Below are positions 1-64,000 of a DNA stretch of 64,000 bases, one piece after another. The notes beneath the pieces were generated by a model. The model ran no database searches, had not been told where the DNA came from, and was given only the letters and a program-made list of their open reading frames with translations. Source of the DNA: Flavobacterium sp. (GTDB lineage Bacteria; Bacteroidota; Bacteroidia; Flavobacteriales; Flavobacteriaceae); contig NZ_PNJW01000007.1 of assembly GCF_013822155.1 (NCBI RefSeq), positions 1 to 64,000 on the forward strand. Reading direction: 5' to 3'. The stretch's first letter is position 1; each line of letters starts with the position of its first letter. The translations under genes were made by a program, and so were the position numbers.

Positions 1-377
1 AAAGCCGTATTTCATACAGAAGAGCTATTAAAATGGCTATCGCAGCAGCAATGCGTATGAATGCAGAAGGTGTAAAGGTTTTGATTTCCGGTCGTTTGAA
101 TGGAGCTGAAATGGCACGTTCAGAAGGTTTCAAAGAAGGTAGAATTCCTCTATCAACTTTCAGAGCCGATATTGATTATGCTTTGGCAGAAGCTCATACT
201 ACTTATGGTAGAATGGGAATCAAAGTATGGATCATGAAAGGTGAAGTTTACGGAAAGAGAGATCTTTCTCCATTAGTTGGCATGGATAAAAAACAAGCTG
301 GCGGTGGAAGTAAAGGTGGTGATGCTCCAAGAGGAGGAAAACCAAACGGAAAATCAAACCCACGTAAAAGAAAGTAA
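1..377 (+). CDS. rpsC: 30S ribosomal protein S3, 3' part (5' end outside window)
   Basis: C-terminal part of ribosomal protein S3, which lies at the mRNA entry side of the 30S subunit. The reading frame is open from base 3 to the stop at 375-377. The ATG at 33 in the ORF track is internal, because the upstream codons read [10 protein letters not shown], which runs straight into the S3 segment. The recognisable stretch includes [12 protein letters not shown] and [11 protein letters not shown], followed by a lysine/glycine-rich tail typical of Bacteroidetes S3. Ribosomal genes follow at short spacing (L16 starts 19 bases later), so this is the distal part of the S10 operon. Truncated only by the window edge. 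Confidence 0.96.
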
Positions 378-396
378 TTTTTTAAATTAAAGAAAA

Positions 397-816
397 ATGT
401 TACAGCCTAAAAGAACAAAATACCGTAAGGTACAAAAAGGTAGAATGAAAGGTGATTCTCAAAGAGGTCACGAACTTTCTAACGGGATGTTTGGAATTAA
501 ATCAATGGATTCATCATTTTTAACTTCACGTCAAATCGAAGCTGCACGTATTGCTGCAACTCGTTATATGAAAAGAGAAGGACAATTATGGATCAAAATT
601 TTCCCGGACAAACCAATCACTAAGAAACCTCTTGAAGTACGTATGGGTAAAGGTAAAGGTGCAGTTGAATATTGGGCTGCCGTTGTTAAACCCGGAAGAA
701 TTATGTTTGAAGTAGGAGGAGTACCTTTGTCAGTTGCAAAAGAAGCATTACGCTTAGCAGCTCAAAAACTTCCTGTTAAAACTAAGTTTGTTGTCGCTAG
801 AGATTTTGAAGCATAA
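397..816 (+). CDS. rplP: 50S ribosomal protein L16
   Basis: Ribosomal protein L16, a 50S protein near the peptidyl transferase centre and the A-site tRNA elbow. The 139-residue product has the usual family length. It starts [19 protein letters not shown] and contains [21 protein letters not shown] and [12 protein letters not shown], all hallmark L16 segments. It sits between rpsC and rpmC in the standard S10 order. The ATG at 397 is preceded by an A-rich stretch without a Shine-Dalgarno sequence, normal for this phylum. Confidence 0.97.
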
Positions 817-828
817 TCCTATTTAATT

Positions 829-1020
829 ATGAAACAATCAGAAATTATAAGTCTATCTTCAGCTGAGTTACAAGAGAAACTTAGTCAGTCAAGAAAAACG
901 TATGCCGACCTAAAAACGACTCATACTATTTCTCCAATTCAAAACCCACTTCAAATTAAAGCAGTGCGTAGAACAATTGCGAGATTAGTAACTGAGCTAA
1001 GTAAAAGAGAGTTACAATAA
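829..1020 (+). CDS. rpmC: 50S ribosomal protein L29
   Basis: Ribosomal protein L29, a small two-helix protein near the 50S exit tunnel that contributes to the docking site for trigger factor and SRP. It is 63 residues, the usual size. The pattern is weakly conserved, but the helical SSAELQEKLSQSRKTYADLK segment and the C-terminal IKAVRRTIARLVTELSKREL match L29. Its place between rplP and rpsQ supports the call. The intergenic gaps are 12 and 17 bases. Confidence 0.93.
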   Translation: MKQSEIISLSSAELQEKLSQSRKTYADLKTTHTISPIQNPLQIKAVRRTIARLVTELSKRELQ

Positions 1021-1037
1021 TTGTATTCTGCTGAAAG

Positions 1038-1295
1038 ATGGAAAAAAGAAATTTAAGAAAAGAAAGAGTTGGTGTAGTTACTAGCAACAGAATGGAGAAA
1101 TCTATCGTTGTTTCTGAAACAAGAAAAGTAAAACACCCATTATACGGTAAGTTCGTGTTGAAAACTAAGAAATATGTTGCACACGACGAAACAAACGACT
1201 GTAATATTGGAGATACTGTAAGAATTAGCGAAACGCGTCCTTTAAGTAAATCAAAATGTTGGAGATTAGTTGAAATCATTGAAAGAGCGAAGTAA
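1038..1295 (+). CDS. rpsQ: 30S ribosomal protein S17
   Basis: Ribosomal protein S17, a primary 16S rRNA-binding protein with an OB fold. The 85-residue product begins [20 protein letters not shown] and contains [19 protein letters not shown] and [19 protein letters not shown], the classic S17 signatures. It lies between rpmC and rplN in the standard order. The start of rplN follows the stop by two bases. Confidence 0.97.
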
Positions 1296-1297
1296 TT

Positions 1298-1666
1298 ATG
1301 GTACAACAGGAATCTAGATTAAAAGTAGCAGATAACACTGGAGCAAAAGAAGTTTTGACTATCCGTGTTTTAGGAGGAACGAAACGTCGTTATGCCTCTG
1401 TTGGAGATAAAATTGTAGTTTCAATTAAAGATGCAACCCCAAACGGAAACGTTAAGAAAGGAGCTGTATCAACTGCAGTTGTTGTACGTACCAAAAAAGA
1501 AGTGAGAAGAGCTGATGGTTCTTATATTCGTTTCGATGACAATGCATGTGTTCTTTTGAATGCGGCAGGAGAAATGAGAGGAACTCGTGTTTTTGGTCCA
1601 GTAGCAAGAGAACTTCGTGAAAAACAATTCATGAAAATTGTATCATTAGCACCTGAAGTGCTTTAA
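1298..1666 (+). CDS. rplN: 50S ribosomal protein L14
   Basis: Ribosomal protein L14, which binds 23S rRNA and helps form an intersubunit bridge. The 122-residue length matches the family exactly. Diagnostic segments are [39 protein letters not shown] and RIFDDNA-like [11 protein letters not shown], with [13 protein letters not shown] at the C-terminal end. It starts the classical spc operon, although here it follows rpsQ after only two bases with no visible promoter, so S10 and spc genes are probably co-transcribed. Confidence 0.98.
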
Positions 1667-1674
1667 ATCGATTG

Positions 1675-1992
1675 ATGATGACAAAGTTAAAAATTAAATC
1701 AGGAGACATTGTAAGAGTTATTGCAGGTGACCATAAAGGTGCTGAAGGTAAAGTGTTACGTGTTTTTATAGATGCAAACAAAGCGATTGTTGAAGGTACT
1801 AACATGGTTTCAGTTCATACTAAACCAAGTGCTAAAAACCCTCAAGGTGGAATCGTAAAGAAAGAAGCTCCTATTCAAGTATCGAACTTGTCTTTAATTG
1901 ACCCAAAGTCGAAAAAAGCAACTAAAGTTGGTTTCAAAGTAGAAGGAGATAAGAAAGTAAGATTTTCAAAAAAATCTAATCAAGTATTATAG
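1675..1992 (+). CDS. rplX: 50S ribosomal protein L24
   Basis: Ribosomal protein L24, a KOW-domain protein that starts early 50S assembly. The KOW signature is clear in [20 protein letters not shown] near the N-terminus, followed by [20 protein letters not shown]. The ORF track begins at a TTG at 1672, but two consecutive ATG codons follow at 1675 and 1678, and one of these is the likelier start (104-105 residues). The TAG stop ends at 1992 and touches the next gene. Confidence 0.96.
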
Positions 1993-1994
1993 TG

Positions 1995-2546
1995 ATGGCT
2001 TATATACCTAGACTAAAAGAAGAATATAAAAGTAGAGTTATTCCTGCTTTGAAAGAAGAATTCGGTTATAAAAACGTAATGCAAGTTCCTAAATTGGAAA
2101 AAATCGTTTTAAGCCGTGGTGTCGGAGCTGCAGTGTCAGACAAGAAATTGGTTGATTATGCAGTAGACGAGTTGACAAAAATCACCGGACAAAAAGCTTT
2201 AGCAACTATTTCTAAAAAAGACGTTGCGTCTTTTAAATTAAGAAAAGGTATGCCAATTGGTGCTAAAGTAACTTTACGAGGAGAAAGAATGTATGAATTC
2301 TTAGATAGATTGATTACTTCTTCTTTACCACGTGTAAGAGATTTTGGTGGTATCAAAGCAACCGGTTTTGACGGAAGAGGTAATTACAACCTTGGAGTTT
2401 TGGAACAAATCATTTTCCCTGAAATTGATATTGATAAAGTAAACAAAATTTCAGGTATGGATATTACTTTTGTAACAACTGCCAAAACAGATAAGGAAGC
2501 AAAATCATTATTAGCAGAATTAGGATTACCTTTTAAAAAGAATTAA
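1995..2546 (+). CDS. rplE: 50S ribosomal protein L5
   Basis: Ribosomal protein L5, which binds 5S rRNA and contacts the P-site tRNA. Recognisable segments are [53 protein letters not shown] and [20 protein letters not shown]. The ORF track starts at a GTG at 1992 that overlaps the rplX stop. The adjacent ATG at 1995 gives 183 residues beginning [10 protein letters not shown] and is preferred. Tight spacing to rplX suggests coupled translation. Confidence 0.97.
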
Positions 2547-2549
2547 GTT

Positions 2550-2819
2550 ATGGCTAAAGAATCAATGAAAGCCCGTGAGGTTAAGAGACAAAAAACGGTA
2601 GAAAAGTACGCTGAAAAAAGAAAAGCTTTATTAGAGGCCGGAGATTATGAAGGTTTACAAAAATTACCTAAAAATGCTTCGCCAGTTCGTTTACACAACC
2701 GTTGTAAATTAACAGGAAGACCAAGAGGGTATATGCGTCAATTCGGTCTTTCACGTGTAACATTTCGTGAAATGGCTAACCAAGGTTTAATTCCAGGTGT
2801 CAAAAAAGCTAGTTGGTAA
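2550..2819 (+). CDS. rpsN: 30S ribosomal protein S14 (zinc-independent short form)
   Basis: Ribosomal protein S14 in the 30S head. The 89-residue product carries the family motif [20 protein letters not shown] and ends [11 protein letters not shown]. It has only one cysteine in this region and lacks the CxxC pairs of the zinc-ribbon form, so it is the zinc-free type, though shorter than the roughly 100-residue E. coli protein. It starts three bases after rplE. A longer than usual 72-base spacer separates it from rpsH. Confidence 0.97.
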
Positions 2820-2891
2820 AACAAATTTTAATTGGTTTCAGGTTCAATAGAAAGAGTTTTTGTTGAAAACCGTTACCGCAAATTTATACAT

Positions 2892-3290
2892 ATGTATACA
2901 GATCCTATTGCAGATTATCTAACTAGAGTTAGAAATGCAGTGAAAGCAAATCACAAAGTGGTTGAAATTCCCGCATCTAACCTTAAAAAAGAAATCACAA
3001 AGATTTTATTTGATCAAGGGTATATTTTAAGTTACAAATTTGATGACACTTCTGTTCAAGGAAGCATCAAAATTGCTCTTAAGTACGACAAAGTTACTAA
3101 AGAGCCTGTAATCAGAGATATCCAAAGAATTAGTAAACCAGGTTTACGTAAATATGCAGGTTCTTCAAACCTTCCAAGAATCCTTAATGGATTAGGAATT
3201 GCAATTGTTTCAACTTCAAAAGGTCTTATGACTGGAAAACAAGCTAAACAATTGAATGTAGGTGGAGAAGTAATTTGTTACGTATACTAA
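2892..3290 (+). CDS. rpsH: 30S ribosomal protein S8
   Basis: Ribosomal protein S8, a primary binder of the 16S central domain. In gammaproteobacteria S8 is also the translational repressor of the spc operon. The ORF track extends to a TTG at 2832. The real start is the ATG at 2892, giving 132 residues that begin MYTDPIADYLTRVRNAVKAN, the canonical S8 N-terminus. The C-terminal STSKGLMTGKQAKQLNVGGE and EVICYVY match S8. The 72-base leader before it contains a modest stem described separately. Confidence 0.97.
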   Translation: MYTDPIADYLTRVRNAVKANHKVVEIPASNLKKEITKILFDQGYILSYKFDDTSVQGSIKIALKYDKVTKEPVIRDIQRISKPGLRKYAGSSNLPRILNGLGIAIVSTSKGLMTGKQAKQLNVGGEVICYVY

Positions 3291-3305
3291 TAAAAAGACT
3301 GAACG

Positions 3306-3848
3306 ATGTCAAGAATAGGTAAAAATCCAGTTGTGATTCCAGCAGGTGTAACACTTGAAGTTAACGAAGGTGTAATCACAGTTAAAGGGAAATTAGGTCA
3401 ACTTACACAGGAGTTTTCGGACGTTACTGTAACTGTTGAAGACGGTCAAGTGTTAGTAGAAAGATCTTCTGACCATAAAGACCAAAGAGCAAAGCATGGT
3501 TTATACAGATCTTTAATCAGTAATATGGTTAATGGTGTATCTACCGGTTTTACAAAAGAATTAGAGTTAGTTGGTGTAGGATATAGAGCATCTAACCAAG
3601 GTCAAAAATTAGATCTTGCATTAGGTTTTTCTCATAATATCGTTTTAGAAGTTGCTCCGGAAGTAAAATTGGAGACAATTTCAGAAAAAGGTAAAAATCC
3701 AATCGTAAAATTAACCTCTCACGATAAACAACTTTTAGGACAGGTAGCCGCTAAAATTAGAGGTTTCCGTAGACCAGAACCTTACAAAGGAAAAGGTGTT
3801 AAATTCGTAGGTGAAGTATTAAGAAGAAAAGCAGGTAAATCAGCTTAA
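3306..3848 (+). CDS. rplF: 50S ribosomal protein L6
   Basis: Ribosomal protein L6 at the base of the L7/L12 stalk. The product is 180 residues, close to the usual 177-180, and starts [19 protein letters not shown]. Its C-terminal signature is [16 protein letters not shown], and [20 protein letters not shown] is also diagnostic. It has the two-repeat organisation of the family. It lies between rpsH and rplR in spc order with short gaps. Confidence 0.98.
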
Positions 3849-3859
3849 AAATTAAGATT

Positions 3860-4213
3860 ATGTCATTAACAAAATCTGATAGAAGACAGAGAATTAAGTT
3901 CAGAATTAGAAAGATTGTAAGCGGAACTGCTACTAAACCAAGACTTTCTGTATTCAGAAGCAACAAAGAAATCTATGCTCAATTAGTAGATGACTTGAAT
4001 GGAGTTACTTTATTAGCCGCATCCTCTAGAGATAAAGGAGTAGACGCTAAAGGTACAAACATTGAAGTTGCGTCAGCAGTAGGAAAATTAGTTGCTGAAA
4101 AAGCATTGAAAGCTGGTATTGATACAGTAACTTTCGATAGAGGAGGATACTTATACCACGGTCGTATTAAATCATTAGCAGATGGAGCGAGAGCTGCCGG
4201 ACTTAAATTCTAA
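3860..4213 (+). CDS. rplR: 50S ribosomal protein L18
   Basis: Ribosomal protein L18, which binds 5S rRNA together with L5 and L25. The 117-residue product has the expected length. Recognisable parts are [32 protein letters not shown] and the C-terminal [20 protein letters not shown] followed by AAGLKF. The spacing to rplF and rpsE is 11 and 6 bases, consistent with one polycistronic message. Confidence 0.98.
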
Positions 4214-4219
4214 GAAGTT

Positions 4220-4744
4220 ATGTATAACAAATACAAAAATGTAGAGTTAGTAAAACCTAGTGGTCTTGAATTAAAAGATCGTTTGGTGAGTGTAAATCGT
4301 GTTACCAAAGTAACAAAAGGTGGTAGAGCATTTGGTTTTTCTGCTATTGTTGTGGTAGGTGATGAAAACGGAGTAGTTGGTCATGGATTAGGAAAATCTA
4401 AAGACGTATCTGAAGCTATTGCAAAAGCAGTGGAAGATGCTAAGAAAAATTTAGTAAAAATTCCTTTAAGTGGTCAATCTGTTCCTCACGAACAAAAAGG
4501 TAAATTTGGTGGAGCACGTGTATTCTTAATGCCTGCATCGCATGGTACAGGAGTTATTGCTGGTGGTGCTGTTCGTTCAGTACTTGAATCAGTTGGAATT
4601 CACGATGTATTATCAAAATCTCAAGGATCTTCAAACCCACATAACGTGGTAAAAGCAACTTTCGATGCATTACTTCAAATGAGAAGTGCATATACTGTAG
4701 CTAAACAAAGAGGAATTTCTTTAGAGAAAGTATTTAAAGGTTAA
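4220..4744 (+). CDS. rpsE: 30S ribosomal protein S5
   Basis: Ribosomal protein S5, involved in decoding fidelity and mRNA unwinding at the entry tunnel. The 174-residue protein has the dsRNA-binding-like N-terminal domain ([20 protein letters not shown], then [20 protein letters not shown]) and the C-terminal domain ([20 protein letters not shown], then [20 protein letters not shown]). All are standard S5 signatures. It lies in the normal spc position. Confidence 0.98.
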
Positions 4745-4758
4745 TATTCAAGGAAATT

Positions 4759-4941
4759 ATGACAAAGATTTTAGTAAAACAAGTAAAAAGTAAAATTAAC
4801 TGTCCTCTAACACAAAAGAGAACATTAGTGGCTTTGGGTCTTAATAGATTAGGACAAGTTGTAGAGCATGATAATTCATCTGCTATCCTTGGAATGGTAA
4901 ATAAAGTTAAACACTTAGTTTCTGTAGAAGAATCTAAATAA
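4759..4941 (+). CDS. rpmD: 50S ribosomal protein L30
   Basis: Ribosomal protein L30, a small 50S protein. The product is 60 residues, the usual bacterial length. The motif VKSKINCPLTQKRTLVALGL with GLNRLGQVVEHDNSSAILGM is diagnostic. It lies between rpsE and rplO as in most spc operons. Some bacteria have lost this gene; here it looks intact. Confidence 0.96.
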   Translation: MTKILVKQVKSKINCPLTQKRTLVALGLNRLGQVVEHDNSSAILGMVNKVKHLVSVEESK

Positions 4942-4952
4942 CACTATTCAAA

Positions 4953-5405
4953 ATGAATTTAAGTAACTTACAACCAGCTGAAGGGTCAACACACAATCAA
5001 AATAAAAGATTAGGTAGAGGAGAAGGTTCTGGAAAAGGTGGTACTGCATCACGTGGTCACAAAGGAGCAAAATCTCGTTCAGGTTATTCTAAAAAGATTG
5101 GTTTTGAAGGAGGGCAAATGCCACTTCAAAGACGTGTGCCTAAGTTTGGATTTAAAAATATCAATAGAGTAGATTATCAAGGGGTAAACCTAGATTCTTT
5201 ACAAGCTTTAGTAGATAATGGTGTAGTGACTGATACTGTAGATTTTTCAGTATTTGTTGATACTCGTTTGGCAACTAAAAACGAATTGGTAAAAATATTA
5301 GGTAGAGGTGAATTAAAAGCCAAATTAAAAGTAACCGCTCACAAATTTACTGCTACTGCAAAAGCTGCTATCGAAGCTGCAGGGGGTGAAGCTGTAACTT
5401 TATAA
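4953..5405 (+). CDS. rplO: 50S ribosomal protein L15
   Basis: Ribosomal protein L15, a late-assembly 50S protein with an extended glycine- and arginine-rich N-terminal arm. The 150-residue product begins MNLSNLQPAEGSTHNQNKRL and contains RLGRGEGSGKGGTASRGHKG and FEGGQMPLQRRVPKFGF. It is the last ribosomal gene before secY, 12 bases upstream, the usual arrangement that ties translocon supply to ribosome synthesis. Confidence 0.98.
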   Translation: MNLSNLQPAEGSTHNQNKRLGRGEGSGKGGTASRGHKGAKSRSGYSKKIGFEGGQMPLQRRVPKFGFKNINRVDYQGVNLDSLQALVDNGVVTDTVDFSVFVDTRLATKNELVKILGRGELKAKLKVTAHKFTATAKAAIEAAGGEAVTL

Positions 5406-5417
5406 TTTACTAACTGT

Positions 5418-6764
5418 ATGAAGAAATTTTTTGAAGCACTCACAAACGTTTGGAAAATAGAAGAATTAAAAAACAGAATTTTAATTACTCTAGGTTTACT
5501 TCTTGTTTATCGTTTTGGAGCACAGGTAACTTTACCAGGTATAGATGCAACTAAATTAGGTGGTTTAGCTACCCAAACAGATCAGGGAATTGGTTCAATT
5601 CTAGATATGTTTACTGGAGGGGCTTTTTCTCAAGCATCTGTATTCGCTTTAGGTATTATGCCATACATTTCTGCATCCATTGTGGTGCAATTAATGGGAA
5701 TAGCAGTTCCATATTTACAAAAACTGCAAAAAGATGGTGAGAGTGGAAGAAAAAAAATTAATCAAATTACACGTTGGTTAACAATTGCAATCACTTTAGT
5801 TCAAGGTCCTGGTTATATTTATAACTTATACAGAACTTTACCATCAGAAGCATTTTTGTTAGGATTTAATTCCTTTTCTTTCTTATTTTCAGCAGTAGTT
5901 ATCCTAGTAACAGGAACTATTTTTGCGATGTGGTTAGGAGAGAAAATTACTGATAAAGGTATAGGAAATGGAATTTCCTTATTGATTATGGTAGGTATTA
6001 TTGCTCGTTTACCACAAGCTTTTTTACAAGAGTTCGTCTCAACTGTAAAACAAGATAATGGTGGATTAGTACTTTTAGTATTTGAAATTATTCTTTGGTT
6101 ATTGGTGATTATTGCTAGTATCCTTTTAGTAATGGCTGTACGTAAAATACCTGTTCAATATGCCAGAAGAACTGCAGGCGGAGATTTTGAACAAGATATG
6201 ATGGGTGGTAACAGACAGTTTATTCCATTAAAGCTTAATGCTTCTGGAGTAATGCCAATAATCTTTGCTCAAGCTATCATGTTTATTCCTGCAGCAATTG
6301 CAGGTTTATCAAAATCTGAAGCGGCTCAATCCGTTACAGGTGCCTTTAGTGATATGTTTGGTTTTTGGTATAATTTTGTATTTGCTCTATTGATTGTGGT
6401 ATTTACCTATTTCTATACAGCTATTACAGTCCCAACAAACAAAATGGCTGATGACTTAAAAAGAAGTGGAGGATTCATACCGGGAATTAGACCAGGCATT
6501 GAAACATCTGACTTTTTAGATAGAATAATGTCCTTAATAACATTACCGGGTTCTCTTTTCTTAGCACTTATAGCAGTATTTCCTGCCGTAGTTGTAAATT
6601 TAATGGGAGTTCAGCAAAATTGGGGTATGTTTTTCGGAGGAACATCGCTGTTAATTATGGTAGGTGTTGCAATTGATACTATGCAACAAATAAATTCTTA
6701 TTTGCTGAATAGACATTATGATGGATTGATGAAAAGTGGTAAAAATAGAAAAGCAGTAGCTTAA
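5418..6764 (+). CDS. secY: Protein translocase subunit SecY
   Basis: SecY, the channel-forming subunit of the Sec translocon in the inner membrane, partnering with SecE and SecG. The 448-residue protein has about ten hydrophobic segments. Hallmarks are the N-terminal [20 protein letters not shown], the plug-region [20 protein letters not shown], the loop [15 protein letters not shown], and GLNA-like [13 protein letters not shown] before transmembrane segment 7. The C-terminal [20 protein letters not shown] precedes the last helices. It lies between rplO and infA. Confidence 0.98.
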
Positions 6765-6769
6765 TTTTT

Positions 6770-6985
6770 ATGGCAAAACAATCAGCAATAGAACAAGACG
6801 GATCAATTATTGAAGCATTATCAAATGCAATGTTCCGTGTAGAATTAGAAAATGGTCACGTAGTGATTGCTCATATTTCCGGTAAAATGCGAATGCATTA
6901 TATCAAATTATTACCTGGTGATAAAGTGAAATTGGAAATGAGCCCTTACGACCTGACAAAAGCAAGAATTACTTATAGATATTAA
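6770..6985 (+). CDS. infA: Translation initiation factor IF-1
   Basis: IF-1, an S1/OB-fold protein that binds the 30S A site during initiation. The 71-residue length is typical. The sequence [20 protein letters not shown] continues into [20 protein letters not shown] and [20 protein letters not shown], diagnostic of the family. It is five bases after secY and just upstream of rpmJ, a conserved order. Confidence 0.98.
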
Positions 6986-6996
6986 AGCTATTCACA

Positions 6997-7113
6997 ATGA
7001 AAGTAAGAGCATCAGTAAAGAAAAGAAGTGCCGAATGCGTAATTGTTCGCAGAAAAGGCAGATTGTACGTTATTAACAAAAAGAATCCTAGATTTAAACA
7101 AAGACAAGGATAA
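6997..7113 (+). CDS. rpmJ: 50S ribosomal protein L36 (zinc-ligand-free form; not in ORF track)
   Basis: A 38-codon gene too short for the supplied track. It reads [20 protein letters not shown] then [20 protein letters not shown] and G-stop, a clear L36. The family comes in a zinc-ribbon form with a C-C-C-H ligand set. This copy keeps only one cysteine, has Asn where the third ligand should be (YVIN), and has Phe in place of the His (RFKQRQG), so it is the zinc-independent form. It lies between infA and rpsM with gaps of 11 and 2 bases. Confidence 0.96.
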
Positions 7114-7115
7114 TT

Positions 7116-7490
7116 ATGGCAAGAATCGCAGGGGTAGATATACCTAAAAACAAAAGAGGAGTTATTGCTTTAACCTATATTTTCGGTATCGGAAAAAGCA
7201 GAGCTATTGAGATTTTAGAAAAAGCTCAAGTTAGTCAAGACAAGAAAGTTCAAGATTGGAATGATGACGAAATCGGAGCAATCCGTGATGCCGTTTCTTA
7301 TTACAAAATTGAAGGAGAATTGCGTTCAGAAGTTTCACTTCACATCAAACGTCTTATGGACATTGGATGTTACAGAGGAATTCGTCATAGATCTGGTCTT
7401 CCATTAAGAGGACAAAGAACTAAAAACAACTCTAGAACTAGAAAAGGTAAAAGAAAAACTGTTGCTAACAAGAAAAAAGCAACTAAATAA
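7116..7490 (+). CDS. rpsM: 30S ribosomal protein S13
   Basis: Ribosomal protein S13 in the 30S head, forming bridges with the 50S subunit. The product is 124 residues. It begins [20 protein letters not shown] and includes [14 protein letters not shown], the helix-hairpin-helix-like segment. The C-terminal [20 protein letters not shown] followed by [11 protein letters not shown] is diagnostic. It starts the alpha-operon gene set (rpsM-rpsK-rpsD-rpoA-rplQ). Confidence 0.98.
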
Positions 7491-7498
7491 TAAGTAAT

Positions 7499-7882
7499 AT
7501 GGCTAAAGCAACAGCAAAAAAACGTAAAGTTATCGTTGAATCAACGGGCGAAGCTCATGTTAGTGCGACTTTTAACAATATTATTATTTCTCTTACCAAT
7601 AAAAAAGGAGAAGTGATTTCATGGTCATCTGCCGGTAAAATGGGTTTCAGAGGATCTAAAAAGAATACACCTTATGCAGCTCAAATGGCCGCAGAAGATT
7701 GTTCAAAAGTAGCACTTGAAGCAGGTTTAAAGAAAGTTAAAGTTTATGTAAAAGGACCAGGTAACGGACGTGAGTCAGCTATCAGATCTTTACATAACAG
7801 TGGAATTGAAGTTACTGAAATTATTGACGTGACTCCAATGCCTCACAACGGATGTAGACCTCCAAAAAGAAGAAGAGTTTAA
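7499..7882 (+). CDS. rpsK: 30S ribosomal protein S11
   Basis: Ribosomal protein S11 on the 30S platform. The product is 127 residues, near the family norm. Motifs are [40 protein letters not shown] and [20 protein letters not shown], ending [14 protein letters not shown] 116-base spacer rich in inverted repeats separates it from rpsD, which is long for this operon. Confidence 0.98.
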
Positions 7883-7886
7883 TTTT

Positions 7887-7905
7887 TGCTGAAATTATTT
7901 CAGCA
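7887..7905 (+). other. Perfect 8-bp hairpin just after rpsK
   Basis: TGCTGAAA-TTA-TTTCAGCA forms an 8-bp stem with a three-base loop, four bases after the rpsK stop. No T-run follows directly, so it does not look like a complete intrinsic terminator. It may be an attenuator, a processing or stability element, or part of the structured rpsD leader. Confidence 0.55.
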
Positions 7906-7932
7906 TCATTATAATTTTATTAAGTATAACCC

Positions 7933-7985
7933 AAGGTAGAGTTTGATTATCGAAGGATTTGACCTGAATTCATAATCACTACCTT
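7933..7985 (+). promoter_or_regulatory. Candidate structured leader of rpsD (possible S4 autoregulatory RNA)
   Basis: The spacer before rpsD holds two stacked perfect inverted repeats. AAGGTAG (7933-7939) pairs with CTACCTT (7979-7985), and TGATTAT (7944-7950) pairs directly inside it with ATAATCA (7972-7978). This leaves a left-side bulge AGTT and a 21-base loop. The structure ends 13 bases before the rpsD ATG. S4 is a known translational autoregulator in other bacteria, and I recall S4-associated leader candidates reported for Bacteroidetes and Flavobacteria, although I cannot verify that here. The pairing is seen directly; the regulatory role is inferred. Confidence 0.6.
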
Positions 7986-7998
7986 AAAACAATTTAAA

Positions 7999-8604
7999 AT
8001 GGCAAGATATACTGGTCCAAAAACTAAAATAGCTCGTAAATTTGGCGAAGCTATATTCGGAGAAGATAAAGCCTTCGAAAAAAGAAATTACCCTCCTGGA
8101 CAACACGGTTTGGCTAAAAGAAGAGGTAAAAAATCAGAATATGCAGTACAGTTAATGGAAAAGCAAAAAGCGAAGTACACCTACGGTATTCTTGAAAAAC
8201 AATTCAGAAACTTATTTGAAAAAGCAGCCGCCTCTAAAGGTGTAACAGGTGAAATCCTTTTACAATTATGTGAAGCTAGATTAGATAATGTGGTTTACAG
8301 AATGGGCGTAGCACCTTCTAGAAGAGCAGCTCGTCAAATCGTTGGACACAGACATATTACCGTAAACGGTGAAATTGTGAATGTTCCTTCCTACCATTTG
8401 AAACCTGGTGATAAAGTAGCCATTCGTGAAAAATCAAAATCAGTTGAAGCAATCAATAGTTCTTTAGCAAACGCTAGTAAAGTATATGAGTGGATTACTT
8501 GGAACAATGATACTAAAGAAGGTACTTTTGTAACTGTTCCACAACGTTTACAAATTCCAGAAAACATCAAAGAACAACTAATCGTTGAGTTATACAACAA
8601 ATAA
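7999..8604 (+). CDS. rpsD: 30S ribosomal protein S4
   Basis: Ribosomal protein S4, a primary 16S rRNA binder that nucleates 30S assembly and is a translational repressor in several bacterial groups. The product is 201 residues. It starts [20 protein letters not shown] and contains [20 protein letters not shown]. The S4 RNA-binding domain is visible in [20 protein letters not shown] and [20 protein letters not shown]. The N-terminal domain lacks a four-cysteine zinc site. The structured spacer upstream suggests feedback control. Confidence 0.98.
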
Positions 8605-8625
8605 TAATTGACAGAAGTCGTAATT

Positions 8626-9618
8626 ATGGCAATATTTAATTTTCAGAAGCCCGATAAAGTTATCATGATCGATTCAACCGATTTTGAAGGTAAGTTTGAA
8701 TTCAGACCTTTAGAACCTGGTTACGGATTGACTGTTGGTAATGCACTAAGAAGAGTTTTACTTTCCGCTCTTGAAGGATATGCAATTACATCTGTTCGTA
8801 TTGAAGGTGTAGATCATGAGTTTTCTACCATTTCCGGTGTTGTGGAAGATGTAACAGAAATTATTTTGAACTTAAAACAAGTTCGTTTCAAGCGTCAAAT
8901 CGAAGATGTTGACAATGAAACAGTTACTATTTCGCTTTCCGGTAAAGAACAAATAACTGCTGGTGATTTTCAAAAATTTATTTCAGGTTTCCAAGTTTTG
9001 AATCCTGAATTAATTATCTGTAACCTTGATGCAAAAGTTCACTTGAATATGGAGTTGACTATTGAAAAAGGTAGAGGATATGTTCCTGCAGAAGAAAATA
9101 AAAAGCAAAATGCAGCCATCGGAACAATTTTCACCGATTCAATTTTTACACCTATAAAAAATGTAAAATATGCAATTGAAAATTTCCGTGTAGAGCAAAA
9201 AACAGATTACGAAAAATTAGTTTTTGAAATTAAAACTGATGGTTCTATTAATCCAAAAGATGCTTTAACAGAAGCTGCAAAAGTTTTAATTCACCACTTT
9301 ATGTTGTTCTCAGATGAGAGAATTACACTTGAAGCTGACGAAATAGCTCAAACAGAATCCTATGACGAAGAGTCATTACACATGAGACAATTGCTTAAAA
9401 CTAAGCTTGTGGATATGGATCTTTCTGTAAGAGCATTAAATTGTTTGAAAGCGGCAGAGGTTGATACATTAGGTGATTTAGTATCATTCAATAAAAACGA
9501 CTTGATGAAATTCCGTAATTTCGGTAAGAAATCATTGACCGAGCTTGATGAGCTTGTAGCAATTAAAAACTTACATTTCGGAATGGATTTGTCAAAATAT
9601 AAACTAGATAAAGAATAA
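8626..9618 (+). CDS. rpoA: DNA-directed RNA polymerase subunit alpha
   Basis: RNA polymerase alpha subunit, the scaffold for core enzyme assembly and activator contact. The ORF track starts at a TTG at 8608. The ATG at 8626 gives 330 residues and the expected start [16 protein letters not shown]. The N-terminal domain has [20 protein letters not shown], the segment that dimerises. The C-terminal domain, from about residue 255, has [20 protein letters not shown] and [16 protein letters not shown], the helix-hairpin-helix fold that binds UP elements and activators. It lies between rpsD and rplQ. Confidence 0.98.
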
Positions 9619-9656
9619 TCTAATCCGCCTTTGGCGAGATTAAATGTAAGATAGCG

Positions 9657-10148
9657 ATGAGACACGGAAAAAAAGTAAATCATTTAAGTAGACAACAAGG
9701 TCATAGAAGATCTTTGTTAGCTAATATGGCTTGTTCACTTATTGAGCACAAGCGAATTAATACAACAGTTGCTAAAGCGAAAGCTTTAAAACAATTTGTT
9801 GAACCTTTAATAACAAAATCAAAAGAAGATACTACGCACAACAGACGTATTGTATTTGCTTACTTGAGAAATAAATATGGCGTTACTGAACTTTTTAGAG
9901 AAGTAGCAGCTAAAGTAGGTGACCGTCCAGGTGGTTATACTCGTATTATCAAGTTAGGAAATCGTTTAGGTGACAATGCTGATATGGCGATGATCGAATT
10001 AGTAGATTTCAATGAACTTTACAACGGAGGTAAAAAAGAAGAGAAAAAAGCAAAAAGCCGCCGTGGTGGTAAAGCTAAGAAAGCAGAAGTTACTGCTCCT
10101 GAAGCTCCTGCTGCTGATGCTTCTGAAACAACTGAAGCTGCAGAATAA
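9657..10148 (+). CDS. rplQ: 50S ribosomal protein L17 with C-terminal extension
   Basis: Ribosomal protein L17 near the polypeptide exit. The N-terminal part is canonical: [20 protein letters not shown], then [20 protein letters not shown], and later [20 protein letters not shown]. At 163 residues it is longer than the roughly 125-residue minimal form. The extra tail is low-complexity: a Lys/Arg segment followed by an Ala/Glu/Pro/Thr-rich end. Such tails are common in this phylum. It is the last gene of the ribosomal operon, and an intrinsic terminator follows. Confidence 0.98.
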
Positions 10149-10167
10149 TTAAAAAATTCATTTTATT

Positions 10168-10204
10168 AAAAAAAGGATATACTTTATAGTTTATCCTTTT
10201 TTTT
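10168..10204 (+). terminator. Intrinsic terminator of the ribosomal operon
   Basis: GGATA (10175-10179) pairs with TATCC (10192-10196), extended by a run of seven A before and eight T after. This gives an A/T-flanked stem with a 12-base loop and a T-tract. It lies 20 bases after the rplQ stop. Confidence 0.85.
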
Positions 10205-10306
10205 ATGCTTAATAAAGTTTTTTACCATTGTGAAATATTTATATATTATTTAACAGAAAATAGTTATTTTTTAAATGTACCTTTTTATATATTCGCAAAA
10301 AAAAAG

Positions 10307-10978
10307 ATGAGAATATTCAGTATTTTATTTTGTTTAGTTGGAATTGTATCTTATGCTCAAACAGATGTTATAGAAAACAGTAATTTCCAAACTAATTCTT
10401 CTAACATGACTTACGGAACAGGTGCTTGGGCTAAAAGTAAGCCCTTAGATACTTCCATTCAAGGGTCAGAATATTTATTTCCAAGTTGGGATGGGAATTT
10501 TCTTGTTACTTCTAAACAAGGAAATCAATATAAATTATTCAATTTAAACTATAATCTTAATACAAAAAAATTAGAAACAGTAATGGGTAAAGATTCTGTT
10601 TTTCAATATGATGTTTCACAAATAGATTACATTAAAAGTTTCAATAGAAAATATAAAGCCATAAATAATGAGTTTTATCAAGAATTGGCTCAGGGAGATA
10701 AAATTTCCTTTTTAAAAGGTTTTTATGTCTCAGTTATGGATGGAGTAGTTAATCCACTAACACAACAATATACTACCCCTAACCGCTATATTCAAAAAAA
10801 TAAATATTTTTATTTAAAAGGAGAGCAGTTTCAAGAAATAAAATTAAAAAAGAGTGATGTCTTAAAAGTTTTTGGTGATAAAGCAGAAGTAATAAAAAAA
10901 TACGCTAAAGAGAAAAATCTTTCCTTTGGAGATGAAAATGATGTAGCTAGCTTGTTTAGGTATTACAATACATTATAA
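10307..10978 (+). CDS. Hypothetical secreted or periplasmic protein
   Basis: I do not recognise this family. The ORF track starts at 10205, inside the terminator T-run of the preceding operon. The ATG at 10307 is preferred because it begins MRIFSILFCLVGIVSYAQ, a typical Flavobacterium Sec signal peptide ending before Gln. The mature part, about 205 residues, has no clear motif and is rich in Lys, Asn and Tyr. One stretch reads GTGAWAKSKPLDTSIQGSEY. It stands alone between two terminators, so it is probably a monocistronic unit. There is no T9SS sorting tail, so periplasmic location or surface attachment by another route is possible. Confidence 0.75.
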   Translation: MRIFSILFCLVGIVSYAQTDVIENSNFQTNSSNMTYGTGAWAKSKPLDTSIQGSEYLFPSWDGNFLVTSKQGNQYKLFNLNYNLNTKKLETVMGKDSVFQYDVSQIDYIKSFNRKYKAINNEFYQELAQGDKISFLKGFYVSVMDGVVNPLTQQYTTPNRYIQKNKYFYLKGEQFQEIKLKKSDVLKVFGDKAEVIKKYAKEKNLSFGDENDVASLFRYYNTL

Positions 10979-10980
10979 GA

Positions 10981-11011
10981 AAAAAAAGATAAGCATTGCT
11001 TATCTTTTTTT
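10981..11011 (+). terminator. Long perfect stem terminator before carA
   Basis: AAAAAAAGATAAGC (10981-10994) pairs perfectly with GCTTATCTTTTTTT (10998-11011) around a three-base loop ATT, two bases after the stop of the preceding gene. It has a T-run on the 3' side and an A-run on the 5' side, so it could work in both directions. It overlaps the likely -33 element of carA. Confidence 0.88.
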
Positions 11012-11025
11012 TTGTTTTAAATTTG
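10996..11025 (+). promoter_or_regulatory. Bacteroidetes-type promoter of carA
   Basis: TTG (10996-10998), 19 bp, then TAAATTTG (11018-11025), a perfect TAnnTTTG -7 element. Transcription would start about 11 bases before the ATG at 11043, giving a very short leader. The -33 element lies inside the loop and right arm of the upstream terminator. Confidence 0.55.
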
Positions 11026-11042
11026 CAAATCAACACACAATT

Positions 11043-12161
11043 ATGAACTATACAACACGAAATCCAGCTATCTTACTTCTTGCAGACGGCACTTTATTTC
11101 ATGGTAAATCAATTGGAATTGAAGGCATTACTTTTGGTGAAGTTTGTTTCAATACCGGAATGACGGGTTATCAGGAGATTTTTACCGACCCTTCCTATTT
11201 CGGTCAAATTATGGTGGCTACTAATGCTCATATTGGAAATTATGGTGTTAATGATCAAGAAATCGAATCAGATTCCATCAAAATTGCCGGTTTAGTATGT
11301 AAAAACTTTAGTTTTAACTATTCTCGTGATGATGCTTCAGGCAGTTTATATGACTATTTTGAAAAGCAAAATTTAATTGCTATTTCGGATGTAGACACCA
11401 GAGCTTTGGTAAGTTATATTCGTGATAATGGTGCTCAAAATGCGGTAATATGCACAGACGGAACTACTATTCAAGAGCTAAAATTGCAATTGGCAAGTGT
11501 TCCTGACATGAAAGGACTCGAACTTGCTTCTAAAGTATCAACAAAAGAACCCTACTTTTTTGGCAATGAAAATGCTACCTATAAAATTTCTGCTTTAGAT
11601 TTAGGAATTAAAAAAAATATACTTAGAAATTTAGCAAAAAGAGATTGCTACATAAAAGTTTTTCCTTTTGATTCAACTTTTGATGACTTAAAAGGGTTCA
11701 ATCCTGATGGTTACTTTTTATCTAATGGACCCGGTGATCCTGAACCACTGGCCGGTGCTATTGAAGTTGCAAAAGAAATTATTGCAGTAAATAAACCATT
11801 ATTTGGAATTTGTTTAGGTCACCAAGTAATTGGTTTGGCAAATGGAGTTTCAACATATAAAATGTTTAACGGGCATAGAGGTATCAATCATCCGGTTAAA
11901 AATCTAATGACCGGGAAAGGAGAAATTACTTCTCAAAACCACGGATTTGCAGTGGTTAGAGAAGAACTTGAAAAAAATCCAGATTTAGAAATTACTCACG
12001 AACATTTAAATGATGGAACTGTTGCCGGAATGCGAATGAAATCGAAAAATTGTTTCTCGGTTCAGTATCATCCGGAAGCAAGTCCGGGACCGCACGATTC
12101 ATCCTATTTGTTTGATGATTTCATTGATATTATTCAAAAATCAAAATTACAAGAGGTATAA
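11043..12161 (+). CDS. carA: Carbamoyl phosphate synthase small subunit
   Basis: CarA, the glutamine amidotransferase subunit that supplies ammonia to CarB for carbamoyl phosphate (arginine and pyrimidine synthesis). The 372-residue protein has the N-terminal CPSase domain (LLLADGTLFHGKSIG, then GEVCFNTGMTGYQEIFTDPS) and a C-terminal class I GATase. The nucleophile elbow is FGICLGHQVIGLANG with catalytic Cys. The downstream His/Glu pair lies in FSVQYHPEASPGPHDS. No carB follows, so the large subunit must be encoded elsewhere. The rplQ-carA-eno order is familiar from Flavobacteria. Confidence 0.97.
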   Translation: MNYTTRNPAILLLADGTLFHGKSIGIEGITFGEVCFNTGMTGYQEIFTDPSYFGQIMVATNAHIGNYGVNDQEIESDSIKIAGLVCKNFSFNYSRDDASGSLYDYFEKQNLIAISDVDTRALVSYIRDNGAQNAVICTDGTTIQELKLQLASVPDMKGLELASKVSTKEPYFFGNENATYKISALDLGIKKNILRNLAKRDCYIKVFPFDSTFDDLKGFNPDGYFLSNGPGDPEPLAGAIEVAKEIIAVNKPLFGICLGHQVIGLANGVSTYKMFNGHRGINHPVKNLMTGKGEITSQNHGFAVVREELEKNPDLEITHEHLNDGTVAGMRMKSKNCFSVQYHPEASPGPHDSSYLFDDFIDIIQKSKLQEV

Positions 12162-12171
12162 AATTTCAATT

Positions 12172-12204
12172 ACCTGACATTTTTTTAATGTCAGGTCTTT
12201 TTTT
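12172..12204 (+). terminator. Intrinsic terminator after carA
   Basis: ACCTGACAT (12172-12180) pairs perfectly with ATGTCAGGT (12188-12196) around a seven-base T-rich loop, followed by C and a run of seven T. Confidence 0.9.
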
Positions 12205-12266
12205 ACACTAAAACGATTGCGTTTATAACTTTCTTAAATTATGGATAAATCCAAATTTAGAATGCT

Positions 12267-12274
12267 TAAATTTG
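12267..12274 (+). promoter_or_regulatory. Probable -7 element upstream of eno
   Basis: TAAATTTG is a perfect TAnnTTTG match 47 bases before the eno ATG. No TTG sits at the expected -33 distance, so support is partial. Confidence 0.35.
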
Positions 12275-12309
12275 TGTATCATTCAAAAAAAACAATAAAA
12301 AAATAGTAA

Positions 12310-13614
<1,305 letters not shown>

Positions 13615-13637
13615 AAATTAGTTTATAATGTCTATTT

Positions 13638-13675
13638 AACCCTTTCGGAATTTATTTCTGAAAGGGTTTTGTTTT
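13638..13675 (+). terminator. Intrinsic terminator after eno
   Basis: AACCCTTTC (13638-13646) pairs with GAAAGGGTT (13660-13668), extended by GGAA/TTTC-type pairing in the loop and followed by a T-rich run interrupted by one G. Confidence 0.88.
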
Positions 13676-13676
13676 A

Positions 13677-13709
13677 TTGAAAATTATAGAACGATTTTTT
13701 TTATATTAG
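13677..13709 (+). promoter_or_regulatory. Possible promoter of the PNGase F-like gene
   Basis: TTG (13677-13679), a 22-bp spacer, then TATATTAG (13702-13709), one mismatch from TAnnTTTG. It lies 26 bases before the ATG, immediately after the eno terminator. Confidence 0.35.
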
Positions 13710-13735
13710 CCTACTCAACAACAAATTACAACACA

Positions 13736-15073
13736 ATGAAAAAAAATTACTTTGCAATATTAAGTTTTATCGTATTTGTATTTAATTCAAATGCTCAAGT
13801 TACTATTCCTATTTATGATAATGTTTTATTTTATGATGGATATGCTTCTTTGGTGAATTACCCAACTGAACCGGATGTAATAAGGTTAAGAAATGATTTA
13901 TTTACGAAGAAGTTGACTCCTGAAGTTTTAGCTCAAATAGGAACTTCGCTTACTTTAAATATTTCAATTTCTGCGGCGTGTGACAATTATGATAGAATTG
14001 GAAATATTAATTTAGCGTTAGTTCCAAAAGGAGCAACATCTTATAATCCGGATACAACAAATAGATTAGAATTAGGAAGGTATATAACTCCTTTTATGAA
14101 TAAAAATGTTCCGCCAAATTTAGTGCCATATACTTTTAGTGTAGATAATATTACAAAAATTCTAAAAGATACTTATCTAAACACAATTTATGATTTTTGG
14201 ATTGAGTTTGAATTATTTGGTGTGCCTTATGCCGCTCAAACTCAAATTTCTGGTTGTTCAGGTAGAAATGATGTATTTTATGGCACTTTAAATTTTATAA
14301 CAAATACGGAAACTTCAAGTCCTAACAATACTTACATTCACACTTTAAATTTTAAAAAAATATTAAATGATTACCAAGCCGGAGCTTCAGATGGTATTTT
14401 TCAAACAGTAAGAACTATCTATTTTGATTTGCCATCAGCCATTAATAATGCAAAATTTTATTTAATTACGTCAAGTCATGGTGCAAATGCAGGTGGAGAA
14501 GAATACAATAGAAGATGGCATTATATTTCATTAAATAGTAATCAAATTCTATCGTATTTACCCGGAGAACCCACTTGTGAACCTTACAGAGTTTTCAATA
14601 CACAAGGAAATGGAATTTATGGCCCTACACCGAGAACTCCGGAAGAATGGCAATCTTTCAGCAATTGGTGTCCGGGAGCAGTTATTCCTATAAGAGAAAT
14701 GGACCTTGGAAATTTAGCAGCGGGAAATCATATGTTCAGAATTGCTGTTCCAACTGCGGTTTTTGTTGGAAATGAAGGGTACATTCCCGTTTCGTTATAT
14801 TTGCAAGGCGAAAATACAGCTTTAAATGTTGATGATTTTGAGGCAATCATTGTTGACCATTATCCTAACCCTACAAAAAATAAAGTTTTTATAAGTTGCC
14901 GGAAAATTATCGATGCTATTGAAATCGTTGATTTACAAGGAAAAATAATTGAAACCAAAGTAGTAGAAAATACTGAAACTGAAGTGGATTTAACACAATT
15001 TTCAAAAGGTGTTTATTTTATAAAAATGAAGTTTGGAGAGGTATCCAAAACACATAAAATTATTAAAGAATAA
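13736..15073 (+). CDS. T9SS-exported PNGase F-like peptide N-glycosidase
   Basis: The 445-residue protein has a signal peptide (1-20), a two-domain core resembling peptide-N(4)-(N-acetyl-beta-glucosaminyl)asparagine amidase F of Elizabethkingia, and a T9SS type A sorting tail from about residue 370 (VDHYPNPTKNKVFIS to KTHKIIKE). The three PNGase F active-site acids appear to be present. D86 in CDNYDRIGN matches D60 of WDRYANV, E157 in YDFWIEFEL matches E118, and E256 in GGEEYNRRWHYISLN matches E206. SNWCPGAVIPIR matches the GWCPGMAVPTR segment. Family assignment is by recalled alignment; substrate (N-glycans of glycoproteins) is inferred. Export through the outer membrane by T9SS is expected. 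It is a single-gene unit between terminators. Confidence 0.82.
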   Translation: MKKNYFAILSFIVFVFNSNAQVTIPIYDNVLFYDGYASLVNYPTEPDVIRLRNDLFTKKLTPEVLAQIGTSLTLNISISAACDNYDRIGNINLALVPKGATSYNPDTTNRLELGRYITPFMNKNVPPNLVPYTFSVDNITKILKDTYLNTIYDFWIEFELFGVPYAAQTQISGCSGRNDVFYGTLNFITNTETSSPNNTYIHTLNFKKILNDYQAGASDGIFQTVRTIYFDLPSAINNAKFYLITSSHGANAGGEEYNRRWHYISLNSNQILSYLPGEPTCEPYRVFNTQGNGIYGPTPRTPEEWQSFSNWCPGAVIPIREMDLGNLAAGNHMFRIAVPTAVFVGNEGYIPVSLYLQGENTALNVDDFEAIIVDHYPNPTKNKVFISCRKIIDAIEIVDLQGKIIETKVVENTETEVDLTQFSKGVYFIKMKFGEVSKTHKIIKE

Positions 15074-15084
15074 TAGAATTAACT

Positions 15085-15121
15085 AAAAACCCTTTCAAAT
15101 ACTGAGAGGGTTTTTGTTTTT
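15085..15121 (+). terminator. Intrinsic terminator after the PNGase F-like gene
   Basis: AAAAACCCTTTC pairs with GAGAGGGTTTTT (one T-G wobble) around a seven-base loop and ends in a T-rich run. Confidence 0.87.
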
Positions 15122-15184
15122 ACTCAAATACTCACTCAAAACCTGCGATTACTCATTTAGTGTGCAACTTCAAAGATGAAAACT

Positions 15185-15192
15185 TATATTTG
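15185..15192 (+). promoter_or_regulatory. Probable -7 element of the histidine kinase gene
   Basis: TATATTTG is a perfect TAnnTTTG match ending 17 bases before the ATG at 15210. A convincing TTG at -33 was not seen. Confidence 0.4.
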
Positions 15193-15209
15193 TTCATCAA
15201 TTCATTTAT

Positions 15210-17177
15210 ATGAAGAAGTTTCTACAATTATTTTTCTTTTGTCTCTTCCTTGCTACAAATTTATTTGGGCAAAATAAAAGGGTTGATAGTTTGGTGAATC
15301 TCCTTAACCAAACTCAAAATGAAATAGAAAAAACGCAATTTCTTAATGCAATCGCGGATGTTTATAAAAGTAGTAATCCAAAATTAATGGAAAATTACGC
15401 TAGGCAGGCATTACAACTTTCTCAAAAAATAAAATACAAAGCTGAAGAAGGGAATGCTTTACTTAATCTAGGAATTGCCCAAATAATTTCAGGAAATTAC
15501 CCTAAAGCAATTGATTTTTTTTCACAAGCTAAATTAATTTTTGAAAATGAATTAGCCATTGGTTCTAAAGAAGAATTGAAGGTTAAAAGCGGTTTAGCTC
15601 GAACCTATGGCAGTATGGGAATTGTTTTCTCTGAGCAAAGTAATTATGCCAAAGCTTTGCAATATCACATTAAAGCTGTTGCTATTTATGAAGAAATTAA
15701 AGACGAAGAAAAAACGGCTCGGGTTTACAATAATATCGGAATAGTTTATCGAACTCAAAAGGAAGATTTCAAAGCACTGGATTATTTTAGTAGAGCACAG
15801 AAATTACAGAAAAGAATTGGAGATGAAACCGTTGGTATAACTACAACAAACATAGGAAATCTTTATTTACAGCAAAAGAATTATGAAAAAGCAAATCAAT
15901 ATTATTTAGAAGCAAAACAGCTCTTCGAAAAATATCCTAATGATAGAGGTCAAGGTGAATTATTTAATAATATTGGGTTGTATTTTAAAGAAACTAATAA
16001 TCAGCCAAAAGCTTTTGAAAGCTGGGAATTGGCATTACAATCGTTTGCTAAAATTGATGATAGATTTGGAACATCGGATACTTATCTTTTGATGGGGGAA
16101 TGTTATTATGATCAAAAAAGATTTACAGAAGCATTGGAATATGCTCAAAAGGCAGCAAAATTGTCTAAAGATTTAAATGTGTTGGAAGGAACAGCTTTAG
16201 CAGAGAAATTATTGAGTTCGATTTATGAAAAATTAAATAATTCTACAGCAGCTTTCACTCATTTTAAATTGTATAAAATTGCACAAGACAGCTTGATAAA
16301 CCACGAAAATATTAGGAAAAGTGTGCAGACTGAAATGAATTATGAGTTTGAAAAAAAGGAAGCTTTGCAGAAAAAAGAACAGGAAAAGAAAGAAGTTTTA
16401 TTAGCTGAAAAATCTAAAAGACAAGCTTTACAAACCATTTTTATTGCATTATTTATCTTGTTACTAATGGGAATTGCCTTTTTGATTTATAACCGAATGC
16501 AACTCAAAAAGACATTGACCTTACAGAAAGAATTGGCAGAATACGAACAAAAAGCGTTGCATCTTCAAATGAATCCGCATTTTGTTTTCAATTGTTTAGG
16601 TTCTATTTCCAGTTTTATTGTGCAAAACGGAACGGATTCTGCGATTAAATATTTGTCAAAATTTTCAAAATTAATGCGATTAACATTAGAATATTCGAAA
16701 GAATCACTAATTCCCATTGACAAAGAAATTGAAAGTTTGCAAAATTATTTGGAACTCGAACAATTGCGTTTCAACAATGTGTTTGATTTTAAAATTTCCA
16801 AAAGCAAAGAAATAGAAGACGATATGGCTTTGCCTCCTTTGTTGTTGCAACCTTTTGTAGAAAATGCAATCATTCACGGGTTAATTCCCAAAAAAGAAAA
16901 CGGAATAATTTCAGTAGATTTTTCAATTGAAAAGGAAAGCCTGATTTGCACTATAGTTGACAACGGAATAGGTTTTGAGAAATCAAAAGAAATCAAAGAA
17001 AATTTAGTGGCTATTCACAAATCGATGGCGTTAGATATCACCAAAAAAAGACTTGAGATGATGGAGGCTTCAACAGCACAAAAAGCAAAAGTTGAAATCA
17101 AAGAAATTAAAAATGATATAAGCGAAATTCAAGGCACAAAAGTAGTTCTGAATTTACCCATACAATATATAAAGTAA
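15210..17177 (+). CDS. TPR-containing LytS/YehU-type sensor histidine kinase
   Basis: A 655-residue sensor kinase. Residues 1-20 form a signal peptide or first membrane anchor. Residues about 40-365 contain tandem tetratricopeptide repeats (GNYPKAIDFFSQAKLIFE, SNYAKALQYHIKAVAIYEEI and similar) predicted to lie in the periplasm. A charged coiled-coil stretch leads to a transmembrane helix at about 409-427. The cytoplasmic part is a His_kinase domain with phosphoacceptor H457 in HLQMNPHFVFNCL. The ATP-binding segment PLLLQPFVENAIIHGL and the DNGIGFE box follow. The next gene is its likely LytTR partner, 87 bases downstream across a heptamer repeat. The TPR input suggests a protein or peptide signal; the actual signal is unknown. 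Confidence 0.92.
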   Translation: MKKFLQLFFFCLFLATNLFGQNKRVDSLVNLLNQTQNEIEKTQFLNAIADVYKSSNPKLMENYARQALQLSQKIKYKAEEGNALLNLGIAQIISGNYPKAIDFFSQAKLIFENELAIGSKEELKVKSGLARTYGSMGIVFSEQSNYAKALQYHIKAVAIYEEIKDEEKTARVYNNIGIVYRTQKEDFKALDYFSRAQKLQKRIGDETVGITTTNIGNLYLQQKNYEKANQYYLEAKQLFEKYPNDRGQGELFNNIGLYFKETNNQPKAFESWELALQSFAKIDDRFGTSDTYLLMGECYYDQKRFTEALEYAQKAAKLSKDLNVLEGTALAEKLLSSIYEKLNNSTAAFTHFKLYKIAQDSLINHENIRKSVQTEMNYEFEKKEALQKKEQEKKEVLLAEKSKRQALQTIFIALFILLLMGIAFLIYNRMQLKKTLTLQKELAEYEQKALHLQMNPHFVFNCLGSISSFIVQNGTDSAIKYLSKFSKLMRLTLEYSKESLIPIDKEIESLQNYLELEQLRFNNVFDFKISKSKEIEDDMALPPLLLQPFVENAIIHGLIPKKENGIISVDFSIEKESLICTIVDNGIGFEKSKEIKENLVAIHKSMALDITKKRLEMMEASTAQKAKVEIKEIKNDISEIQGTKVVLNLPIQYIK

Positions 17178-17193
17178 ATAACTTGTTGATTCA

Positions 17194-17256
17194 ACTTGAA
17201 ACCTGAAACCTGAAACTTGAAACTTGAAACTTGAAACTTGAAACTCGAAACCCGCA
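17194..17256 (+). repeat. Heptamer tandem repeat (acYtgaa x9) between kinase and regulator
   Basis: Nine consecutive 7-bp units with consensus AC(T/C)TGAA: one ACTTGAA, two ACCTGAA, four ACTTGAA, then ACTCGAA and a degenerate ACCCGCA. The array fills most of the 87-base spacer and ends 8 bases before the regulator ATG. It contains no stop-free coding link between the two genes. It may be variable in copy number through slippage. Confidence 0.9.
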
Positions 17257-17264
17257 ACTAATAC

Positions 17265-18026
17265 ATGACAACAGCCATATTAATAGACGATGATGCCAAC
17301 CTAAGAGCAGGAATGCGACAATTGCTTTCCATGTATGCTCCGGAAATTAATGTTCTCGGCGAGGCAGAGAGTGTGCAATCCGGTGTTGAAGCAATAAATT
17401 TGTTACAACCTCAAGTAATTTTCTTAGATATTCAACTTAGCGATGGTACCGGTTTTGACTTGCTGGAAAAATTAGCAGAAATGAATGGAAAAATTTCATC
17501 ACAAGTTGTTTTTATAACGGCTCATGAACAATACGCCATTAAGGCATTTCGATTTAGTGCATTAGATTTTTTGTTGAAACCGGTAGACCCGGAAGAGTTA
17601 CAAAAAGTGATTCATAAAATTAAAAATGTATTAGCAAAAAGCGACAACTATGCCCACATCGATTTGTTGTTAGAAAATATAAGACGGAAAGTGGATAATT
17701 TCAAACGGATTGCTCTTTCCACTTCAGACGGAATTCATTTGTTTGAAATCAGCGATATTATCCGTTGCGAAAGTGAAGACAATTATACCAAATTTTTTAT
17801 CAAAAACAATAAACCCATTTTGATTTCTAAAACACTAAAAGAATATGAAGATTTGTTAACGGAACACGGTTTTGAACGTATTCATCAATCGCATCTAATC
17901 AATTTAGTCTATTTAAAATCATATATTAAAAGAGATGGTGGATATGTGGTGATGGCTGATAATAGTAATTTACCCATTTCACAACGAAAAAAAGAACGTT
18001 TGCAAGAGTTGTTAAAAACATTATAA
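17265..18026 (+). CDS. LytTR-family response regulator
   Basis: A 253-residue response regulator. The receiver domain (about 1-120) has acidic residues in LIDDDANLRAG, phosphoacceptor D55 in VIFLDIQLSDGTGFDLL, Thr in VVFITAHEQYA and Lys in FLLKPVDPEEL. The C-terminal LytTR DNA-binding domain (about 150-250) shows DGIHLFEISDIIRCESEDNY, ILISKTLKEYEDLL and FERIHQSHLINLVYLKSY. LytTR regulators bind two direct repeats about 21-22 bp apart. Adjacent to the LytS-type kinase, it is expected to receive the phosphoryl group from it. The target genes are not shown; the T9SS LRR genes immediately downstream are obvious candidates. Confidence 0.94.
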   Translation: MTTAILIDDDANLRAGMRQLLSMYAPEINVLGEAESVQSGVEAINLLQPQVIFLDIQLSDGTGFDLLEKLAEMNGKISSQVVFITAHEQYAIKAFRFSALDFLLKPVDPEELQKVIHKIKNVLAKSDNYAHIDLLLENIRRKVDNFKRIALSTSDGIHLFEISDIIRCESEDNYTKFFIKNNKPILISKTLKEYEDLLTEHGFERIHQSHLINLVYLKSYIKRDGGYVVMADNSNLPISQRKKERLQELLKTL

Positions 18027-18111
18027 CGAATTCTAAATTAAAGTATTCAATTACTCATTTACAAAATAAATTACTAAACAACGATATTATCTTTATATAA
18101 AATAAATTATT

Positions 18112-20535
18112 ATGAAAAAGATTACCTTTCTATTGTTGATTTTTGTTGGTGTTCTACAAGCTCAAATCGTAAACATTCCTGATGGAAATTTTAAATCAAA
18201 GTTGCTTTCTGCAAACACTACAAATCAAATTGCTATGAATTCGCAATTTGAATACTTTAAAATAGATGCAAATAATGATGGAGAAATTCAGTTAAGTGAA
18301 GCTAGTGAAGTGTTCTTATTAAACATTAATAATTCCTTTTTACCCAACCCAAATACAATTTTAACATTAAGCGGTATTGAAAGTTTCGTAAATTTAAAAG
18401 AGTTAAATGCTAGTTTAAATAGTATTTCTACATTCAATTATAATTTACCTCTTCTAGAAAAACTATATTTTACAGCTAATAATTCAACAACTATTGATTT
18501 AACGGGAACTCCTCAATTAATTGAACTTAATTTAGATCAAAATGATTTATCAAGTTTAGATGTTTCAGTATGTGGAAATTTAGTTTCACTTGGTTGTGAT
18601 TATAATTTTTTGAGCAGTTTGGATATTTCAATGTTGTCAAGTTTAAATTTTTTAAGTGTACGTTATAATCAATTAACATCTTTGGATTTAAGTCAATCTG
18701 AAGCTTTGATTTCATTACAGTTGGCAGGTAATTATTTTCTTCCTGTTTTAAATAATCTAGTAAATTTAGAAAGTCTGAATTGTCAAGATATGGGATTAAG
18801 TGTTTTAGACTTTTCATCCAATGTAAATCTTAGCACATTAGTTTTAAACGAGAATATTTTTACAGAAATAATTCTTCCGCCATTGGCTAACTTAACTACT
18901 TTTTTATGTTCGGAAATGCCAAGCTTAACGAGTGTTAATGTAAATATGGCTCCATCATTAAGTTTTTTCCAATGTATCAATAATCCATTATTGCAATCTA
19001 TTTTTATGAAGAACGGTGTGCAATCGTTTCAATCGTTAAACTGGGCCGAAAATTTTAATTTACAATATGTATGTGTGGATGATTTTAATGTTAGCAATAT
19101 CATAACCTATTTAAATTCTATTCAATTAACCAATGTTAATGTAAATTCCTTCTGTAGTTTTACTCCGGGTGGTGATTATGATACCATCACCGGAAATGTG
19201 CGTTTAGATAATAGCAACAACGGTTGCGATGCAGCCGATTTTTCCATTCCTTTTTTCAAACTAGCGGTTGATTTAAATGCTATGACAACTAATTCATCTG
19301 TTTTTTCGAATAACAACGGGGTGTATAATCTTTACACTGCAACTGAAGGCGTTTACACGTTAACGCCGGTTTTAGAAAATCCTACTTATTTTTCTGTTTC
19401 GCCACAGCCGGGTACTGCAATTATCAATGAAATTGACAATTCAAGTACTACGTTAGATTTCTGCGTGACAGCCAATGGTGTGCATCCCGATTTAGAAGTG
19501 GTTATCGCACCGGTTACGCCAGCTCGTCCCGGATTTGTAGCAGAATATTTGATTGTTTACAAAAACAAAGGTAATCAAGTGCTTTCACAACAATACGGGG
19601 TAAATTTTATCTATAACCAGAATTTGATGCAATTTCTATCCGCATCAACTCTTCCATCTGTACAGGGTACCGGTGGTTTGCAATGGGATTATGCTGATTT
19701 GATGCCTTTTGAATCCCGAAGCATTATTGTTTTCATGCAGATAAATCCGCCTACAGACCCTGAAAATCCGGTAAATATTGGGGATGAATTGGTGTTTACG
19801 TCGGTAATTCTCCCTCAAGCCGGTGATGAAATGGTACCTGACAATACTTTTATCTTAAATCAAACGGTTGTAGGTTCATACGATCCAAACGATATCACCT
19901 GTTTGCAAGGCGATGTGGTTCCTCCATCAGAAATTGGTAATTATTTGCATTATTTAATTCGTTTTGAAAATACCGGTAATGCTCCGGCTGAAAATGTAGT
20001 GGTAAATTTGAACATCAATCCGGCACAATATGATGCTCAATCGCTTCAATTATTAAATACTTCACATGATGCTAGTGTACGAATGAATGGGCAAAATTTA
20101 GATGTTATTTTTCAAAATATTCAATTAGAGTCGGGTGGTCATGGCAACATTTTACTAAAAATGAAGACCAAAGCAACACTTCAAGTGGGTGATATGGTAG
20201 CTAAAAAAGCAGATATTTATTTCGATTATAATTTCCCAATCGTGACGAATGAGGCTGAAACCTTATTTCAAGCCCTAAGTGTGATAAATCCTGTTTTAGA
20301 CAATTTGATTTCCATTTATCCAAATCCGGTGAAAGATGTTGTTAACATTTCTATCAAAGATAATTCTACCATCAAAACCATCGAGTTGTATGATATTCAG
20401 GGAAGATTATTGCAAACACAACTAGTGAAAGACTTCACTTCTGAAATAAATTTAGCAGAAAGAGCCAACGGTATGTATTTTATAAAAATCAAAACTGACA
20501 AAGGAAGTAAAGTGGAAAAATTAATTAAAGAATAA
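18112..20535 (+). CDS. T9SS-exported leucine-rich-repeat surface protein (copy 1)
   Basis: An 807-residue secreted protein. Order of parts: signal peptide (1-18, ending LQAQ); a calcium-binding-loop-like segment KIDANNDGEIQLSEA at about 50-64; leucine-rich repeats over about 80-340 (for example NLKELNASLNSISTF and ALISLQLAGNYFLPVL); a conserved block starting CSFTPGGDYDTITGNVRLDN; a Bacteroidetes module containing GSYDPNDITCLQGDVV at about 585 and RFENTGNAPAENV (similar to the DUF11/DUF7619-type modules); and a T9SS type A sorting tail from about 730 (SIYPNPVKDVVNISIK to KLIKE). Likely a cell-surface or released binding protein. It forms a two-gene unit with the next, close paralogue. Confidence 0.85.
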   Translation: MKKITFLLLIFVGVLQAQIVNIPDGNFKSKLLSANTTNQIAMNSQFEYFKIDANNDGEIQLSEASEVFLLNINNSFLPNPNTILTLSGIESFVNLKELNASLNSISTFNYNLPLLEKLYFTANNSTTIDLTGTPQLIELNLDQNDLSSLDVSVCGNLVSLGCDYNFLSSLDISMLSSLNFLSVRYNQLTSLDLSQSEALISLQLAGNYFLPVLNNLVNLESLNCQDMGLSVLDFSSNVNLSTLVLNENIFTEIILPPLANLTTFLCSEMPSLTSVNVNMAPSLSFFQCINNPLLQSIFMKNGVQSFQSLNWAENFNLQYVCVDDFNVSNIITYLNSIQLTNVNVNSFCSFTPGGDYDTITGNVRLDNSNNGCDAADFSIPFFKLAVDLNAMTTNSSVFSNNNGVYNLYTATEGVYTLTPVLENPTYFSVSPQPGTAIINEIDNSSTTLDFCVTANGVHPDLEVVIAPVTPARPGFVAEYLIVYKNKGNQVLSQQYGVNFIYNQNLMQFLSASTLPSVQGTGGLQWDYADLMPFESRSIIVFMQINPPTDPENPVNIGDELVFTSVILPQAGDEMVPDNTFILNQTVVGSYDPNDITCLQGDVVPPSEIGNYLHYLIRFENTGNAPAENVVVNLNINPAQYDAQSLQLLNTSHDASVRMNGQNLDVIFQNIQLESGGHGNILLKMKTKATLQVGDMVAKKADIYFDYNFPIVTNEAETLFQALSVINPVLDNLISIYPNPVKDVVNISIKDNSTIKTIELYDIQGRLLQTQLVKDFTSEINLAERANGMYFIKIKTDKGSKVEKLIKE

Positions 20536-20546
20536 TAATAAAAGCT

Positions 20547-23144
20547 ATGAAAAAGATTCTCATTTTAAGCCTTTTGTTTTCGGGTTTTCTACAAGCTCAG
20601 AATGTAACTATTCCTGATGCGAATTTTAAGTCGAAGTTATTGTCTTCTAATACTTTTAACACGATAGCTTATGGGAATGGGAGCTATTTAAAAATTGATC
20701 AAAACGATGACGGTGAGATTCAAGTCGCAGAAGCCGTAGTCATTGATTCATTAAATGTGCCTTTTTCAAGTATTGTTGATTTCAGCGGGATTTCTGATTT
20801 TACTAACTTAAAAAAAATTGATTGTTCAAACAATCAAATTAATAATTTGAATGTAACCAATTTGAGTTTATTACAAGAATTATATTGTAGTAACAACTGC
20901 ATGGGAACATTGTCTGTAAATGGTTTATCTAACTTGAAAATATTAGATGCAAATTCAATATGCGTTAGTAATTTCAACTTAACCGGATTAACTAGTTTAG
21001 AGTATCTTTCGTGTACGTACAATGGTTTGTCAACTTTAGATGTATCTCAATCAACAGGTTTGAAAATATTAAATTGTGGTTATAATAATTTAGTTAGTTT
21101 GACAATTTCTGGTTTCCCGGATTTAGAGCAATTAATTTGTGAAAGCAACCCATCAATGTCCTCATTTAACATTAGTTCATTACCATCACTAGCTTTTTTA
21201 GATGTTACTCTTACTAACATTGGGAATTTAAATTTAACATCATTTACATCGTTAACGAGCGTAGTTTGTACTTTAGCAAATTTAAATTCTTTGCAGGTTA
21301 GTAATTTACCTAACTTGAATAGTTTATTGTGTGCGGGAAATTCATTGTCAAACCTTGATTTAGGTTCTATGCCTGCATTACAAGTATTGCAATGTGGCGG
21401 CAATCTTTTTACAACTCTTGATCTAAGTGAAACTCCTAATATAAATACTATTGAGTGTTCAAGCAGCTTAATTCCTTACTTAGATTTATCAAGCTTAACT
21501 AATTTATATGATTTTAGGAGTTATAGTGGTCAGTTTGAAGAGTTGGATTTTTCTTCAAATCCTAACTTATCATTATTGGTATTAAATACAAATACAATGT
21601 TGAAAAGATTGTTTTTGAAAAATGGGACTATTCAAAATTTTAATAATAATGGTTTGATAGAATGTATCAATTTAGAATATATATGTGCGGATGAAAATGA
21701 AATAAGTCAAATACAAAACTTCATTAATGCAGGTAACTTGACTAACGTAAGTATAAGCTCCTATTGCTCTTTCACGCCAGGCGGAAATTATAACACCGTG
21801 ACAGGAAGTGTGCGTTTAGATAACAACAACAATGGTTGCGATGAATTCGATTTTACTTTTCCTTTTTTCAGACTAGCCATAGATTTGAATGCCATGACTA
21901 CCAACTCTTCTGTGTTTACCAATTCACTTGGGAACTATAATTTTTATACTGCCAATGAAGGAGTGTATTCATTTATTCCTATTATAGAAAACGCAGCTTT
22001 TTTTCAAGTAAATCCTGAGCCTGGCATAGCGATTTTAGATGTTATTGATAATAGTTCAACCAATTTAGATTTTTGTATAACAGCCAACGGTATCCATCCC
22101 GATTTAGAAGTTGTCATTGCACCGGTTTTTCCTGCTCGTCCCGGCTTTGAAGCGGTGTATAAAATCGTTTACAAAAACAAAGGAAATCAAGTGCTTTCTC
22201 TACAATATGGAGTGAATTTTTTCTATAATCAAAACTTGATGAATTTTGTTTCCGCATCAGTTATTCCTTCTAGTCAAGGACCGGGTGGAATGCAATGGGA
22301 TTATGCAAATTTAATGCCTTTTGAATCGCGAAGCATAGAAGTCACCATGCTGATAAATGCACCAACTGATACAAGTCCGGTTAATATTGGCGATGAATTG
22401 ACGTTTACATCTGTAATTTTACCCCAATCAGGTGATGAAAATGTACAAGACAATACATTTGTATTTAACCAAACCGTAGTTGGTTCCTATGATCCAAATG
22501 ATATCACTTGTTTAGAAGGAGATATAGTGCCACCAAGTCAAATTGGCAATTATTTGCATTATTTCATCCGATTTGAGAACACCGGAACCGCTGAAGCAGA
22601 AAATATTGTGGTAAAAACTGACATTGACCCAAGCCAATTTGATATTGCTTCATTACAAATGCTTTCCACATCACACGGAGCATATATCAGAATGAATGGA
22701 AATAGAATTGAATTTATTTTTCAGAATATTGCTTTGGAGTCAGGTGGTCATGGGAATATTTTATTAAAATTGAAATCGAATAGTACTTTGCAAATTGGCG
22801 ATTCTGTAGCAAATAAAGCCAACATTTATTTTGATTATAATTTTCCAGTCGAAACAAATAATGTTGAAACGATATTCCAATCCTTAGGAATCAGCAACCC
22901 AATTTTAGATTCCTTACTATCAATTTACCCTAATCCGGTAAGTGAGGTTGTCAATATCAAAAGCAATAGTAATATAAATATCAAAACAATTGAATTGTAT
23001 GACATTCAAGGAAGATTGCTACAAACCCAATTGGTAAATGATGTTTCAACCGAATTAAATTTATTGCAAAGAGCAAACGGAATGTATTTTATAAAAATCA
23101 ACACAGATGCAGGAACTAAAGTTGAAAAATTGGTTAAAGAATAG
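20547..23144 (+). CDS. T9SS-exported leucine-rich-repeat surface protein (copy 2)
   Basis: An 865-residue paralogue of the preceding gene with the same order of parts: signal peptide (LQAQ), a DxNxDG-type loop in KIDQNDDGEIQVAEA, a longer LRR region (about 75-400, for example NLKKIDCSNNQINNL and GLKILNCGYNNLVSL), the CSFTPGGNYNTVTGSVRLDN block, GSYDPNDITCLEGDIV at about 645, and a sorting tail SIYPNPVSEVVNIKS to KLVKE. The C-terminal halves of the two copies are very similar while the LRR regions differ in repeat number and sequence, as expected if the LRR face is the variable, ligand-contacting part. The start is 11 bases after copy 1. Confidence 0.85.
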   Translation: MKKILILSLLFSGFLQAQNVTIPDANFKSKLLSSNTFNTIAYGNGSYLKIDQNDDGEIQVAEAVVIDSLNVPFSSIVDFSGISDFTNLKKIDCSNNQINNLNVTNLSLLQELYCSNNCMGTLSVNGLSNLKILDANSICVSNFNLTGLTSLEYLSCTYNGLSTLDVSQSTGLKILNCGYNNLVSLTISGFPDLEQLICESNPSMSSFNISSLPSLAFLDVTLTNIGNLNLTSFTSLTSVVCTLANLNSLQVSNLPNLNSLLCAGNSLSNLDLGSMPALQVLQCGGNLFTTLDLSETPNINTIECSSSLIPYLDLSSLTNLYDFRSYSGQFEELDFSSNPNLSLLVLNTNTMLKRLFLKNGTIQNFNNNGLIECINLEYICADENEISQIQNFINAGNLTNVSISSYCSFTPGGNYNTVTGSVRLDNNNNGCDEFDFTFPFFRLAIDLNAMTTNSSVFTNSLGNYNFYTANEGVYSFIPIIENAAFFQVNPEPGIAILDVIDNSSTNLDFCITANGIHPDLEVVIAPVFPARPGFEAVYKIVYKNKGNQVLSLQYGVNFFYNQNLMNFVSASVIPSSQGPGGMQWDYANLMPFESRSIEVTMLINAPTDTSPVNIGDELTFTSVILPQSGDENVQDNTFVFNQTVVGSYDPNDITCLEGDIVPPSQIGNYLHYFIRFENTGTAEAENIVVKTDIDPSQFDIASLQMLSTSHGAYIRMNGNRIEFIFQNIALESGGHGNILLKLKSNSTLQIGDSVANKANIYFDYNFPVETNNVETIFQSLGISNPILDSLLSIYPNPVSEVVNIKSNSNINIKTIELYDIQGRLLQTQLVNDVSTELNLLQRANGMYFIKINTDAGTKVEKLVKE

Positions 23145-23170
23145 GTAGTTAAACAAATTTTTAAGTTGGA

Positions 23171-23208
23171 AACTCACGGATTTTTTTCGTGAGTTTTTAT
23201 TTTTTTTT
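23171..23208 (+). terminator. Intrinsic terminator after the LRR gene pair
   Basis: AACTCACG (23171-23178) pairs with CGTGAGTT (23188-23195) around a nine-base loop, followed by T-rich sequence interrupted by one A. Confidence 0.88.
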
Positions 23209-23292
23209 AAGATGTATAGGTAATTAGCAATTTTTATACTAAATTTAACGAAATCGTTTACGATATTATTTTAACATTCCTACATAATTCCG

Positions 23293-23300
23293 TAATTTCG
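23293..23300 (+). promoter_or_regulatory. Possible -7 element of gltA
   Basis: TAATTTCG, one base from TAnnTTTG, lies 40 bases before the gltA ATG. No clear TTG at -33. The remaining 196-base gap between the LRR pair and gltA is AT-rich and shows no other feature besides the terminator. Confidence 0.3.
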
Positions 23301-23340
23301 CAACAAACAAAGTGTATACCTATTAAATATTTATAAAATC

Positions 23341-24624
23341 ATGTCAAAAACTGCAATATTAAAGTACGATGGTAAAGAATATGAGTTTCCTATAATTGTA
23401 GGAAGTGAAAATGAGCCGGCCATTGATATCGAACAACTACGAGCCTTAACAGGTGCAATTACCTTAGACCCAGGTTATAAAAACTCCGGTTCTTGTAAAA
23501 GTGAAATCACTTTTTTAGATGGAGAAGAAGGAATTCTTCGTTACCGTGGCTATTCAATCGAAGATTTAGCGGATAAAGCCGATTTCTTAGAAGTTTCTCA
23601 CTTATTGATTTTTGGAGAATTACCAACTAAAACTCAATTAGAGAAATTTGAAAATGATATTCGCAAATATACGTTGGTGAACGAAGAGATGAAAAATATC
23701 ATCGACGGTTTTCCAAAAACAGCTCACCCAATGGGAGTTTTGGCTGCTTTAACTAGTGCGTTAACTGCTTTTAATCCAAAGTCTGTCAATCCGCACAACG
23801 AAAAAGAAATGTATGAAGCGGTATGTAAAACCATTGGTAAATTCCTTGTAATTGCAACTTGGACATTCAGAAAATCAATGGGTTATCCATTAAATTATTA
23901 TGATAACACGAAAGGTTATGTTGAAAATTTTATGCATTTAATGTATGAATTGCCAACCGGGCCTTACAAAATTGACCCAATTGTGGTAAATGCATTAGAT
24001 AAATTGTTTATTCTCCATGCTGACCATGAGCAAAACTGCTCAACCTCCACAGTTAGAATTGTAGGTTCATCGCATGCCGGGTTATTCGCCTCTATTTCAG
24101 CAGGAGTTTCAGCACTTTGGGGGCCACTTCATGGTGGAGCAAACCAAGCGGTATTGGAAATGTTAGAAGAAATTCACAACAATGGCGGTGATGTAGCAAA
24201 ATATGTTTTGAAAGCAAAAGATAAAGATGATTCATTCCGTTTGATGGGATTTGGTCACCGTGTTTACAAAAATTTTGATCCTAGAGCAACGATTATAAAA
24301 AAAGCAGCGGATGATGTTTTGACCGCTTTAGGTGTTGATGATCCATTGTTAGATATCGCTAAGCAATTAGAAAAAGTAGCTTTAGAAGACGACTATTTCA
24401 AATCAAGAAATTTATATCCAAATGTTGATTTCTATTCCGGTATTATTTATCGTGCCTTAGGAATTCCAACGGAAATGTTTACCGTTATGTTTGCTATCGG
24501 TCGTTTACCGGGTTGGATTGCTCAATGGAAAGAAATGAGAATCAATAAAGAACCAATTGGAAGACCACGTCAAATCTATGTGGGTTATCCTTTGAGAGAG
24601 TTTAAAACAATTGATAAAAGATAA
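23341..24624 (+). CDS. gltA: Citrate synthase
   Basis: Citrate synthase condenses oxaloacetate and acetyl-CoA at the entry of the TCA cycle. The 427-residue protein is the long, Gram-negative hexameric type with an N-terminal beta domain (LKYDGKEYEFPIIVGSENEP). Diagnostic segments are LDPGYKNSGSCKSEITFLDG, ILRYRGYSIEDLADKADFLE, the catalytic His region ILHADHEQNCSTSTVRIVGS, GPLHGGANQAVLEML, MGFGHRVYKNFDPRATIIK and the catalytic Asp region PNVDFYSGIIYRALGIP. It is flanked by terminators, so it is a single-gene unit. Confidence 0.98.
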   Translation: MSKTAILKYDGKEYEFPIIVGSENEPAIDIEQLRALTGAITLDPGYKNSGSCKSEITFLDGEEGILRYRGYSIEDLADKADFLEVSHLLIFGELPTKTQLEKFENDIRKYTLVNEEMKNIIDGFPKTAHPMGVLAALTSALTAFNPKSVNPHNEKEMYEAVCKTIGKFLVIATWTFRKSMGYPLNYYDNTKGYVENFMHLMYELPTGPYKIDPIVVNALDKLFILHADHEQNCSTSTVRIVGSSHAGLFASISAGVSALWGPLHGGANQAVLEMLEEIHNNGGDVAKYVLKAKDKDDSFRLMGFGHRVYKNFDPRATIIKKAADDVLTALGVDDPLLDIAKQLEKVALEDDYFKSRNLYPNVDFYSGIIYRALGIPTEMFTVMFAIGRLPGWIAQWKEMRINKEPIGRPRQIYVGYPLREFKTIDKR

Positions 24625-24644
24625 TTTAAATTCATAATTTACGA

Positions 24645-24671
24645 AGCCTCACTGATTGTGGGGCTTTTTTT
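24645..24671 (+). terminator. Intrinsic terminator after gltA
   Basis: AGCCTCAC (24645-24652) pairs with GTGGGGCT (24658-24665), one T-G wobble, five-base loop, then a run of T. Confidence 0.88.
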
Positions 24672-24721
24672 ATGTAATTCACATTGAAGGGATATAAAAA
24701 TTATTAATCCCATAATAAACA

Positions 24722-24751
24722 TTGCTTTTGGAATCCCTTTTTTTATCTTTG
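24722..24751 (+). promoter_or_regulatory. Bacteroidetes-type promoter of the amidinohydrolase gene
   Basis: TTG (24722-24724), 19 bp, TATCTTTG (24744-24751): a full match to the phylum consensus. The TTG is the codon the ORF track uses as a start, which shows that the true start must be the downstream ATG at 24773. Confidence 0.6.
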
Positions 24752-24772
24752 TCAAAAGCCAAAAGCGACTTT

Positions 24773-25690
24773 ATGTTACCAATTCACATTCAAAACGAAA
24801 CCTCTAGACTAAGGGCAGTGGTGTTAGGAACCGCAGTAAGCAACGGACCAACACCAACAGCTGAAGAAGCCTATGATCCAAAATCATTAGAACACATTTT
24901 AGCCGGAACCTATCCCATAGAATCAGACATGATTACTGAAATGGAAGCCTTCAATCAAGTGTTCAAAAAATATGATGTAGAAGTTTTCAGACCCGATATT
25001 ATTCCTAATTATAATCAGATTTTTACCCGAGATATCGGTTTTGTGATTGACAATATGTTTATTAAAGCCAACATTCTCCCGGATAGAGAAAAAGAATTAG
25101 ATGCTATTCAGTATGTTATTGATCATATTGATCCGAAAAAAGTGGTTCGTCCACCGGAAGAAGTGCATATTGAAGGTGGCGATGTGATGTTGTGGAATGA
25201 TTATATTTTCATTGGAACCTACAAAGGTTCAGATTATAAAGATTACATTACGGCTAGAACCAATTGGCAAGGTGTGGAGTATATCAAAGAATTATTTCCG
25301 CATAAAAAAGTAAAAGAATTTGATTTAGTAAAATCAAAATTGGAAGCCAGAGATAATGCTTTGCATTTAGATTGTTGTTTTCAACCGGTTGGAACAAACA
25401 AAGGAATCATCTACAAAAGTGGTTTTCGTGAAGAAGCCGATTATGTGTTTTTGGTAGACCTTTTCGGAAAAGATAATTTGTTCCACATTACCCGTGACGA
25501 AATGTATAACATGAATTCCAACGTGTTTTCTATCGCACCTGATGTCGTCGTTTCAGAAAAGAATTTCACCCGATTAAATACTTGGTTACGAAATCAAGGA
25601 TTTACTGTAGAGGAAATTCCTTATGCAGAAATAGCCAAACAAGAGGGATTATTGCGATGTTCGACACTTCCTTTAATACGAGATAAATAG
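24773..25690 (+). CDS. Arginine deiminase / dimethylargininase-superfamily hydrolase
   Basis: A 305-residue member of the guanidino-group-modifying enzyme superfamily (arginine deiminase, amidinotransferase, DDAH). The start is set at the ATG 24773 because the track start at 24722 lies in the promoter. Superfamily marks are FTRDIGFVIDNMFIKANI, the EGGDV motif in HIEGGDVMLWN, the catalytic His in HLDCCFQPVG, and the C-terminal nucleophilic Cys in LLRCSTLPLIRD. Likely substrate is a guanidino compound such as arginine or methylarginine; the exact one cannot be told from the motifs. It is 62 bases upstream of ctlX, another member of the superfamily, suggesting a short arginine/citrulline pathway. 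Confidence 0.8.
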   Translation: MLPIHIQNETSRLRAVVLGTAVSNGPTPTAEEAYDPKSLEHILAGTYPIESDMITEMEAFNQVFKKYDVEVFRPDIIPNYNQIFTRDIGFVIDNMFIKANILPDREKELDAIQYVIDHIDPKKVVRPPEEVHIEGGDVMLWNDYIFIGTYKGSDYKDYITARTNWQGVEYIKELFPHKKVKEFDLVKSKLEARDNALHLDCCFQPVGTNKGIIYKSGFREEADYVFLVDLFGKDNLFHITRDEMYNMNSNVFSIAPDVVVSEKNFTRLNTWLRNQGFTVEEIPYAEIAKQEGLLRCSTLPLIRDK

Positions 25691-25711
25691 AAGAAGGTTT
25701 GTAGCAGTTAA

Positions 25712-25746
25712 CAACTTTAAACTTTTAAACTTTAAACCTTAAACAA
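25712..25746 (+). repeat. Short AT-rich imperfect repeat (aactttaaac) before ctlX
   Basis: Three or four imperfect copies of ACTTTAAAC-type units fill the 62-base gap between the two hydrolase genes. It resembles in style, not sequence, the short repeats at 17194-17256 and 62111-62141. Confidence 0.5.
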
Positions 25747-25752
25747 AAAACA

Positions 25753-26691
25753 ATGGACCAAACAACCAACACCATCCTCATGATTCGTCCCGTAGCTTTT
25801 CGTATGAACGAGCAAACGGCTGTGAATAATTATTATCAAAAAGTTCTGGACAATACTAGTCCTGCTACAGTGAATGCAAAAGCTCAAAAGGAGTTTGATG
25901 CCTTTGTAGATAAATTGAAAAAAGTGGGAGTGAATGTAATTGTGGTTGAGGACACACTAGAACCTGATACCCCCGACAGTATTTTTCCTAATAATTGGAT
26001 TTCGTTTCATGAAAATGGCGATGTAACTTTATATCCAATGTTTGCCGAAAACCGTCGATTGGAACGTAGAGAAGATATATTAGATATCATTGAAAGTAAT
26101 GGTTTTGAAATCAATGAAATCATGGATTATACCTCTGCGGAAGATGATGGTTTCTATTTAGAAGGAACAGGAAGTATTTTATTAGACCGAACTAATCAAA
26201 AGGCATATTGTGCCTTGTCGCCAAGAGCTGATGAAGAATTATTCATTGAGTTTTGTGAAGATTACGATTTAGCTCCGGTTATTTTTGAAGCTTTTCAAAC
26301 AGTAAATGGCGAACGAAAACAGATTTATCATACGAATGTCATGATGTGTTTGGCAGAAACTTTTGCCGTCATTTGTGCCGATTGCATAGACGATAAACAA
26401 GAACGTAAAATGGTTTTGGATAATCTTAAGGCAGATGGTAAAGACATAATTCTAATCACAGAAGAACAAGTAAATAATTTTGCCGGAAACATGCTTCAAG
26501 TAAAAGGAAAAGACAACAAACGCTACCTAGTGATGAGTAATTCTGCTCATCAAAGTCTTACCAAAGCACAGATTCATAAAATTGAAGAACACTGCGAGAT
26601 TTTGAGCTCCAGTTTAGATACCATCGAAGCTTGTGGCGGTGGAAGTGCCCGATGTATGATGGCGGAAGTGTTTTTGCCAAAAACTGAATAA
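25753..26691 (+). CDS. ctlX: CtlX-like citrulline hydrolase
   Basis: A 312-residue protein recognised as the CtlX (citrulline utilisation hydrolase) type, in the same superfamily as arginine deiminase. Visible features: TILMIRPVAFRMNEQTAVNN at the N-terminus, DSIFPNNWISFHENGDVTLY, LEGTGSILLDR (the Glu/Asp region), YHTNVMMCLAE with the catalytic His, and the C-terminal GGGSARCMMAEVFLP with the catalytic Cys. The Francisella homologue is described as a citrulline ureidase releasing ornithine. Together with the upstream hydrolase, the pair could take arginine through citrulline to ornithine; this is inference from adjacency. Confidence 0.85.
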   Translation: MDQTTNTILMIRPVAFRMNEQTAVNNYYQKVLDNTSPATVNAKAQKEFDAFVDKLKKVGVNVIVVEDTLEPDTPDSIFPNNWISFHENGDVTLYPMFAENRRLERREDILDIIESNGFEINEIMDYTSAEDDGFYLEGTGSILLDRTNQKAYCALSPRADEELFIEFCEDYDLAPVIFEAFQTVNGERKQIYHTNVMMCLAETFAVICADCIDDKQERKMVLDNLKADGKDIILITEEQVNNFAGNMLQVKGKDNKRYLVMSNSAHQSLTKAQIHKIEEHCEILSSSLDTIEACGGGSARCMMAEVFLPKTE

Positions 26692-26701
26692 ATGAACGAT
26701 T

Positions 26702-26740
26702 AATCTTTGTCAAAGTTCTGAACTTTGACAAAGATTTTTT
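26702..26740 (+). terminator. Very long perfect-stem terminator between convergent genes
   Basis: AATCTTTGTCAAAGTTC (26702-26718) and GAACTTTGACAAAGATT (26720-26736) are perfect inverted repeats of 17 bases separated by one base, followed by T-run. It lies between ctlX and the reverse-strand SDR gene and can terminate both. Confidence 0.9.
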
Positions 26741-26754
26741 CAATATTTAGCCCA

Positions 26755-28179
26755 TTACCCTTTTCCAATATTCCGAATCATCCCACCAAAAATAAAATAG
26801 TGAAACGGTACCAAACTATACCAATATAATCTTCCCCAAAGTCCTCTTGGCCTGAAGGTGGCGATTTGATGTAATACATTTTCTTCATCAATACGGAATT
26901 CCAACCATGCCTCACCGGGTAATCGCATTTCGGCAAAAAGTAAGAGCCGCTTTTCCTCTTTGTTGGCCAACAATACCCGCCAAAAATCTAAGGAATCACC
27001 ATTGTCCAATTGGGATGGGTGGGTTCGTCCTCTTCGTAAGCCTACGCCACCAAACAATTTGTCCATAAAACCCCTAGCTTGCCACATCCAATTACCGTAA
27101 TACCATCCTTTTAAACCGCCAATTGTCCAAATATTATCTAGTACTTTATCCGGGTTTTCAATTTTTATTTTCTTCTCATCTTTTAAACAACCAAAAGTGG
27201 GCACTTGTACAAACTCTGACAAATTATGTTGAAAACGTCCGCTCACTAAACTATCTTTCCAGCTGGAAATAACTAGGTTTTGTTCAATTTTAATGAACGC
27301 TAATTTAATAGCGTCGGTATAGGATATGGGTTTAATTCCCAATATTTTTTGTAATCGATTATCGTTGCAAATCACTTCCATTTTCATACTGTCTACCAAA
27401 TTCATCGCCAGTTTATAAGAAGTGGACGTTACAAAATACAACCAATAGGAAGATAGTTTTGGCGTCATAATCGGAACGGTATAAATCCAGTTTTTGAAAC
27501 CCCTCGTTTTTGCATACAACTGCATCATTTGTTTATAGGTCAGTACATTGGGTCCGCCAATATCAAAGGAGTCGTTGTAGCATTCTTCTTTTAACAATAC
27601 GCCCATTAAATATTGAATGACATCACGTATCGCAATAGGTTGTGCTTTTGTTAATACCCATTTTGGGGTTATCATAAGGGGCAATTTTTCGCATAAATCA
27701 CGGATGATTTCAAAGGAAGAACTTCCGGAACCAACAATTATTCCGGCACGAAGCACAGTGATATTGAAATTTCCTTGGTATAATATATCTTCAACATTTT
27801 TACGGGATTGTAAATGTTTGGAAAGTGTATGATTATTTACAATACCACTCAAATAAACCACTTGTTTAACACCAATGTAGTTCATATAATGATTGAAGTT
27901 TTCAGCTGCCTTCGATTCCATTGTATCAAAAACCTGCGTTGACGAAGACATAGAGTGAATGAGGTAATAGGCAACATCAACAGTTTTAGGACAGTTGTCA
28001 AAAGTAACTTCCTCTAAAAAATCTACTTCCCAAATAGTAATAGCTTCTAAGGTAGTTTTGTCAAGTCCTAAGCGATTTTTATCGCGAACACAGCAAATGA
28101 TATCATGACCTGCTGATAAAAGTTCAGGTAACAATCTTCGGCCCACATATCCATTGGCACCCGTGAGTAGAATCTTCAT
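26755..28179 (-). CDS. SDR-family NAD(P)-binding protein with C-terminal DUF2867
   Basis: A 474-residue protein. The N-terminal part (about 1-300) is an atypical/extended short-chain dehydrogenase with the glycine motif LLTGANGYVGRRLLPEL and a later VVYLSGIVNN and ITVLRAGIIVGSGSSSFEII, typical of the NmrA/UDP-glucose-epimerase-like atypical SDRs. The C-terminal part (about 330-474) matches the DUF2867 pattern, with VGLRRGRTHPSQLDNGDSLD, AEMRLPGEAWLEFRI and a hydrophobic end WYSLVPFHYFIFGGMI. Substrate unknown; proteins of this build are common in Bacteroidetes. The start ATG at 28179 gives MKILLTGANG, a natural Rossmann start. Convergent with ctlX. Confidence 0.85.
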   Translation of the reverse strand: MKILLTGANGYVGRRLLPELLSAGHDIICCVRDKNRLGLDKTTLEAITIWEVDFLEEVTFDNCPKTVDVAYYLIHSMSSSTQVFDTMESKAAENFNHYMNYIGVKQVVYLSGIVNNHTLSKHLQSRKNVEDILYQGNFNITVLRAGIIVGSGSSSFEIIRDLCEKLPLMITPKWVLTKAQPIAIRDVIQYLMGVLLKEECYNDSFDIGGPNVLTYKQMMQLYAKTRGFKNWIYTVPIMTPKLSSYWLYFVTSTSYKLAMNLVDSMKMEVICNDNRLQKILGIKPISYTDAIKLAFIKIEQNLVISSWKDSLVSGRFQHNLSEFVQVPTFGCLKDEKKIKIENPDKVLDNIWTIGGLKGWYYGNWMWQARGFMDKLFGGVGLRRGRTHPSQLDNGDSLDFWRVLLANKEEKRLLLFAEMRLPGEAWLEFRIDEENVLHQIATFRPRGLWGRLYWYSLVPFHYFIFGGMIRNIGKG

Positions 28180-28226
28180 TTCCGCTATTTTTCTTAAAGA
28201 TACTAAGAAAAGCAGTTGAACAAGCG

Positions 28227-28850
28227 TTAAATTGTTTTGAAAATATTGACAACGGAGCTACTGATATATTGTACACCAATGGCAATTACAATAAATCCGA
28301 TAATTCTGGAGATAGCTACTATACCGGATGCTCCTAAAATTCTAGAAAGGTAATGTGCACTTTTTAAGACAAAGAAAATGACCAATGCTACACCTAAGAT
28401 GGCTAGCACTGCTGTAATTTTTTCACTTATTTCGGTATAATCTTGATAAAAGGCAATCAAAAGTGAAATTGAACCGGGACCTGCTAACATTGGAATAGCT
28501 AATGGGGTTAAAGCAATTTGATTACGGGTTTGGGCATCACTTTCAACTTTTTTGTTGACTCCACGAGTTTTGTTGAACTTTCCGGTGAGCAAAGAAAAGC
28601 CGGAACTTACGATAATTAAACCACCTGCAATACGAAGTGCATCGATGCTGATTCCAAAAAATTTCAACACATATTCGCCTATAAAAAACGAAATGATTAA
28701 AATGATAAAAACATTTAACGCGGTCAATAATGACACTCTAGAGCGTTCAACTTTGGTGTAATCTTGTGTTAGCCCCACAAAAATTGGCACGGCACCCAAT
28801 GGATTCAAAACCGAAAATAATGCTGCGAAAATGTAAATAAATAGTTCCAT
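28227..28850 (-). CDS. MarC-family integral membrane protein
   Basis: A 207-residue MarC/UPF0056 membrane protein with about six hydrophobic helices. The track start at 28898 adds a polar stretch. The ATG at 28850 gives MELFIYIFAALFSVLNPLGA, the usual MarC N-terminus with the NPLGAVPIFV motif, and a second related repeat appears at TPLAIPMLAGPGSISLLI. Function of the family is unclear; a role in antibiotic resistance was proposed for E. coli MarC and later doubted. It is on the same strand as the SDR gene, 47 bases upstream of it. Confidence 0.9.
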   Translation of the reverse strand: MELFIYIFAALFSVLNPLGAVPIFVGLTQDYTKVERSRVSLLTALNVFIILIISFFIGEYVLKFFGISIDALRIAGGLIIVSSGFSLLTGKFNKTRGVNKKVESDAQTRNQIALTPLAIPMLAGPGSISLLIAFYQDYTEISEKITAVLAILGVALVIFFVLKSAHYLSRILGASGIVAISRIIGFIVIAIGVQYISSSVVNIFKTI

Positions 28851-28860
28851 CGTTTTTTTG

Positions 28861-28868
28861 CAAAAATA
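28861..28868 (-). promoter_or_regulatory. Probable -7 element of marC-like gene
   Basis: On the reverse strand TATTTTTG (28868 to 28861), a perfect TAnnTTTG, sits 10 bases before the ATG at 28850. No well-spaced TTG was found. Its position supports the internal ATG over the longer track start. Confidence 0.38.
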
Positions 28869-28916
28869 AAAACAACCTAGTTTTTGATAGGTTACCAAAT
28901 CAATAAAACAAAGTTA

Positions 28917-29344
28917 CTATAAATCGTCAATATACGCAGGAGAATTTTCAGCTTTAAATTGATTTAATTTTTCCATGAAACTATTCACGCTTTTATTTTT
29001 TGGAGGAGCATCAATAGAAATAAAATGATGATCCATGTGAAGAGTAAAAGAATTGGCCGGTTTGAAAATAACTAATTTATAAAATGGAATGATTAAAGAA
29101 AAAGTTTCCAGCAATGACCTGAAACGAATAATGATTCCTTTTGGCCGCAATTCTACATTACAAAAATTTCGGTTATTGTCATAAGAAAGTAGTGTGGCAA
29201 TTTCTTCACTCGTTTTGATAATATCTAATCGGGGTGAACCAATTCCGTTTAGTTTAATATTGTCAATTAAACCAAAAGGCTTTCCAACCAATTCATTAAT
29301 CGTTTGGGTGATTTTTTTTCGTTGTATGAAGTATTTACGAGCAT
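28917..29344 (-). CDS. Hypothetical protein with questionable 5' end (TTG start or A8 frameshift)
   Basis: I do not recognise a named family. The frame in the track (28917-29291) begins at a TTG and reads MVGKPFGLIDNIKLNGIGSP, then LRPKGIIIRFRSLLETFSLI and MDHHFISIDAPPKNKS, which looks like a real folded protein of about 124 residues. The upstream codons of that frame (FIQRKKITQTINE) look coding but contain no ATG. An ATG at 29344 in another frame reads MLVNTSYNEKK and would join ITQTINELVGKPFG if the A8 run (T8 on the plus strand, 29312-29319) had one more A. So the gene is either TTG-started, frameshifted at the homopolymer, or affected by a sequence error. No signal peptide seen. Confidence 0.6.
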
Positions 29345-29467
29345 TTTTTCATTAAAAATAATAAACAATTGTGACCGATTAAAACGATTAGTAAAGGTTT
29401 AAGAATTGTTGAGGTTTCTATTTTTAAAATATAAATCAAAAAAATCGTACTTTTACAAAAAAATACA

Positions 29468-29827
29468 ATGAAAAAAACCTTAGTAATAGGAGCTTCAGTA
29501 AATCCCGAACGCTATTCATTTATGGCAATAAACAGTTTATTGAAAAAAGAACATTCGGTTGTTGCTATTGGACAAAAAGTTGGAGAAGTTGCAGGGGTGA
29601 AAATTCAAACTAAACAGATTCCTTTTAAAAATATTCATACCGTAACGTTATACTTAAATCCAAAAGGGCAACGCGATTACTATAATTATATCATTGGTTT
29701 GCAACCCAAAAGAGTGATTTTTAATCCAGGAACAGAAAACCCGGAGTTTTATGCTTTGTTGGGAATTAATAATATAAAGGTAGAAGTAGCCTGTACGTTA
29801 GTTTTACTTTCTACGAATCAATACTAA
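29468..29827 (+). CDS. CoA-binding-domain protein
   Basis: A 119-residue single-domain protein of the CoA_binding (Rossmann) type. It starts MKKTLVIGASVNPERYSFMA, with the GAS-xxPxRYS nucleotide-binding loop, and continues HSVVAIGQKVGEVAGVKI and PKRVIFNPGTENPEFYALLG, a pattern shared with the YccU/succinyl-CoA synthetase alpha-like small proteins. A regulatory or CoA-sensing role is assumed, without direct evidence. Its last 24 bases overlap the 3' end of the convergent symporter gene. Confidence 0.85.
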   Translation: MKKTLVIGASVNPERYSFMAINSLLKKEHSVVAIGQKVGEVAGVKIQTKQIPFKNIHTVTLYLNPKGQRDYYNYIIGLQPKRVIFNPGTENPEFYALLGINNIKVEVACTLVLLSTNQY

Positions 29828-31243
29828 GCCAATAAAAGTCAGTATTCCGTTCACAATTAATATTTCAAACCCGAAAGCAAATCCAAACCACGATTCACTG
29901 AAAAGATTTAAAATAATTGAACTGATTACGGCAGTAATGGCAATAATGGGTACTAATTTATCTTTCACATTCCATTTAGTAAACAATCCAAAACTGTAAA
30001 GTCCTAATAGTGGGCCGTAAGTGAAACCGGCAAATTTCAGTACTTTATCAATGACGCTGGCATCTTCGACAAAATACTTAAAACAAAGAATAACAATAAT
30101 TGAGATAAAGACAAATAGTTTGTGGATTTGTTTACGAATCACAACTTGTTTGATGGTGTCATATTTCTTTTCGATTTCTAGAATATCAATACTAAATGAA
30201 GTTGTCAAAGAGGTCAAGGCACTATCTGCACTCGAATAAGCCGCAGCAATTAATCCCAAAATGAAGAAAAAAGCAACGCTAACACCCAAATATTCATTTG
30301 CTAAAATGGGGAAAAGTTGATCTTTGTGTGCATCTATATTGTTTTTGACTGCATATTCTGTAAACATTAATCCTAAAACTAAAAACAGAAAATTCACGAA
30401 AGTTAGAACTATGGTAAACCAAAACATGTTTTTTTGAGCATCTTTTATACTTCGGCAAGTGAGGTTTTTTTGCATCATGTCTTGGTCTAGTCCGGTCATG
30501 ACAATCGCAATAAAAGCTCCGGATAAAAACTGTTTCCAGAAATAATTTGGAGAACTGATGTCGTCAAAAAAGAAAGTTTTGGAAAAATCACTTTCTGCAA
30601 TGAAACCTGAAATGGTTGAAATATTTAAACCTAAATCCTGCGATACTATTACAATGCAAACTACCACAGAAACTAACATGAAAAAGGTTTGTAAAGTATC
30701 AGTCCAAATGATGGTTTTGATACCCGATTTATTGGTGTAAACCCATATTAGTAAAATCGTAATAGAAACGGTAGCCCAATATGGGAAATTTAATTTATCA
30801 AAAACCAACGTTTGCAATACATCTGCCACTAACATTAAACGAAGATTTGACCCAACAGTTCTTGAAATTATAAAAAACCAAGCTCCTGTTTTATAAGAAT
30901 AACGGCCAAATCGGTCACCTAAATAAGAATAAATGGAGGTTAAGTTTAACTTATAGTATAAAGGCAATAATACGGTTCCGATAATGAAATAACCAACAAT
31001 ATAGCCCAATACCAATTGAAAATAGACAAATTGTGATGCTTCTACTTTTCCGGGTACGGAGATAAAAGTTACACCCGAGAGCGAAGCACCAATCATTCCA
31101 AAAGCAACCAAATACCAGGGTGAGTTTTTATTGGCTTTGAAGAATGCATCATTCCCTTCATCCTTTTTACTGATGAAATAGGAAATCAGAATTAAAAGAC
31201 CAAAATAACCTAGAATGAGAATTAAAATTGATATCGGCTGCAT
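29804..31243 (-). CDS. Sodium:solute symporter (SSS family)
   Basis: A 479-residue inner-membrane transporter with about 13 hydrophobic helices. Family features: ILGYFGLLILISYFISKKDE, GMIGASLSGVTFISVPGKVE (the GxxxSxxTFIsxPG helix-1/2 segment), YSYLGDRFGRYSYKTGAWFF, KTIIWTDTLQTFFMLVSV (the TDxxQ motif) and GLIAAAYSSADSALTSLTTS, the sodium-site helix with the paired Ser residues. Substrate cannot be assigned from sequence alone. The start ATG at 31243 is preceded by an A/T-rich region. It is convergent with and overlaps the CoA-binding protein gene by 24 bases. Confidence 0.92.
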   Translation of the reverse strand: MQPISILILILGYFGLLILISYFISKKDEGNDAFFKANKNSPWYLVAFGMIGASLSGVTFISVPGKVEASQFVYFQLVLGYIVGYFIIGTVLLPLYYKLNLTSIYSYLGDRFGRYSYKTGAWFFIISRTVGSNLRLMLVADVLQTLVFDKLNFPYWATVSITILLIWVYTNKSGIKTIIWTDTLQTFFMLVSVVVCIVIVSQDLGLNISTISGFIAESDFSKTFFFDDISSPNYFWKQFLSGAFIAIVMTGLDQDMMQKNLTCRSIKDAQKNMFWFTIVLTFVNFLFLVLGLMFTEYAVKNNIDAHKDQLFPILANEYLGVSVAFFFILGLIAAAYSSADSALTSLTTSFSIDILEIEKKYDTIKQVVIRKQIHKLFVFISIIVILCFKYFVEDASVIDKVLKFAGFTYGPLLGLYSFGLFTKWNVKDKLVPIIAITAVISSIILNLFSESWFGFAFGFEILIVNGILTFIGLVLIRRK

Positions 31244-31348
31244 AGGAGATTAAAATTTTTGTGAAAATACAAAAAGGAAAGTAATTTATAATTTTATAAT
31301 GGACTAAAAATTTAGAGTGAAATGCTAAAAAAATGCTTTTGAAAAATG

Positions 31349-31356
31349 TACTTTTG
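31349..31356 (+). promoter_or_regulatory. Probable -7 element of recR
   Basis: TACTTTTG, a perfect TAnnTTTG, lies five bases before the recR ATG at 31362, which would give a nearly leaderless message. No TTG at the expected -33 distance. Confidence 0.35.
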
Positions 31357-31361
31357 CACCG

Positions 31362-31982
31362 ATGGAATTTTCTTCAAAATTATTAGAAAAAGCTGTAAAT
31401 GAAATGGCTCAATTACCTGGAATAGGTAAAAGAACAGCTTTACGATTAGTTTTACATTTATTAAAGCAACCTAAAGAGCAAACTCAGTTTTTGTCGGAAG
31501 CCTTGACAAAAATGAGAGAAGAAATAAAGTTTTGTAAAGGATGCCATAACATTTCTGACAAAGAAATTTGTGAAATTTGTGCCAACGAAAAAAGAAATCA
31601 CCAAATTATTTGTGTTGTAGAGGATGTGCGTGATGTGATGGCAATTGAAAATACAGGACAGTTTAAAGGAATCTATCACGTTTTAGGGGGTAAAATTTCT
31701 CCAATTGATGGAGTAGGACCAAGCCAATTAAATATTGTTTCATTAGTTGAAAAAGTCAAGACTCAATTAGTGAAAGAAATTATTTTTGCCTTAAGTTCAA
31801 CGATGGAAGGGGATACAACCAATTTTTACATTTACAGACAAATCAAAGAATTAGAAGTGAAAACATCAACAATAGCTAGAGGAATAGCAGTAGGAGATGA
31901 ATTGGAATATGCCGATGAGATTACTCTAGGAAGAAGCATTCTAAATCGTATACCGTTTGAAAACACTATGAAGAACAACTAA
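31362..31982 (+). CDS. recR: Recombination protein RecR
   Basis: RecR, which acts with RecF and RecO to load RecA at single-strand gaps. The 206-residue length fits. Order of parts: helix-hairpin-helix [18 protein letters not shown], a four-cysteine zinc site (CKGC...CEIC, about residues 58-73), a Toprim domain with [20 protein letters not shown] and [20 protein letters not shown], and a C-terminal Walker-B-like segment [20 protein letters not shown]. It lies just before the polysaccharide locus, which has its own promoter. Confidence 0.97.
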
Positions 31983-32000
31983 TTATAACACTACATTTTT

Positions 32001-32029
32001 TTGTAATTACATTTGAAAAACTATCTTTG
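32001..32029 (+). promoter_or_regulatory. Promoter of the polysaccharide locus (before wza-like gene)
   Basis: TTG (32001-32003), 18 bp, TATCTTTG (32022-32029), a good consensus match. The TTG used as a start in the ORF track (32027) is inside the -7 element, so the coding start must be the ATG at 32048. No convincing terminator was found from here to the islet at 57.5 kb, consistent with one long transcription unit, although internal promoters are possible. Confidence 0.6.
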
Positions 32030-32047
32030 TTTGCTAAAATTTTTAAA

Positions 32048-32836
32048 ATGAATAAAATCAACCTATTTATATTTTTTATACTACTGCTTTTTTTTAGTTC
32101 ATGCGTTCCCACCAAGGATTTGACTTATCTTCAAGATAATGGACAAGTTAAAGATTCAATTGTTGTTAATCAAACAGTTAGGAAGCCATATCGAGTTCAA
32201 ACAAATGATATCTTAATGATTAATATTAAAACCATTGATCCTAAGTTATCAGCAATGTTTAGACCGACAGAAAGATTACAAAGTAATAATAACGAACAAA
32301 CTTTATTTTTTGAAGGTTCAACGGTAGATGATCATGGAAATGTAAGAATTCCGGTTTTAGGTGAGGTTAATGTAATTGGTAAAACAACAGAAGAGATTAG
32401 GATTTTAATTGAAAAAAGATTGTTAGAAGAATATTTCAATATTGAAGCAAATTTATTTGTCTCCGTAAAAATTGCCGGAATGAGATATACTATTAATGGA
32501 GAGATTAAAGTACCGGGAACTAGCACGCTTTTTGTTGAAAACGCAACTATAATGGATGCTATTTCAAACTCTGGTGATATTACAATGACTGGCGATCGCA
32601 AAAATGTAATTGTAGTAAGACAATACCCGCATGGAGTAGAAATGCATAAAATTAATTTGTTAGAAAAAAAAGCACTTGAATCTCCTTATTATTATTTACA
32701 ACCAAATGATTTTATTTTAATAAATCCTTTAAAGCAAAAATCATGGGGAACTGGAACAACCGGTATTCAATCCTTAACTACAATAATATCAGTCCTTTCC
32801 TTGGCTACTACTATTATAGTATTAATGCAGTTATAA
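32048..32836 (+). CDS. Polysaccharide export outer-membrane lipoprotein (Wza/GumB-like)
   Basis: A 262-residue export lipoprotein. The ATG at 32048 gives MNKINLFIFFILLLFFSSC, a lipoprotein signal with the modified Cys at position 19. The Poly_export and SLBB parts follow: RKPYRVQTNDILMINIKTID, then GNVRIPVLGEVNVIGKTTEE and RYTINGEIKVPGTSTLFVEN. The C-terminus has a single hydrophobic helix (SLTTIISVLSLATTIIVLM), common in Bacteroidetes versions and perhaps an inner- or outer-membrane anchor. It is expected to form the export channel with the Wzc-like protein encoded 13 bases downstream. Confidence 0.92.
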   Translation: MNKINLFIFFILLLFFSSCVPTKDLTYLQDNGQVKDSIVVNQTVRKPYRVQTNDILMINIKTIDPKLSAMFRPTERLQSNNNEQTLFFEGSTVDDHGNVRIPVLGEVNVIGKTTEEIRILIEKRLLEEYFNIEANLFVSVKIAGMRYTINGEIKVPGTSTLFVENATIMDAISNSGDITMTGDRKNVIVVRQYPHGVEMHKINLLEKKALESPYYYLQPNDFILINPLKQKSWGTGTTGIQSLTTIISVLSLATTIIVLMQL

Positions 32837-32849
32837 TTTATATATAAAT

Positions 32850-35330
32850 ATGCTTGAATCTAAAGATTTTTCATTTTTTGAAAACCAGTTAAAATTTGAT
32901 TTTAAAGGTTTTTTAATAAAAACAGCAGGCTATTGGAAATGGTTTCTGGTAAGTTGGGCAGTAGCTTTTTTAGTAGCTTATAATGTGAATATTAGAAAAG
33001 AGAAAATATATAAATTAGAAACGACCATTGCACTTAAAGAGGAAAATAATCCTTTTTTTACAGCAAATACTAGTTTAGTTTTTAATTGGGGAGGGTCTTC
33101 AGATCAAGTTCAAAACCTAGCTTCCTCTCTACGATCCAGATCCCATAATGAATCGGTAGTTAATAGACTAGATTTTTTTGTTGATTATTTATTAAAAGAT
33201 AAATATTATTTAAAAGATGTTTATGGACAAGTTCCATTTAAGGTAGTTTTAGATAAAACAAAACCTCAGTTAGTTAAAACCCTTTATAGTATAAAGTTCA
33301 TTTCAGAAACAGAATTTGAATTATCCGCTAACCTTGAAAATTCTAACGCGGAACTATTTACTTATGAATCAAACACGTCAACAAGAATTGCAGCCAAAAC
33401 GGGGGTCTTTAAAAAAAGATTTAAATTTGATCAGTATACAAATCTTCCATTTCTAAATTTTAAATTAGTTAAATCGGATTATATTGGTGATTTTGTTGGT
33501 GTTGAATATTTTATAAAATTTAACAAGTTTGATGAAACCGTAATAAAGTACAAAGAGATAAAGGCTAATATTGATAGAAATGCACCATCAATAATAGAAT
33601 TGAGTTTAGAAGGAACTAATAAAAACAGATTGGTTGATTATTTGAATGAAACGGTTAAAACCATGATTAGAATTCAATTAGAAAGGAAAAACCAATTTGC
33701 AACAAATACTATTGCTTTTATCGATAGCACTTTACTAGCCATGGATAAGCAACTTAAGGATAATGAAAATGAAGTAAAGAACTTTAGCCAAAACAAAAAT
33801 TATTATCAAATTAATAGTGGAGGAAAAGAGATATCTATGCGGCTTCTTGATTATGAAGTTCAAAAAGATGGAATAACCAGAAAAATCGCATATTACAACT
33901 CTTTAAAAAATTATTTAATTAAAAGTGTAGATTTTTCCAAACTACCCGCTCCAACTGTTGCAGGAATTGATGATCCAAATGTTATACAGAATGTATCAAA
34001 GTTAATCACACTTTCCACTCAACGTTCAGAAATGCTTTATACAATAAAGAATCCCAAAATGTTTAATGATTTAGACAATGAAATTGAGGCTTTAAAAAAG
34101 GTATTATTAGAAAACATTTCTTCAGTTAAATCCGCTTTAGATTATGATTTAAAGTTAATCAATGATAAATTAAATGAAACGGAAACAGCAATTAGCAAAC
34201 TGCCTCAAGATGAACAGGAATTATTAAAAATTACTAGAAAGTATGATTTGAATAATGCTATATTTACTAGTTTTCTTGAAAAAAGGAATGAAGCAAATAT
34301 TGTGAAAGCAGCTAATTTAGCGGATATTCACTTCATTGATCCCGCCAAAGACATTGGGGGAGGTCAAATAGGACCAAATACCAAAGTTAACTATGTTTTA
34401 GCATTTTTTCTTGGTTTGATAATTCCTCTTATAGCTATTCTGACTATTTTCTTTTTAGAAAATACAATTTTAAATATTGAAGATATCAGTAAATTAACCA
34501 CTATTCCGATAATTGGAATTGTGGGTATTAAACAAACTAAATCAAACTTATCCGTTTTTGAGAAACAAAAATCGTCTCTATCAGAATCATTTAGGGCAAT
34601 TCGTTCTTCCCTACAATTTATGTATAAGAAGAACAAAATTGAGGGCTCTAAAACATTAATGCTTACTTCCTCTATAAGTGGTGAAGGAAAAACATTTTGT
34701 TCGATTAACGTAGCAACGGTATTTGCATTAAGTGAAAAGAAAACAGTAATAGTGGGGTTGGATTTACGTAAGCCTAAAATTTTTGATGATTTTAAAATCA
34801 AAAATGAAATTGGAGTAGTAAATTATTTAATTGGTCAAAACACATTAGATGAAGTTATTCAACAAACTCATATTCCTTATTTAGATGTAATTACTTCAGG
34901 GCCTGTTCCACCAAATCCGTCTGAATTATTAATTGGGGAATCGATGGATGAGTTGATGAAGTCCTTGAAAGAAAAGTATGACTATATTATTTTAGATACG
35001 CCTCCGGTTGGTTTAGTTGCAGATGCGATTGAATTAATCCCCTATGTAGACGCAACATTATATATTATTAGACAAAACTACACTAAAAAGGAAATGGTCA
35101 ATTTGTTGAATAATAGAGTACAAAGAGAAGAATTGAAAAATGTAAGTATCGTTTTCAATGGTTTTGAAAACAGAGCAAAATACGGAACAGGGTATGGTTA
35201 TGGATACGGCTATGGCTATGGTTATGGCTATGTATATGGTAACTATTCAAGTGGTTATAATGACGATGATAAACCAAAAACACTACTTGATAAAATCAAG
35301 CAGAATTTTAGAATAAAAAAATGGAAATAA
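32850..35330 (+). CDS. Chain-length determinant / tyrosine autokinase (Wzc-like)
   Basis: An 826-residue fusion of a Wzz-type co-polymerase and a BY-kinase. First transmembrane helix at about 27-48, a large periplasmic, partly coiled-coil region, and the second helix at about 512-540 (VLAFFLGLIIPLIAILTIFF). The kinase has Walker A SSISGEGKTFCSINVA at about 606, Walker A' VGLDLRKPKIFDDF at about 635 and Walker B YDYIILDTPPVGLVAD at about 711. The C-terminal tail is a tyrosine cluster of alternating Gly-Tyr (about 780-800), the expected autophosphorylation site. It controls polymer length and export together with the Wza-like protein. The next gene overlaps its last 10 bases. Confidence 0.95.
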   Translation: MLESKDFSFFENQLKFDFKGFLIKTAGYWKWFLVSWAVAFLVAYNVNIRKEKIYKLETTIALKEENNPFFTANTSLVFNWGGSSDQVQNLASSLRSRSHNESVVNRLDFFVDYLLKDKYYLKDVYGQVPFKVVLDKTKPQLVKTLYSIKFISETEFELSANLENSNAELFTYESNTSTRIAAKTGVFKKRFKFDQYTNLPFLNFKLVKSDYIGDFVGVEYFIKFNKFDETVIKYKEIKANIDRNAPSIIELSLEGTNKNRLVDYLNETVKTMIRIQLERKNQFATNTIAFIDSTLLAMDKQLKDNENEVKNFSQNKNYYQINSGGKEISMRLLDYEVQKDGITRKIAYYNSLKNYLIKSVDFSKLPAPTVAGIDDPNVIQNVSKLITLSTQRSEMLYTIKNPKMFNDLDNEIEALKKVLLENISSVKSALDYDLKLINDKLNETETAISKLPQDEQELLKITRKYDLNNAIFTSFLEKRNEANIVKAANLADIHFIDPAKDIGGGQIGPNTKVNYVLAFFLGLIIPLIAILTIFFLENTILNIEDISKLTTIPIIGIVGIKQTKSNLSVFEKQKSSLSESFRAIRSSLQFMYKKNKIEGSKTLMLTSSISGEGKTFCSINVATVFALSEKKTVIVGLDLRKPKIFDDFKIKNEIGVVNYLIGQNTLDEVIQQTHIPYLDVITSGPVPPNPSELLIGESMDELMKSLKEKYDYIILDTPPVGLVADAIELIPYVDATLYIIRQNYTKKEMVNLLNNRVQREELKNVSIVFNGFENRAKYGTGYGYGYGYGYGYGYVYGNYSSGYNDDDKPKTLLDKIKQNFRIKKWK
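35189..35240 (+). repeat. Hexamer repeat coding for the Gly-Tyr tail of the Wzc-like kinase
   Basis: About eight imperfect copies of GG(T/A/C)TA(T/C) encode alternating Gly-Tyr residues in the autokinase tail. In-frame hexamer gain or loss would change the number of phosphorylatable tyrosines without shifting the frame. Confidence 0.8.
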
Positions 35331-36304
35331 TTAATAAGTATTCCGTTTTAATTACGGGAGGAGCAGGTTTTATTGGTTCTAATTTGTGCGAATATTTTTT
35401 GAATAAAGGATATGATGTAACTTGTTTAGACAATTTTGCAACCGGACATAGGTATAATATTGAACCGTTTTTTAAGAACCCTAAATTTAAACTGATTGAA
35501 GGTGATATAAGGGATTTAGATACTTGTAAACTAGCCGTTACGGGAGTAGATTATGTTCTACATCAAGCGGCATTAGGTTCAGTGCCGAGGTCAATTAATG
35601 ATCCGATTACATCAAATGAAGTGAATGTTTCCGGATTTTTAAATATGTTGGTTGCGGCTAGAGATGCCGGAGTGAAACGGTTTATATATGCCGCGAGTTC
35701 TTCTACTTATGGTGATTCTGAAGCATTGCCTAAGGTGGAGGATGTGATTGGAAAACCATTATCTCCCTATGCGATTACTAAATATGTGAACGAATTATAT
35801 GCTGAAATTTTCAGTAGAACCTATGGATTAGAAACGATTGGATTACGATATTTTAATGTGTTTGGCAGACGACAAGATCCAAATGGAGCTTATGCGGCCG
35901 TTATTCCAAAGTTTGTGATGCAATTGATGAAGCATGAAAGTCCGGTAATAAATGGGGATGGGCTATTTTCCAGGGATTTTACGTATATTGACAATGTGGT
36001 ACAGATGAATGAATTGGCCATGTTGTCTGATAATCCGGGGGCGACCAATACGGTTTATAACACGGCTTATGGAGACAGAACCACTCTTAATCAGATGGTG
36101 ACGCTTTTAAAAGACTATTTATCCAAATTTGATTCAAAAATTGCTGAGGTGGAGATTATTTATGGTCCGAATAGGGCGGGTGATATTCCTCATTCTTTGG
36201 CAAGTATTGATAAAGCAAAACGATTATTGCATTACCAACCGAAGTATTCCTTTAGTGAAGGACTAGAAGAAGCAGTAGATTGGTATTGGCATAATTTAAA
36301 ATAA
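35321..36304 (+). CDS. UDP-N-acetylhexosamine C4-epimerase, WbpP-like
   Basis: A 327-residue extended SDR epimerase. The glycine motif is [18 protein letters not shown], the catalytic triad region shows [15 protein letters not shown] and [15 protein letters not shown] (YxxxK), and [20 protein letters not shown] is a hallmark of the WbpP/WbgU/TviC subgroup that interconverts UDP-GlcNAc and UDP-GalNAc or their uronic acids. It is followed by UDP-sugar dehydrogenases including a WbpO/TviB-like enzyme, its usual partner. The exact sugar (neutral or acidic) is inferred. It overlaps the Wzc gene by 10 bases. Confidence 0.9.
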
Positions 36305-36320
36305 TTTCAAGAATAATAAA

Positions 36321-37712
36321 ATGAGTATTACAAAGATTTGTTGTATTGGTGCCGGTTATGTAGGTGGTCCTACGATGGCTGTAATAGCCCAAAAATGTCC
36401 ACATATTCAAGTTACGGTTGTTGATTTGAATGAAGAACGCATAGCGAAATGGAACGACCCTAATGTAGAAAATATTCCTATTTATGAACCCGGTTTGAGT
36501 GATGTGGTGAAAGATGCCCGTGGTCGAAATTTGTTTTTTTCAACTGAAGTTGACAAAGCCATCGACGAAGCGGAAATGATTTTCATTTCTGTGAACACCC
36601 CGACCAAAACTTACGGTTCCGGAAAAGGATTAGCGGCCGATTTAAAATATATTGAATTATGTGCCCGTCAAATTGCCCGTGTTTCTAAAACGGATAAAAT
36701 TGTAGTGGAGAAATCTACGCTTCCTGTTCGAACGGCAGAGGCCATTAAAAGTATATTGCACAATACCGGAAACGGGGTGAAATATCAAATTTTATCCAAT
36801 CCGGAATTTTTAGCTGAAGGAACTGCTGTGGAAGATTTATTTAGTCCTGACAGGGTTTTAATTGGTGGTGATGCTACTCCGGAAGGAGACAAAGCCATTC
36901 AATCGCTGGTTTCAATTTATGCTAATTGGGTTCCTAAAGAGCGTATTTTAACCACTAATGTTTGGTCTTCTGAATTGTCAAAATTAGTGGCCAATGCCTT
37001 TTTAGCTCAACGTGTTTCTTCTATCAATGCTATTTCTGAATTGTGTGAAAAAACCGGAGCAGATGTTAACGAAGTTTCCAGAGCTATTGGTATGGATAGC
37101 CGTATCGGTTCTAAATTTTTAAAATCATCCGTTGGATTTGGGGGTTCTTGTTTTCAAAAGGATATTTTAAATTTGGTTTACATTGCTAAATCGTATGGGT
37201 TAAATCAAGTGGCTGATTATTGGGAACAGGTAATTATTATGAATGACCATCAAAAAAGCCGCTTTGCCAAAAATATTGTGACTACTTTATACAATACAGT
37301 TGCCGATAAAAAAATTACTTTTTTAGGTTGGGCTTTTAAGAAAGATACTAATGATACCCGCGAATCAGCAGCCATTTATGTGGCCAATGATTTATTATTT
37401 GAACAAGCCAAATTAGCGGTTTATGATCCTAAAGTATCGGAAGAACAAATGCTTTTTGATTTGAATTATTTGCAATCAAGATCGGAAGCTGAAAACAGTA
37501 AGTATGTGAAAGCTATTCCTGATCCTTATGAAGCGTGTAAAGGAGCTCATGCCATTGCAGTATTGACAGAATGGGATGAATTTAAACACTATGATTGGGA
37601 AAAGATATATCACGATATGAACAAACCTGCCTTTATTTTTGACGGCAGAAATTTGTTAGACAAAGAAAAATTAACAAAAATTGGTTTTAAATACCAGGCT
37701 ATCGGGTCATAA
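36321..37712 (+). CDS. UDP-glucose 6-dehydrogenase, eukaryote-like type
   Basis: A 463-residue UDP-glucose dehydrogenase that makes UDP-glucuronate with two NAD+ reductions. Motifs: [20 protein letters not shown] at the N-terminus, [54 protein letters not shown], and the catalytic Cys277 in [17 protein letters not shown]. Length, the GGPTMAVIA helix and the Cys position are like those of animal and plant UGDH (human Cys276) rather than the shorter bacterial Ugd. [19 protein letters not shown] is also typical of the eukaryotic form. UDP-GlcA can be epimerised by the CapI-like enzyme downstream. Confidence 0.93.
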
Positions 37713-37724
37713 TAAAAAATTGAA

Positions 37725-39002
37725 ATGAGTATAAAAATTGGAGTAATCGGGTTGGGATATGTTGGATTGCCTTTGGCAAGACTTTTTGCTACAAAATATC
37801 CAGTGGTCGGATTTGATATTAACCAAAAAAGAGTGGCGGAACTCAATTCGGGGGTAGATAATACGCTGGAAGTGGAAGAGGCGTTATTGAAATCCGTTTT
37901 GGTGAAGGAGCCATTAAAAGCCAACGGACTTTTTTGTTCGACTAATCTAGAGGATATTAAAGGTTGTACTTATTATATTGTTACTGTTCCAACTCCGGTT
38001 GATAAAAACAACCGACCAGACTTAACGCCACTCTATAAATCGAGTGAAACGGTAGGTAAGGTGTTAAAAAAAGGGGATATTGTGGTGTATGAATCGACCG
38101 TATATCCCGGTGTAACAGAAGAGGAATGTGTGCCTGTTTTAGAAAAAATAAGCGGACTGAAATTCAACGTAGATTTTTTTGCGGGTTATTCTCCGGAACG
38201 GATTAATCCGGGTGATAAAGAACATACTGTTGAAAAAATACTGAAAGTAACGGCGGGTTCTACTCCTGAAATAGGCGTTAAAGTAAATGATTTATATAAA
38301 TCTGTTATTACTGCCGGAACCCATTTAGCTCCAACTATCAAAGTGGCAGAAGCGGCCAAAGTAATTGAAAATTCACAACGTGACATCAATATTGCTTTTG
38401 TGAATGAATTGGCCAAAATATTCAATATGTTAGGGATTGATACCCATGCTGTGTTGGAAGCAGCCGGTACTAAATGGAATTTTCTACCTTTTAAACCGGG
38501 TTTAGTGGGCGGACATTGTATTGGTGTTGACCCGTATTATTTAGCTCAAAAAGCACAAGAAGCGGGTTATCATCCTGAAATTATTTTAGCCGGACGACGG
38601 TTAAATGACAGCATGGGTGAATATGTTGCTTCGCAAGTAGTGAAATTGATGATTAAGAGAGGGATTACGGTGAATAAAGCCAAATTGCTTATGCTGGGAA
38701 TCACTTTTAAAGAGAATTGTCCGGATGTTCGAAATACTAAAATTGTTGATGTCATTGCTGCTTTAGCGGATTATGGCATTGAAGTTTCAATTTTTGACCC
38801 TTGGGCCAACCCTGCTGAAGTGAAACATGAATATAATCTTGTTACCTCTACTCAATTACCGGAGGAAACCTTTGATGCCATTGTTTTAGGTGTGGCACAC
38901 AACGAGTTTTTAAATTTAAATTTCCAAAATTTAAAAGCGGCTAATGCCATTGTTTATGATGTTAAGGGTATTTTAAAAAATCAAGCAGACGGAAAATTAT
39001 AA
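37725..39002 (+). CDS. UDP-N-acetylhexosamine 6-dehydrogenase, WbpO/TviB-like
   Basis: A 425-residue nucleotide-sugar dehydrogenase of the WbpO/TviB (VipA) group. Marks are IGVIGLGYVGLPLARLFATK, YIVTVPTPVDKNNRPDLTPL, VYESTVYPGVTEEECVPVLE and the catalytic Cys265 in GLVGGHCIGVDPYYLAQKA. The TPVD and GVDPYYL sequences separate it from the neighbouring UDP-glucose dehydrogenase. It is expected to oxidise UDP-GlcNAc or UDP-GalNAc to the uronic acid, in concert with the WbpP-like epimerase. It follows the ugd-like gene by 12 bases. Confidence 0.92.
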   Translation: MSIKIGVIGLGYVGLPLARLFATKYPVVGFDINQKRVAELNSGVDNTLEVEEALLKSVLVKEPLKANGLFCSTNLEDIKGCTYYIVTVPTPVDKNNRPDLTPLYKSSETVGKVLKKGDIVVYESTVYPGVTEEECVPVLEKISGLKFNVDFFAGYSPERINPGDKEHTVEKILKVTAGSTPEIGVKVNDLYKSVITAGTHLAPTIKVAEAAKVIENSQRDINIAFVNELAKIFNMLGIDTHAVLEAAGTKWNFLPFKPGLVGGHCIGVDPYYLAQKAQEAGYHPEIILAGRRLNDSMGEYVASQVVKLMIKRGITVNKAKLLMLGITFKENCPDVRNTKIVDVIAALADYGIEVSIFDPWANPAEVKHEYNLVTSTQLPEETFDAIVLGVAHNEFLNLNFQNLKAANAIVYDVKGILKNQADGKL

Positions 39003-39005
39003 GGC

Positions 39006-40052
39006 ATGAAAAAAATTCTAATTACCGGAGGAGCAGGTTTTATTGGTTCACATGTTGTGAGACGTTTTGTGACTAATTATCCAACGTATCAAATTTTTAA
39101 TTTGGATGCCTTGACTTATGCCGGAAATTTAGAAAATATTGCTGATATTGAGCATTTACCCAATTATACCTTTGTAAAAGGTGATATCACGGATGCTGAT
39201 TTTATTACCGCCTTTTTTCAAAAGGAAGAATTTGACGGTGTGATCCATTTGGCGGCGGAATCTCATGTAGATCGTTCAATAACGGATCCGTTGGCTTTCG
39301 TGAAAACGAATGTGATTGGCACTATGAATTTATTGAATGCTGCCCGGGAAATTTGGAAAAATGACTTTGTCGGTAAACGTTTTTATCATATTTCTACCGA
39401 TGAGGTGTATGGTTCTTTAGGTTCCACCGGTTTGTTTACTGAAACAACACCTTATGACCCTAATTCTCCTTATTCTGCTTCCAAAGCCAGTTCGGACCAT
39501 TTTGTTCGTGCTTATGGAGAAACCTATGGTCTGCCATATGTGATTACCAATTGTTCCAATAATTACGGGCCTAATCATTTTCCTGAAAAACTGATTCCAC
39601 TTTTTATTCACAATATAATTACTAATAAGCCTTTGCCGGTTTATGGTGATGGAAAATATACCCGTGATTGGTTATTTGTTTTAGACCATGCCATTGCGAT
39701 TGATTTGGTTTTTCATCAAGGAGGAAACCATGAAACCTATAATATTGGCGGATTTAATGAATGGCAAAATATTGACTTAGTGAAATTGTTGTGTGAAAAA
39801 ATGGACAACAAATTAGGAAGAACGCCAGGGACCTCTGCACAATTGATTACTTATGTGAAAGACCGTCCCGGACATGATTTACGTTACGCCATTGATGCCT
39901 CTAAAATAAATCGCGAATTAGGTTGGAAACCTTCCGTTACCTTTGAAGAAGGATTAGAGCAAACCATTGACTGGTATTTGAGCAATGAAGAATGGCTTCA
40001 ACATGTCACTTCCGGAGATTATCAAAAATATTACGAAAAACAATATTCATAA
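39006..40052 (+). CDS. rfbB: dTDP-glucose 4,6-dehydratase
   Basis: RmlB/RfbB converts dTDP-glucose to dTDP-4-keto-6-deoxyglucose. The 348-residue protein has [53 protein letters not shown], the catalytic STDEVYGSLG and SPYSASKASSDHFVRAYGET, and NCSNNYGPNHFPEKLIPLFI, all diagnostic. No rfbA, rfbC or rfbD is in the window, so either they are elsewhere or the intermediate feeds a different deoxysugar. It starts three bases after the previous gene. Confidence 0.95.
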   Translation: MKKILITGGAGFIGSHVVRRFVTNYPTYQIFNLDALTYAGNLENIADIEHLPNYTFVKGDITDADFITAFFQKEEFDGVIHLAAESHVDRSITDPLAFVKTNVIGTMNLLNAAREIWKNDFVGKRFYHISTDEVYGSLGSTGLFTETTPYDPNSPYSASKASSDHFVRAYGETYGLPYVITNCSNNYGPNHFPEKLIPLFIHNIITNKPLPVYGDGKYTRDWLFVLDHAIAIDLVFHQGGNHETYNIGGFNEWQNIDLVKLLCEKMDNKLGRTPGTSAQLITYVKDRPGHDLRYAIDASKINRELGWKPSVTFEEGLEQTIDWYLSNEEWLQHVTSGDYQKYYEKQYS

Positions 40053-40064
40053 AATTATTTTTAG

Positions 40065-41084
40065 ATGAAAGTATTAGTCACAGGAGCAGCCGGTTTTATT
40101 GGATACCACTTAAGCGAACAATTGATTGCTCAGGGCTATCAGGTAGTTGGGTTGGATAACCTCAATGACTATTATGATGTGAATTTAAAATTTGGTCGTT
40201 TAGCCCAATTGGGTATTGCGGAACATCAAATTGATTATAATGTAAAAATAAGCAGTTCTAAACACGGAGAACAATTTAGCTTTATCCAATTAAATTTAGA
40301 GGATAATCGGGCTATTGATCATTTATTTGCCGCCGAAAAGTTTGATTTAGTTTGTAACTTAGCTGCTCAAGCCGGCGTTCGCTATAGTTTGGAAAAACCT
40401 TTTCAATATGTTGACAGCAATGTCACCGGATTTTTATCTATTTTAGAAGGTTGTCGAAATCATGGAGTAAAAAAATTACTTTATGCCAGCAGTTCCAGTG
40501 TGTATGGCTTGAATGAAAAAATACCCTTTTCGGTTACGGACGCGGTTGACAACCCTATCAGTTTGTATGCTGCTACTAAAAAAGCCAACGAATTGATGGC
40601 TCATACGTATAGCCACTTGTTTGGTATTCAAACGGTGGGATTACGCTTTTTTACGGTTTATGGTCCTTGGGGCAGGCCGGATATGGCGATGTTTTTGTTT
40701 ACCGATGCTATTTTAAATGACCGTCCGATTCAAGTGTTTAACGAAGGAAATCTTTCCCGTGATTTTACCTATATCGATGACATCGTAGGCGGTATGCTTA
40801 CTATTGTCAACACCTTTCAAAAAGATGCGGTGCAAAAACCCTATTCTTTGTATAACATAGGTAACAGCAAACCGGTGAAATTACTTGATTTTATTGAAGC
40901 TATTGAAAAAGCGACCGGAAAGCAAGCGATTAAAGAAATGCTTCCTATGCAACCGGGTGATGTGGAACGCACTTGGGCTGATGTGGATGGGTTAATAAAC
41001 GATTTTGATTACACGCCTTCTACCTCAGTTGAAAAGGGGGTTGAGGAGTTTGTGGCTTGGTATAAAAATTATTATCAAAATTAA
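40065..41084 (+). CDS. UDP-glucuronate 4-epimerase-like protein (CapI type)
   Basis: A 339-residue extended SDR, similar to the CapI/LspL UDP-glucuronate (galacturonate) epimerases. Features: VLVTGAAGFIGYHLSEQLIA, the subgroup signature LDNLNDYYDVNLKFGRLAQL, CNLAAQAGVRYSLEKPFQYV, YASSSSVYGLNEKIPFS, YAATKKANELMAHTYSHLFG and RFFTVYGPWGRPDMAMFLFT. It would turn UDP-GlcA from the upstream Ugd-like enzyme into UDP-GalA. It is 12 bases downstream of rfbB and 3 bases upstream of the flippase. Confidence 0.92.
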   Translation: MKVLVTGAAGFIGYHLSEQLIAQGYQVVGLDNLNDYYDVNLKFGRLAQLGIAEHQIDYNVKISSSKHGEQFSFIQLNLEDNRAIDHLFAAEKFDLVCNLAAQAGVRYSLEKPFQYVDSNVTGFLSILEGCRNHGVKKLLYASSSSVYGLNEKIPFSVTDAVDNPISLYAATKKANELMAHTYSHLFGIQTVGLRFFTVYGPWGRPDMAMFLFTDAILNDRPIQVFNEGNLSRDFTYIDDIVGGMLTIVNTFQKDAVQKPYSLYNIGNSKPVKLLDFIEAIEKATGKQAIKEMLPMQPGDVERTWADVDGLINDFDYTPSTSVEKGVEEFVAWYKNYYQN

Positions 41085-41087
41085 TTA

Positions 41088-42392
41088 ATGGCTTCTTTTT
41101 TAAATGATTTAGTTAGAGTAGGTTTTTCCAAAGTGGCTATAATCATTTTTGGAGTGGGAACTTCTGTTGCTACTGCTCGGCTACTTACTCCTGAACAAAA
41201 CGGAGTTATTGCAACGCTATTAGTTTATCCTTCTTTATTTATGGTACTGGGTTCTATGGGTATCAGGCAATCTACCACTTATTTTGTTGGAAAAGAAATT
41301 TTCAATATTGATCGGATTAGACAAGCGGTTACTCAAATATGGCTGATAACTTCTTTTATAAGTATGATTATCTGTTTTTTCTTGTTCTACTTTCTTTCTA
41401 AGAACATTCCTGATTATACTTTAGTTTTTGTTTCCATCAGTTGTATTCCTTTTAGTTTGCATAATACGTATTGTTCCGGAATTTTTCTGGGAAAAAATGA
41501 GATTAAAGAATTTAATAAAATTAATTGGATACCAAACTTTGTTACATTTATTGGAACAATATTGCTTATCTATCTGTTCAATCTTGAAATTCTTGGAGCG
41601 ATGTTAGCTTTTCTATGTGGGCATTTAGCTATTTTCATTGCTTTAACAATTAAAGGAGAAAATTTAAAAATCAACAGTTTTCATTTTGAATCAGAAGTAA
41701 TAAAAAAAATGTTGTCTTTAGGGATGGTTTATGCTTCAGCGTTACTGATTATTAGTTTAAATTATAAAATTGACGTTGTTTTATTAGAAAACTTAAGTAC
41801 CTCTTATGAGTTGGGAATTTACTCCAAAGGTGTGAGTATTGTCGAATATTTATGGCAGATTCCCATGTTGTTTAGTTCCATTGTTTTTGCCCGTAGTGCC
41901 GTATCAAAGGATGGAAATGCTTTTTCAGTTAAAGTGGCTCATTTGTTAAGACTTTCATTAATTGCAGTAAGTTTGATTGCAATTTTTTTAATATTATTTT
42001 CCAAACCAATTATATTATTGCTCTATGGAAAACAATTTTTAGACAGTGTTTCAGTTATGCAGGTTTTATTACCGGGAGTGGTATTATTAACCATTTTTAA
42101 GGTAATGAATATGGACTTGGCCGGAAAAGGCAAACCTTGGATAGCCATGAAGTCAATGATTTTACCGTTGTTTCTTAACATAGGTATAAATTTTTATTTC
42201 ATTCCTTTATATGGTTCAGATGGTGCCGCTTTGTCTTCCTTAATTACCTATTCATTAGCTTCTTTTTTCTTTTTACATTTTTACAGTAAAGAAACCGGTA
42301 TTCCTATTAAAACAATTTTGCATTATAAAAAATCTGATTTTGAACCTTTGTGGCAGGTTTGGCATAAAGTATCCTTAAAACTTAAAAAATAA
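41088..42392 (+). CDS. Oligosaccharide flippase (Wzx-like)
   Basis: A 434-residue membrane protein with about 12 hydrophobic helices, of the MATE-like polysaccharide transporter (PST) type. The N-terminal segment LVRVGFSKVAIIIFGVGTSV, with ATARLLTPEQNGVIATLLVY, matches the conserved Wzx start in which the A-R-x-L-x-P-x-x-x-G pattern follows helix 1. It should flip the undecaprenyl-linked repeat unit to the periplasmic side. Its place after the sugar-nucleotide genes and before glycosyltransferases is typical of Wzy-dependent loci. Confidence 0.9.
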   Translation: MASFLNDLVRVGFSKVAIIIFGVGTSVATARLLTPEQNGVIATLLVYPSLFMVLGSMGIRQSTTYFVGKEIFNIDRIRQAVTQIWLITSFISMIICFFLFYFLSKNIPDYTLVFVSISCIPFSLHNTYCSGIFLGKNEIKEFNKINWIPNFVTFIGTILLIYLFNLEILGAMLAFLCGHLAIFIALTIKGENLKINSFHFESEVIKKMLSLGMVYASALLIISLNYKIDVVLLENLSTSYELGIYSKGVSIVEYLWQIPMLFSSIVFARSAVSKDGNAFSVKVAHLLRLSLIAVSLIAIFLILFSKPIILLLYGKQFLDSVSVMQVLLPGVVLLTIFKVMNMDLAGKGKPWIAMKSMILPLFLNIGINFYFIPLYGSDGAALSSLITYSLASFFFLHFYSKETGIPIKTILHYKKSDFEPLWQVWHKVSLKLKK

Positions 42393-42393
42393 T

Positions 42394-43578
42394 ATGTTTT
42401 TATTTGATAAAGAACGAACCGGCAGAATTCAATCTTCTCATGTTTATGATAATTTACCTCAAGAGATTTGGAAAATTTCATTTAAGCAAGACCCCATTCG
42501 TTGTGCAGAATCGACACCGGTTATTGATGGTAATGGAAACATGTATTTTGGTTCACATAACGGATGTATTTATTGTTTAGATTCAAATGGTTCAGTCAAA
42601 TGGCAGTTTGTTACTGAATATAAAGTGTATTCCAGCCCGTTATTAGTTGAAGATAAATTATACATTGGTTGTAATGCCTCCACTTTGTTGTGTTTAAATT
42701 TAGAAGGCGAATTAGTTTGGCGGTATGACGGTTATTTGGCATTTGCTAAACAGTCTAAATTAAAAAGGTTAGTAATAAACACTTTTAATCATTTATTTTA
42801 TGATTATGAATTTAAAAAATTCATGAAAATAAATACTTGGGTTTCGCCTAATTTAGTAAACGACAAAAAAATAGCTTTTGTTTTTTACGGATTAGGGTTG
42901 GTTTTACTTGATAAAGATTCTGGGCAAGTTGTTTGGCAAAAATCATTAGGGAATCCCGGATATCATTTAGCGGGAGTTGCTGTTGTTGCAGATGAAGGAA
43001 AAGATTTAATTGCCGTTATTGGACAAAATAGCGGTTTACATTTGTTTCAGGAGGATGGAAATTTACGTTGGAAGAAAAAACCTTTTTTCAGGTCTAATGC
43101 CTGGGCAAATCCGTCGATAGATCCTCAAGAAAAATGCATTTATCACACGGAAAGTTTTTTTAATAAAAAAGCAATTTTATATAAAACGGATTTAAACGGA
43201 ACAACTCTTTGGAAAAGAGAATTTCCGTTTGGTTGCCGGGCTTCGGTAGCCATAAGCAGAAAAAATTTCATTGTGTTTTTAGGCTTAAACGGCACGGTTT
43301 ATCTTTTAGATAAAGCTACCGGAAAGGAATTATATTCTTTAGCCATTGCCTCAAAAGACAGGGGATTATGGACTTCGCCGTCGTTGATGGCTAATGACCA
43401 TGTTTTAATTAATACTAAAAAAACAGTTAAGAAAGGATCACTTATTTGTCTTTCTGAAAAAGCTGAACCGGTTTGGGAAATTGAGTATGCCAAAGCATTA
43501 TCAGTGCCTGTGATTGATTCAAATGGTTTTCTTTACTCTGCGACATGGGCAGGAGACTTTTATAAATTTAAAAAATAA
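42394..43578 (+). CDS. PQQ-like beta-propeller protein without signal peptide
   Basis: A 394-residue predicted beta-propeller. Repeats with the PQQ/BamB pattern are visible: STPVIDGNGNMYFGSHNGCI then YCLDSNGSVKWQF, SSPLLVEDKLYIGCNASTLL then CLNLEGELVWRY, GLVLLDKDSGQVVWQK, and VPVIDSNGFLYSATWAGDFY at the end. The N-terminal MFLFDKERTGRIQSSHVYDN shows no signal peptide or membrane segment, so the protein is probably cytoplasmic. It lies one base after the flippase gene and 5 bases before the pyruvyltransferase-like gene. Role unknown; a scaffold or sensor is possible. The propeller fold is well supported; PQQ binding is not implied. Confidence 0.82.
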   Translation: MFLFDKERTGRIQSSHVYDNLPQEIWKISFKQDPIRCAESTPVIDGNGNMYFGSHNGCIYCLDSNGSVKWQFVTEYKVYSSPLLVEDKLYIGCNASTLLCLNLEGELVWRYDGYLAFAKQSKLKRLVINTFNHLFYDYEFKKFMKINTWVSPNLVNDKKIAFVFYGLGLVLLDKDSGQVVWQKSLGNPGYHLAGVAVVADEGKDLIAVIGQNSGLHLFQEDGNLRWKKKPFFRSNAWANPSIDPQEKCIYHTESFFNKKAILYKTDLNGTTLWKREFPFGCRASVAISRKNFIVFLGLNGTVYLLDKATGKELYSLAIASKDRGLWTSPSLMANDHVLINTKKTVKKGSLICLSEKAEPVWEIEYAKALSVPVIDSNGFLYSATWAGDFYKFKK

Positions 43579-43583
43579 TCAGT

Positions 43584-44747
43584 ATGAAAATTGGCATATT
43601 AACCTATCATCATGTTATCAATGACGGGGCGGTTTTACAAACACTTGGTCATGTGTATACTTTAAAAGAGTTATTTCCTGACGCAACCATTGAAGTTATT
43701 GATTATCGACACAAAACCATTGAGAATATTGAAAAAAGAGAAGTTTTTAAAGAATTGATAAAATTAAAAAGAAATGCATTTTCAAAAATAAAAAGATACT
43801 ACAACTTTAAAAAATTTGTTACTGAACTTTTGCCTTTAACTAAAGAAAAATTGATTTCAGACAACTTAGAAGAAGCTACGGAGTTTATAAACAAACAAAA
43901 TTACGATTATGTAATTGTTGGGAGTGATGAAGTTTGGAAGATATTAAACAGAAAATATGCCAGACAATTTCCAAATATCTATTGGTTACCAGAAGGTATT
44001 AAAGCCAAAAGAATAGCATCTGCTGCTTCAGCTAATGGTTCAAATCCAAAATTACTTCTAAACGACAAATTTAAAAATCAAGCAAAAAAAATTGTCAATA
44101 ATTTTCATGCCATAGCTGTTAGAGATCAGTATACTTTTAATTTGATTAAAAGTCTAGATGTTGACGCACCACTTTATCAAGTGCCAGACCCAACTTTTGG
44201 AGTGGATTGGCAAGCCAATGGAGTGAAAGAAAAGTTAGAAAAAGTTGGTGTTGATTTTAATCGGAAACGGTTTGCTTTAAATTTGAGTTCAAACAATGTT
44301 GAATTTGCAAAAGCTTCTGAACAAATTTCCCATTATGCCAAACAAAATAATATTCAACTAGTTGGAATTGGTCAGTATAACAAATTCTGTGAAATTAACT
44401 TTTCTGATATATTAAATTCCTTAGAATGGGCGACTTGTTATCAATATTTTGATTTTTGTGTAACCGACCGTTTCCATTCTACTATTTTCAGTATTAAAAA
44501 TAAAGTTCCTTTTTTAGTAATTGAATCAGAAAAAAAGTATCCAACCGAACATAAGGGAAAAATTGTAGATTTATTATCAAAAATGGATAAGTTACACTAT
44601 CATCGATTTTATAATGACTCTACTGATTTTAAGGAACTTATAGCGAATTTGATTGAATCTTATAAAAAAGATGATTTTGATTCCGTTATTGTAAATTTTA
44701 AAAGTCAATTCAGAACTCATTTATTAAATGCGATAAATATAAATTGA
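43584..44747 (+). CDS. Polysaccharide pyruvyltransferase family protein
   Basis: A 387-residue protein of the polysaccharide pyruvyl transferase family (CsaB/WcaK type). Typical features are MKIGILTYHHVINDGAVLQT near the N-terminus (the NxGaxLQ loop), YDYVIVGSDEVWKILNRKYA, and the C-terminal CVTDRFHSTIFSIKNKVPFL, which corresponds to the conserved (S/T)xR(F/L)H motif. The family adds ketal-linked pyruvate from phosphoenolpyruvate to surface polysaccharides; some members have other roles. Its TGA stop overlaps the TTG start of the next gene (TTGA). Confidence 0.85.
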   Translation: MKIGILTYHHVINDGAVLQTLGHVYTLKELFPDATIEVIDYRHKTIENIEKREVFKELIKLKRNAFSKIKRYYNFKKFVTELLPLTKEKLISDNLEEATEFINKQNYDYVIVGSDEVWKILNRKYARQFPNIYWLPEGIKAKRIASAASANGSNPKLLLNDKFKNQAKKIVNNFHAIAVRDQYTFNLIKSLDVDAPLYQVPDPTFGVDWQANGVKEKLEKVGVDFNRKRFALNLSSNNVEFAKASEQISHYAKQNNIQLVGIGQYNKFCEINFSDILNSLEWATCYQYFDFCVTDRFHSTIFSIKNKVPFLVIESEKKYPTEHKGKIVDLLSKMDKLHYHRFYNDSTDFKELIANLIESYKKDDFDSVIVNFKSQFRTHLLNAININ

Positions 44748-45895
44748 AAAAAATAGTTTACATATTAGATACTTTTGAAACCGGTGGAGCCGAAAAAAGT
44801 TTATTGGACATTGCCATTCAAAACAAAGCGGCAACGTCTTATTTTATAACGATTTATCGGGGTAATCAATTGGCTGAATTAGCAGCTAAAAATGGTATTA
44901 CTGTTTTTCAACTTAATAACGATGAAAAGTATGGTTTTTCAAAAGCGGTACAACAACTTATTCCAATCATCAAAGAAATTCAGCCTGATATCATCCATTC
45001 TACTTTATTTCGGGCCGATATCATCGCCAGAAAGCTAAAGAAGCACTTTACTATTCCATTAATTTCCAGCTTGGTCAACAATTCCTATATTGAAGAGCGT
45101 TATTCCAAACTAACTACTTTAGGCAAATTAAAACTTTATGGTATTCAACAGCTGGATGCTTTTACGGCGAAGCATGTTGATTTATTTATCTCTAATTCAG
45201 AAACAATCAAAACGTCTAATGCCAAGCATTTACATCTTAATCCGGAAAAAATTAAGGTTATTTTCAGAGGAAGAGATTTTGATAAGTTTCAACATAGTAA
45301 CGAAGAACGGATTCATCAACTTAAAAAAGAGTTGGGCATTCGTGATAATGACCAAGTTTTAGTAAACGTCAGTCGTTTATTAGAACGAAAAGGGCAACTC
45401 GATTTATTGGACGCTTTTAAGAACCTTTTACAAAAGCAACCCCAATTAAAATTGCTGATAGCCGGAGAAGGAGGTTATCGAAAAAATTTGGAAGCTAAGA
45501 TAGCGGCTTATCAATTACAGGACAACGTTCAACTTTTAGGGAATCGAAATGATATTCCCGATTTACTTCGTTTGGCTACTGTTTTTGTTTTTCCTACCCA
45601 TTATGAAGGATTACCCGGAGCTTTAATTGAAGCTATGATGGCCAAAAAAATTATTGTTTGTTCGGATATTTCAGAAAATAAAGAATGTGTTACTTCAAAA
45701 GAAGCCGTTTTTTTTAAAAAAGGAGATGTATCTGATTTAGAAAATAAGTTGGAACAGGTTTTATCTAATCAAGCCCTTTATATTGACTTAGCTCAACATG
45801 CTCAACAAGTGGCCTATGACAAATTCAGTATTGAAAGTATTGTTAAGCAGTATAATCAAACTTATGAAAGTTTAATTCGTTTTAACAAATCATGA
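44744..45895 (+). CDS. Glycosyltransferase family 4 protein (TTG start)
   Basis: A 383-residue GT-B glycosyltransferase. N-terminal loop YILDTFETGGAEKSLLDIAI (the G-G-A-E acceptor loop), then QPDIIHSTLFRADIIARKLK. The C-terminal donor domain has LVNVSRLLERKGQLDLLDAF, LLIAGEGGYRKNLEAKI and FPTHYEGLPGALIEAMMAKK (the E-G-x-P-x-x-x-x-E motif of GT4). The start is a TTG that overlaps the preceding stop; no in-frame ATG would retain the N-terminal strand. The next gene starts at ATGA overlapping its stop. Sugar unknown. Confidence 0.9.
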   Translation: MKKIVYILDTFETGGAEKSLLDIAIQNKAATSYFITIYRGNQLAELAAKNGITVFQLNNDEKYGFSKAVQQLIPIIKEIQPDIIHSTLFRADIIARKLKKHFTIPLISSLVNNSYIEERYSKLTTLGKLKLYGIQQLDAFTAKHVDLFISNSETIKTSNAKHLHLNPEKIKVIFRGRDFDKFQHSNEERIHQLKKELGIRDNDQVLVNVSRLLERKGQLDLLDAFKNLLQKQPQLKLLIAGEGGYRKNLEAKIAAYQLQDNVQLLGNRNDIPDLLRLATVFVFPTHYEGLPGALIEAMMAKKIIVCSDISENKECVTSKEAVFFKKGDVSDLENKLEQVLSNQALYIDLAQHAQQVAYDKFSIESIVKQYNQTYESLIRFNKS

Positions 45896-46983
45896 TAATT
45901 TTTCAACTTATTCAAAAACCACAACTTCGCGGGGCCGAGATGTTTGCGGCTCAACTTTCGCAAGAGTTGGAAAAAAGCGGACACACCGTTTTTTTGATTG
46001 CTCTTTTTCCCGGTGAATCGGTTTTGCCTTTTTCGGGGACTTTACTTCCATTGAATCGCCCTATAGCTAAACGATGGACAGATTTTGAAGGTTGGAAGCA
46101 GTTCGCTATTTTAATTGAGCAACATCAACCGGATGTGATTCAATGCAATGCCGGTGATACGTTGAAATTTGCGGTTTTGTCTAAGCTTTTGCACCGTTGG
46201 AAAACCCCTTTGGTTGCTCGAAATGCCAGTATGGTCAGTTCTTATATTCACCATCCGGTTACCAAATGGATTAACGGTTTTTTTTATAAAAATACGCAGG
46301 CTATTATCTCGGTTTCTCAACTTTCGGCTATTGATATCAATGAATTATTTCCGGAAACAAAAAGCAAAACAACCGTTATTCCTATCGGGGTTCAATTTCA
46401 GGATAGTAAACCCGTTCAGTGGAAAAATGAAGGTAAAGCGAGTATAAACCTCATTCACGTTGGCGGTTTTACGTTTGAGAAAAACCATACGGGTTTACTG
46501 TCTATTTTTCAAAAATTCTTAGCGGCAAATCCGGAGGCTCATTTGCATTTATTGGGTGATGGTCCGTTGAGAGGTTCTGTTGAAGCACTGGTACAACAAA
46601 ATAACCTAATTGATTTTGTTACTTTTTACGGGTTTGTGCCAAATGTAATTGATTATATTCACCATGCCGATGTTTTGGTTTTGCCGAGTGTTATTGAAGG
46701 ATTGCCCGGCGTGATTTTAGAAGCTTTTTATGCTCAAACACCTGTGGTTGCCTATAATGTGGGAGGCGTTTCGGAAGTGTTGCAAAATAACGAAACGGGC
46801 TATTTGATTGAAAAAGGGGATGAAGAATCTTTTGTTTCGGCTATACGGAAGGCCATCGATCCTGTTGACTCGGTTGAAATGGTTAAAAAGGGACACCAAC
46901 TCGTTGTACAAAAATTTAATAATACCTACCTTGCCAAGCAGTTTGAAAAAACCTATTTAATGTTAACCAATGACAAAAATTAA
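45892..46983 (+). CDS. Glycosyltransferase family 4 protein
   Basis: A 363-residue GT4-type enzyme. The acceptor-domain loop is QKPQLRGAEMFAAQLSQELE, followed by QPDVIQCNAGDTLKFAVLSK. The donor domain shows LIHVGGFTFEKNHTGLLSIF, HLHLLGDGPLRGSVEAL and VLPSVIEGLPGVILEAFYAQ with the catalytic-site Glu pair. The ATG overlaps the stop of the previous gene by four bases, and its own end overlaps the next gene by 14 bases, so translation is probably coupled. Sugar specificity unknown. Confidence 0.9.
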   Translation: MIIFQLIQKPQLRGAEMFAAQLSQELEKSGHTVFLIALFPGESVLPFSGTLLPLNRPIAKRWTDFEGWKQFAILIEQHQPDVIQCNAGDTLKFAVLSKLLHRWKTPLVARNASMVSSYIHHPVTKWINGFFYKNTQAIISVSQLSAIDINELFPETKSKTTVIPIGVQFQDSKPVQWKNEGKASINLIHVGGFTFEKNHTGLLSIFQKFLAANPEAHLHLLGDGPLRGSVEALVQQNNLIDFVTFYGFVPNVIDYIHHADVLVLPSVIEGLPGVILEAFYAQTPVVAYNVGGVSEVLQNNETGYLIEKGDEESFVSAIRKAIDPVDSVEMVKKGHQLVVQKFNNTYLAKQFEKTYLMLTNDKN

Positions 46984-48088
46984 AGTTTTACATATTATCA
47001 AATCATTGGGACGAGGGGGAGCAGAAATGTTGCTGCCGGAAACACTCAAAATGCATGATAAAACGGCTTTTGAGTTTCATTATATTTATTTTCTTCCGCA
47101 GAAAAATCAGATGGAAAAAGCCATTTTGGAAGCCGGCGGAAAGGTTACTTGTTTTCCGGCTAAAAATAATCTTTCACTAGTATTACAATATCCTAAAATC
47201 AGTACTTATTGTAAAGAGAATAAAATTCAACTTATTCATGCACATCTGCCTTGGGCTGGAGTGGTGGCCAGAATTGTTGGCAGACTCACTAAACTACCGG
47301 TTCTTTATACCGAACATAATAATTTTGATCGGTATCATTTTTTAACTAAAGCGGTAAGTACAATAACTTATAAATACCAGACAAAAGTATTAGCCGTTTC
47401 AGAGGATGCCAAAACAGCCTTAGAAAAAAGAAATTTGTTTCATGATATAGTGTATGTTCCTAATGGCGTTAATACTTCCTTTTTTTTTAGAGAGAACAAG
47501 TTTAAAGCGATAGAAGAAGTGGACAACTTCAAAGAAAATAATAGTATTATTGGAACTGTTGCGGTCTTTAGAAAACAAAAACGATTAGCTATTTTTATAG
47601 AAGTGGCTCTTTTGGCTCAACAGAAAAATTTACCCTTCAAATTTTTGATGGTAGGAGATGGCCCTGAAATGGAGTCTATCAAAAATTTGATTGACCAATA
47701 TAAACTTACGAATGTTTACTTAGCCGGGCTTCAGGATCAACCGGCAAACTACATGCAATACATGGATGTTTTTCTTATTACGAGTGATTTTGAAGGGTTG
47801 CCTGTAGCTTTATTAGAAGCCATGAGCATGCAAATTGTTCCTTTTTGTACACCCGTTGGTGGAATTCCTACGATTATAAAAGACAATCAAAATGGTGTTT
47901 TATTAAAAAGTCAGGATCCGGCAGAAATACTGGATCAATTAGAAAATAAAATTGTAAAGGAAAAGGAAAATTTTATATCAATGAAAAACCAAGCAAGAGC
48001 TACGATACTTGCTGAGTACAGTATACAAAGGATGGTGATTCAATTAGAAACTATATATGCAGAAGTGCTGAATGATGAAATCAACTAG
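46970..48088 (+). CDS. Glycosyltransferase family 4 protein, paralogue A of the GT4-GNAT module
   Basis: A 372-residue GT4-type enzyme. It begins with the strand IKVLHIIKSLGRGGAEMLLP and has IQLIHAHLPWAGVVARIVGR, PVLYTEHNNFDRYHF and, in the donor domain, GTVAVFRKQKRLAIFIEVAL and SDFEGLPVALLEAMSMQIVP. It is a close paralogue of the gene at 50965, whose N-terminus shares IKVLHIIKSLGRGGAEMLL and IQLIHAHLPWAG. Each copy is followed by a GNAT gene, so the GT4-GNAT pair has been duplicated. It overlaps the downstream GNAT gene by about 14-17 bases. Confidence 0.91.
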   Translation: MTKIKVLHIIKSLGRGGAEMLLPETLKMHDKTAFEFHYIYFLPQKNQMEKAILEAGGKVTCFPAKNNLSLVLQYPKISTYCKENKIQLIHAHLPWAGVVARIVGRLTKLPVLYTEHNNFDRYHFLTKAVSTITYKYQTKVLAVSEDAKTALEKRNLFHDIVYVPNGVNTSFFFRENKFKAIEEVDNFKENNSIIGTVAVFRKQKRLAIFIEVALLAQQKNLPFKFLMVGDGPEMESIKNLIDQYKLTNVYLAGLQDQPANYMQYMDVFLITSDFEGLPVALLEAMSMQIVPFCTPVGGIPTIIKDNQNGVLLKSQDPAEILDQLENKIVKEKENFISMKNQARATILAEYSIQRMVIQLETIYAEVLNDEIN

Positions 48089-49004
48089 TTTTATATATCA
48101 ATTCGCAAAGCCAACAGATGTTGAGCAAATTGTAACACTATTTAAACTTTGTTTAGGTATAGAAGGTGGTGCACCTACCTTGGCTTTTTGGAATTGGAAA
48201 CATAATGAAAATCCTGCAGGGGTATCGCCTGTTATTTTGGCTTGGGATCAAGATAAACTTATCGGTATTAGAGCGTTTATGTGTTTTAAGTTTATAAAAA
48301 ATAATGAATCGTATGTTGGATATAGACCTGTAGACACAGCAACCCACCCGGATTATCAAGGAAAAGGAATATTTAAAAATTTGACGTTGACTTTACTGGA
48401 AGAGTTAAAGAAGAAAGAAGAAAATGCTTTTGTCTTCAACACGCCAAATTCTAAGTCAAAACCGGGCTATTTGAAAATGGGTTGGATAGAATGGGGCAAA
48501 CCTTTTCTTCAACTGATGCCTACCTTCTCTATTTTAGGGAATAGTTTTAAAAAAGACCAAGAGCGATTATTAAATTATGATTTTTCGACAATATCCAAAC
48601 CTGAATCCAATCATTTAGCAGTATATAAGGATGCGGAATATTTAGCTTGGCGTTATCAAAAAATAAGCTTGCAACAGTATGGAATGAAAATAATGGACGT
48701 AAATAATACACAATATACGATCATTTACAGACAGAAAAAGATTAAATTTTTGAATGAATTCAGAATATGTGATGTGCTAAAAAACAATACAATTTGTACT
48801 GAAATCTCAACTATTATTTTGTTTAAATTGTTTTTCTCCTTTGGTTTTGGAGTGCTCTCTTTTATCAATAAAAAAACATTTTGGTTTACTATAAAACTTA
48901 ACAACAAAGCCCCAATGATAACGTATAGAAAAATCAAAGAGGAGGATGCTATGCTGCTTTTCAATAAAGTTGATTTTAGTATTGGGGAATTAGAACTTTT
49001 TTAA
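48072..49004 (+). CDS. GNAT-like acyltransferase, paralogue A of the GT4-GNAT module
   Basis: A 310-residue protein with an N-terminal GNAT (acetyltransferase) domain. Visible features are FAKPTDVEQIVTLFKLCLG, FWNWKHNENPAGVSPVILAW, GIRAFMCFKF and the acetyl-CoA loop region YRPVDTATHPDYQGKGIFKN (R/Q-x-x-G-x-G/A-like QGKGIF). PNSKSKPGYLKMGWIEWGKP is shared with the paralogue at 52077. The C-terminal half (about 190-310) is not recognised. A role in acylating an amino sugar or in the glycan unit is inferred from its place. Two adjacent ATG codons (48072, 48075) may start it. Confidence 0.78.
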   Translation: MMKSTSFIYQFAKPTDVEQIVTLFKLCLGIEGGAPTLAFWNWKHNENPAGVSPVILAWDQDKLIGIRAFMCFKFIKNNESYVGYRPVDTATHPDYQGKGIFKNLTLTLLEELKKKEENAFVFNTPNSKSKPGYLKMGWIEWGKPFLQLMPTFSILGNSFKKDQERLLNYDFSTISKPESNHLAVYKDAEYLAWRYQKISLQQYGMKIMDVNNTQYTIIYRQKKIKFLNEFRICDVLKNNTICTEISTIILFKLFFSFGFGVLSFINKKTFWFTIKLNNKAPMITYRKIKEEDAMLLFNKVDFSIGELELF

Positions 49005-49006
49005 TT

Positions 49007-50842
49007 ATGTGTGGAATATTTGGTTGTATAGGTGAAGTTTCAGATGCTCGTAAAGGAGCAATCTCTCAAAGTCTTTTTCATAGAGGCCCTGATAAACAGG
49101 CATTTGCTACGGTCAATGGGTTTACGCTGTTTCACAGTAGGCTCAGTATTATTGATAGTTCGGGGGGTAATCAACCTTTTTTAACAGACACCGTTGCTTT
49201 GGTTTTTAATGGGGAAATTTATAACTATAAAGAACTAATTAAAACACATCAGTTACAGGTTAGTTCAAAGTCTGATACGGAAGTAATAATCCGTTTATAT
49301 GAAAAACTAGGCAAAGATTCTTTTCAATTTTTGGATGGTATGTTTGCCTTTTGTTTACTTGATTTAAAAACAAATGACGTTTTTTTAGTTCGGGATAGAG
49401 CGGGTAAAAAACCACTTTATTACACACAGGGAGATAATTTTATGTTTTCAAGTGAGATGAAAGCATTTTTCGCTGCAGGTTTTAAAACCGGCATTCATAC
49501 TGAAAACCTAAAAATGCATTTACAAAAAGGTTTTGTTGCCGGAGAACCTACCATTTATGATGCAATTTACGAAGTTTTACCGGGCCACTTTTACCATTTT
49601 TCACCCGATGGGAATGTACGTTCTAAAGTGCAATATTGGTCATACCAGGCGGTGTTAAAAAACACTAAACTTGTATCAAATGAACAAGAGGGTTTATCAC
49701 TGTTAGATTCAAAGCTTCATGCTGCCGTTGAAAAAAGAATGTTAGCGAGTGATTTGGAAGTTGGTGCTTTTTTAAGTGGTGGCATTGATAGTTCGTTAGT
49801 CTGTTCGCATGCTGTAAAAATCAACCCAGCTTTAAGAACATTTACTGTGCAAACCGGTGATGGGTTTGACGAATCTACTATTGCATCTGCCATTGCAAAA
49901 CAATTAAAAACAAATCATACGGTATTGAAAATTGACGCTTCAAATTTAAAAAATGATTATGTCAAAATTTTATGTGCCTATGATGAGCCAATTATTGATG
50001 AGAGTATAATCCCTTCTTATTATGTGGCTCAAGAAGCAAAAAAACACGTTACTGTTATTTTGAATGGAGATGGAGGTGATGAAGTTATGGGAGGATACAG
50101 AAGGCATTTATTGTATAAGCATTATCATGCTTTACAAATGTTACACTATCCGATTTCTTTACTTCAAAAAATGTTTCCTTCAACAGACGATAAAATGAGT
50201 TGGAAAAATTATATCAAACGATTACACTCTTTTGCAACCTTGGATGAATCTCAAAAATATTTTTCTGCCACAACAGATTTATTTTATGATGCACCGGGTT
50301 TTAGAGAGCCGGTTGATTTGTATTGGAACCAAATTGTTGAAGAATCAAGCGATTTAAACACAAGCTTAGACAAAATATTATACCTTGATTTCATGGGTAT
50401 TTTGCCTAAAATATTACTAAAAAAGATAGACATATCTACAATGCAACATGCCATTGAGGGAAGGTCTCCTTTTTTAGATACTAATTTTATAGAAGCAACA
50501 GCCGCAATTCCTCAACATTTAAAAATAAAGGGTATTACGTCAAAATACTTATTGCGTAAATTAGTTCAGCAAAAAATACCCGGAGATTTTCATAAGTTAC
50601 CCAAACGAGGTTTTGAGATTTCAGTTCAAAAATTGCTGGAAACTGATTTAAAAGAAATGGCAACTGATTTATTGCATAGTCAGTCTCCTTTTTATAAAGA
50701 ATTACTAGACGAACAATACATAAAAAAGTATTATTTAAAAGCAAATTCTAAAGTAGATGAAGTAAAACGCTACAAAGGAATTTTTGCATTATTGAATTTA
50801 GAAATTTGGCATCAAAATTTAAATCTAACCCAAAAATATTAA
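49007..50842 (+). CDS. AsnB-type glutamine-hydrolysing amidotransferase
   Basis: A 611-residue class II glutamine amidotransferase plus asparagine synthetase domain. Cys2 in MCGIFGCIGEVSDARKG is the glutaminase nucleophile; SLFHRGPDKQAFA and VFNGEIYNYKELIKTHQ complete that domain. The synthetase domain has the PP-loop LEVGAFLSGGIDSSLVCSHA and LNGDGGDEVMGGYRRHLLYK. It could make asparagine, but AsnB-like enzymes inside O-antigen and capsule loci with uronic-acid genes often amidate a hexuronic acid, which fits this neighbourhood. It sits between the two GT4-GNAT pairs. A 122-base gap with a tandem repeat follows it. Confidence 0.93.
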   Translation: MCGIFGCIGEVSDARKGAISQSLFHRGPDKQAFATVNGFTLFHSRLSIIDSSGGNQPFLTDTVALVFNGEIYNYKELIKTHQLQVSSKSDTEVIIRLYEKLGKDSFQFLDGMFAFCLLDLKTNDVFLVRDRAGKKPLYYTQGDNFMFSSEMKAFFAAGFKTGIHTENLKMHLQKGFVAGEPTIYDAIYEVLPGHFYHFSPDGNVRSKVQYWSYQAVLKNTKLVSNEQEGLSLLDSKLHAAVEKRMLASDLEVGAFLSGGIDSSLVCSHAVKINPALRTFTVQTGDGFDESTIASAIAKQLKTNHTVLKIDASNLKNDYVKILCAYDEPIIDESIIPSYYVAQEAKKHVTVILNGDGGDEVMGGYRRHLLYKHYHALQMLHYPISLLQKMFPSTDDKMSWKNYIKRLHSFATLDESQKYFSATTDLFYDAPGFREPVDLYWNQIVEESSDLNTSLDKILYLDFMGILPKILLKKIDISTMQHAIEGRSPFLDTNFIEATAAIPQHLKIKGITSKYLLRKLVQQKIPGDFHKLPKRGFEISVQKLLETDLKEMATDLLHSQSPFYKELLDEQYIKKYYLKANSKVDEVKRYKGIFALLNLEIWHQNLNLTQKY

Positions 50843-50873
50843 TTAGTAGTTTTTAAACATCAAAAGTGAATGT

Positions 50874-50917
50874 CTTTTGTTAAAAAGTTACACATCTTTT
50901 GTTCAAAAGCTATACAT
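50874..50917 (+). repeat. Two 22-bp tandem repeats with internal palindrome upstream of GT4 paralogue B
   Basis: Unit 1 is CTTTTGTTAAAAAGTTACAC-AT and unit 2 is CTTTTGTTCAAAAGCTATAC-AT, identical at 19 of 22 positions and exactly adjacent. Unit 2 contains the perfect palindrome CTTTTG-TT-CAAAAG. Period 22 bp is two helical turns, as in sites for dimeric or tandem-binding regulators. It lies 47 bases before the ATG at 50965, in the only sizeable gap inside the cluster. No clean TAnnTTTG follows, so whether it is an operator, an internal promoter region or a recombination scar is open. Confidence 0.7.
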
Positions 50918-50964
50918 TAACTAACTTGCAAAACTGACAATTAATAACAGTCAAATCGATTTTA

Positions 50965-52080
50965 ATGCCAAAGATTAAAGTTTTACATATCATTAAATCA
51001 CTTGGTCGCGGCGGTGCAGAAATGCTTTTGCAGGAAACGATTAAAAAGCATAATCAGCATGATTTTGAATTTCACTATCTTTATTTTTTACCTTGGAAAG
51101 ACCAAATGGTTGAATCAATTCAATCGGCAGGAGGTATAGTTACTTGTTTTTCCGCTAAAAATAATATATCACTGTTATGTCAATACCGAAGAATTATTAA
51201 GTATTGTCGTCAGCATCAAATTCAATTAATTCATGCTCATTTGCCTTGGGCAGGTTTTGTCAGTCGATTAGTGCATCGTTTAACCGGAATTCCATTATTA
51301 TACACAGAGCACAACATTCAAGAACGGTATCATTTTGCAACTAAAATTATTAATAAATATACCTTTAACTGTCAATCTATGGGAATTGGTGTTTCAGAAG
51401 ATGTTACCAATTCTATTCAAAAAAATATTTTTCCAATTATTCCTGTTCAAACTGTTTTAAATGGTGTAAATACAGAAAATTTTACCAGAAAAGGAACAAC
51501 TGAACAGTCAGTGATTAGAAAGCAATTTGGCATACCTGATGATGCTTTTGTTGTAGGAACCGTGTCGGTTTTCCGTTTCCAAAAGCGGTTAGATTTATGG
51601 TTGGAAATTTTAAAAACCGCCGTTGATAAAGATGCTTCTGTTTACGGAATTATTGTAGGAGCCGGTCCATTACAAGCTGAATTGGAACAAAAACATAAAG
51701 CTTTGGGATTAGAAGGGAAAGTTTTTTTTGCAGGACTTCAAGTAGAAGTTAGGCCCTATTATGAAGCAATGGATAGTTTTATGATGTGTTCCTCTTTTGA
51801 AGGTTTGCCCATCGCCTTGCTTGAAGCCATGAGCATGGAGTGTGCTATTTTGACAACAGACGCCGGTGGAATTAAAGAAGTTGTTCGAAATAATCAAGAA
51901 GGGATGGTTGTATCCGTTGAAAATTGGGCGGAATTAGCCAATAAAATAGAGCTTGTTAAAGGGGATGACGAATTTTTAAAGAAATTACAGCAATCAGCCA
52001 GAATCAGAGTGATTGATTCTTTTAGTATGGATAATATGGTAGTAACTTTGGAAAGTTTATATCGAAAATATACATCATGA
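50965..52080 (+). CDS. Glycosyltransferase family 4 protein, paralogue B of the GT4-GNAT module
   Basis: A 371-residue GT4-type enzyme, paralogous to the gene at 46970. N-terminal IKVLHIIKSLGRGGAEMLLQ, acceptor-domain IQLIHAHLPWAGFVSRLVHR and PLLYTEHNIQERYHFATKII, donor-domain GTVSVFRFQKRLDLWLEILK, GIIVGAGPLQAELEQ and SSFEGLPIALLEAMSMECAI. Its last bases overlap the following GNAT gene (ATGA type). The preceding gap carries a 22-bp tandem repeat. Donor and acceptor unknown, but likely related to those of its paralogue. Confidence 0.91.
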   Translation: MPKIKVLHIIKSLGRGGAEMLLQETIKKHNQHDFEFHYLYFLPWKDQMVESIQSAGGIVTCFSAKNNISLLCQYRRIIKYCRQHQIQLIHAHLPWAGFVSRLVHRLTGIPLLYTEHNIQERYHFATKIINKYTFNCQSMGIGVSEDVTNSIQKNIFPIIPVQTVLNGVNTENFTRKGTTEQSVIRKQFGIPDDAFVVGTVSVFRFQKRLDLWLEILKTAVDKDASVYGIIVGAGPLQAELEQKHKALGLEGKVFFAGLQVEVRPYYEAMDSFMMCSSFEGLPIALLEAMSMECAILTTDAGGIKEVVRNNQEGMVVSVENWAELANKIELVKGDDEFLKKLQQSARIRVIDSFSMDNMVVTLESLYRKYTS

Positions 52081-53018
52081 CCATTCGTTTAGCCAAAATA
52101 GAAGACACCAATGCCATTGTTCAACTTTTAAAAGAAAGTTTGGGTGAAACGCTATTGAAAAAAACGACTACCATTTGGAATTATAAACATCATCAAAATC
52201 CATTTGGAGAATCCCCGGTTTTATTAGCAGAAGAAAATGGTCAAATTATTGGAGTAAGAGCTTTTATGCAATGGCAATGGCAAGATGGGAATACTATTTG
52301 GCAGGCTTATCGTGCAGTGGATACGGCGACTCATCCAAACCACCAAAGAAAAGGAATCTTTACAAAATTGACGCTTTTGGCTTTAGAGAATGTAGGAATT
52401 TCAAAAAAGTGTTTTGTTTTTAATACGCCCAATGAAAAAAGTCGTCCCGGTTATTTAAAAATGGGGTGGGTATCACTTGGTAAAATTAACATCAAAATTA
52501 TTCCAACTTTTTTGTATGGTGTAAATTATTTGTTTTCTAAAGATGAAAAATATGCTATTTCAATGGGTGAAAATCAATTGCAATCACTTTGTGAGCAGCA
52601 TAATGAAAGAATGAAAAAAGGTTCAGGATTATTTACCCCTAAGTCAGTAGATTATTTAAACTGGCGTTATAGAGACAATCCGATTCAATCGTATGAAATT
52701 ATCACAGGGGATAATTGGTATATTGCAATGCATATCAAGAAACATACGTATTTTAATGAACTTCGAATTTCTGAAGTATTAGGAGCCGATAGTCCATCGG
52801 AAAGAAAACAAATTAGAAAAGTTGTCACTAAATTTGCACTTCAAAATCGGTGTTTATTAATTATTACAACAGAGCGTCAATTATTTTCACTAGGTTATTT
52901 TGGTGCAGTAGGGCCTATATTAACTTGTAGAGATTTAACTGAGAATGGCGTAATTCTTTCACAATCAAGAAATGAGAAAACATGGCAATATGCTTTGGGT
53001 GATCTCGAATTATTTTAA
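52077..53018 (+). CDS. GNAT-like acyltransferase, paralogue B of the GT4-GNAT module
   Basis: A 313-residue protein with an N-terminal GNAT domain, paralogous to the gene at 48072. Shared blocks: TIWNYKHHQNPFGESPVLLA, GVRAFMQWQWQDG, YRAVDTATHPNHQRKGIFTK and PNEKSRPGYLKMGWVSLGKI, and both end in GDLELF or GELELF. The acetyl-CoA-binding loop reads QRKGIF here against QGKGIF in copy A. The ATG overlaps the GT4 stop (ATGA). Acylation of a sugar in the repeat unit is inferred. Confidence 0.78.
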   Translation: MTIRLAKIEDTNAIVQLLKESLGETLLKKTTTIWNYKHHQNPFGESPVLLAEENGQIIGVRAFMQWQWQDGNTIWQAYRAVDTATHPNHQRKGIFTKLTLLALENVGISKKCFVFNTPNEKSRPGYLKMGWVSLGKINIKIIPTFLYGVNYLFSKDEKYAISMGENQLQSLCEQHNERMKKGSGLFTPKSVDYLNWRYRDNPIQSYEIITGDNWYIAMHIKKHTYFNELRISEVLGADSPSERKQIRKVVTKFALQNRCLLIITTERQLFSLGYFGAVGPILTCRDLTENGVILSQSRNEKTWQYALGDLELF

Positions 53019-53021
53019 CAA

Positions 53022-54209
53022 ATGGATATAATTCTTGTTTTTGTCGTTTTATTGATTGCAACCCAAGTGTTGTTAAATAGTCTTGCTAAAAAACATCTTT
53101 TTTTTAATAAAAAACTACTTAACTATCTGTATTTTTATCATTTAGTATTCTTTTTAGTATACTATACTTATACTATTTATAACCCTTCTGACTCTAAATT
53201 CTACTACTTATTTACCGAGGAATCTTCTTTAGATTGGTTTGGAATTTTAGATACCAATAATGGGTTTATTCATTTTTTAGCCTATCCATTTGTTAAAATT
53301 GGTTTGTCCTATGAATCTTTAATGCTTATATTTTCCTGGTTTGGATATGTAGGATTTGTGTTTGCTTATCTTTTTATGCGGGAAAATATTCCAATTAATG
53401 TAAAAGTTTTTAAAAAATATGATTTATTGACATTATTACTCTTTTTACCCAATATGCATTTTTGGACGGTTTCTTTAGGAAAGGGTTCTGTCATTTTTAT
53501 GGGTTTAATGATTTTTACTTATGCCGTGAAATCGCCTTATCGACGATGGTTTTTATTGATTTTTGGAGGATTTTTTGTTTATATGGTTCGTCCACACGTC
53601 ATGTTATTTATGTTAGTATCAGTGACAGCAGGATTATGGTTTGGAAAAGAAAAAATGAGTACTGGTTTAAAATTTTTGATTGTCATTGCCTCTATCGGGT
53701 TTTTGGCAGCCGCCAGTAATTCCATTTTAGCCGTTGCTAAATTAGAAAACTCTGAAAATGTCATTTCTGATTTTGAAACATTTGCAGAATCCAGATCACA
53801 AGGGTTGTCAGAAAAAGCCGGTTCAGGAGTTGCCATGAGTAATTATCCGCTTCCTGTTAAGTTATTTACTTTTTGGTTCCGACCTCTTTTTGTAGATTCT
53901 CCCGGGGTTCTAGGGATATTCAGTTCTTTTGAAAATTTTATTTATTTACTTTTGTTCGCTAAAATATGTAATAAACGATTTATAAAGTTTTATAGGAATT
54001 CAGTTTACATGGTTAAAATGTCGGCGATTGCCTTTTTGTTAACTTCTTTTGCGATGACTTTTGTGATGTCGAATTTGGGGATTATTATGCGGCAAAAATC
54101 CATGGTGATGTATTTTGCCTTTTTTGTCATTTATTATTTTTTAGCCCAGGAGGAATATGATAAGCAGCAAAAGCGGGGTTTAGTTTTAAACGATATAACT
54201 CCTTCGTAA
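53022..54209 (+). CDS. Polytopic membrane protein, candidate O-antigen/capsule polymerase (Wzy-like), copy 1
   Basis: A 395-residue protein with about 9-11 hydrophobic helices and no recognised catalytic motif, the usual picture for Wzy polymerases. It shares a block with the gene at 55169: LLFLPNMHFWTVSLGKGSVI, then MVRPHVMLF and FTFWFRPLFVDSPGVLGIFS, with an extracytoplasmic loop (about 245-280) between the last helices. Only the shared N-x-H-(F/Y)-W-T-x-x-L-G-K segment and R-P-H-V look like functional motifs. It starts three bases after the GNAT gene. Alternatives are a membrane acyltransferase or ligase; polymerase is favoured by context. Confidence 0.72.
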   Translation: MDIILVFVVLLIATQVLLNSLAKKHLFFNKKLLNYLYFYHLVFFLVYYTYTIYNPSDSKFYYLFTEESSLDWFGILDTNNGFIHFLAYPFVKIGLSYESLMLIFSWFGYVGFVFAYLFMRENIPINVKVFKKYDLLTLLLFLPNMHFWTVSLGKGSVIFMGLMIFTYAVKSPYRRWFLLIFGGFFVYMVRPHVMLFMLVSVTAGLWFGKEKMSTGLKFLIVIASIGFLAAASNSILAVAKLENSENVISDFETFAESRSQGLSEKAGSGVAMSNYPLPVKLFTFWFRPLFVDSPGVLGIFSSFENFIYLLLFAKICNKRFIKFYRNSVYMVKMSAIAFLLTSFAMTFVMSNLGIIMRQKSMVMYFAFFVIYYFLAQEEYDKQQKRGLVLNDITPS

Positions 54210-54210
54210 C

Positions 54211-55167
54211 ATGGAAAAAGGAAAGTTTGTCATTTCGTTGGATTTTGAATTGGTTTGGGGTGTGTTTGATCACATTACCCTAACGGATAAAGTGGCTTAT
54301 TTTGACAATACACTCGAGGTTATTCCAAAGATGTTAGCTTGTTTTGAAAAACATCAACTCCACGTTACTTGGGCAACAGTTGGCATGCTTTTTAATCAAA
54401 ATTGGGAAGAATGGCTGGGTAATAAACCAGTTGAAATACCCACTTATACCAATACCAAGTTAGATGCCTATGCGTATGGATTGCAACATCAACATCTTGG
54501 TTTGGACCGCTTCTTTTTTGCTCCTGAATTAATAAAATTGATTCAAAAAATACCCGGACAAGAGTTGGCTACCCACACCTATTCGCACTATTATTGTTTA
54601 GAATCCGGTCAAACCAAAACACAATTTGAACAGGATTTGGACAAAGCTGTTATGATGGCTTCCAACTTCGGAGCAACATTACATTCCTTAGTTTTTCCAA
54701 GAAATCAATGGAATCCGGATTATCTTGGCAGTTGTCAGGAAAGAGGTATTACGCAATTGCGTTCCAATCCGGACGCATGGTATTGGAAAGATACGTCACA
54801 ATCATCTTTAGCCACTAAGTTATTTCGAACCGGAGATGCTTATTTACCCTTAGGTTCTACCTCGTATTCGATGGAAAAAGTGAAAGTTGATTTAGTAACT
54901 GCTCAACCCGCCAGTCGTTTTTTAAGACCCCATCATCGTTTATCTCTTTTGAATTCATTGCGGTTGCAACGTATCAAAAATGAAATGTTGCAGGCCGCCA
55001 AACAGGGTGAAGTATATCATTTGTGGTGGCACCCGCATAATTTTGGAAATCATCCCGTCGAATCGATGGTGGTTTTGCATGAAATTGCTTCGTGGTTTAC
55101 TTTATTACACGAAAAATATGGTATGGAGTCAGTACCCATGAAGGATTTAACCTCAGCAATCCAGTAA
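54211..55167 (+). CDS. Polysaccharide deacetylase-like protein (NodB fold)
   Basis: A 318-residue protein resembling the NodB/CE4 carbohydrate esterase family. The first motif is FVISLDFELVWGVFD (metal-binding/catalytic Asp region), the second THTYSHYYC (H-x-x-x-H), and PRNQWNPDYLGSCQERGITQ and YHLWWHPHNFG correspond to later motifs. There is no signal peptide, so it is likely cytoplasmic, unlike most surface deacetylases, and might act on a lipid-linked or nucleotide-linked sugar. It lies between the two Wzy-like genes, with one base on each side. Confidence 0.84.
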   Translation: MEKGKFVISLDFELVWGVFDHITLTDKVAYFDNTLEVIPKMLACFEKHQLHVTWATVGMLFNQNWEEWLGNKPVEIPTYTNTKLDAYAYGLQHQHLGLDRFFFAPELIKLIQKIPGQELATHTYSHYYCLESGQTKTQFEQDLDKAVMMASNFGATLHSLVFPRNQWNPDYLGSCQERGITQLRSNPDAWYWKDTSQSSLATKLFRTGDAYLPLGSTSYSMEKVKVDLVTAQPASRFLRPHHRLSLLNSLRLQRIKNEMLQAAKQGEVYHLWWHPHNFGNHPVESMVVLHEIASWFTLLHEKYGMESVPMKDLTSAIQ

Positions 55168-55168
55168 C

Positions 55169-56317
55169 TTGAATAAAATAGCCAACATTTTTGATTTTTC
55201 TACTTTTTGGGTTTCACTTCAACAACCTGACAGTAAAATTTTTAAAATGGGTTTATTCTTATGGCATTTTGTTTTTGTTTTTATCGCTTGGAACGATAGA
55301 GTAAAAATTGGGATATCAGATGCCCATTATTATTGGGCTGAAAATTATTCTCTGGCTGAAAAAAGTTGGTTTTCTTTTTTTAGTTATGGAACCGACTTTG
55401 TGGTTTGGCTCAATTATCCTTTTATTAAATTGGGTGTCCCTTTCTTGGGTGGATTTATTATATATGGCCTTATTGGGTATTTTGCCCTTTTAAATTTTAT
55501 TCATTGGATTACTCTTGTGCTTGGTAGTTCCGTGAAATTCGGAAAATATAACCTCTTGCTGTTGTTGTTTTTTTGGCCTAATTTACATTATTGGACAGCC
55601 GTTTTAGGGAAAGAAGCTTTGATTTTTTGGAGTCTTTCCGTTTTATTTTTGGGTTTTACCACCCAACAATTTAAAAATCTTTCTTTTGTGTTGGCTGTTT
55701 TATTGTTGCTGGTGATTCGTCCTCATGTCGGCTTATTACTGCTCGCTGCCGGAGGACTTGCTTATTTGATTACTTCGGAAATGCCTTTCCGTAGAAAATT
55801 AAAAAAAGTCTTTTTTCTTTTGCCTTTTGCCGTGGTATTATTTTATATGGTTTTAACCCTATCAAAAATCAGGTATTTGGATTGGGATCGTATTGTTCGG
55901 TTTAACAGAGGTTCCGTTTTGTCTTTTAGTGATTCGGGGTCTTATGTGCCTATGGAGACCTATTCCTGGTTTTACCGCCTGGTTTCTTTTTATTTCCGTC
56001 CTTTTTTATGTGAAGCTACTTCTTTTAGAACCGTTATTGTTGGGTTAGATAATTTAATTTACCTTATTTTGCATGGAATAGCTTTGGTTTTTCTATACCG
56101 CTATTTTTCAAAGCTTAAACAATTGCGTATGCCATTTTGGTGGTATACTGCTGTTTTTTTTAGTTTGTTTTGTGGGATGGTATTTATCTTTCGCTATGCT
56201 AATTTTGGAATTTTTATGCGTACCAAAATTATGTATGCTCCTTTTATGGTTGTCGCGTTACTTTGGTTAAGTTTGGAATTAAAAAATATAACTGTTTTAA
56301 ATAAAAGTAAAAATTGA
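55169..56317 (+). CDS. Polytopic membrane protein, candidate polymerase (Wzy-like), copy 2 (TTG start)
   Basis: A 382-residue membrane protein paralogous to the gene at 53022. It shares LLFFWPNLHYWTAVLGKEAL, LLLLVIRPHVGLLLLAAGGL and SFYFRPFLCEATSFRTVIVG, in the same order. A TTG one base after the preceding stop gives MNKIANIFDFSTFWVSLQQP; an ATG at 55247 would remove 26 residues and is possible. Having two related membrane proteins around a deacetylase-like gene suggests duplication and possibly two linkage specificities, or that only one is the true polymerase. Confidence 0.72.
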   Translation: MNKIANIFDFSTFWVSLQQPDSKIFKMGLFLWHFVFVFIAWNDRVKIGISDAHYYWAENYSLAEKSWFSFFSYGTDFVVWLNYPFIKLGVPFLGGFIIYGLIGYFALLNFIHWITLVLGSSVKFGKYNLLLLLFFWPNLHYWTAVLGKEALIFWSLSVLFLGFTTQQFKNLSFVLAVLLLLVIRPHVGLLLLAAGGLAYLITSEMPFRRKLKKVFFLLPFAVVLFYMVLTLSKIRYLDWDRIVRFNRGSVLSFSDSGSYVPMETYSWFYRLVSFYFRPFLCEATSFRTVIVGLDNLIYLILHGIALVFLYRYFSKLKQLRMPFWWYTAVFFSLFCGMVFIFRYANFGIFMRTKIMYAPFMVVALLWLSLELKNITVLNKSKN

Positions 56318-57471
56318 CTACACACAAAAAAAAATTAATACGTATCACTACGGTTCCACTTTCTTTAGATAAATTATTGGAAGGGCAGTTGCGTTTTATG
56401 CAACAGCATTTTGAAGTGACTGCGATTTCTTCCGAAAAAGCATACCTTGAAAAAATCGGTAATCGGGAAGGTGTTAGCACTTATCATTTGGAAATGACCC
56501 GACAAATTACCCCGTTCAGTGATTTGATTTCCTTAATTAAACTTACTTTCTATTTTCTTAAAGTCAGACCGGATATAGTGCATTCCCACACGCCAAAAGC
56601 CGGTATTGTGGGTATGGCTGCTGCTTTTTTAGCCCGAGTTCCGCATCGTTTTCATACGGTAGCCGGTTTACCTTTGTTAGAAGAATCGGGTAGTAAGCGA
56701 AAGGTGTTGGATTTTGTGGAAAAGGCGACTTACTTTTTTGCCAATAAAGTATACCCTAACTCCAATGGATTGAAAGAAATTATTCTTCAAAATAACTATT
56801 GTAAGCCCAAAAAATTAACCGTTTTGGCTAACGGTAGTACCAATGGCATCAATACTACTTATTTTTCCAACGACCATTTCAGTTTTGCCCAAAAGGAGGA
56901 ATTGAAAGTACGCTATGACATTCAAGACACTGATTTTGTCTTTATTTTTGTTGGTCGTTTGGTTACTGATAAGGGGATTAATGAATTGATTGCCGCTTTT
57001 AAAAAATTAAAGATTAATCATCCTACTGCGAAGCTTTTATTGGTAGGTCCCTTGGAAACCGAATTAGATCCTTTACTTCCCCAAACATTAGAAGCGATTG
57101 AAAATGTAAAACAAATTAAGGCGGTGGGTTATCAACAAGATGTTCGGTTGTTTTTTGCCATTTCCCATTGTCTTGTTTTTCCGAGCTATCGTGAAGGATT
57201 TCCCAATGTGGTGATGCAAGCCGGAGCGATGGAGCTTCCTTCGATTGTTTCTAATATTAATGGTTGTAACGAAATCATTGTTCCTTCTCAAAACGGGGTT
57301 ATTATTCCCACTAAAGATGAAAAAACATTGTTAGAGGTCATGATAGAACTGATGGAAAACAAGGATTATTATGCACAATTGCGGGAAAATGCGAGGCCGA
57401 TGATTGTGAATCGGTATGAACAGCAGGTTGTTTGGAAGGCTATTTTGAAGGAATATCAGCTGATGGGGTGA
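56314..57471 (+). CDS. Glycosyltransferase family 4 protein (TTG start), PglA/CapM-like
   Basis: A 385-residue GT4-type enzyme. N-terminal KLIRITTVPLSLDKLLEGQL and PDIVHSHTPKAGIVGMAAAF are typical of the PglA/WbpU/CapM-like enzymes that act early on undecaprenyl-linked bacillosamine or related sugars. Donor-domain motifs are FVFIFVGRLVTDKGINELIA and VFPSYREGFPNVVMQAGAME. The TTG start overlaps the preceding TGA (TTGA). It is the last gene before the islet at 57.5-59.5 kb. The PglC-type gene downstream would be its natural partner, so the islet may have separated them. The acceptor role is inference. Confidence 0.88.
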   Translation: MTTHKKKLIRITTVPLSLDKLLEGQLRFMQQHFEVTAISSEKAYLEKIGNREGVSTYHLEMTRQITPFSDLISLIKLTFYFLKVRPDIVHSHTPKAGIVGMAAAFLARVPHRFHTVAGLPLLEESGSKRKVLDFVEKATYFFANKVYPNSNGLKEIILQNNYCKPKKLTVLANGSTNGINTTYFSNDHFSFAQKEELKVRYDIQDTDFVFIFVGRLVTDKGINELIAAFKKLKINHPTAKLLLVGPLETELDPLLPQTLEAIENVKQIKAVGYQQDVRLFFAISHCLVFPSYREGFPNVVMQAGAMELPSIVSNINGCNEIIVPSQNGVIIPTKDEKTLLEVMIELMENKDYYAQLRENARPMIVNRYEQQVVWKAILKEYQLMG

Positions 57472-57505
57472 TTATAACTCTAATTCGCAGATTAGGTGGA
57501 TACGC

Positions 57506-58273
57506 TTATTTAGGGTTATGTTTCAGGACTTGCTGAATGGTTACTGAATTGAAACTTCTTTTGAGTGGTCTGACTGTTTTTTTGTATTTTTCAGAAAAGC
57601 CCACGAAAACGTAGAGTAACACTAATTTATCCCCTTTTAATTTCTCCGGGTGGAGTGTAATGTCGATGGTCTTGTCTTCTTTTTCAAACGTCACTTCTTC
57701 GCTGTAAGCCGTTTCGAAAGTATCTTTTTCATAGTCCCAATTTGTTTGAGCAACTGCTAAGTGAACAAAAGAAGCATTTTCCGGCCATTCGATGTCGTGA
57801 AGCAACGAGAGGTTAGGCAGGTTAAACGTTTCCGATTGGACATCCCATTTTCCCTTTTTTTTCAGGGTTTGGTACAATGGTTTTAGTTTGTTTCCCTCGA
57901 AACCAATCAGTAAATTTACTCCTTCCGTGGTATTCATTCCGTTTTCAACGGTTCTTTCTCCTCTTTGATTCAAGGTATCTTCTTCTAAAATTTCAAATAT
58001 TATTTTGTTGGCTCTTCCAGCGAAGCTTACGTCTTTGGCTTTTTTATTGAACTGTAGAGTCAAAAATCGAAATATTCTACTTTTTTTAGAAGCCTGACCA
58101 AATTCTATTCCATGTTTTTTAATTGTGTTGAAAATCGGATTGGTTTTAAACTGTTCGGCGGTTATGCCTGATTTACCTTTTGTACGCACGCGGTTCACTT
58201 TACCTTGATCTAAATAAAAGTTAAGATCACCAATAGTTCCGATGATTACAAAGGGAGCTTTTACGATTGCCAT
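57506..58273 (-). CDS. Hypothetical protein of unknown function on the reverse strand
   Basis: A 255-residue protein I cannot place. It begins MAIVKAPFVIIGTIGDLNFY, followed by LDQGKVNRVRTKGKSGITAE and later MNTTEGVNLLIGFEGNKLKP. No signal peptide or transmembrane helix is visible, and it is rich in Lys and Glu. The start IxGxxGxxxFY...GxxxxRxKG resembles a pattern I have seen in uncharacterised Bacteroidetes proteins. It is the only reverse-strand gene in the polysaccharide locus and separates two glycan gene blocks, so it is likely an insertion together with the HigBA pair. Its own promoter was not resolved. Confidence 0.75.
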   Translation of the reverse strand: MAIVKAPFVIIGTIGDLNFYLDQGKVNRVRTKGKSGITAEQFKTNPIFNTIKKHGIEFGQASKKSRIFRFLTLQFNKKAKDVSFAGRANKIIFEILEEDTLNQRGERTVENGMNTTEGVNLLIGFEGNKLKPLYQTLKKKGKWDVQSETFNLPNLSLLHDIEWPENASFVHLAVAQTNWDYEKDTFETAYSEEVTFEKEDKTIDITLHPEKLKGDKLVLLYVFVGFSEKYKKTVRPLKRSFNSVTIQQVLKHNPK

Positions 58274-58555
58274 GATTTTGTGAGTTTAGGTTTTCAAATA
58301 TCTTAAAATGATTTTAGATTTGCAAAGAGAATATACCTTAGATCATCTGAATTATTGAATGGAGACAAAAACAAGAAATAATAGAAATGATTTATTCTTA
58401 TTTGAATTTTTTTAAAAGTAAGTTTTTTAACCGCCCAGTAATAAAAGAGTTGTAAAGCTCAATTTTTGGCTTAACAAACCTGCTCTTCTGAAAAGAACAA
58501 AATTTATTTCCCAAAACGGGAACTTTTAATTATCTTTGTTAAAAAATTATAACAA
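58274..58555. other. Intergenic region between the divergent unknown gene and higB
   Basis: 282 bases, AT-rich. The last 50 contain the higBA promoter/operator. The remainder has a weak stem around GAGTTGTAAAGCTC and GGCTTAACAAACCTGC-like sequence but no gene, repeat or tRNA that I can support. Confidence 0.5.
58509..58539 (+). promoter_or_regulatory. higBA promoter with TTCCC-N5-GGGAA operator
   Basis: TATCTTTG (58532-58539) is a perfect -7 element ending 16 bases before the higB TTG. The palindrome TTCCC-AAAAC-GGGAA (58509-58523) covers the expected -33 region, replacing a TTG. Toxin-antitoxin operons of this type are repressed by the antitoxin bound to a palindrome at the promoter, so this is the probable HigA site. 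Confidence 0.55.
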
Positions 58556-58849
58556 TTGAGGGTAATTGCAAAGAAAATATTGAAGGATTTTTGGGAAGAC
58601 CATAAAGATTGTGAACAGCAATTGAAATCTTGGTATCAGGAAGCTAGTAAGACTAGATGGAAAACCCCAAATGAAATAAAGACTGAATATCCCAGTGCAA
58701 GCATTTTGAGTGATAACAGAGTTGTATTCAATATTAAAGGAAATACTTATAGATTAATTGTAAAAATAAATTATGATTATCAGATGGTTTGGATTCGTTT
58801 TATTGGGACTCATGCTGAATATGATAAAATTAACGCTAATGAAATTTAA
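58556..58849 (+). CDS. higB: HigB-type toxin (mRNA interferase), TTG start
   Basis: A 97-residue RelE-superfamily toxin of the HigB type, expected to cut mRNA on the ribosome. The N-terminus RVIAKKILKDFWEDHKDCEQ then QQLKSWYQEASKTRWKTPNE is highly typical. The central SILSDNRVVFNIKGNTYRLI and C-terminal QMVWIRFIGTHAEYDKI complete the fold. The toxin gene precedes the antitoxin gene, the usual hig order. The start is TTG; no ATG is nearby in frame, and the sequence before it does not look coding. Confidence 0.92.
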   Translation: MRVIAKKILKDFWEDHKDCEQQLKSWYQEASKTRWKTPNEIKTEYPSASILSDNRVVFNIKGNTYRLIVKINYDYQMVWIRFIGTHAEYDKINANEI

Positions 58850-58854
58850 TTGAT

Positions 58855-59211
58855 ATGGACATTAAACCAATAAAAACAGAAAGAGATTATAATCAAGCAA
58901 TAGAAAGACTTGAAATTATTTTTAATGCTAAGTCAGGTTCTCCAGAGGGAGATGAATTAGAAGTTCTTGGAATTCTGATTGATCAATATGAAAATGAAAA
59001 TTTTCCAATAGGATTACCTGATCCAATCGAAGCTATTAAATTTAGAATGGAACAAATGGGCTACAATCAATCTGATTTGGCAAATATTGTCGGATTAAAA
59101 AGTCGTGCAAGTGAAATTCTCAATCGAAAAAGGAAACTTACCTTAGAAATGATTAGACAGATTCATGAAACATTGCATATTCCAACGGATGTATTGATTC
59201 AAACCTATTAA
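58855..59211 (+). CDS. higA: HigA-type antitoxin with XRE helix-turn-helix
   Basis: A 118-residue antitoxin. N-terminal IKTERDYNQAIERLEIIFNA and GDELEVLGILIDQYENENFP are typical of this HigA group. The C-terminal helix-turn-helix is MEQMGYNQSDLANIVGLKSR then ASEILNRKRKLTLEMIRQIH. It binds and neutralises HigB and, with the palindrome at 58509-58523, represses the pair. It starts five bases after higB. Confidence 0.93.
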   Translation: MDIKPIKTERDYNQAIERLEIIFNAKSGSPEGDELEVLGILIDQYENENFPIGLPDPIEAIKFRMEQMGYNQSDLANIVGLKSRASEILNRKRKLTLEMIRQIHETLHIPTDVLIQTY

Positions 59212-59311
59212 ATTAAGCACGTTTGCAAACACTGGTTGGCATGGATGACGAGGTCAGAGCAAGCACAGCCTGATGACAAGGTTCATTTTTTAGGATTTTG
59301 GATTAAATAGT

Positions 59312-59350
59312 AAGTAGATTGTGGAACTTCGACAGGCTCAGTCTGACAGT
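59312..59350. repeat. 39-bp repeat, copy 1
   Basis: AAGTAGATTGTGG-A-ACTTCGACAGGCTCAGTCTG-ACAGT. It matches copy 2 (59383-59421) at 38 of 39 positions; the copies are 71 bp apart start to start. The core ACTTCGACAGGCTCAGTCTG contains an imperfect stem (CAGGCT/AGTCTG). It resembles the scattered REP-like intergenic repeats with cores such as TTCGACAGGCTCAG that I recall from Bacteroidetes. Confidence 0.85.
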
Positions 59351-59382
59351 GTGCATCATTATAGTGTTCGGTGTTAAGAAGG

Positions 59383-59421
59383 AAGTAGATTGTGGGACTT
59401 CGACAGGCTCAGTCTGACAGT
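59383..59421. repeat. 39-bp repeat, copy 2
   Basis: Same as copy 1 except G for A at position 14 of the unit. Both copies are in the same orientation, so this is not an inverted terminal repeat pair. Confidence 0.85.
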
Positions 59422-59493
59422 CCTAATTTTCACCCAATGGGTTATTAACTATTAAGGCTTTCAACTTTTTAAGGATTAACTCAAAAAAAGTTG

Positions 59494-59501
59494 TAATTTT
59501 G
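59494..59501 (+). promoter_or_regulatory. Probable -7 element of the pgl module
   Basis: TAATTTTG is a perfect TAnnTTTG match ending 13 bases before the ATG at 59515. No well-placed TTG. It would drive the small ORF and pglC, pglD and pglE. Confidence 0.4.
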
Positions 59502-59514
59502 GCGAACTATTAAA

Positions 59515-59736
59515 ATGTGGATGCTGCAGCTTAGTTTAGAATCAATTCTATTTTCAACGCTTTTTCAGCAAAAAGCGTTAGGGTCTTTAGAAAAAGACTA
59601 CGGACAATCTATTCGCTTTGCTATCAAAAGGGACTTAATGGTTGAACAAAAATTGTCAATCCAACTTTTTGAAAGTTATTCCCTTGCTCCCTTTGAAGTA
59701 ATTACCCCAGTGCTTTACGACCCCTTTTTACAGTAA
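59515..59736 (+). CDS. Small unknown protein coupled to the PglC-like gene
   Basis: A 73-residue ORF, MWMLQLSLESILFSTLFQQK then ALGSLEKDYGQSIRFAIKRD, ending VLYDPFLQ. I do not recognise it. It has no long hydrophobic helix and no Cys/His motif, and the predicted secondary structure is mixed. It begins just after a good -7 element and its stop is three bases before the ATG of the sugar transferase, so it looks like a genuine translated first gene of the operon or a leader peptide. A remnant of a larger gene is the main alternative. Confidence 0.55.
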   Translation: MWMLQLSLESILFSTLFQQKALGSLEKDYGQSIRFAIKRDLMVEQKLSIQLFESYSLAPFEVITPVLYDPFLQ

Positions 59737-59739
59737 ACT

Positions 59740-60342
59740 ATGTATTCTACCCTTTTTAAACCGGTTATTGATTTCCTCGCTGCATTTTTTGGGTTGCTTT
59801 TGCTTTCTCCACTTTTTGTTTTTATTACTCTCGGGTTGTTTATTGCCAATCAAGGCAAGCCTTTTTTTATACAACCCCGTCCCGGAAAAAACGGTGTTAT
59901 CTTTAACATTGTTAAGTTTAAAACAATGAATGATAAAAAGGATAGTGAAGGTAAATTGTTGTCTGATGCGGAACGGCTAACTCCTATTGGTTCTTTTGTC
60001 CGTAAAACATCCTTAGATGAAATTCCCCAATTGCTCAATGTACTGAAAGGCGACATGAGCTTGATAGGCCCCCGGCCTTTGTTGACCCATTATTTACATT
60101 TATACAGTGAATTTCAAAATCGTCGTCACGAGGTAAAGCCCGGTATTACCGGATGGGCACAAGTAAACGGTAGAAATGCTATTTCATGGGATAAAAAATT
60201 TGAGTATGACGTTTGGTATGTGGACCATTTGAGTTTTGGATTGGATGTTAAAATTTTATTCAAAACCATTCAAAAAGTAATCAAAAAAGAAGGTATTAAC
60301 GCTGCCGATGCAGCCACAATAGAACCATTTGATGGCAATTAA
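59740..60342 (+). CDS. pglC: Initiating phosphoglycosyltransferase (PglC-like)
   Basis: A 200-residue monotopic phosphoglycosyltransferase. An N-terminal re-entrant helix FKPVIDFLAAFFGLLLLSPL is followed by the catalytic domain: FFIQPRPGKNGVIFNIVKFK, SFVRKTSLDEIPQLLNVLKG (the Asp-Glu dyad), GDMSLIGPRPLLTHYL and KPGITGWAQVNGRN. The small size and sequence match PglC, which transfers phospho-N,N'-diacetylbacillosamine to undecaprenyl phosphate, rather than the longer WcaJ/WbaP. It is followed by PglD-, PglE- and PglF-like genes, supporting bacillosamine as the first sugar. Confidence 0.92.
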   Translation: MYSTLFKPVIDFLAAFFGLLLLSPLFVFITLGLFIANQGKPFFIQPRPGKNGVIFNIVKFKTMNDKKDSEGKLLSDAERLTPIGSFVRKTSLDEIPQLLNVLKGDMSLIGPRPLLTHYLHLYSEFQNRRHEVKPGITGWAQVNGRNAISWDKKFEYDVWYVDHLSFGLDVKILFKTIQKVIKKEGINAADAATIEPFDGN

Positions 60343-60952
60343 CATTTCTCTATTCGGTGCCAGTGGACATGGTAAAGTAATTTTAGATATTCTACAATCG
60401 ACAGGTCAATCTGTTGACGTTGTTTATGATGATTATCCTAAACAGCCCAGTTTATTAGAAGTGCCTATTGTTCCTGCTTCTACATTGGATTCTGTAAAAA
60501 TTGATTCCTTGATTTTATCTATCGGTAATAATAAAGTAAGAAAACGATTAGCTAAAAAACTAAATGTTACCTTTGCCAACGCTATTCATCCTTCAGCGAT
60601 TCTTTCCAAGCATATAGCCATTGGTGAAGGAACGGTAGTTATGGCGGGTGTAAAAGTTAATCCAGATGCTGTTATAGGGAAACATTGTATTTTGAATACA
60701 GGTGCTATTGTTGAGCACGATTGCAAAATTGGTGATTTTGCTCATCTTTCTCCCGGTGTGGCTTTAGCAGGAAATGTTACTGTTGGCGAAGGAACGCATG
60801 TAGGTATCGGTTCGTGTGTTATTCAAGGCATCACGATTGGTAAATGGGTTACGATAGGGGCAGGAGCAGTCATTATTAAAGATGTTCCAGATTATGCTGT
60901 TGTCGTAGGTAATCCCGGTAAAATAATTAAATATAATTTACAAGATGAATAA
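60332..60952 (+). CDS. pglD: UDP-amino-sugar N-acetyltransferase (PglD-like)
   Basis: A 206-residue left-handed beta-helix acetyltransferase. The ATG at 60332 (the track uses a TTG at 60329) gives MAINISLFGASGHGKVILDI, the N-terminal Rossmann-like UDP-sugar-binding part. Hexapeptide repeats follow: IAIGEGTVVMAGVKVNPDAV, GKHCILNTGAIVEHDCKIGD (with the catalytic His), FAHLSPGVALAGNVTVGEGT and VGIGSCVIQGITIGKWVTIG. It acetylates the 4-amino group of UDP-4-amino-sugar to UDP-diNAcBac. It overlaps pglC by 11 bases. Confidence 0.92.
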   Translation: MAINISLFGASGHGKVILDILQSTGQSVDVVYDDYPKQPSLLEVPIVPASTLDSVKIDSLILSIGNNKVRKRLAKKLNVTFANAIHPSAILSKHIAIGEGTVVMAGVKVNPDAVIGKHCILNTGAIVEHDCKIGDFAHLSPGVALAGNVTVGEGTHVGIGSCVIQGITIGKWVTIGAGAVIIKDVPDYAVVVGNPGKIIKYNLQDE

Positions 60953-62084
60953 TTCAAAAATTTGGCTTTCCTCGCCGCACATGGGCGGAAATGAGCAGAA
61001 ATTTGTACAAGAAGCTTTTGATGCCAATTGGGTTGCCCCTTTAGGACCTAATGTGACCGGCTTTGAAGTTGATTTAGAGCAGTATATTCAAGCCGATAAA
61101 TTTGTGGCGGCTTTGAGTTCGGGAACAGCGGCGTTGCATTTAGGGTTGGTATTGTTAGGCGTGAAACCCGGTGATGAGGTGATTTGTCAAAGTATGACTT
61201 TTTCAGCTTCGGCTAATCCTATAGCTTATTTAGGAGCAACTCCGGTATTTATTGACAGTGAGTCGGAGACGTGGAATATGTGTCCGATTGCCCTAGAAAC
61301 CGCTATTCAAGATAGGATTGCCAAAGGCAAAAAGCCTAAAGCCATTATTGCCGTTCATTTATATGGCATGCCTTATCAAGTGGATGAAATCAATGCCATT
61401 GCTTCCACGTATGGCATTCCGGTTTTAGAGGATAGTGCAGAAGCATTGGGCAGCACTTATAAAGGTCGAAAATGTGGCACTTTTGGAACGCTTGGGGTTT
61501 TATCCTTTAACGGAAACAAAATTATTACCACTTCCGGTGGTGGAGCCTTAGTTGCCCCTGATAAAGTTTTAAAAGATAAAGCGGTTTTTTTGGCTACCCA
61601 AGCCCGTGATAACGCCCCTCATTATCAACATAGTGAAATTGGGTACAATTATCGTTTGAGTAATATTTGTGCCGGAATCGGAAGAGGTCAAATGGAAGTG
61701 CTGGATGACCACATTGCTTTACGCAGAAAAATGCATGCTTTTTATGTTGATCTTTTTGCTGATATTCCCGGGGTTACGGTGTTTTCTGAACCCAATGATA
61801 CTTATTTTTCCAATCATTGGTTGACTGCTATTTTACTTAATCCTGCTTTGACCAATGGGGTTACGCGAGAAACTTTACGCTTAGCCATGGAAGCTCAAAA
61901 CATTGAATGTAGGCCTTTGTGGAAACCGATGCATTTGCAACCTATTTTTGAACAGTATCCCTATTATGGCGGAACCGTATCGGAAACTTTGTTCAACGAT
62001 GGTTTATGTCTTCCGTCCGGTTCTAATTTAACGGATGCGGAACGAAATAGGATTACTGATTTGGTGCGGGAGGTTTTTAAGTAG
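60945..62084 (+). CDS. pglE: UDP-4-keto sugar aminotransferase (PglE-like, DegT/DnrJ/EryC1 family)
   Basis: A 379-residue PLP enzyme. Hallmarks are IWLSSPHMGGNEQKFVQEAF and DANWVAPLGPNVTGFE at the N-terminus, ALSSGTAALHLGLVLLGVKP, the EDSAEALGSTYKGRKCGTFG loop, and the PLP-binding Lys in SFNGNKIITTSGGGALV. EIGYNYRLSNICAGIGRGQM is typical. This subgroup puts an amino group on C4 of UDP-4-keto-6-deoxy-GlcNAc made by PglF. It overlaps pglD by 8 bases. Confidence 0.93.
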   Translation: MNNSKIWLSSPHMGGNEQKFVQEAFDANWVAPLGPNVTGFEVDLEQYIQADKFVAALSSGTAALHLGLVLLGVKPGDEVICQSMTFSASANPIAYLGATPVFIDSESETWNMCPIALETAIQDRIAKGKKPKAIIAVHLYGMPYQVDEINAIASTYGIPVLEDSAEALGSTYKGRKCGTFGTLGVLSFNGNKIITTSGGGALVAPDKVLKDKAVFLATQARDNAPHYQHSEIGYNYRLSNICAGIGRGQMEVLDDHIALRRKMHAFYVDLFADIPGVTVFSEPNDTYFSNHWLTAILLNPALTNGVTRETLRLAMEAQNIECRPLWKPMHLQPIFEQYPYYGGTVSETLFNDGLCLPSGSNLTDAERNRITDLVREVFK

Positions 62085-62110
62085 GAGGTGAATGTAGAGA
62101 ATAGAAGAAA

Positions 62111-62141
62111 GATAATTGATAATTGAAAATTGATAATTGAG
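62111..62141 (+). repeat. Short AT-rich tandem repeat (gataattgataattg type)
   Basis: GATAATTGATAATTGAAAAT then TGATAATTGAGG: units of GATAATT(G) repeated with small variations, in the gap after pglE. Such strings are frequent between Flavobacterium genes. Confidence 0.7.
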
Positions 62142-62184
62142 GAATGAGATTATTTTTTTAAATTCTTTATTTCTGTATGATTAA

Positions 62185-62223
62185 ATTAAGATTTGATTAA
62201 AAATTAAGATTTTATTAAGATTT
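62185..62223 (+). repeat. Three copies of ATTAAGATTT upstream of the PglF-like gene
   Basis: ATTAAGATTT occurs at 62185, 62203 and 62214 in the 189-base gap before the pglF-like gene, spaced 18 and 11 bp. AT-rich, so weak evidence for a binding site. Confidence 0.4.
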
Positions 62224-62249
62224 TAAAAAAAATACTTATTTTTACATGT

Positions 62250-62257
62250 TACTTTTG
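62250..62257 (+). promoter_or_regulatory. Probable -7 element of the PglF-like gene
   Basis: TACTTTTG, a perfect TAnnTTTG, ends 16 bases before the TTG start at 62274. It suggests the pglF-like gene has its own promoter apart from pglCDE. No TTG at -33. Confidence 0.38.
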
Positions 62258-62273
62258 TTTATAAAAAAGAATT

Positions 62274-64000
62274 TTGAAAAAAAAGACTACCATACTTGAA
62301 GATGTTTTAAATTATTTCGCTCAATTGCGATTGCGTTTTAATTTTAAAAATTTAGGGTATTTGCCTAGGTGGGTAGTATTATTACTCGACTCTTCTATTG
62401 TTCTTTTTTCAGGTATTATTACGTTTATACTCCTTAGTGGTATTAAATTTCATTATATTGAAGAAGAGAATATTTTTATTGCTATACCCCTATATTTAGG
62501 TGTCAATATTTTCTATTTTTGGATATTCAGAACCTATTCCGGTATCATTCGCCATTCTTCTTATATCGATGCCTTAAAATTGTTTTTTTCCCAATTTGCT
62601 ACTCTAGGTACTTTTGTGATTATCAATTTTATCTTTGTGTTGAACGGTTGGGATAAAATCTATTTGAATACCGGTATTTTTATACATGCTGTTTTGTCTT
62701 TTAGTTTTTTGTTTTTTTATCGCGTTGTAGTTAAACAGGTTTTTGAAAAATATTTTACTATTACTGCAGAGGAACCTAAAACGACCGCCTTAATTTATGG
62801 AACGGATGCCAATGCCATTGCTGTTGCCAATGCTTTAAAATCAGAAGTTCCCAAACGATTTAAATTAATTGGTTTTATCGATAAGAAGAATCAAAATAAT
62901 ACGAAACGAATATTAGACTTACCTATTCTTCAGTTTAAAAGGCGAGTACCTGTTTTGATGCGGCTTAATAAAGCCGATGCTTTAATTATAGCTGACAAAA
63001 GTTTAACCAAGGAAGAACGTTCACAATTGGTAGATGAATGTATCGATTTTAATTATAAAGTATTTACTATTCCCTTAGTAACCGACTGGGAAAATGAAAA
63101 AGAAATTTCTAAGAACATTAAGAATTTTGAAATTCAAGATTTATTAGAGCGAAAGCCCATTGTTTTGGATACCCGTATTATTTCGTCTCAACTACGTGGG
63201 AAAACAGTTATGATAACCGGAGCTGCCGGTTCTATTGGTAGTGAAATTGTTCGTCAGGTATTAGGTTTTGAACCCAAATCCATTATTCTATTAGATCAAG
63301 CTGAGACCCCTTTGCATAGTTTGACCCTTGAAATTGATGCAATGAATTATAACTATCCCATTAAAAGTTTAGTAGGGGATATTCGAAATTATGAATTTTT
63401 AGAAAATAAATTCAAATTATACAAACCCCAAGTCGTTTATCATGCGGCAGCCTATAAGCATGTTCCCTTGATGGAAGAAAATCCTGCACAAGCGGTTTAT
63501 ACGAATGTTATGGGGACTAAAAACGTAGCTGAGTTATCTTGCAAATATAAAGTTGAGCGGTTTGTTATGATTTCTACCGACAAGGCCGTTAATCCGAGTA
63601 GTGTCATGGGAGCCAGCAAACGAATTGCAGAGATGTATGTTCAATCCTTACATTTTAAACAAAACAGAGTAAAGGCTGAAAGCCATACTAAATTTATTAC
63701 CACCCGTTTTGGGAACGTATTGGGTTCCAACGGATCTGTTGTGCCCCTTTTTACAAAACAAATTCAGGAAGGCGGGCCTATTACGATTACTCATCCGGAA
63801 ATCATTCGTTATTTCATGACTATACCCGAGGCTTGTCAGTTGGTTTTAGAAGCCGGAGCTATGGGTAAAGGAGGGGAGATTTTCATTTTTGATATGGGCG
63901 ATCCTGTTAAAATTATAGATTTAGCTAAAAAAATGATTCGATTAGCCGGTTATACGCCAGATAAAGAGATTAAAATTAAGATTGTTGGTTTGCGACCCGG
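62274..64000 (+). CDS. pglF: Membrane-bound UDP-GlcNAc 4,6-dehydratase (PglF/CapD-like), 3' end outside window
   Basis: Open reading frame of at least 575 codons running off the window, hence absent from the track. The TTG at 62274 gives MKKKTTILEDVLNYFAQLRL; no in-frame ATG occurs nearby. An N-terminal membrane region of about four helices (LPRWVVLLLDSSIVLFSGII and on) leads to a first Rossmann segment (TTALIYGTDANAIAVANALK) and the catalytic SDR domain with MITGAAGSIGSEIVRQVLGF, HAAAYKHVPLMEENPAQAVY, MISTDKAVNPSSVMGASKRI (the substituted catalytic motif of FlaA1/PglF, with Met instead of Tyr) and TTRFGNVLGSNGSVVPLF. It makes UDP-4-keto-6-deoxy-GlcNAc for PglE. About 60-80 C-terminal residues are missing. 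Confidence 0.93.
   Translation, partial: MKKKTTILEDVLNYFAQLRLRFNFKNLGYLPRWVVLLLDSSIVLFSGIITFILLSGIKFHYIEEENIFIAIPLYLGVNIFYFWIFRTYSGIIRHSSYIDALKLFFSQFATLGTFVIINFIFVLNGWDKIYLNTGIFIHAVLSFSFLFFYRVVVKQVFEKYFTITAEEPKTTALIYGTDANAIAVANALKSEVPKRFKLIGFIDKKNQNNTKRILDLPILQFKRRVPVLMRLNKADALIIADKSLTKEERSQLVDECIDFNYKVFTIPLVTDWENEKEISKNIKNFEIQDLLERKPIVLDTRIISSQLRGKTVMITGAAGSIGSEIVRQVLGFEPKSIILLDQAETPLHSLTLEIDAMNYNYPIKSLVGDIRNYEFLENKFKLYKPQVVYHAAAYKHVPLMEENPAQAVYTNVMGTKNVAELSCKYKVERFVMISTDKAVNPSSVMGASKRIAEMYVQSLHFKQNRVKAESHTKFITTRFGNVLGSNGSVVPLFTKQIQEGGPITITHPEIIRYFMTIPEACQLVLEAGAMGKGGEIFIFDMGDPVKIIDLAKKMIRLAGYTPDKEIKIKIVGLRP

Follow-up and report, generated by a model that had tools for sequence, protein, structure and literature searches.

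The window analysed here, a stretch of 64,000 nucleotides from Flavobacterium sp. (contig NZ_PNJW01000007.1), carries a polysaccharide cluster that spans from wza/wzc (32027) to beyond the window end. Five of its open reading frames form two pairs of GT4 glycosyltransferase and GNAT acyltransferase genes on either side of an AsnB-type gene (Table 1). This arrangement, with its overlapping junctions, had been described in the first-pass annotation and was confirmed by the ORF positions; the overlap is 17 bp in the GT4_1/GNAT1 pair and 4 bp in the GT4_2/GNAT2 pair. Only one long gap occurs among the five genes, the seam that separates asnB from GT4_2. Further cluster genes encode Wzx, several GT4s, two wzy-like proteins, a CE4 deacetylase, a PglC-like phosphoglycosyltransferase, PglD (60329) and DegT, while nucleotide-sugar genes comprise a TviC-like epimerase, UDP-glucose-dehydrogenase-like and TviB-like dehydrogenases (the latter at 548 bits, cut-off 592) and RmlB. 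The deacetylase gene, the type-linkage of wzyA and the chimeric nature of the GT4 genes had been absent from the earlier description. GNAT1 and GNAT2 are the only two copies of their family in this genome.

Table 1. Coordinates of genes and subgenic features at the two GT4-GNAT pairs (positions in the window)
Feature	Coordinates	Strand	Evidence and remarks
GT4b	45892-46983	+	GT4 family; conserved, flanks the variable slot on the left in loci of both types; little type-linkage
GT4_1, whole gene	46970-48088	+	Glycos_transf_1 / Glyco_transf_4
GT4_1 codons 1-97, shared 5' third	46970-47260	+	0 type-distinguishing sites vs type 2; clade with Flavobacterium type-2 GT4s, 97/95
GT4_1 codons 98-372, type-1-specific, contains donor-binding domain	47261-48088	+	Type split 100/100; co-varies with GNAT
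GNAT1, type-1 tandem-GNAT N-acyltransferase	48072-49004	+	Acetyltransf_9; conserved G97, G99, F101, N126, R194
asnB, AsnB-type glutamine amidotransferase	49007-50842	+	TIGR01536 381 bits (cut-off 267.1); adjoins GNAT1 in 5/5 type-1 loci
Seam asnB/GT4_2, 122 nt	50843-50964	.	Pair of 22-nt direct repeats, 50873-50916
GT4_2, whole gene	50965-52080	+	Glycos_transf_1 / Glyco_transf_4
GT4_2 codons 1-97, shared 5' third	50965-51255	+	Site comparison, N-part tree
GT4_2 codons 98-371, type-2-specific part	51256-52080	+	Trees, site comparison, co-variation with GNAT
GNAT2, type-2 tandem-GNAT N-acyltransferase	52077-53018	+	Acetyltransf_9; AlphaFold pLDDT 93.4; predicted Eis/NMT-like fold
wzyA, GT-C-like membrane protein, putative polymerase, type-2 allele	53022-54209	+	Type-linked sites; structure model
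deac, CE4 polysaccharide deacetylase, common to both types	54211-55167	+	PF01522; invariant motifs; formyltransferase neighbours where GNAT absent
wzyB, wzyA paralogue	55169-56317	+	26-30% homology; alignment
GT4c, conserved right-hand glycosyltransferase	56314-57471	+	Neighbourhood comparison; GT4 family

In terms of protein families, the enzymes are ordinary GT4, GNAT, AsnB-type and CE4 members. Both GT4_1 and GT4_2 displayed Glyco_transf_4 and Glycos_transf_1 above cut-off. The asnB product combines Asn_synthase and GATase_7 (Pfam), begins with MCGIFG and thus carries the N-terminal Cys2 of TIGR01536-type class II amidotransferases. The deacetylase matched PF01522 at 30.3 bits (cut-off 23.1) and displayed the Asp and His-x3-His metal motifs of CE4 enzymes; the motifs SLDFELxWG, HTxxH and HLWWHPHN were invariant among the 28 sequences of its family. 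The structure model of wzyA (pLDDT 90.8) matched STT3/PglB only weakly (best E 0.04), so that its designation as a polymerase is a guess.

The two GNATs matched Acetyltransf_9 (PF13527) at 42.6 and 50.6 bits (cut-off 25). Their C-terminal halves, which bear WRY and GDLELF motifs, had been described as being of unknown function; a fold can now be proposed for them. The AlphaFold model of GNAT2 (pTM 0.91) matched Eis, related tandem GNATs and N-myristoyltransferase in the PDB along its whole length (~310 columns; Foldseek E ~1e-12 and TM ~0.6 to Eis/NMT), and the C-terminal half is therefore predicted to be a second, degenerate GNAT-like domain. Like Eis and N-myristoyltransferase, the window GNATs would thus have two GNAT-like domains per chain; they differ in being ~313 aa long against ~390-400, in sharing 9-14% identity and in having partner genes that point to a sugar substrate. 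Both enzymes look intact: GNAT1 and GNAT2 retain the CoA-loop motif as well as the residues that are conserved across 54 relatives, with the exception of R91 of GNAT2, where 53 of the 54 relatives have Gly. Active GNATs often have Arg at this place in the loop. The remainder of the motif being intact, R91 was not accepted as a sign that GNAT2 is catalytically dead.

Relatives were gathered from named genomes, from ~400 genomes each of the phylum, the family and the genus, and from 150 relatives, partly the same genomes, and their gene neighbourhoods were compared; the best five candidates per genome were scored in the phylum, family and genus sets and up to 15 in the set of 150. Linked GT4-GNAT pairs do occur in other Bacteroidota genomes, so that neither of the two outcomes which the first-pass annotation had named as refuting its view (catalytically dead GNATs, pairs never linked elsewhere) was observed. 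The pairs fell into two types, which occupy one and the same interval of polysaccharide clusters, from GT4b to wzyA, with one type per genome. Type-1 loci (L003, L078, L085, L086) displayed the order GT4b - GT4_1 - GNAT1 - asnB - wzyA - deacetylase, L086 having two additional genes between GT4b and GT4_1. Most other loci were of type 2, with the order GT4b - GT4_2 - GNAT2 - wzyA - deacetylase, in some cases with GT4b and GT4_2 separated by additional genes. The window has both types in series: GT4b - GT4_1 - GNAT1 - asnB - GT4_2 - GNAT2 - wzyA - deacetylase. Among ~1,200 genomes sampled (best five candidates per genome, up to 15 in one set), both types were found together in the window genome only. 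Where type 1 occurs alone, asnB directly adjoins wzyA or overlaps it, in contrast to the 122-nt seam that separates asnB from GT4_2 here. The wzyA gene is itself type-linked, and the window copy agrees with type 2 at 38 sites and with type 1 at four.

Between the two pairs of the window, GT4_1 and GT4_2 shared 45% identity (E 3e-111) and GNAT1 and GNAT2 34% (E 3e-52), much more than chance would give; the best match at the DNA level was a stretch of 291 nt at 73%, which corresponds to the 5' third of the GT4 genes. Identities to copies from other genomes were higher: 72-74% for GT4_1 and 62-65% for GNAT1 against L003, L085 and L086, and 64-67% for GT4_2 and 48-56% for GNAT2 against same-genus orthologues. 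The types separated with 100/100 support in the trees of both the GT4 C-part and the GNATs. The pairs are members of two old lineages, that is, alternative versions of one module.

The GT4 genes turned out to be chimeric. Counting as type-separating those sites at which the two types have disjoint residues, none of the 48 variable sites within residues 1-97 distinguished type 1 from Flavobacterium type 2, as against 80 of the 213 within residues 98-366 (Fisher 4e-9). In the N-part tree, type 1 grouped with Flavobacterium type 2 in a single clade (97/95) that excluded other genera; this clade was rejected by the C-part (p-AU 2.7e-6), which placed type 1 outside all type 2. Among ten Flavobacterium-group copies, distances of the GT4 C-part followed those of the GNAT (r 0.98; partial 0.98 with the N-part fixed), while the N-part added nothing once the C-part was fixed (0.07). 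This correlation and the site pattern indicate an exchange break near codon 97, directly after the conserved IHAHLPWAG, with the 3' part moving together with the GNAT. In GT-B enzymes the sugar donor is bound by the C-terminal domain, which suggests that each GNAT is matched to the donor sugar of its GT4. Type-1 monophyly was not rejected by the N-part alone (97 columns; p-AU 0.15-0.22), so that part of the chimera pattern could reflect strong constraint; not being significant by itself, the N-part tree was not relied on as the only evidence for recombination. We also discarded gene conversion among the two GT4 genes of the window, since their N-part is at least as alike across genomes as within this one: likeness of the shared block was 74%/66% within this genome against 82%/75% between types across genomes.

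The deacetylase, which is not type-linked, was found near every type-1 or type-2 GNAT with enough surrounding sequence, even with the GNAT on the opposite strand. Among 392 genomes of the phylum, it was present in seven of the eight with a strong GNAT match but in only eight of the 384 others (p 2e-10). Seven loci had the deacetylase but not this GNAT; in four of them a formyltransferase (PF00551) directly adjoined the deacetylase, and one of the remaining three broke off at a contig edge. Such a neighbour is expected if the product of the deacetylase is a free amine for re-acylation, and the alternation of GNAT and formyltransferase at this place points to acyl exchange, an acetyl group being taken off and another acyl put on. 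Genes at or near the deacetylase in L069, L070, L072, L074, L076 and L077 were considered as further formyltransferases and proved to be GT2 glycosyltransferases. Literature searches on sugar formyltransferases with deacetylases, and on GNAT/deacetylase clusters of Flavobacterium, yielded nothing on point.

We consider it reasonably probable that the locus is a composite of two allelic decoration modules within a Bacteroidota Wzx/Wzy-type cluster, operating by acyl exchange, rather than a recent duplication. A module would consist of a GT4 with a common 5' third and a 3' part that travels with its own GNAT, to which type 1 adds asnB, and wzyA would be matched to the type. Gene anatomy, the two lineages, chimerism, co-inheritance and the association with the deacetylase are shown by the data, whereas enzyme substrates, the order of steps and simultaneous action of both modules are what we infer, as follows. 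GT4_1 or GT4_2 would add an N-acetylated amino sugar after the sugar of GT4b, on a lipid-linked oligosaccharide at the cytoplasmic face; the common CE4 deacetylase would free the amine of the added sugar; and GNAT1 or GNAT2 would re-acylate it with a different acyl group from acyl-CoA. In type 1, AsnB would amidate a carboxylate, probably that of a uronic acid. The finished unit would then be flipped and polymerised. UDP-sugar dehydrogenases cannot be regarded as a fixed companion of type 1: none was present within ~20 kb in the type-1 genome G890, which makes a uronic acid as target of AsnB less than certain.

With both modules working at once, the strain may decorate its coat with two different acyl sugars simultaneously, and the earlier suggestion of two distinct acyl-sugar decorations stays the best guess. 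The two modules might yield two residues within each repeat unit, or else a branch on the side, or a polymer of mixed composition. Against the acyl-exchange model it may be said that the deacetylase could act on another sugar than the GNAT does, and in some lineages (L006, L014, L015) GNAT, GT4 and deacetylase genes are dispersed or lie on opposite strands.

GNATs that acylate nucleotide-activated amino sugars are known. It is possible, if rather doubtful, that the GNATs of the window do so as well (or acylate a hydroxyl) and that the deacetylase works apart from them, its target being a different residue or the completed polymer; the downstream DegT and PglD-type genes, which would make amino sugars in this cluster, agree with this. 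However, PglD is already available for a nucleotide-activated amine, and the strong co-occurrence of deacetylase and GNAT even where gene order is scrambled, as well as the formyltransferases as alternative neighbours, argue against this reading. A further point against it is that the deacetylase lacks an obvious signal peptide, its first catalytic motif starting from residue 9.

A close known counterpart in enzyme content is the Wbp/Vim system of Porphyromonas gingivalis and Tannerella forsythia, in which a CE4 deacetylase, a GNAT-like acyltransferase, a glycosyltransferase and an AsnB-like amidotransferase (VimE, VimA, VimF, WbpS) also serve one polysaccharide. There, VimE and VimA are proposed to take an acetyl group off the T9SS linking sugar and to add a different acyl (Ser or Gly) (PMC7468200), and WbpS amidates the uronic acid of that sugar (PMC7468200; PMC13086638). 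The equality of the activity sets (PMC7468200, PMC13086638), a full-length T9SS sortase in the genome (1373 bits) and the TviB-like dehydrogenase in the cluster would fit a Flavobacterium counterpart producing the linking sugar of T9SS cargo, in which the GNAT would attach an amino acid. This is nevertheless unlikely: the GNAT family was present in no more than 14 of 400 Flavobacterium genomes, which is not frequent enough for an anchor of general use. The window system further differs from Wbp/Vim in its accessory distribution and its two GNAT modules. Neither GNAT1 nor GNAT2 matched TIGR03019, a family related to VimA, even at E 10, and they were thus rejected as TIGR03019/FemAB members; AsnB reached 345-348 bits against TIGR03108 (WbpS / eps_aminotran_1), far under the cut-off of 816.9; and no WbpB/E/D set was seen within the window. 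Slightly less likely again is that deacetylase and GNAT represent a Vim-like acyl exchange that evolved apart from VimE/VimA, and that the composite locus provides two different (amino)acyl sugars, to one of which T9SS cargo of some Flavobacteria could be attached instead.

Least likely of all is that a GT4-GNAT pair was copied in place in this genome, recently or as a mobile element, and then diverged, as the first-pass annotation had suggested from the tandem homologous pairs around asnB, to which the 291-nt stretch might be added: orthologues elsewhere are far closer to each copy than its neighbour is, the shared block shows no greater likeness within this genome than between types across genomes, the trees contradict it, the genome has two copies only, and neither a transposase nor an integrase was recognised in the genes that surround the pairs. 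The long blocks quoted in its favour, including PGYLKMGW, are real; being found throughout the Bacteroidota family, they do not point to a duplication within this genome.

Neither the two-module composite nor the coupled exchange of GT4 and GNAT was found described in a literature search that was limited and covered few subscription journals. They provide a testable model for the diversification of Bacteroidota surface glycans, in which the donor part of a GT4 is swapped jointly with the matching acyltransferase while the 5' third of the GT4 gene stays fixed. From the finding that GNAT and formyltransferase alternate next to one deacetylase, a general 'acetyl off, something else on' step is predicted. 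To our knowledge, the main example so far of an acetyl group being removed and another acyl added is the T9SS linking sugar in oral pathogens.

Two further systems bear comparison. XrtA/PEP-CTERM exopolysaccharide loci contain the same four kinds of enzymes as the window (TIGR03088 glycosyltransferase, TIGR03019 FemAB-like, TIGR03006 deacetylase, TIGR03108 amidotransferase), and TIGR03088 was, together with BshA, the top NCBIfam score of the window GT4s; all window matches were under the family cut-offs, however, and that of the acyltransferase was absent. The O-polysaccharide loci of Flavobacterium psychrophilum resemble the window in their PglC-like start, Qui2NAc4NR chemistry and serotypes determined by allelic wzy and R-group genes; in the portion of that paper drawn on here, a PglD homologue is held responsible for the acyl group and no GT4-GNAT pair is described (PMC6519341). 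In F. orientale and Flavobacterium sp. AS60, the interval between GT4b and GT4_2 contained an MBOAT O-acyltransferase gene, which makes this interval look like a slot for decoration genes.

The interval between GT4b, the left border of the variable slot, and GT4_2 was occupied by the type-1 block (GT4_1-GNAT1-asnB) in the window, whereas an MBOAT O-acyltransferase was found there in F. orientale (neighbourhood L079) and in neighbourhood L080. A third GNAT lineage (~290 aa) adjoined or lay near the GT4a homologue in six neighbourhoods (L070, L071, L072, L073, L075 and L080), indicating that two-GNAT clusters recur in other genomes with a pairing different from that of the window. F. orientale also kept the beta-propeller protein (73 % in the locus comparison).

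Neither of the paralogous membrane proteins beside the deacetylase displayed a Pfam match. Formyltransferases adjoined a deacetylase-family gene in L126, L127, L129 and L131, whose genomes lacked the GNAT.

Each cluster end carried its own wza/wzc pair. A gene weakly matching TIGR03019 (FemAB-like) adjoined a DegT-type gene in L107, a separate glycan cluster of the window's genome. The polysaccharide cluster of the window also contained a HigB-type toxin and an HTH antitoxin-like gene, adjoined by an ORF of no recognised family.

Coordinates of the accessory features
Feature	Location	Coordinates	Remark
MBOAT O-acyltransferase	L079	12401-13843	GT4b-GT4_2 interval
MBOAT O-acyltransferase	L080	8998-10443	GT4b-GT4_2 interval
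wza/wzc pair	window	32027-35330	
wza/wzc pair	L109	803-3965	
BamB/PQQ-like beta-propeller protein	window	42394-43578	between wzx and pyruvyltransferase
GT-C-like membrane proteins (paralogous pair)	window	53022-54209, 55169-56317	either side of deacetylase
255-aa ORF	window	57506-58273	minus strand
HigB-type toxin (PF09907), HTH antitoxin-like gene	window	58556-59211	
TIGR03019 (FemAB-like) match	L107	G000:C48:1971-2780	51.7 bits
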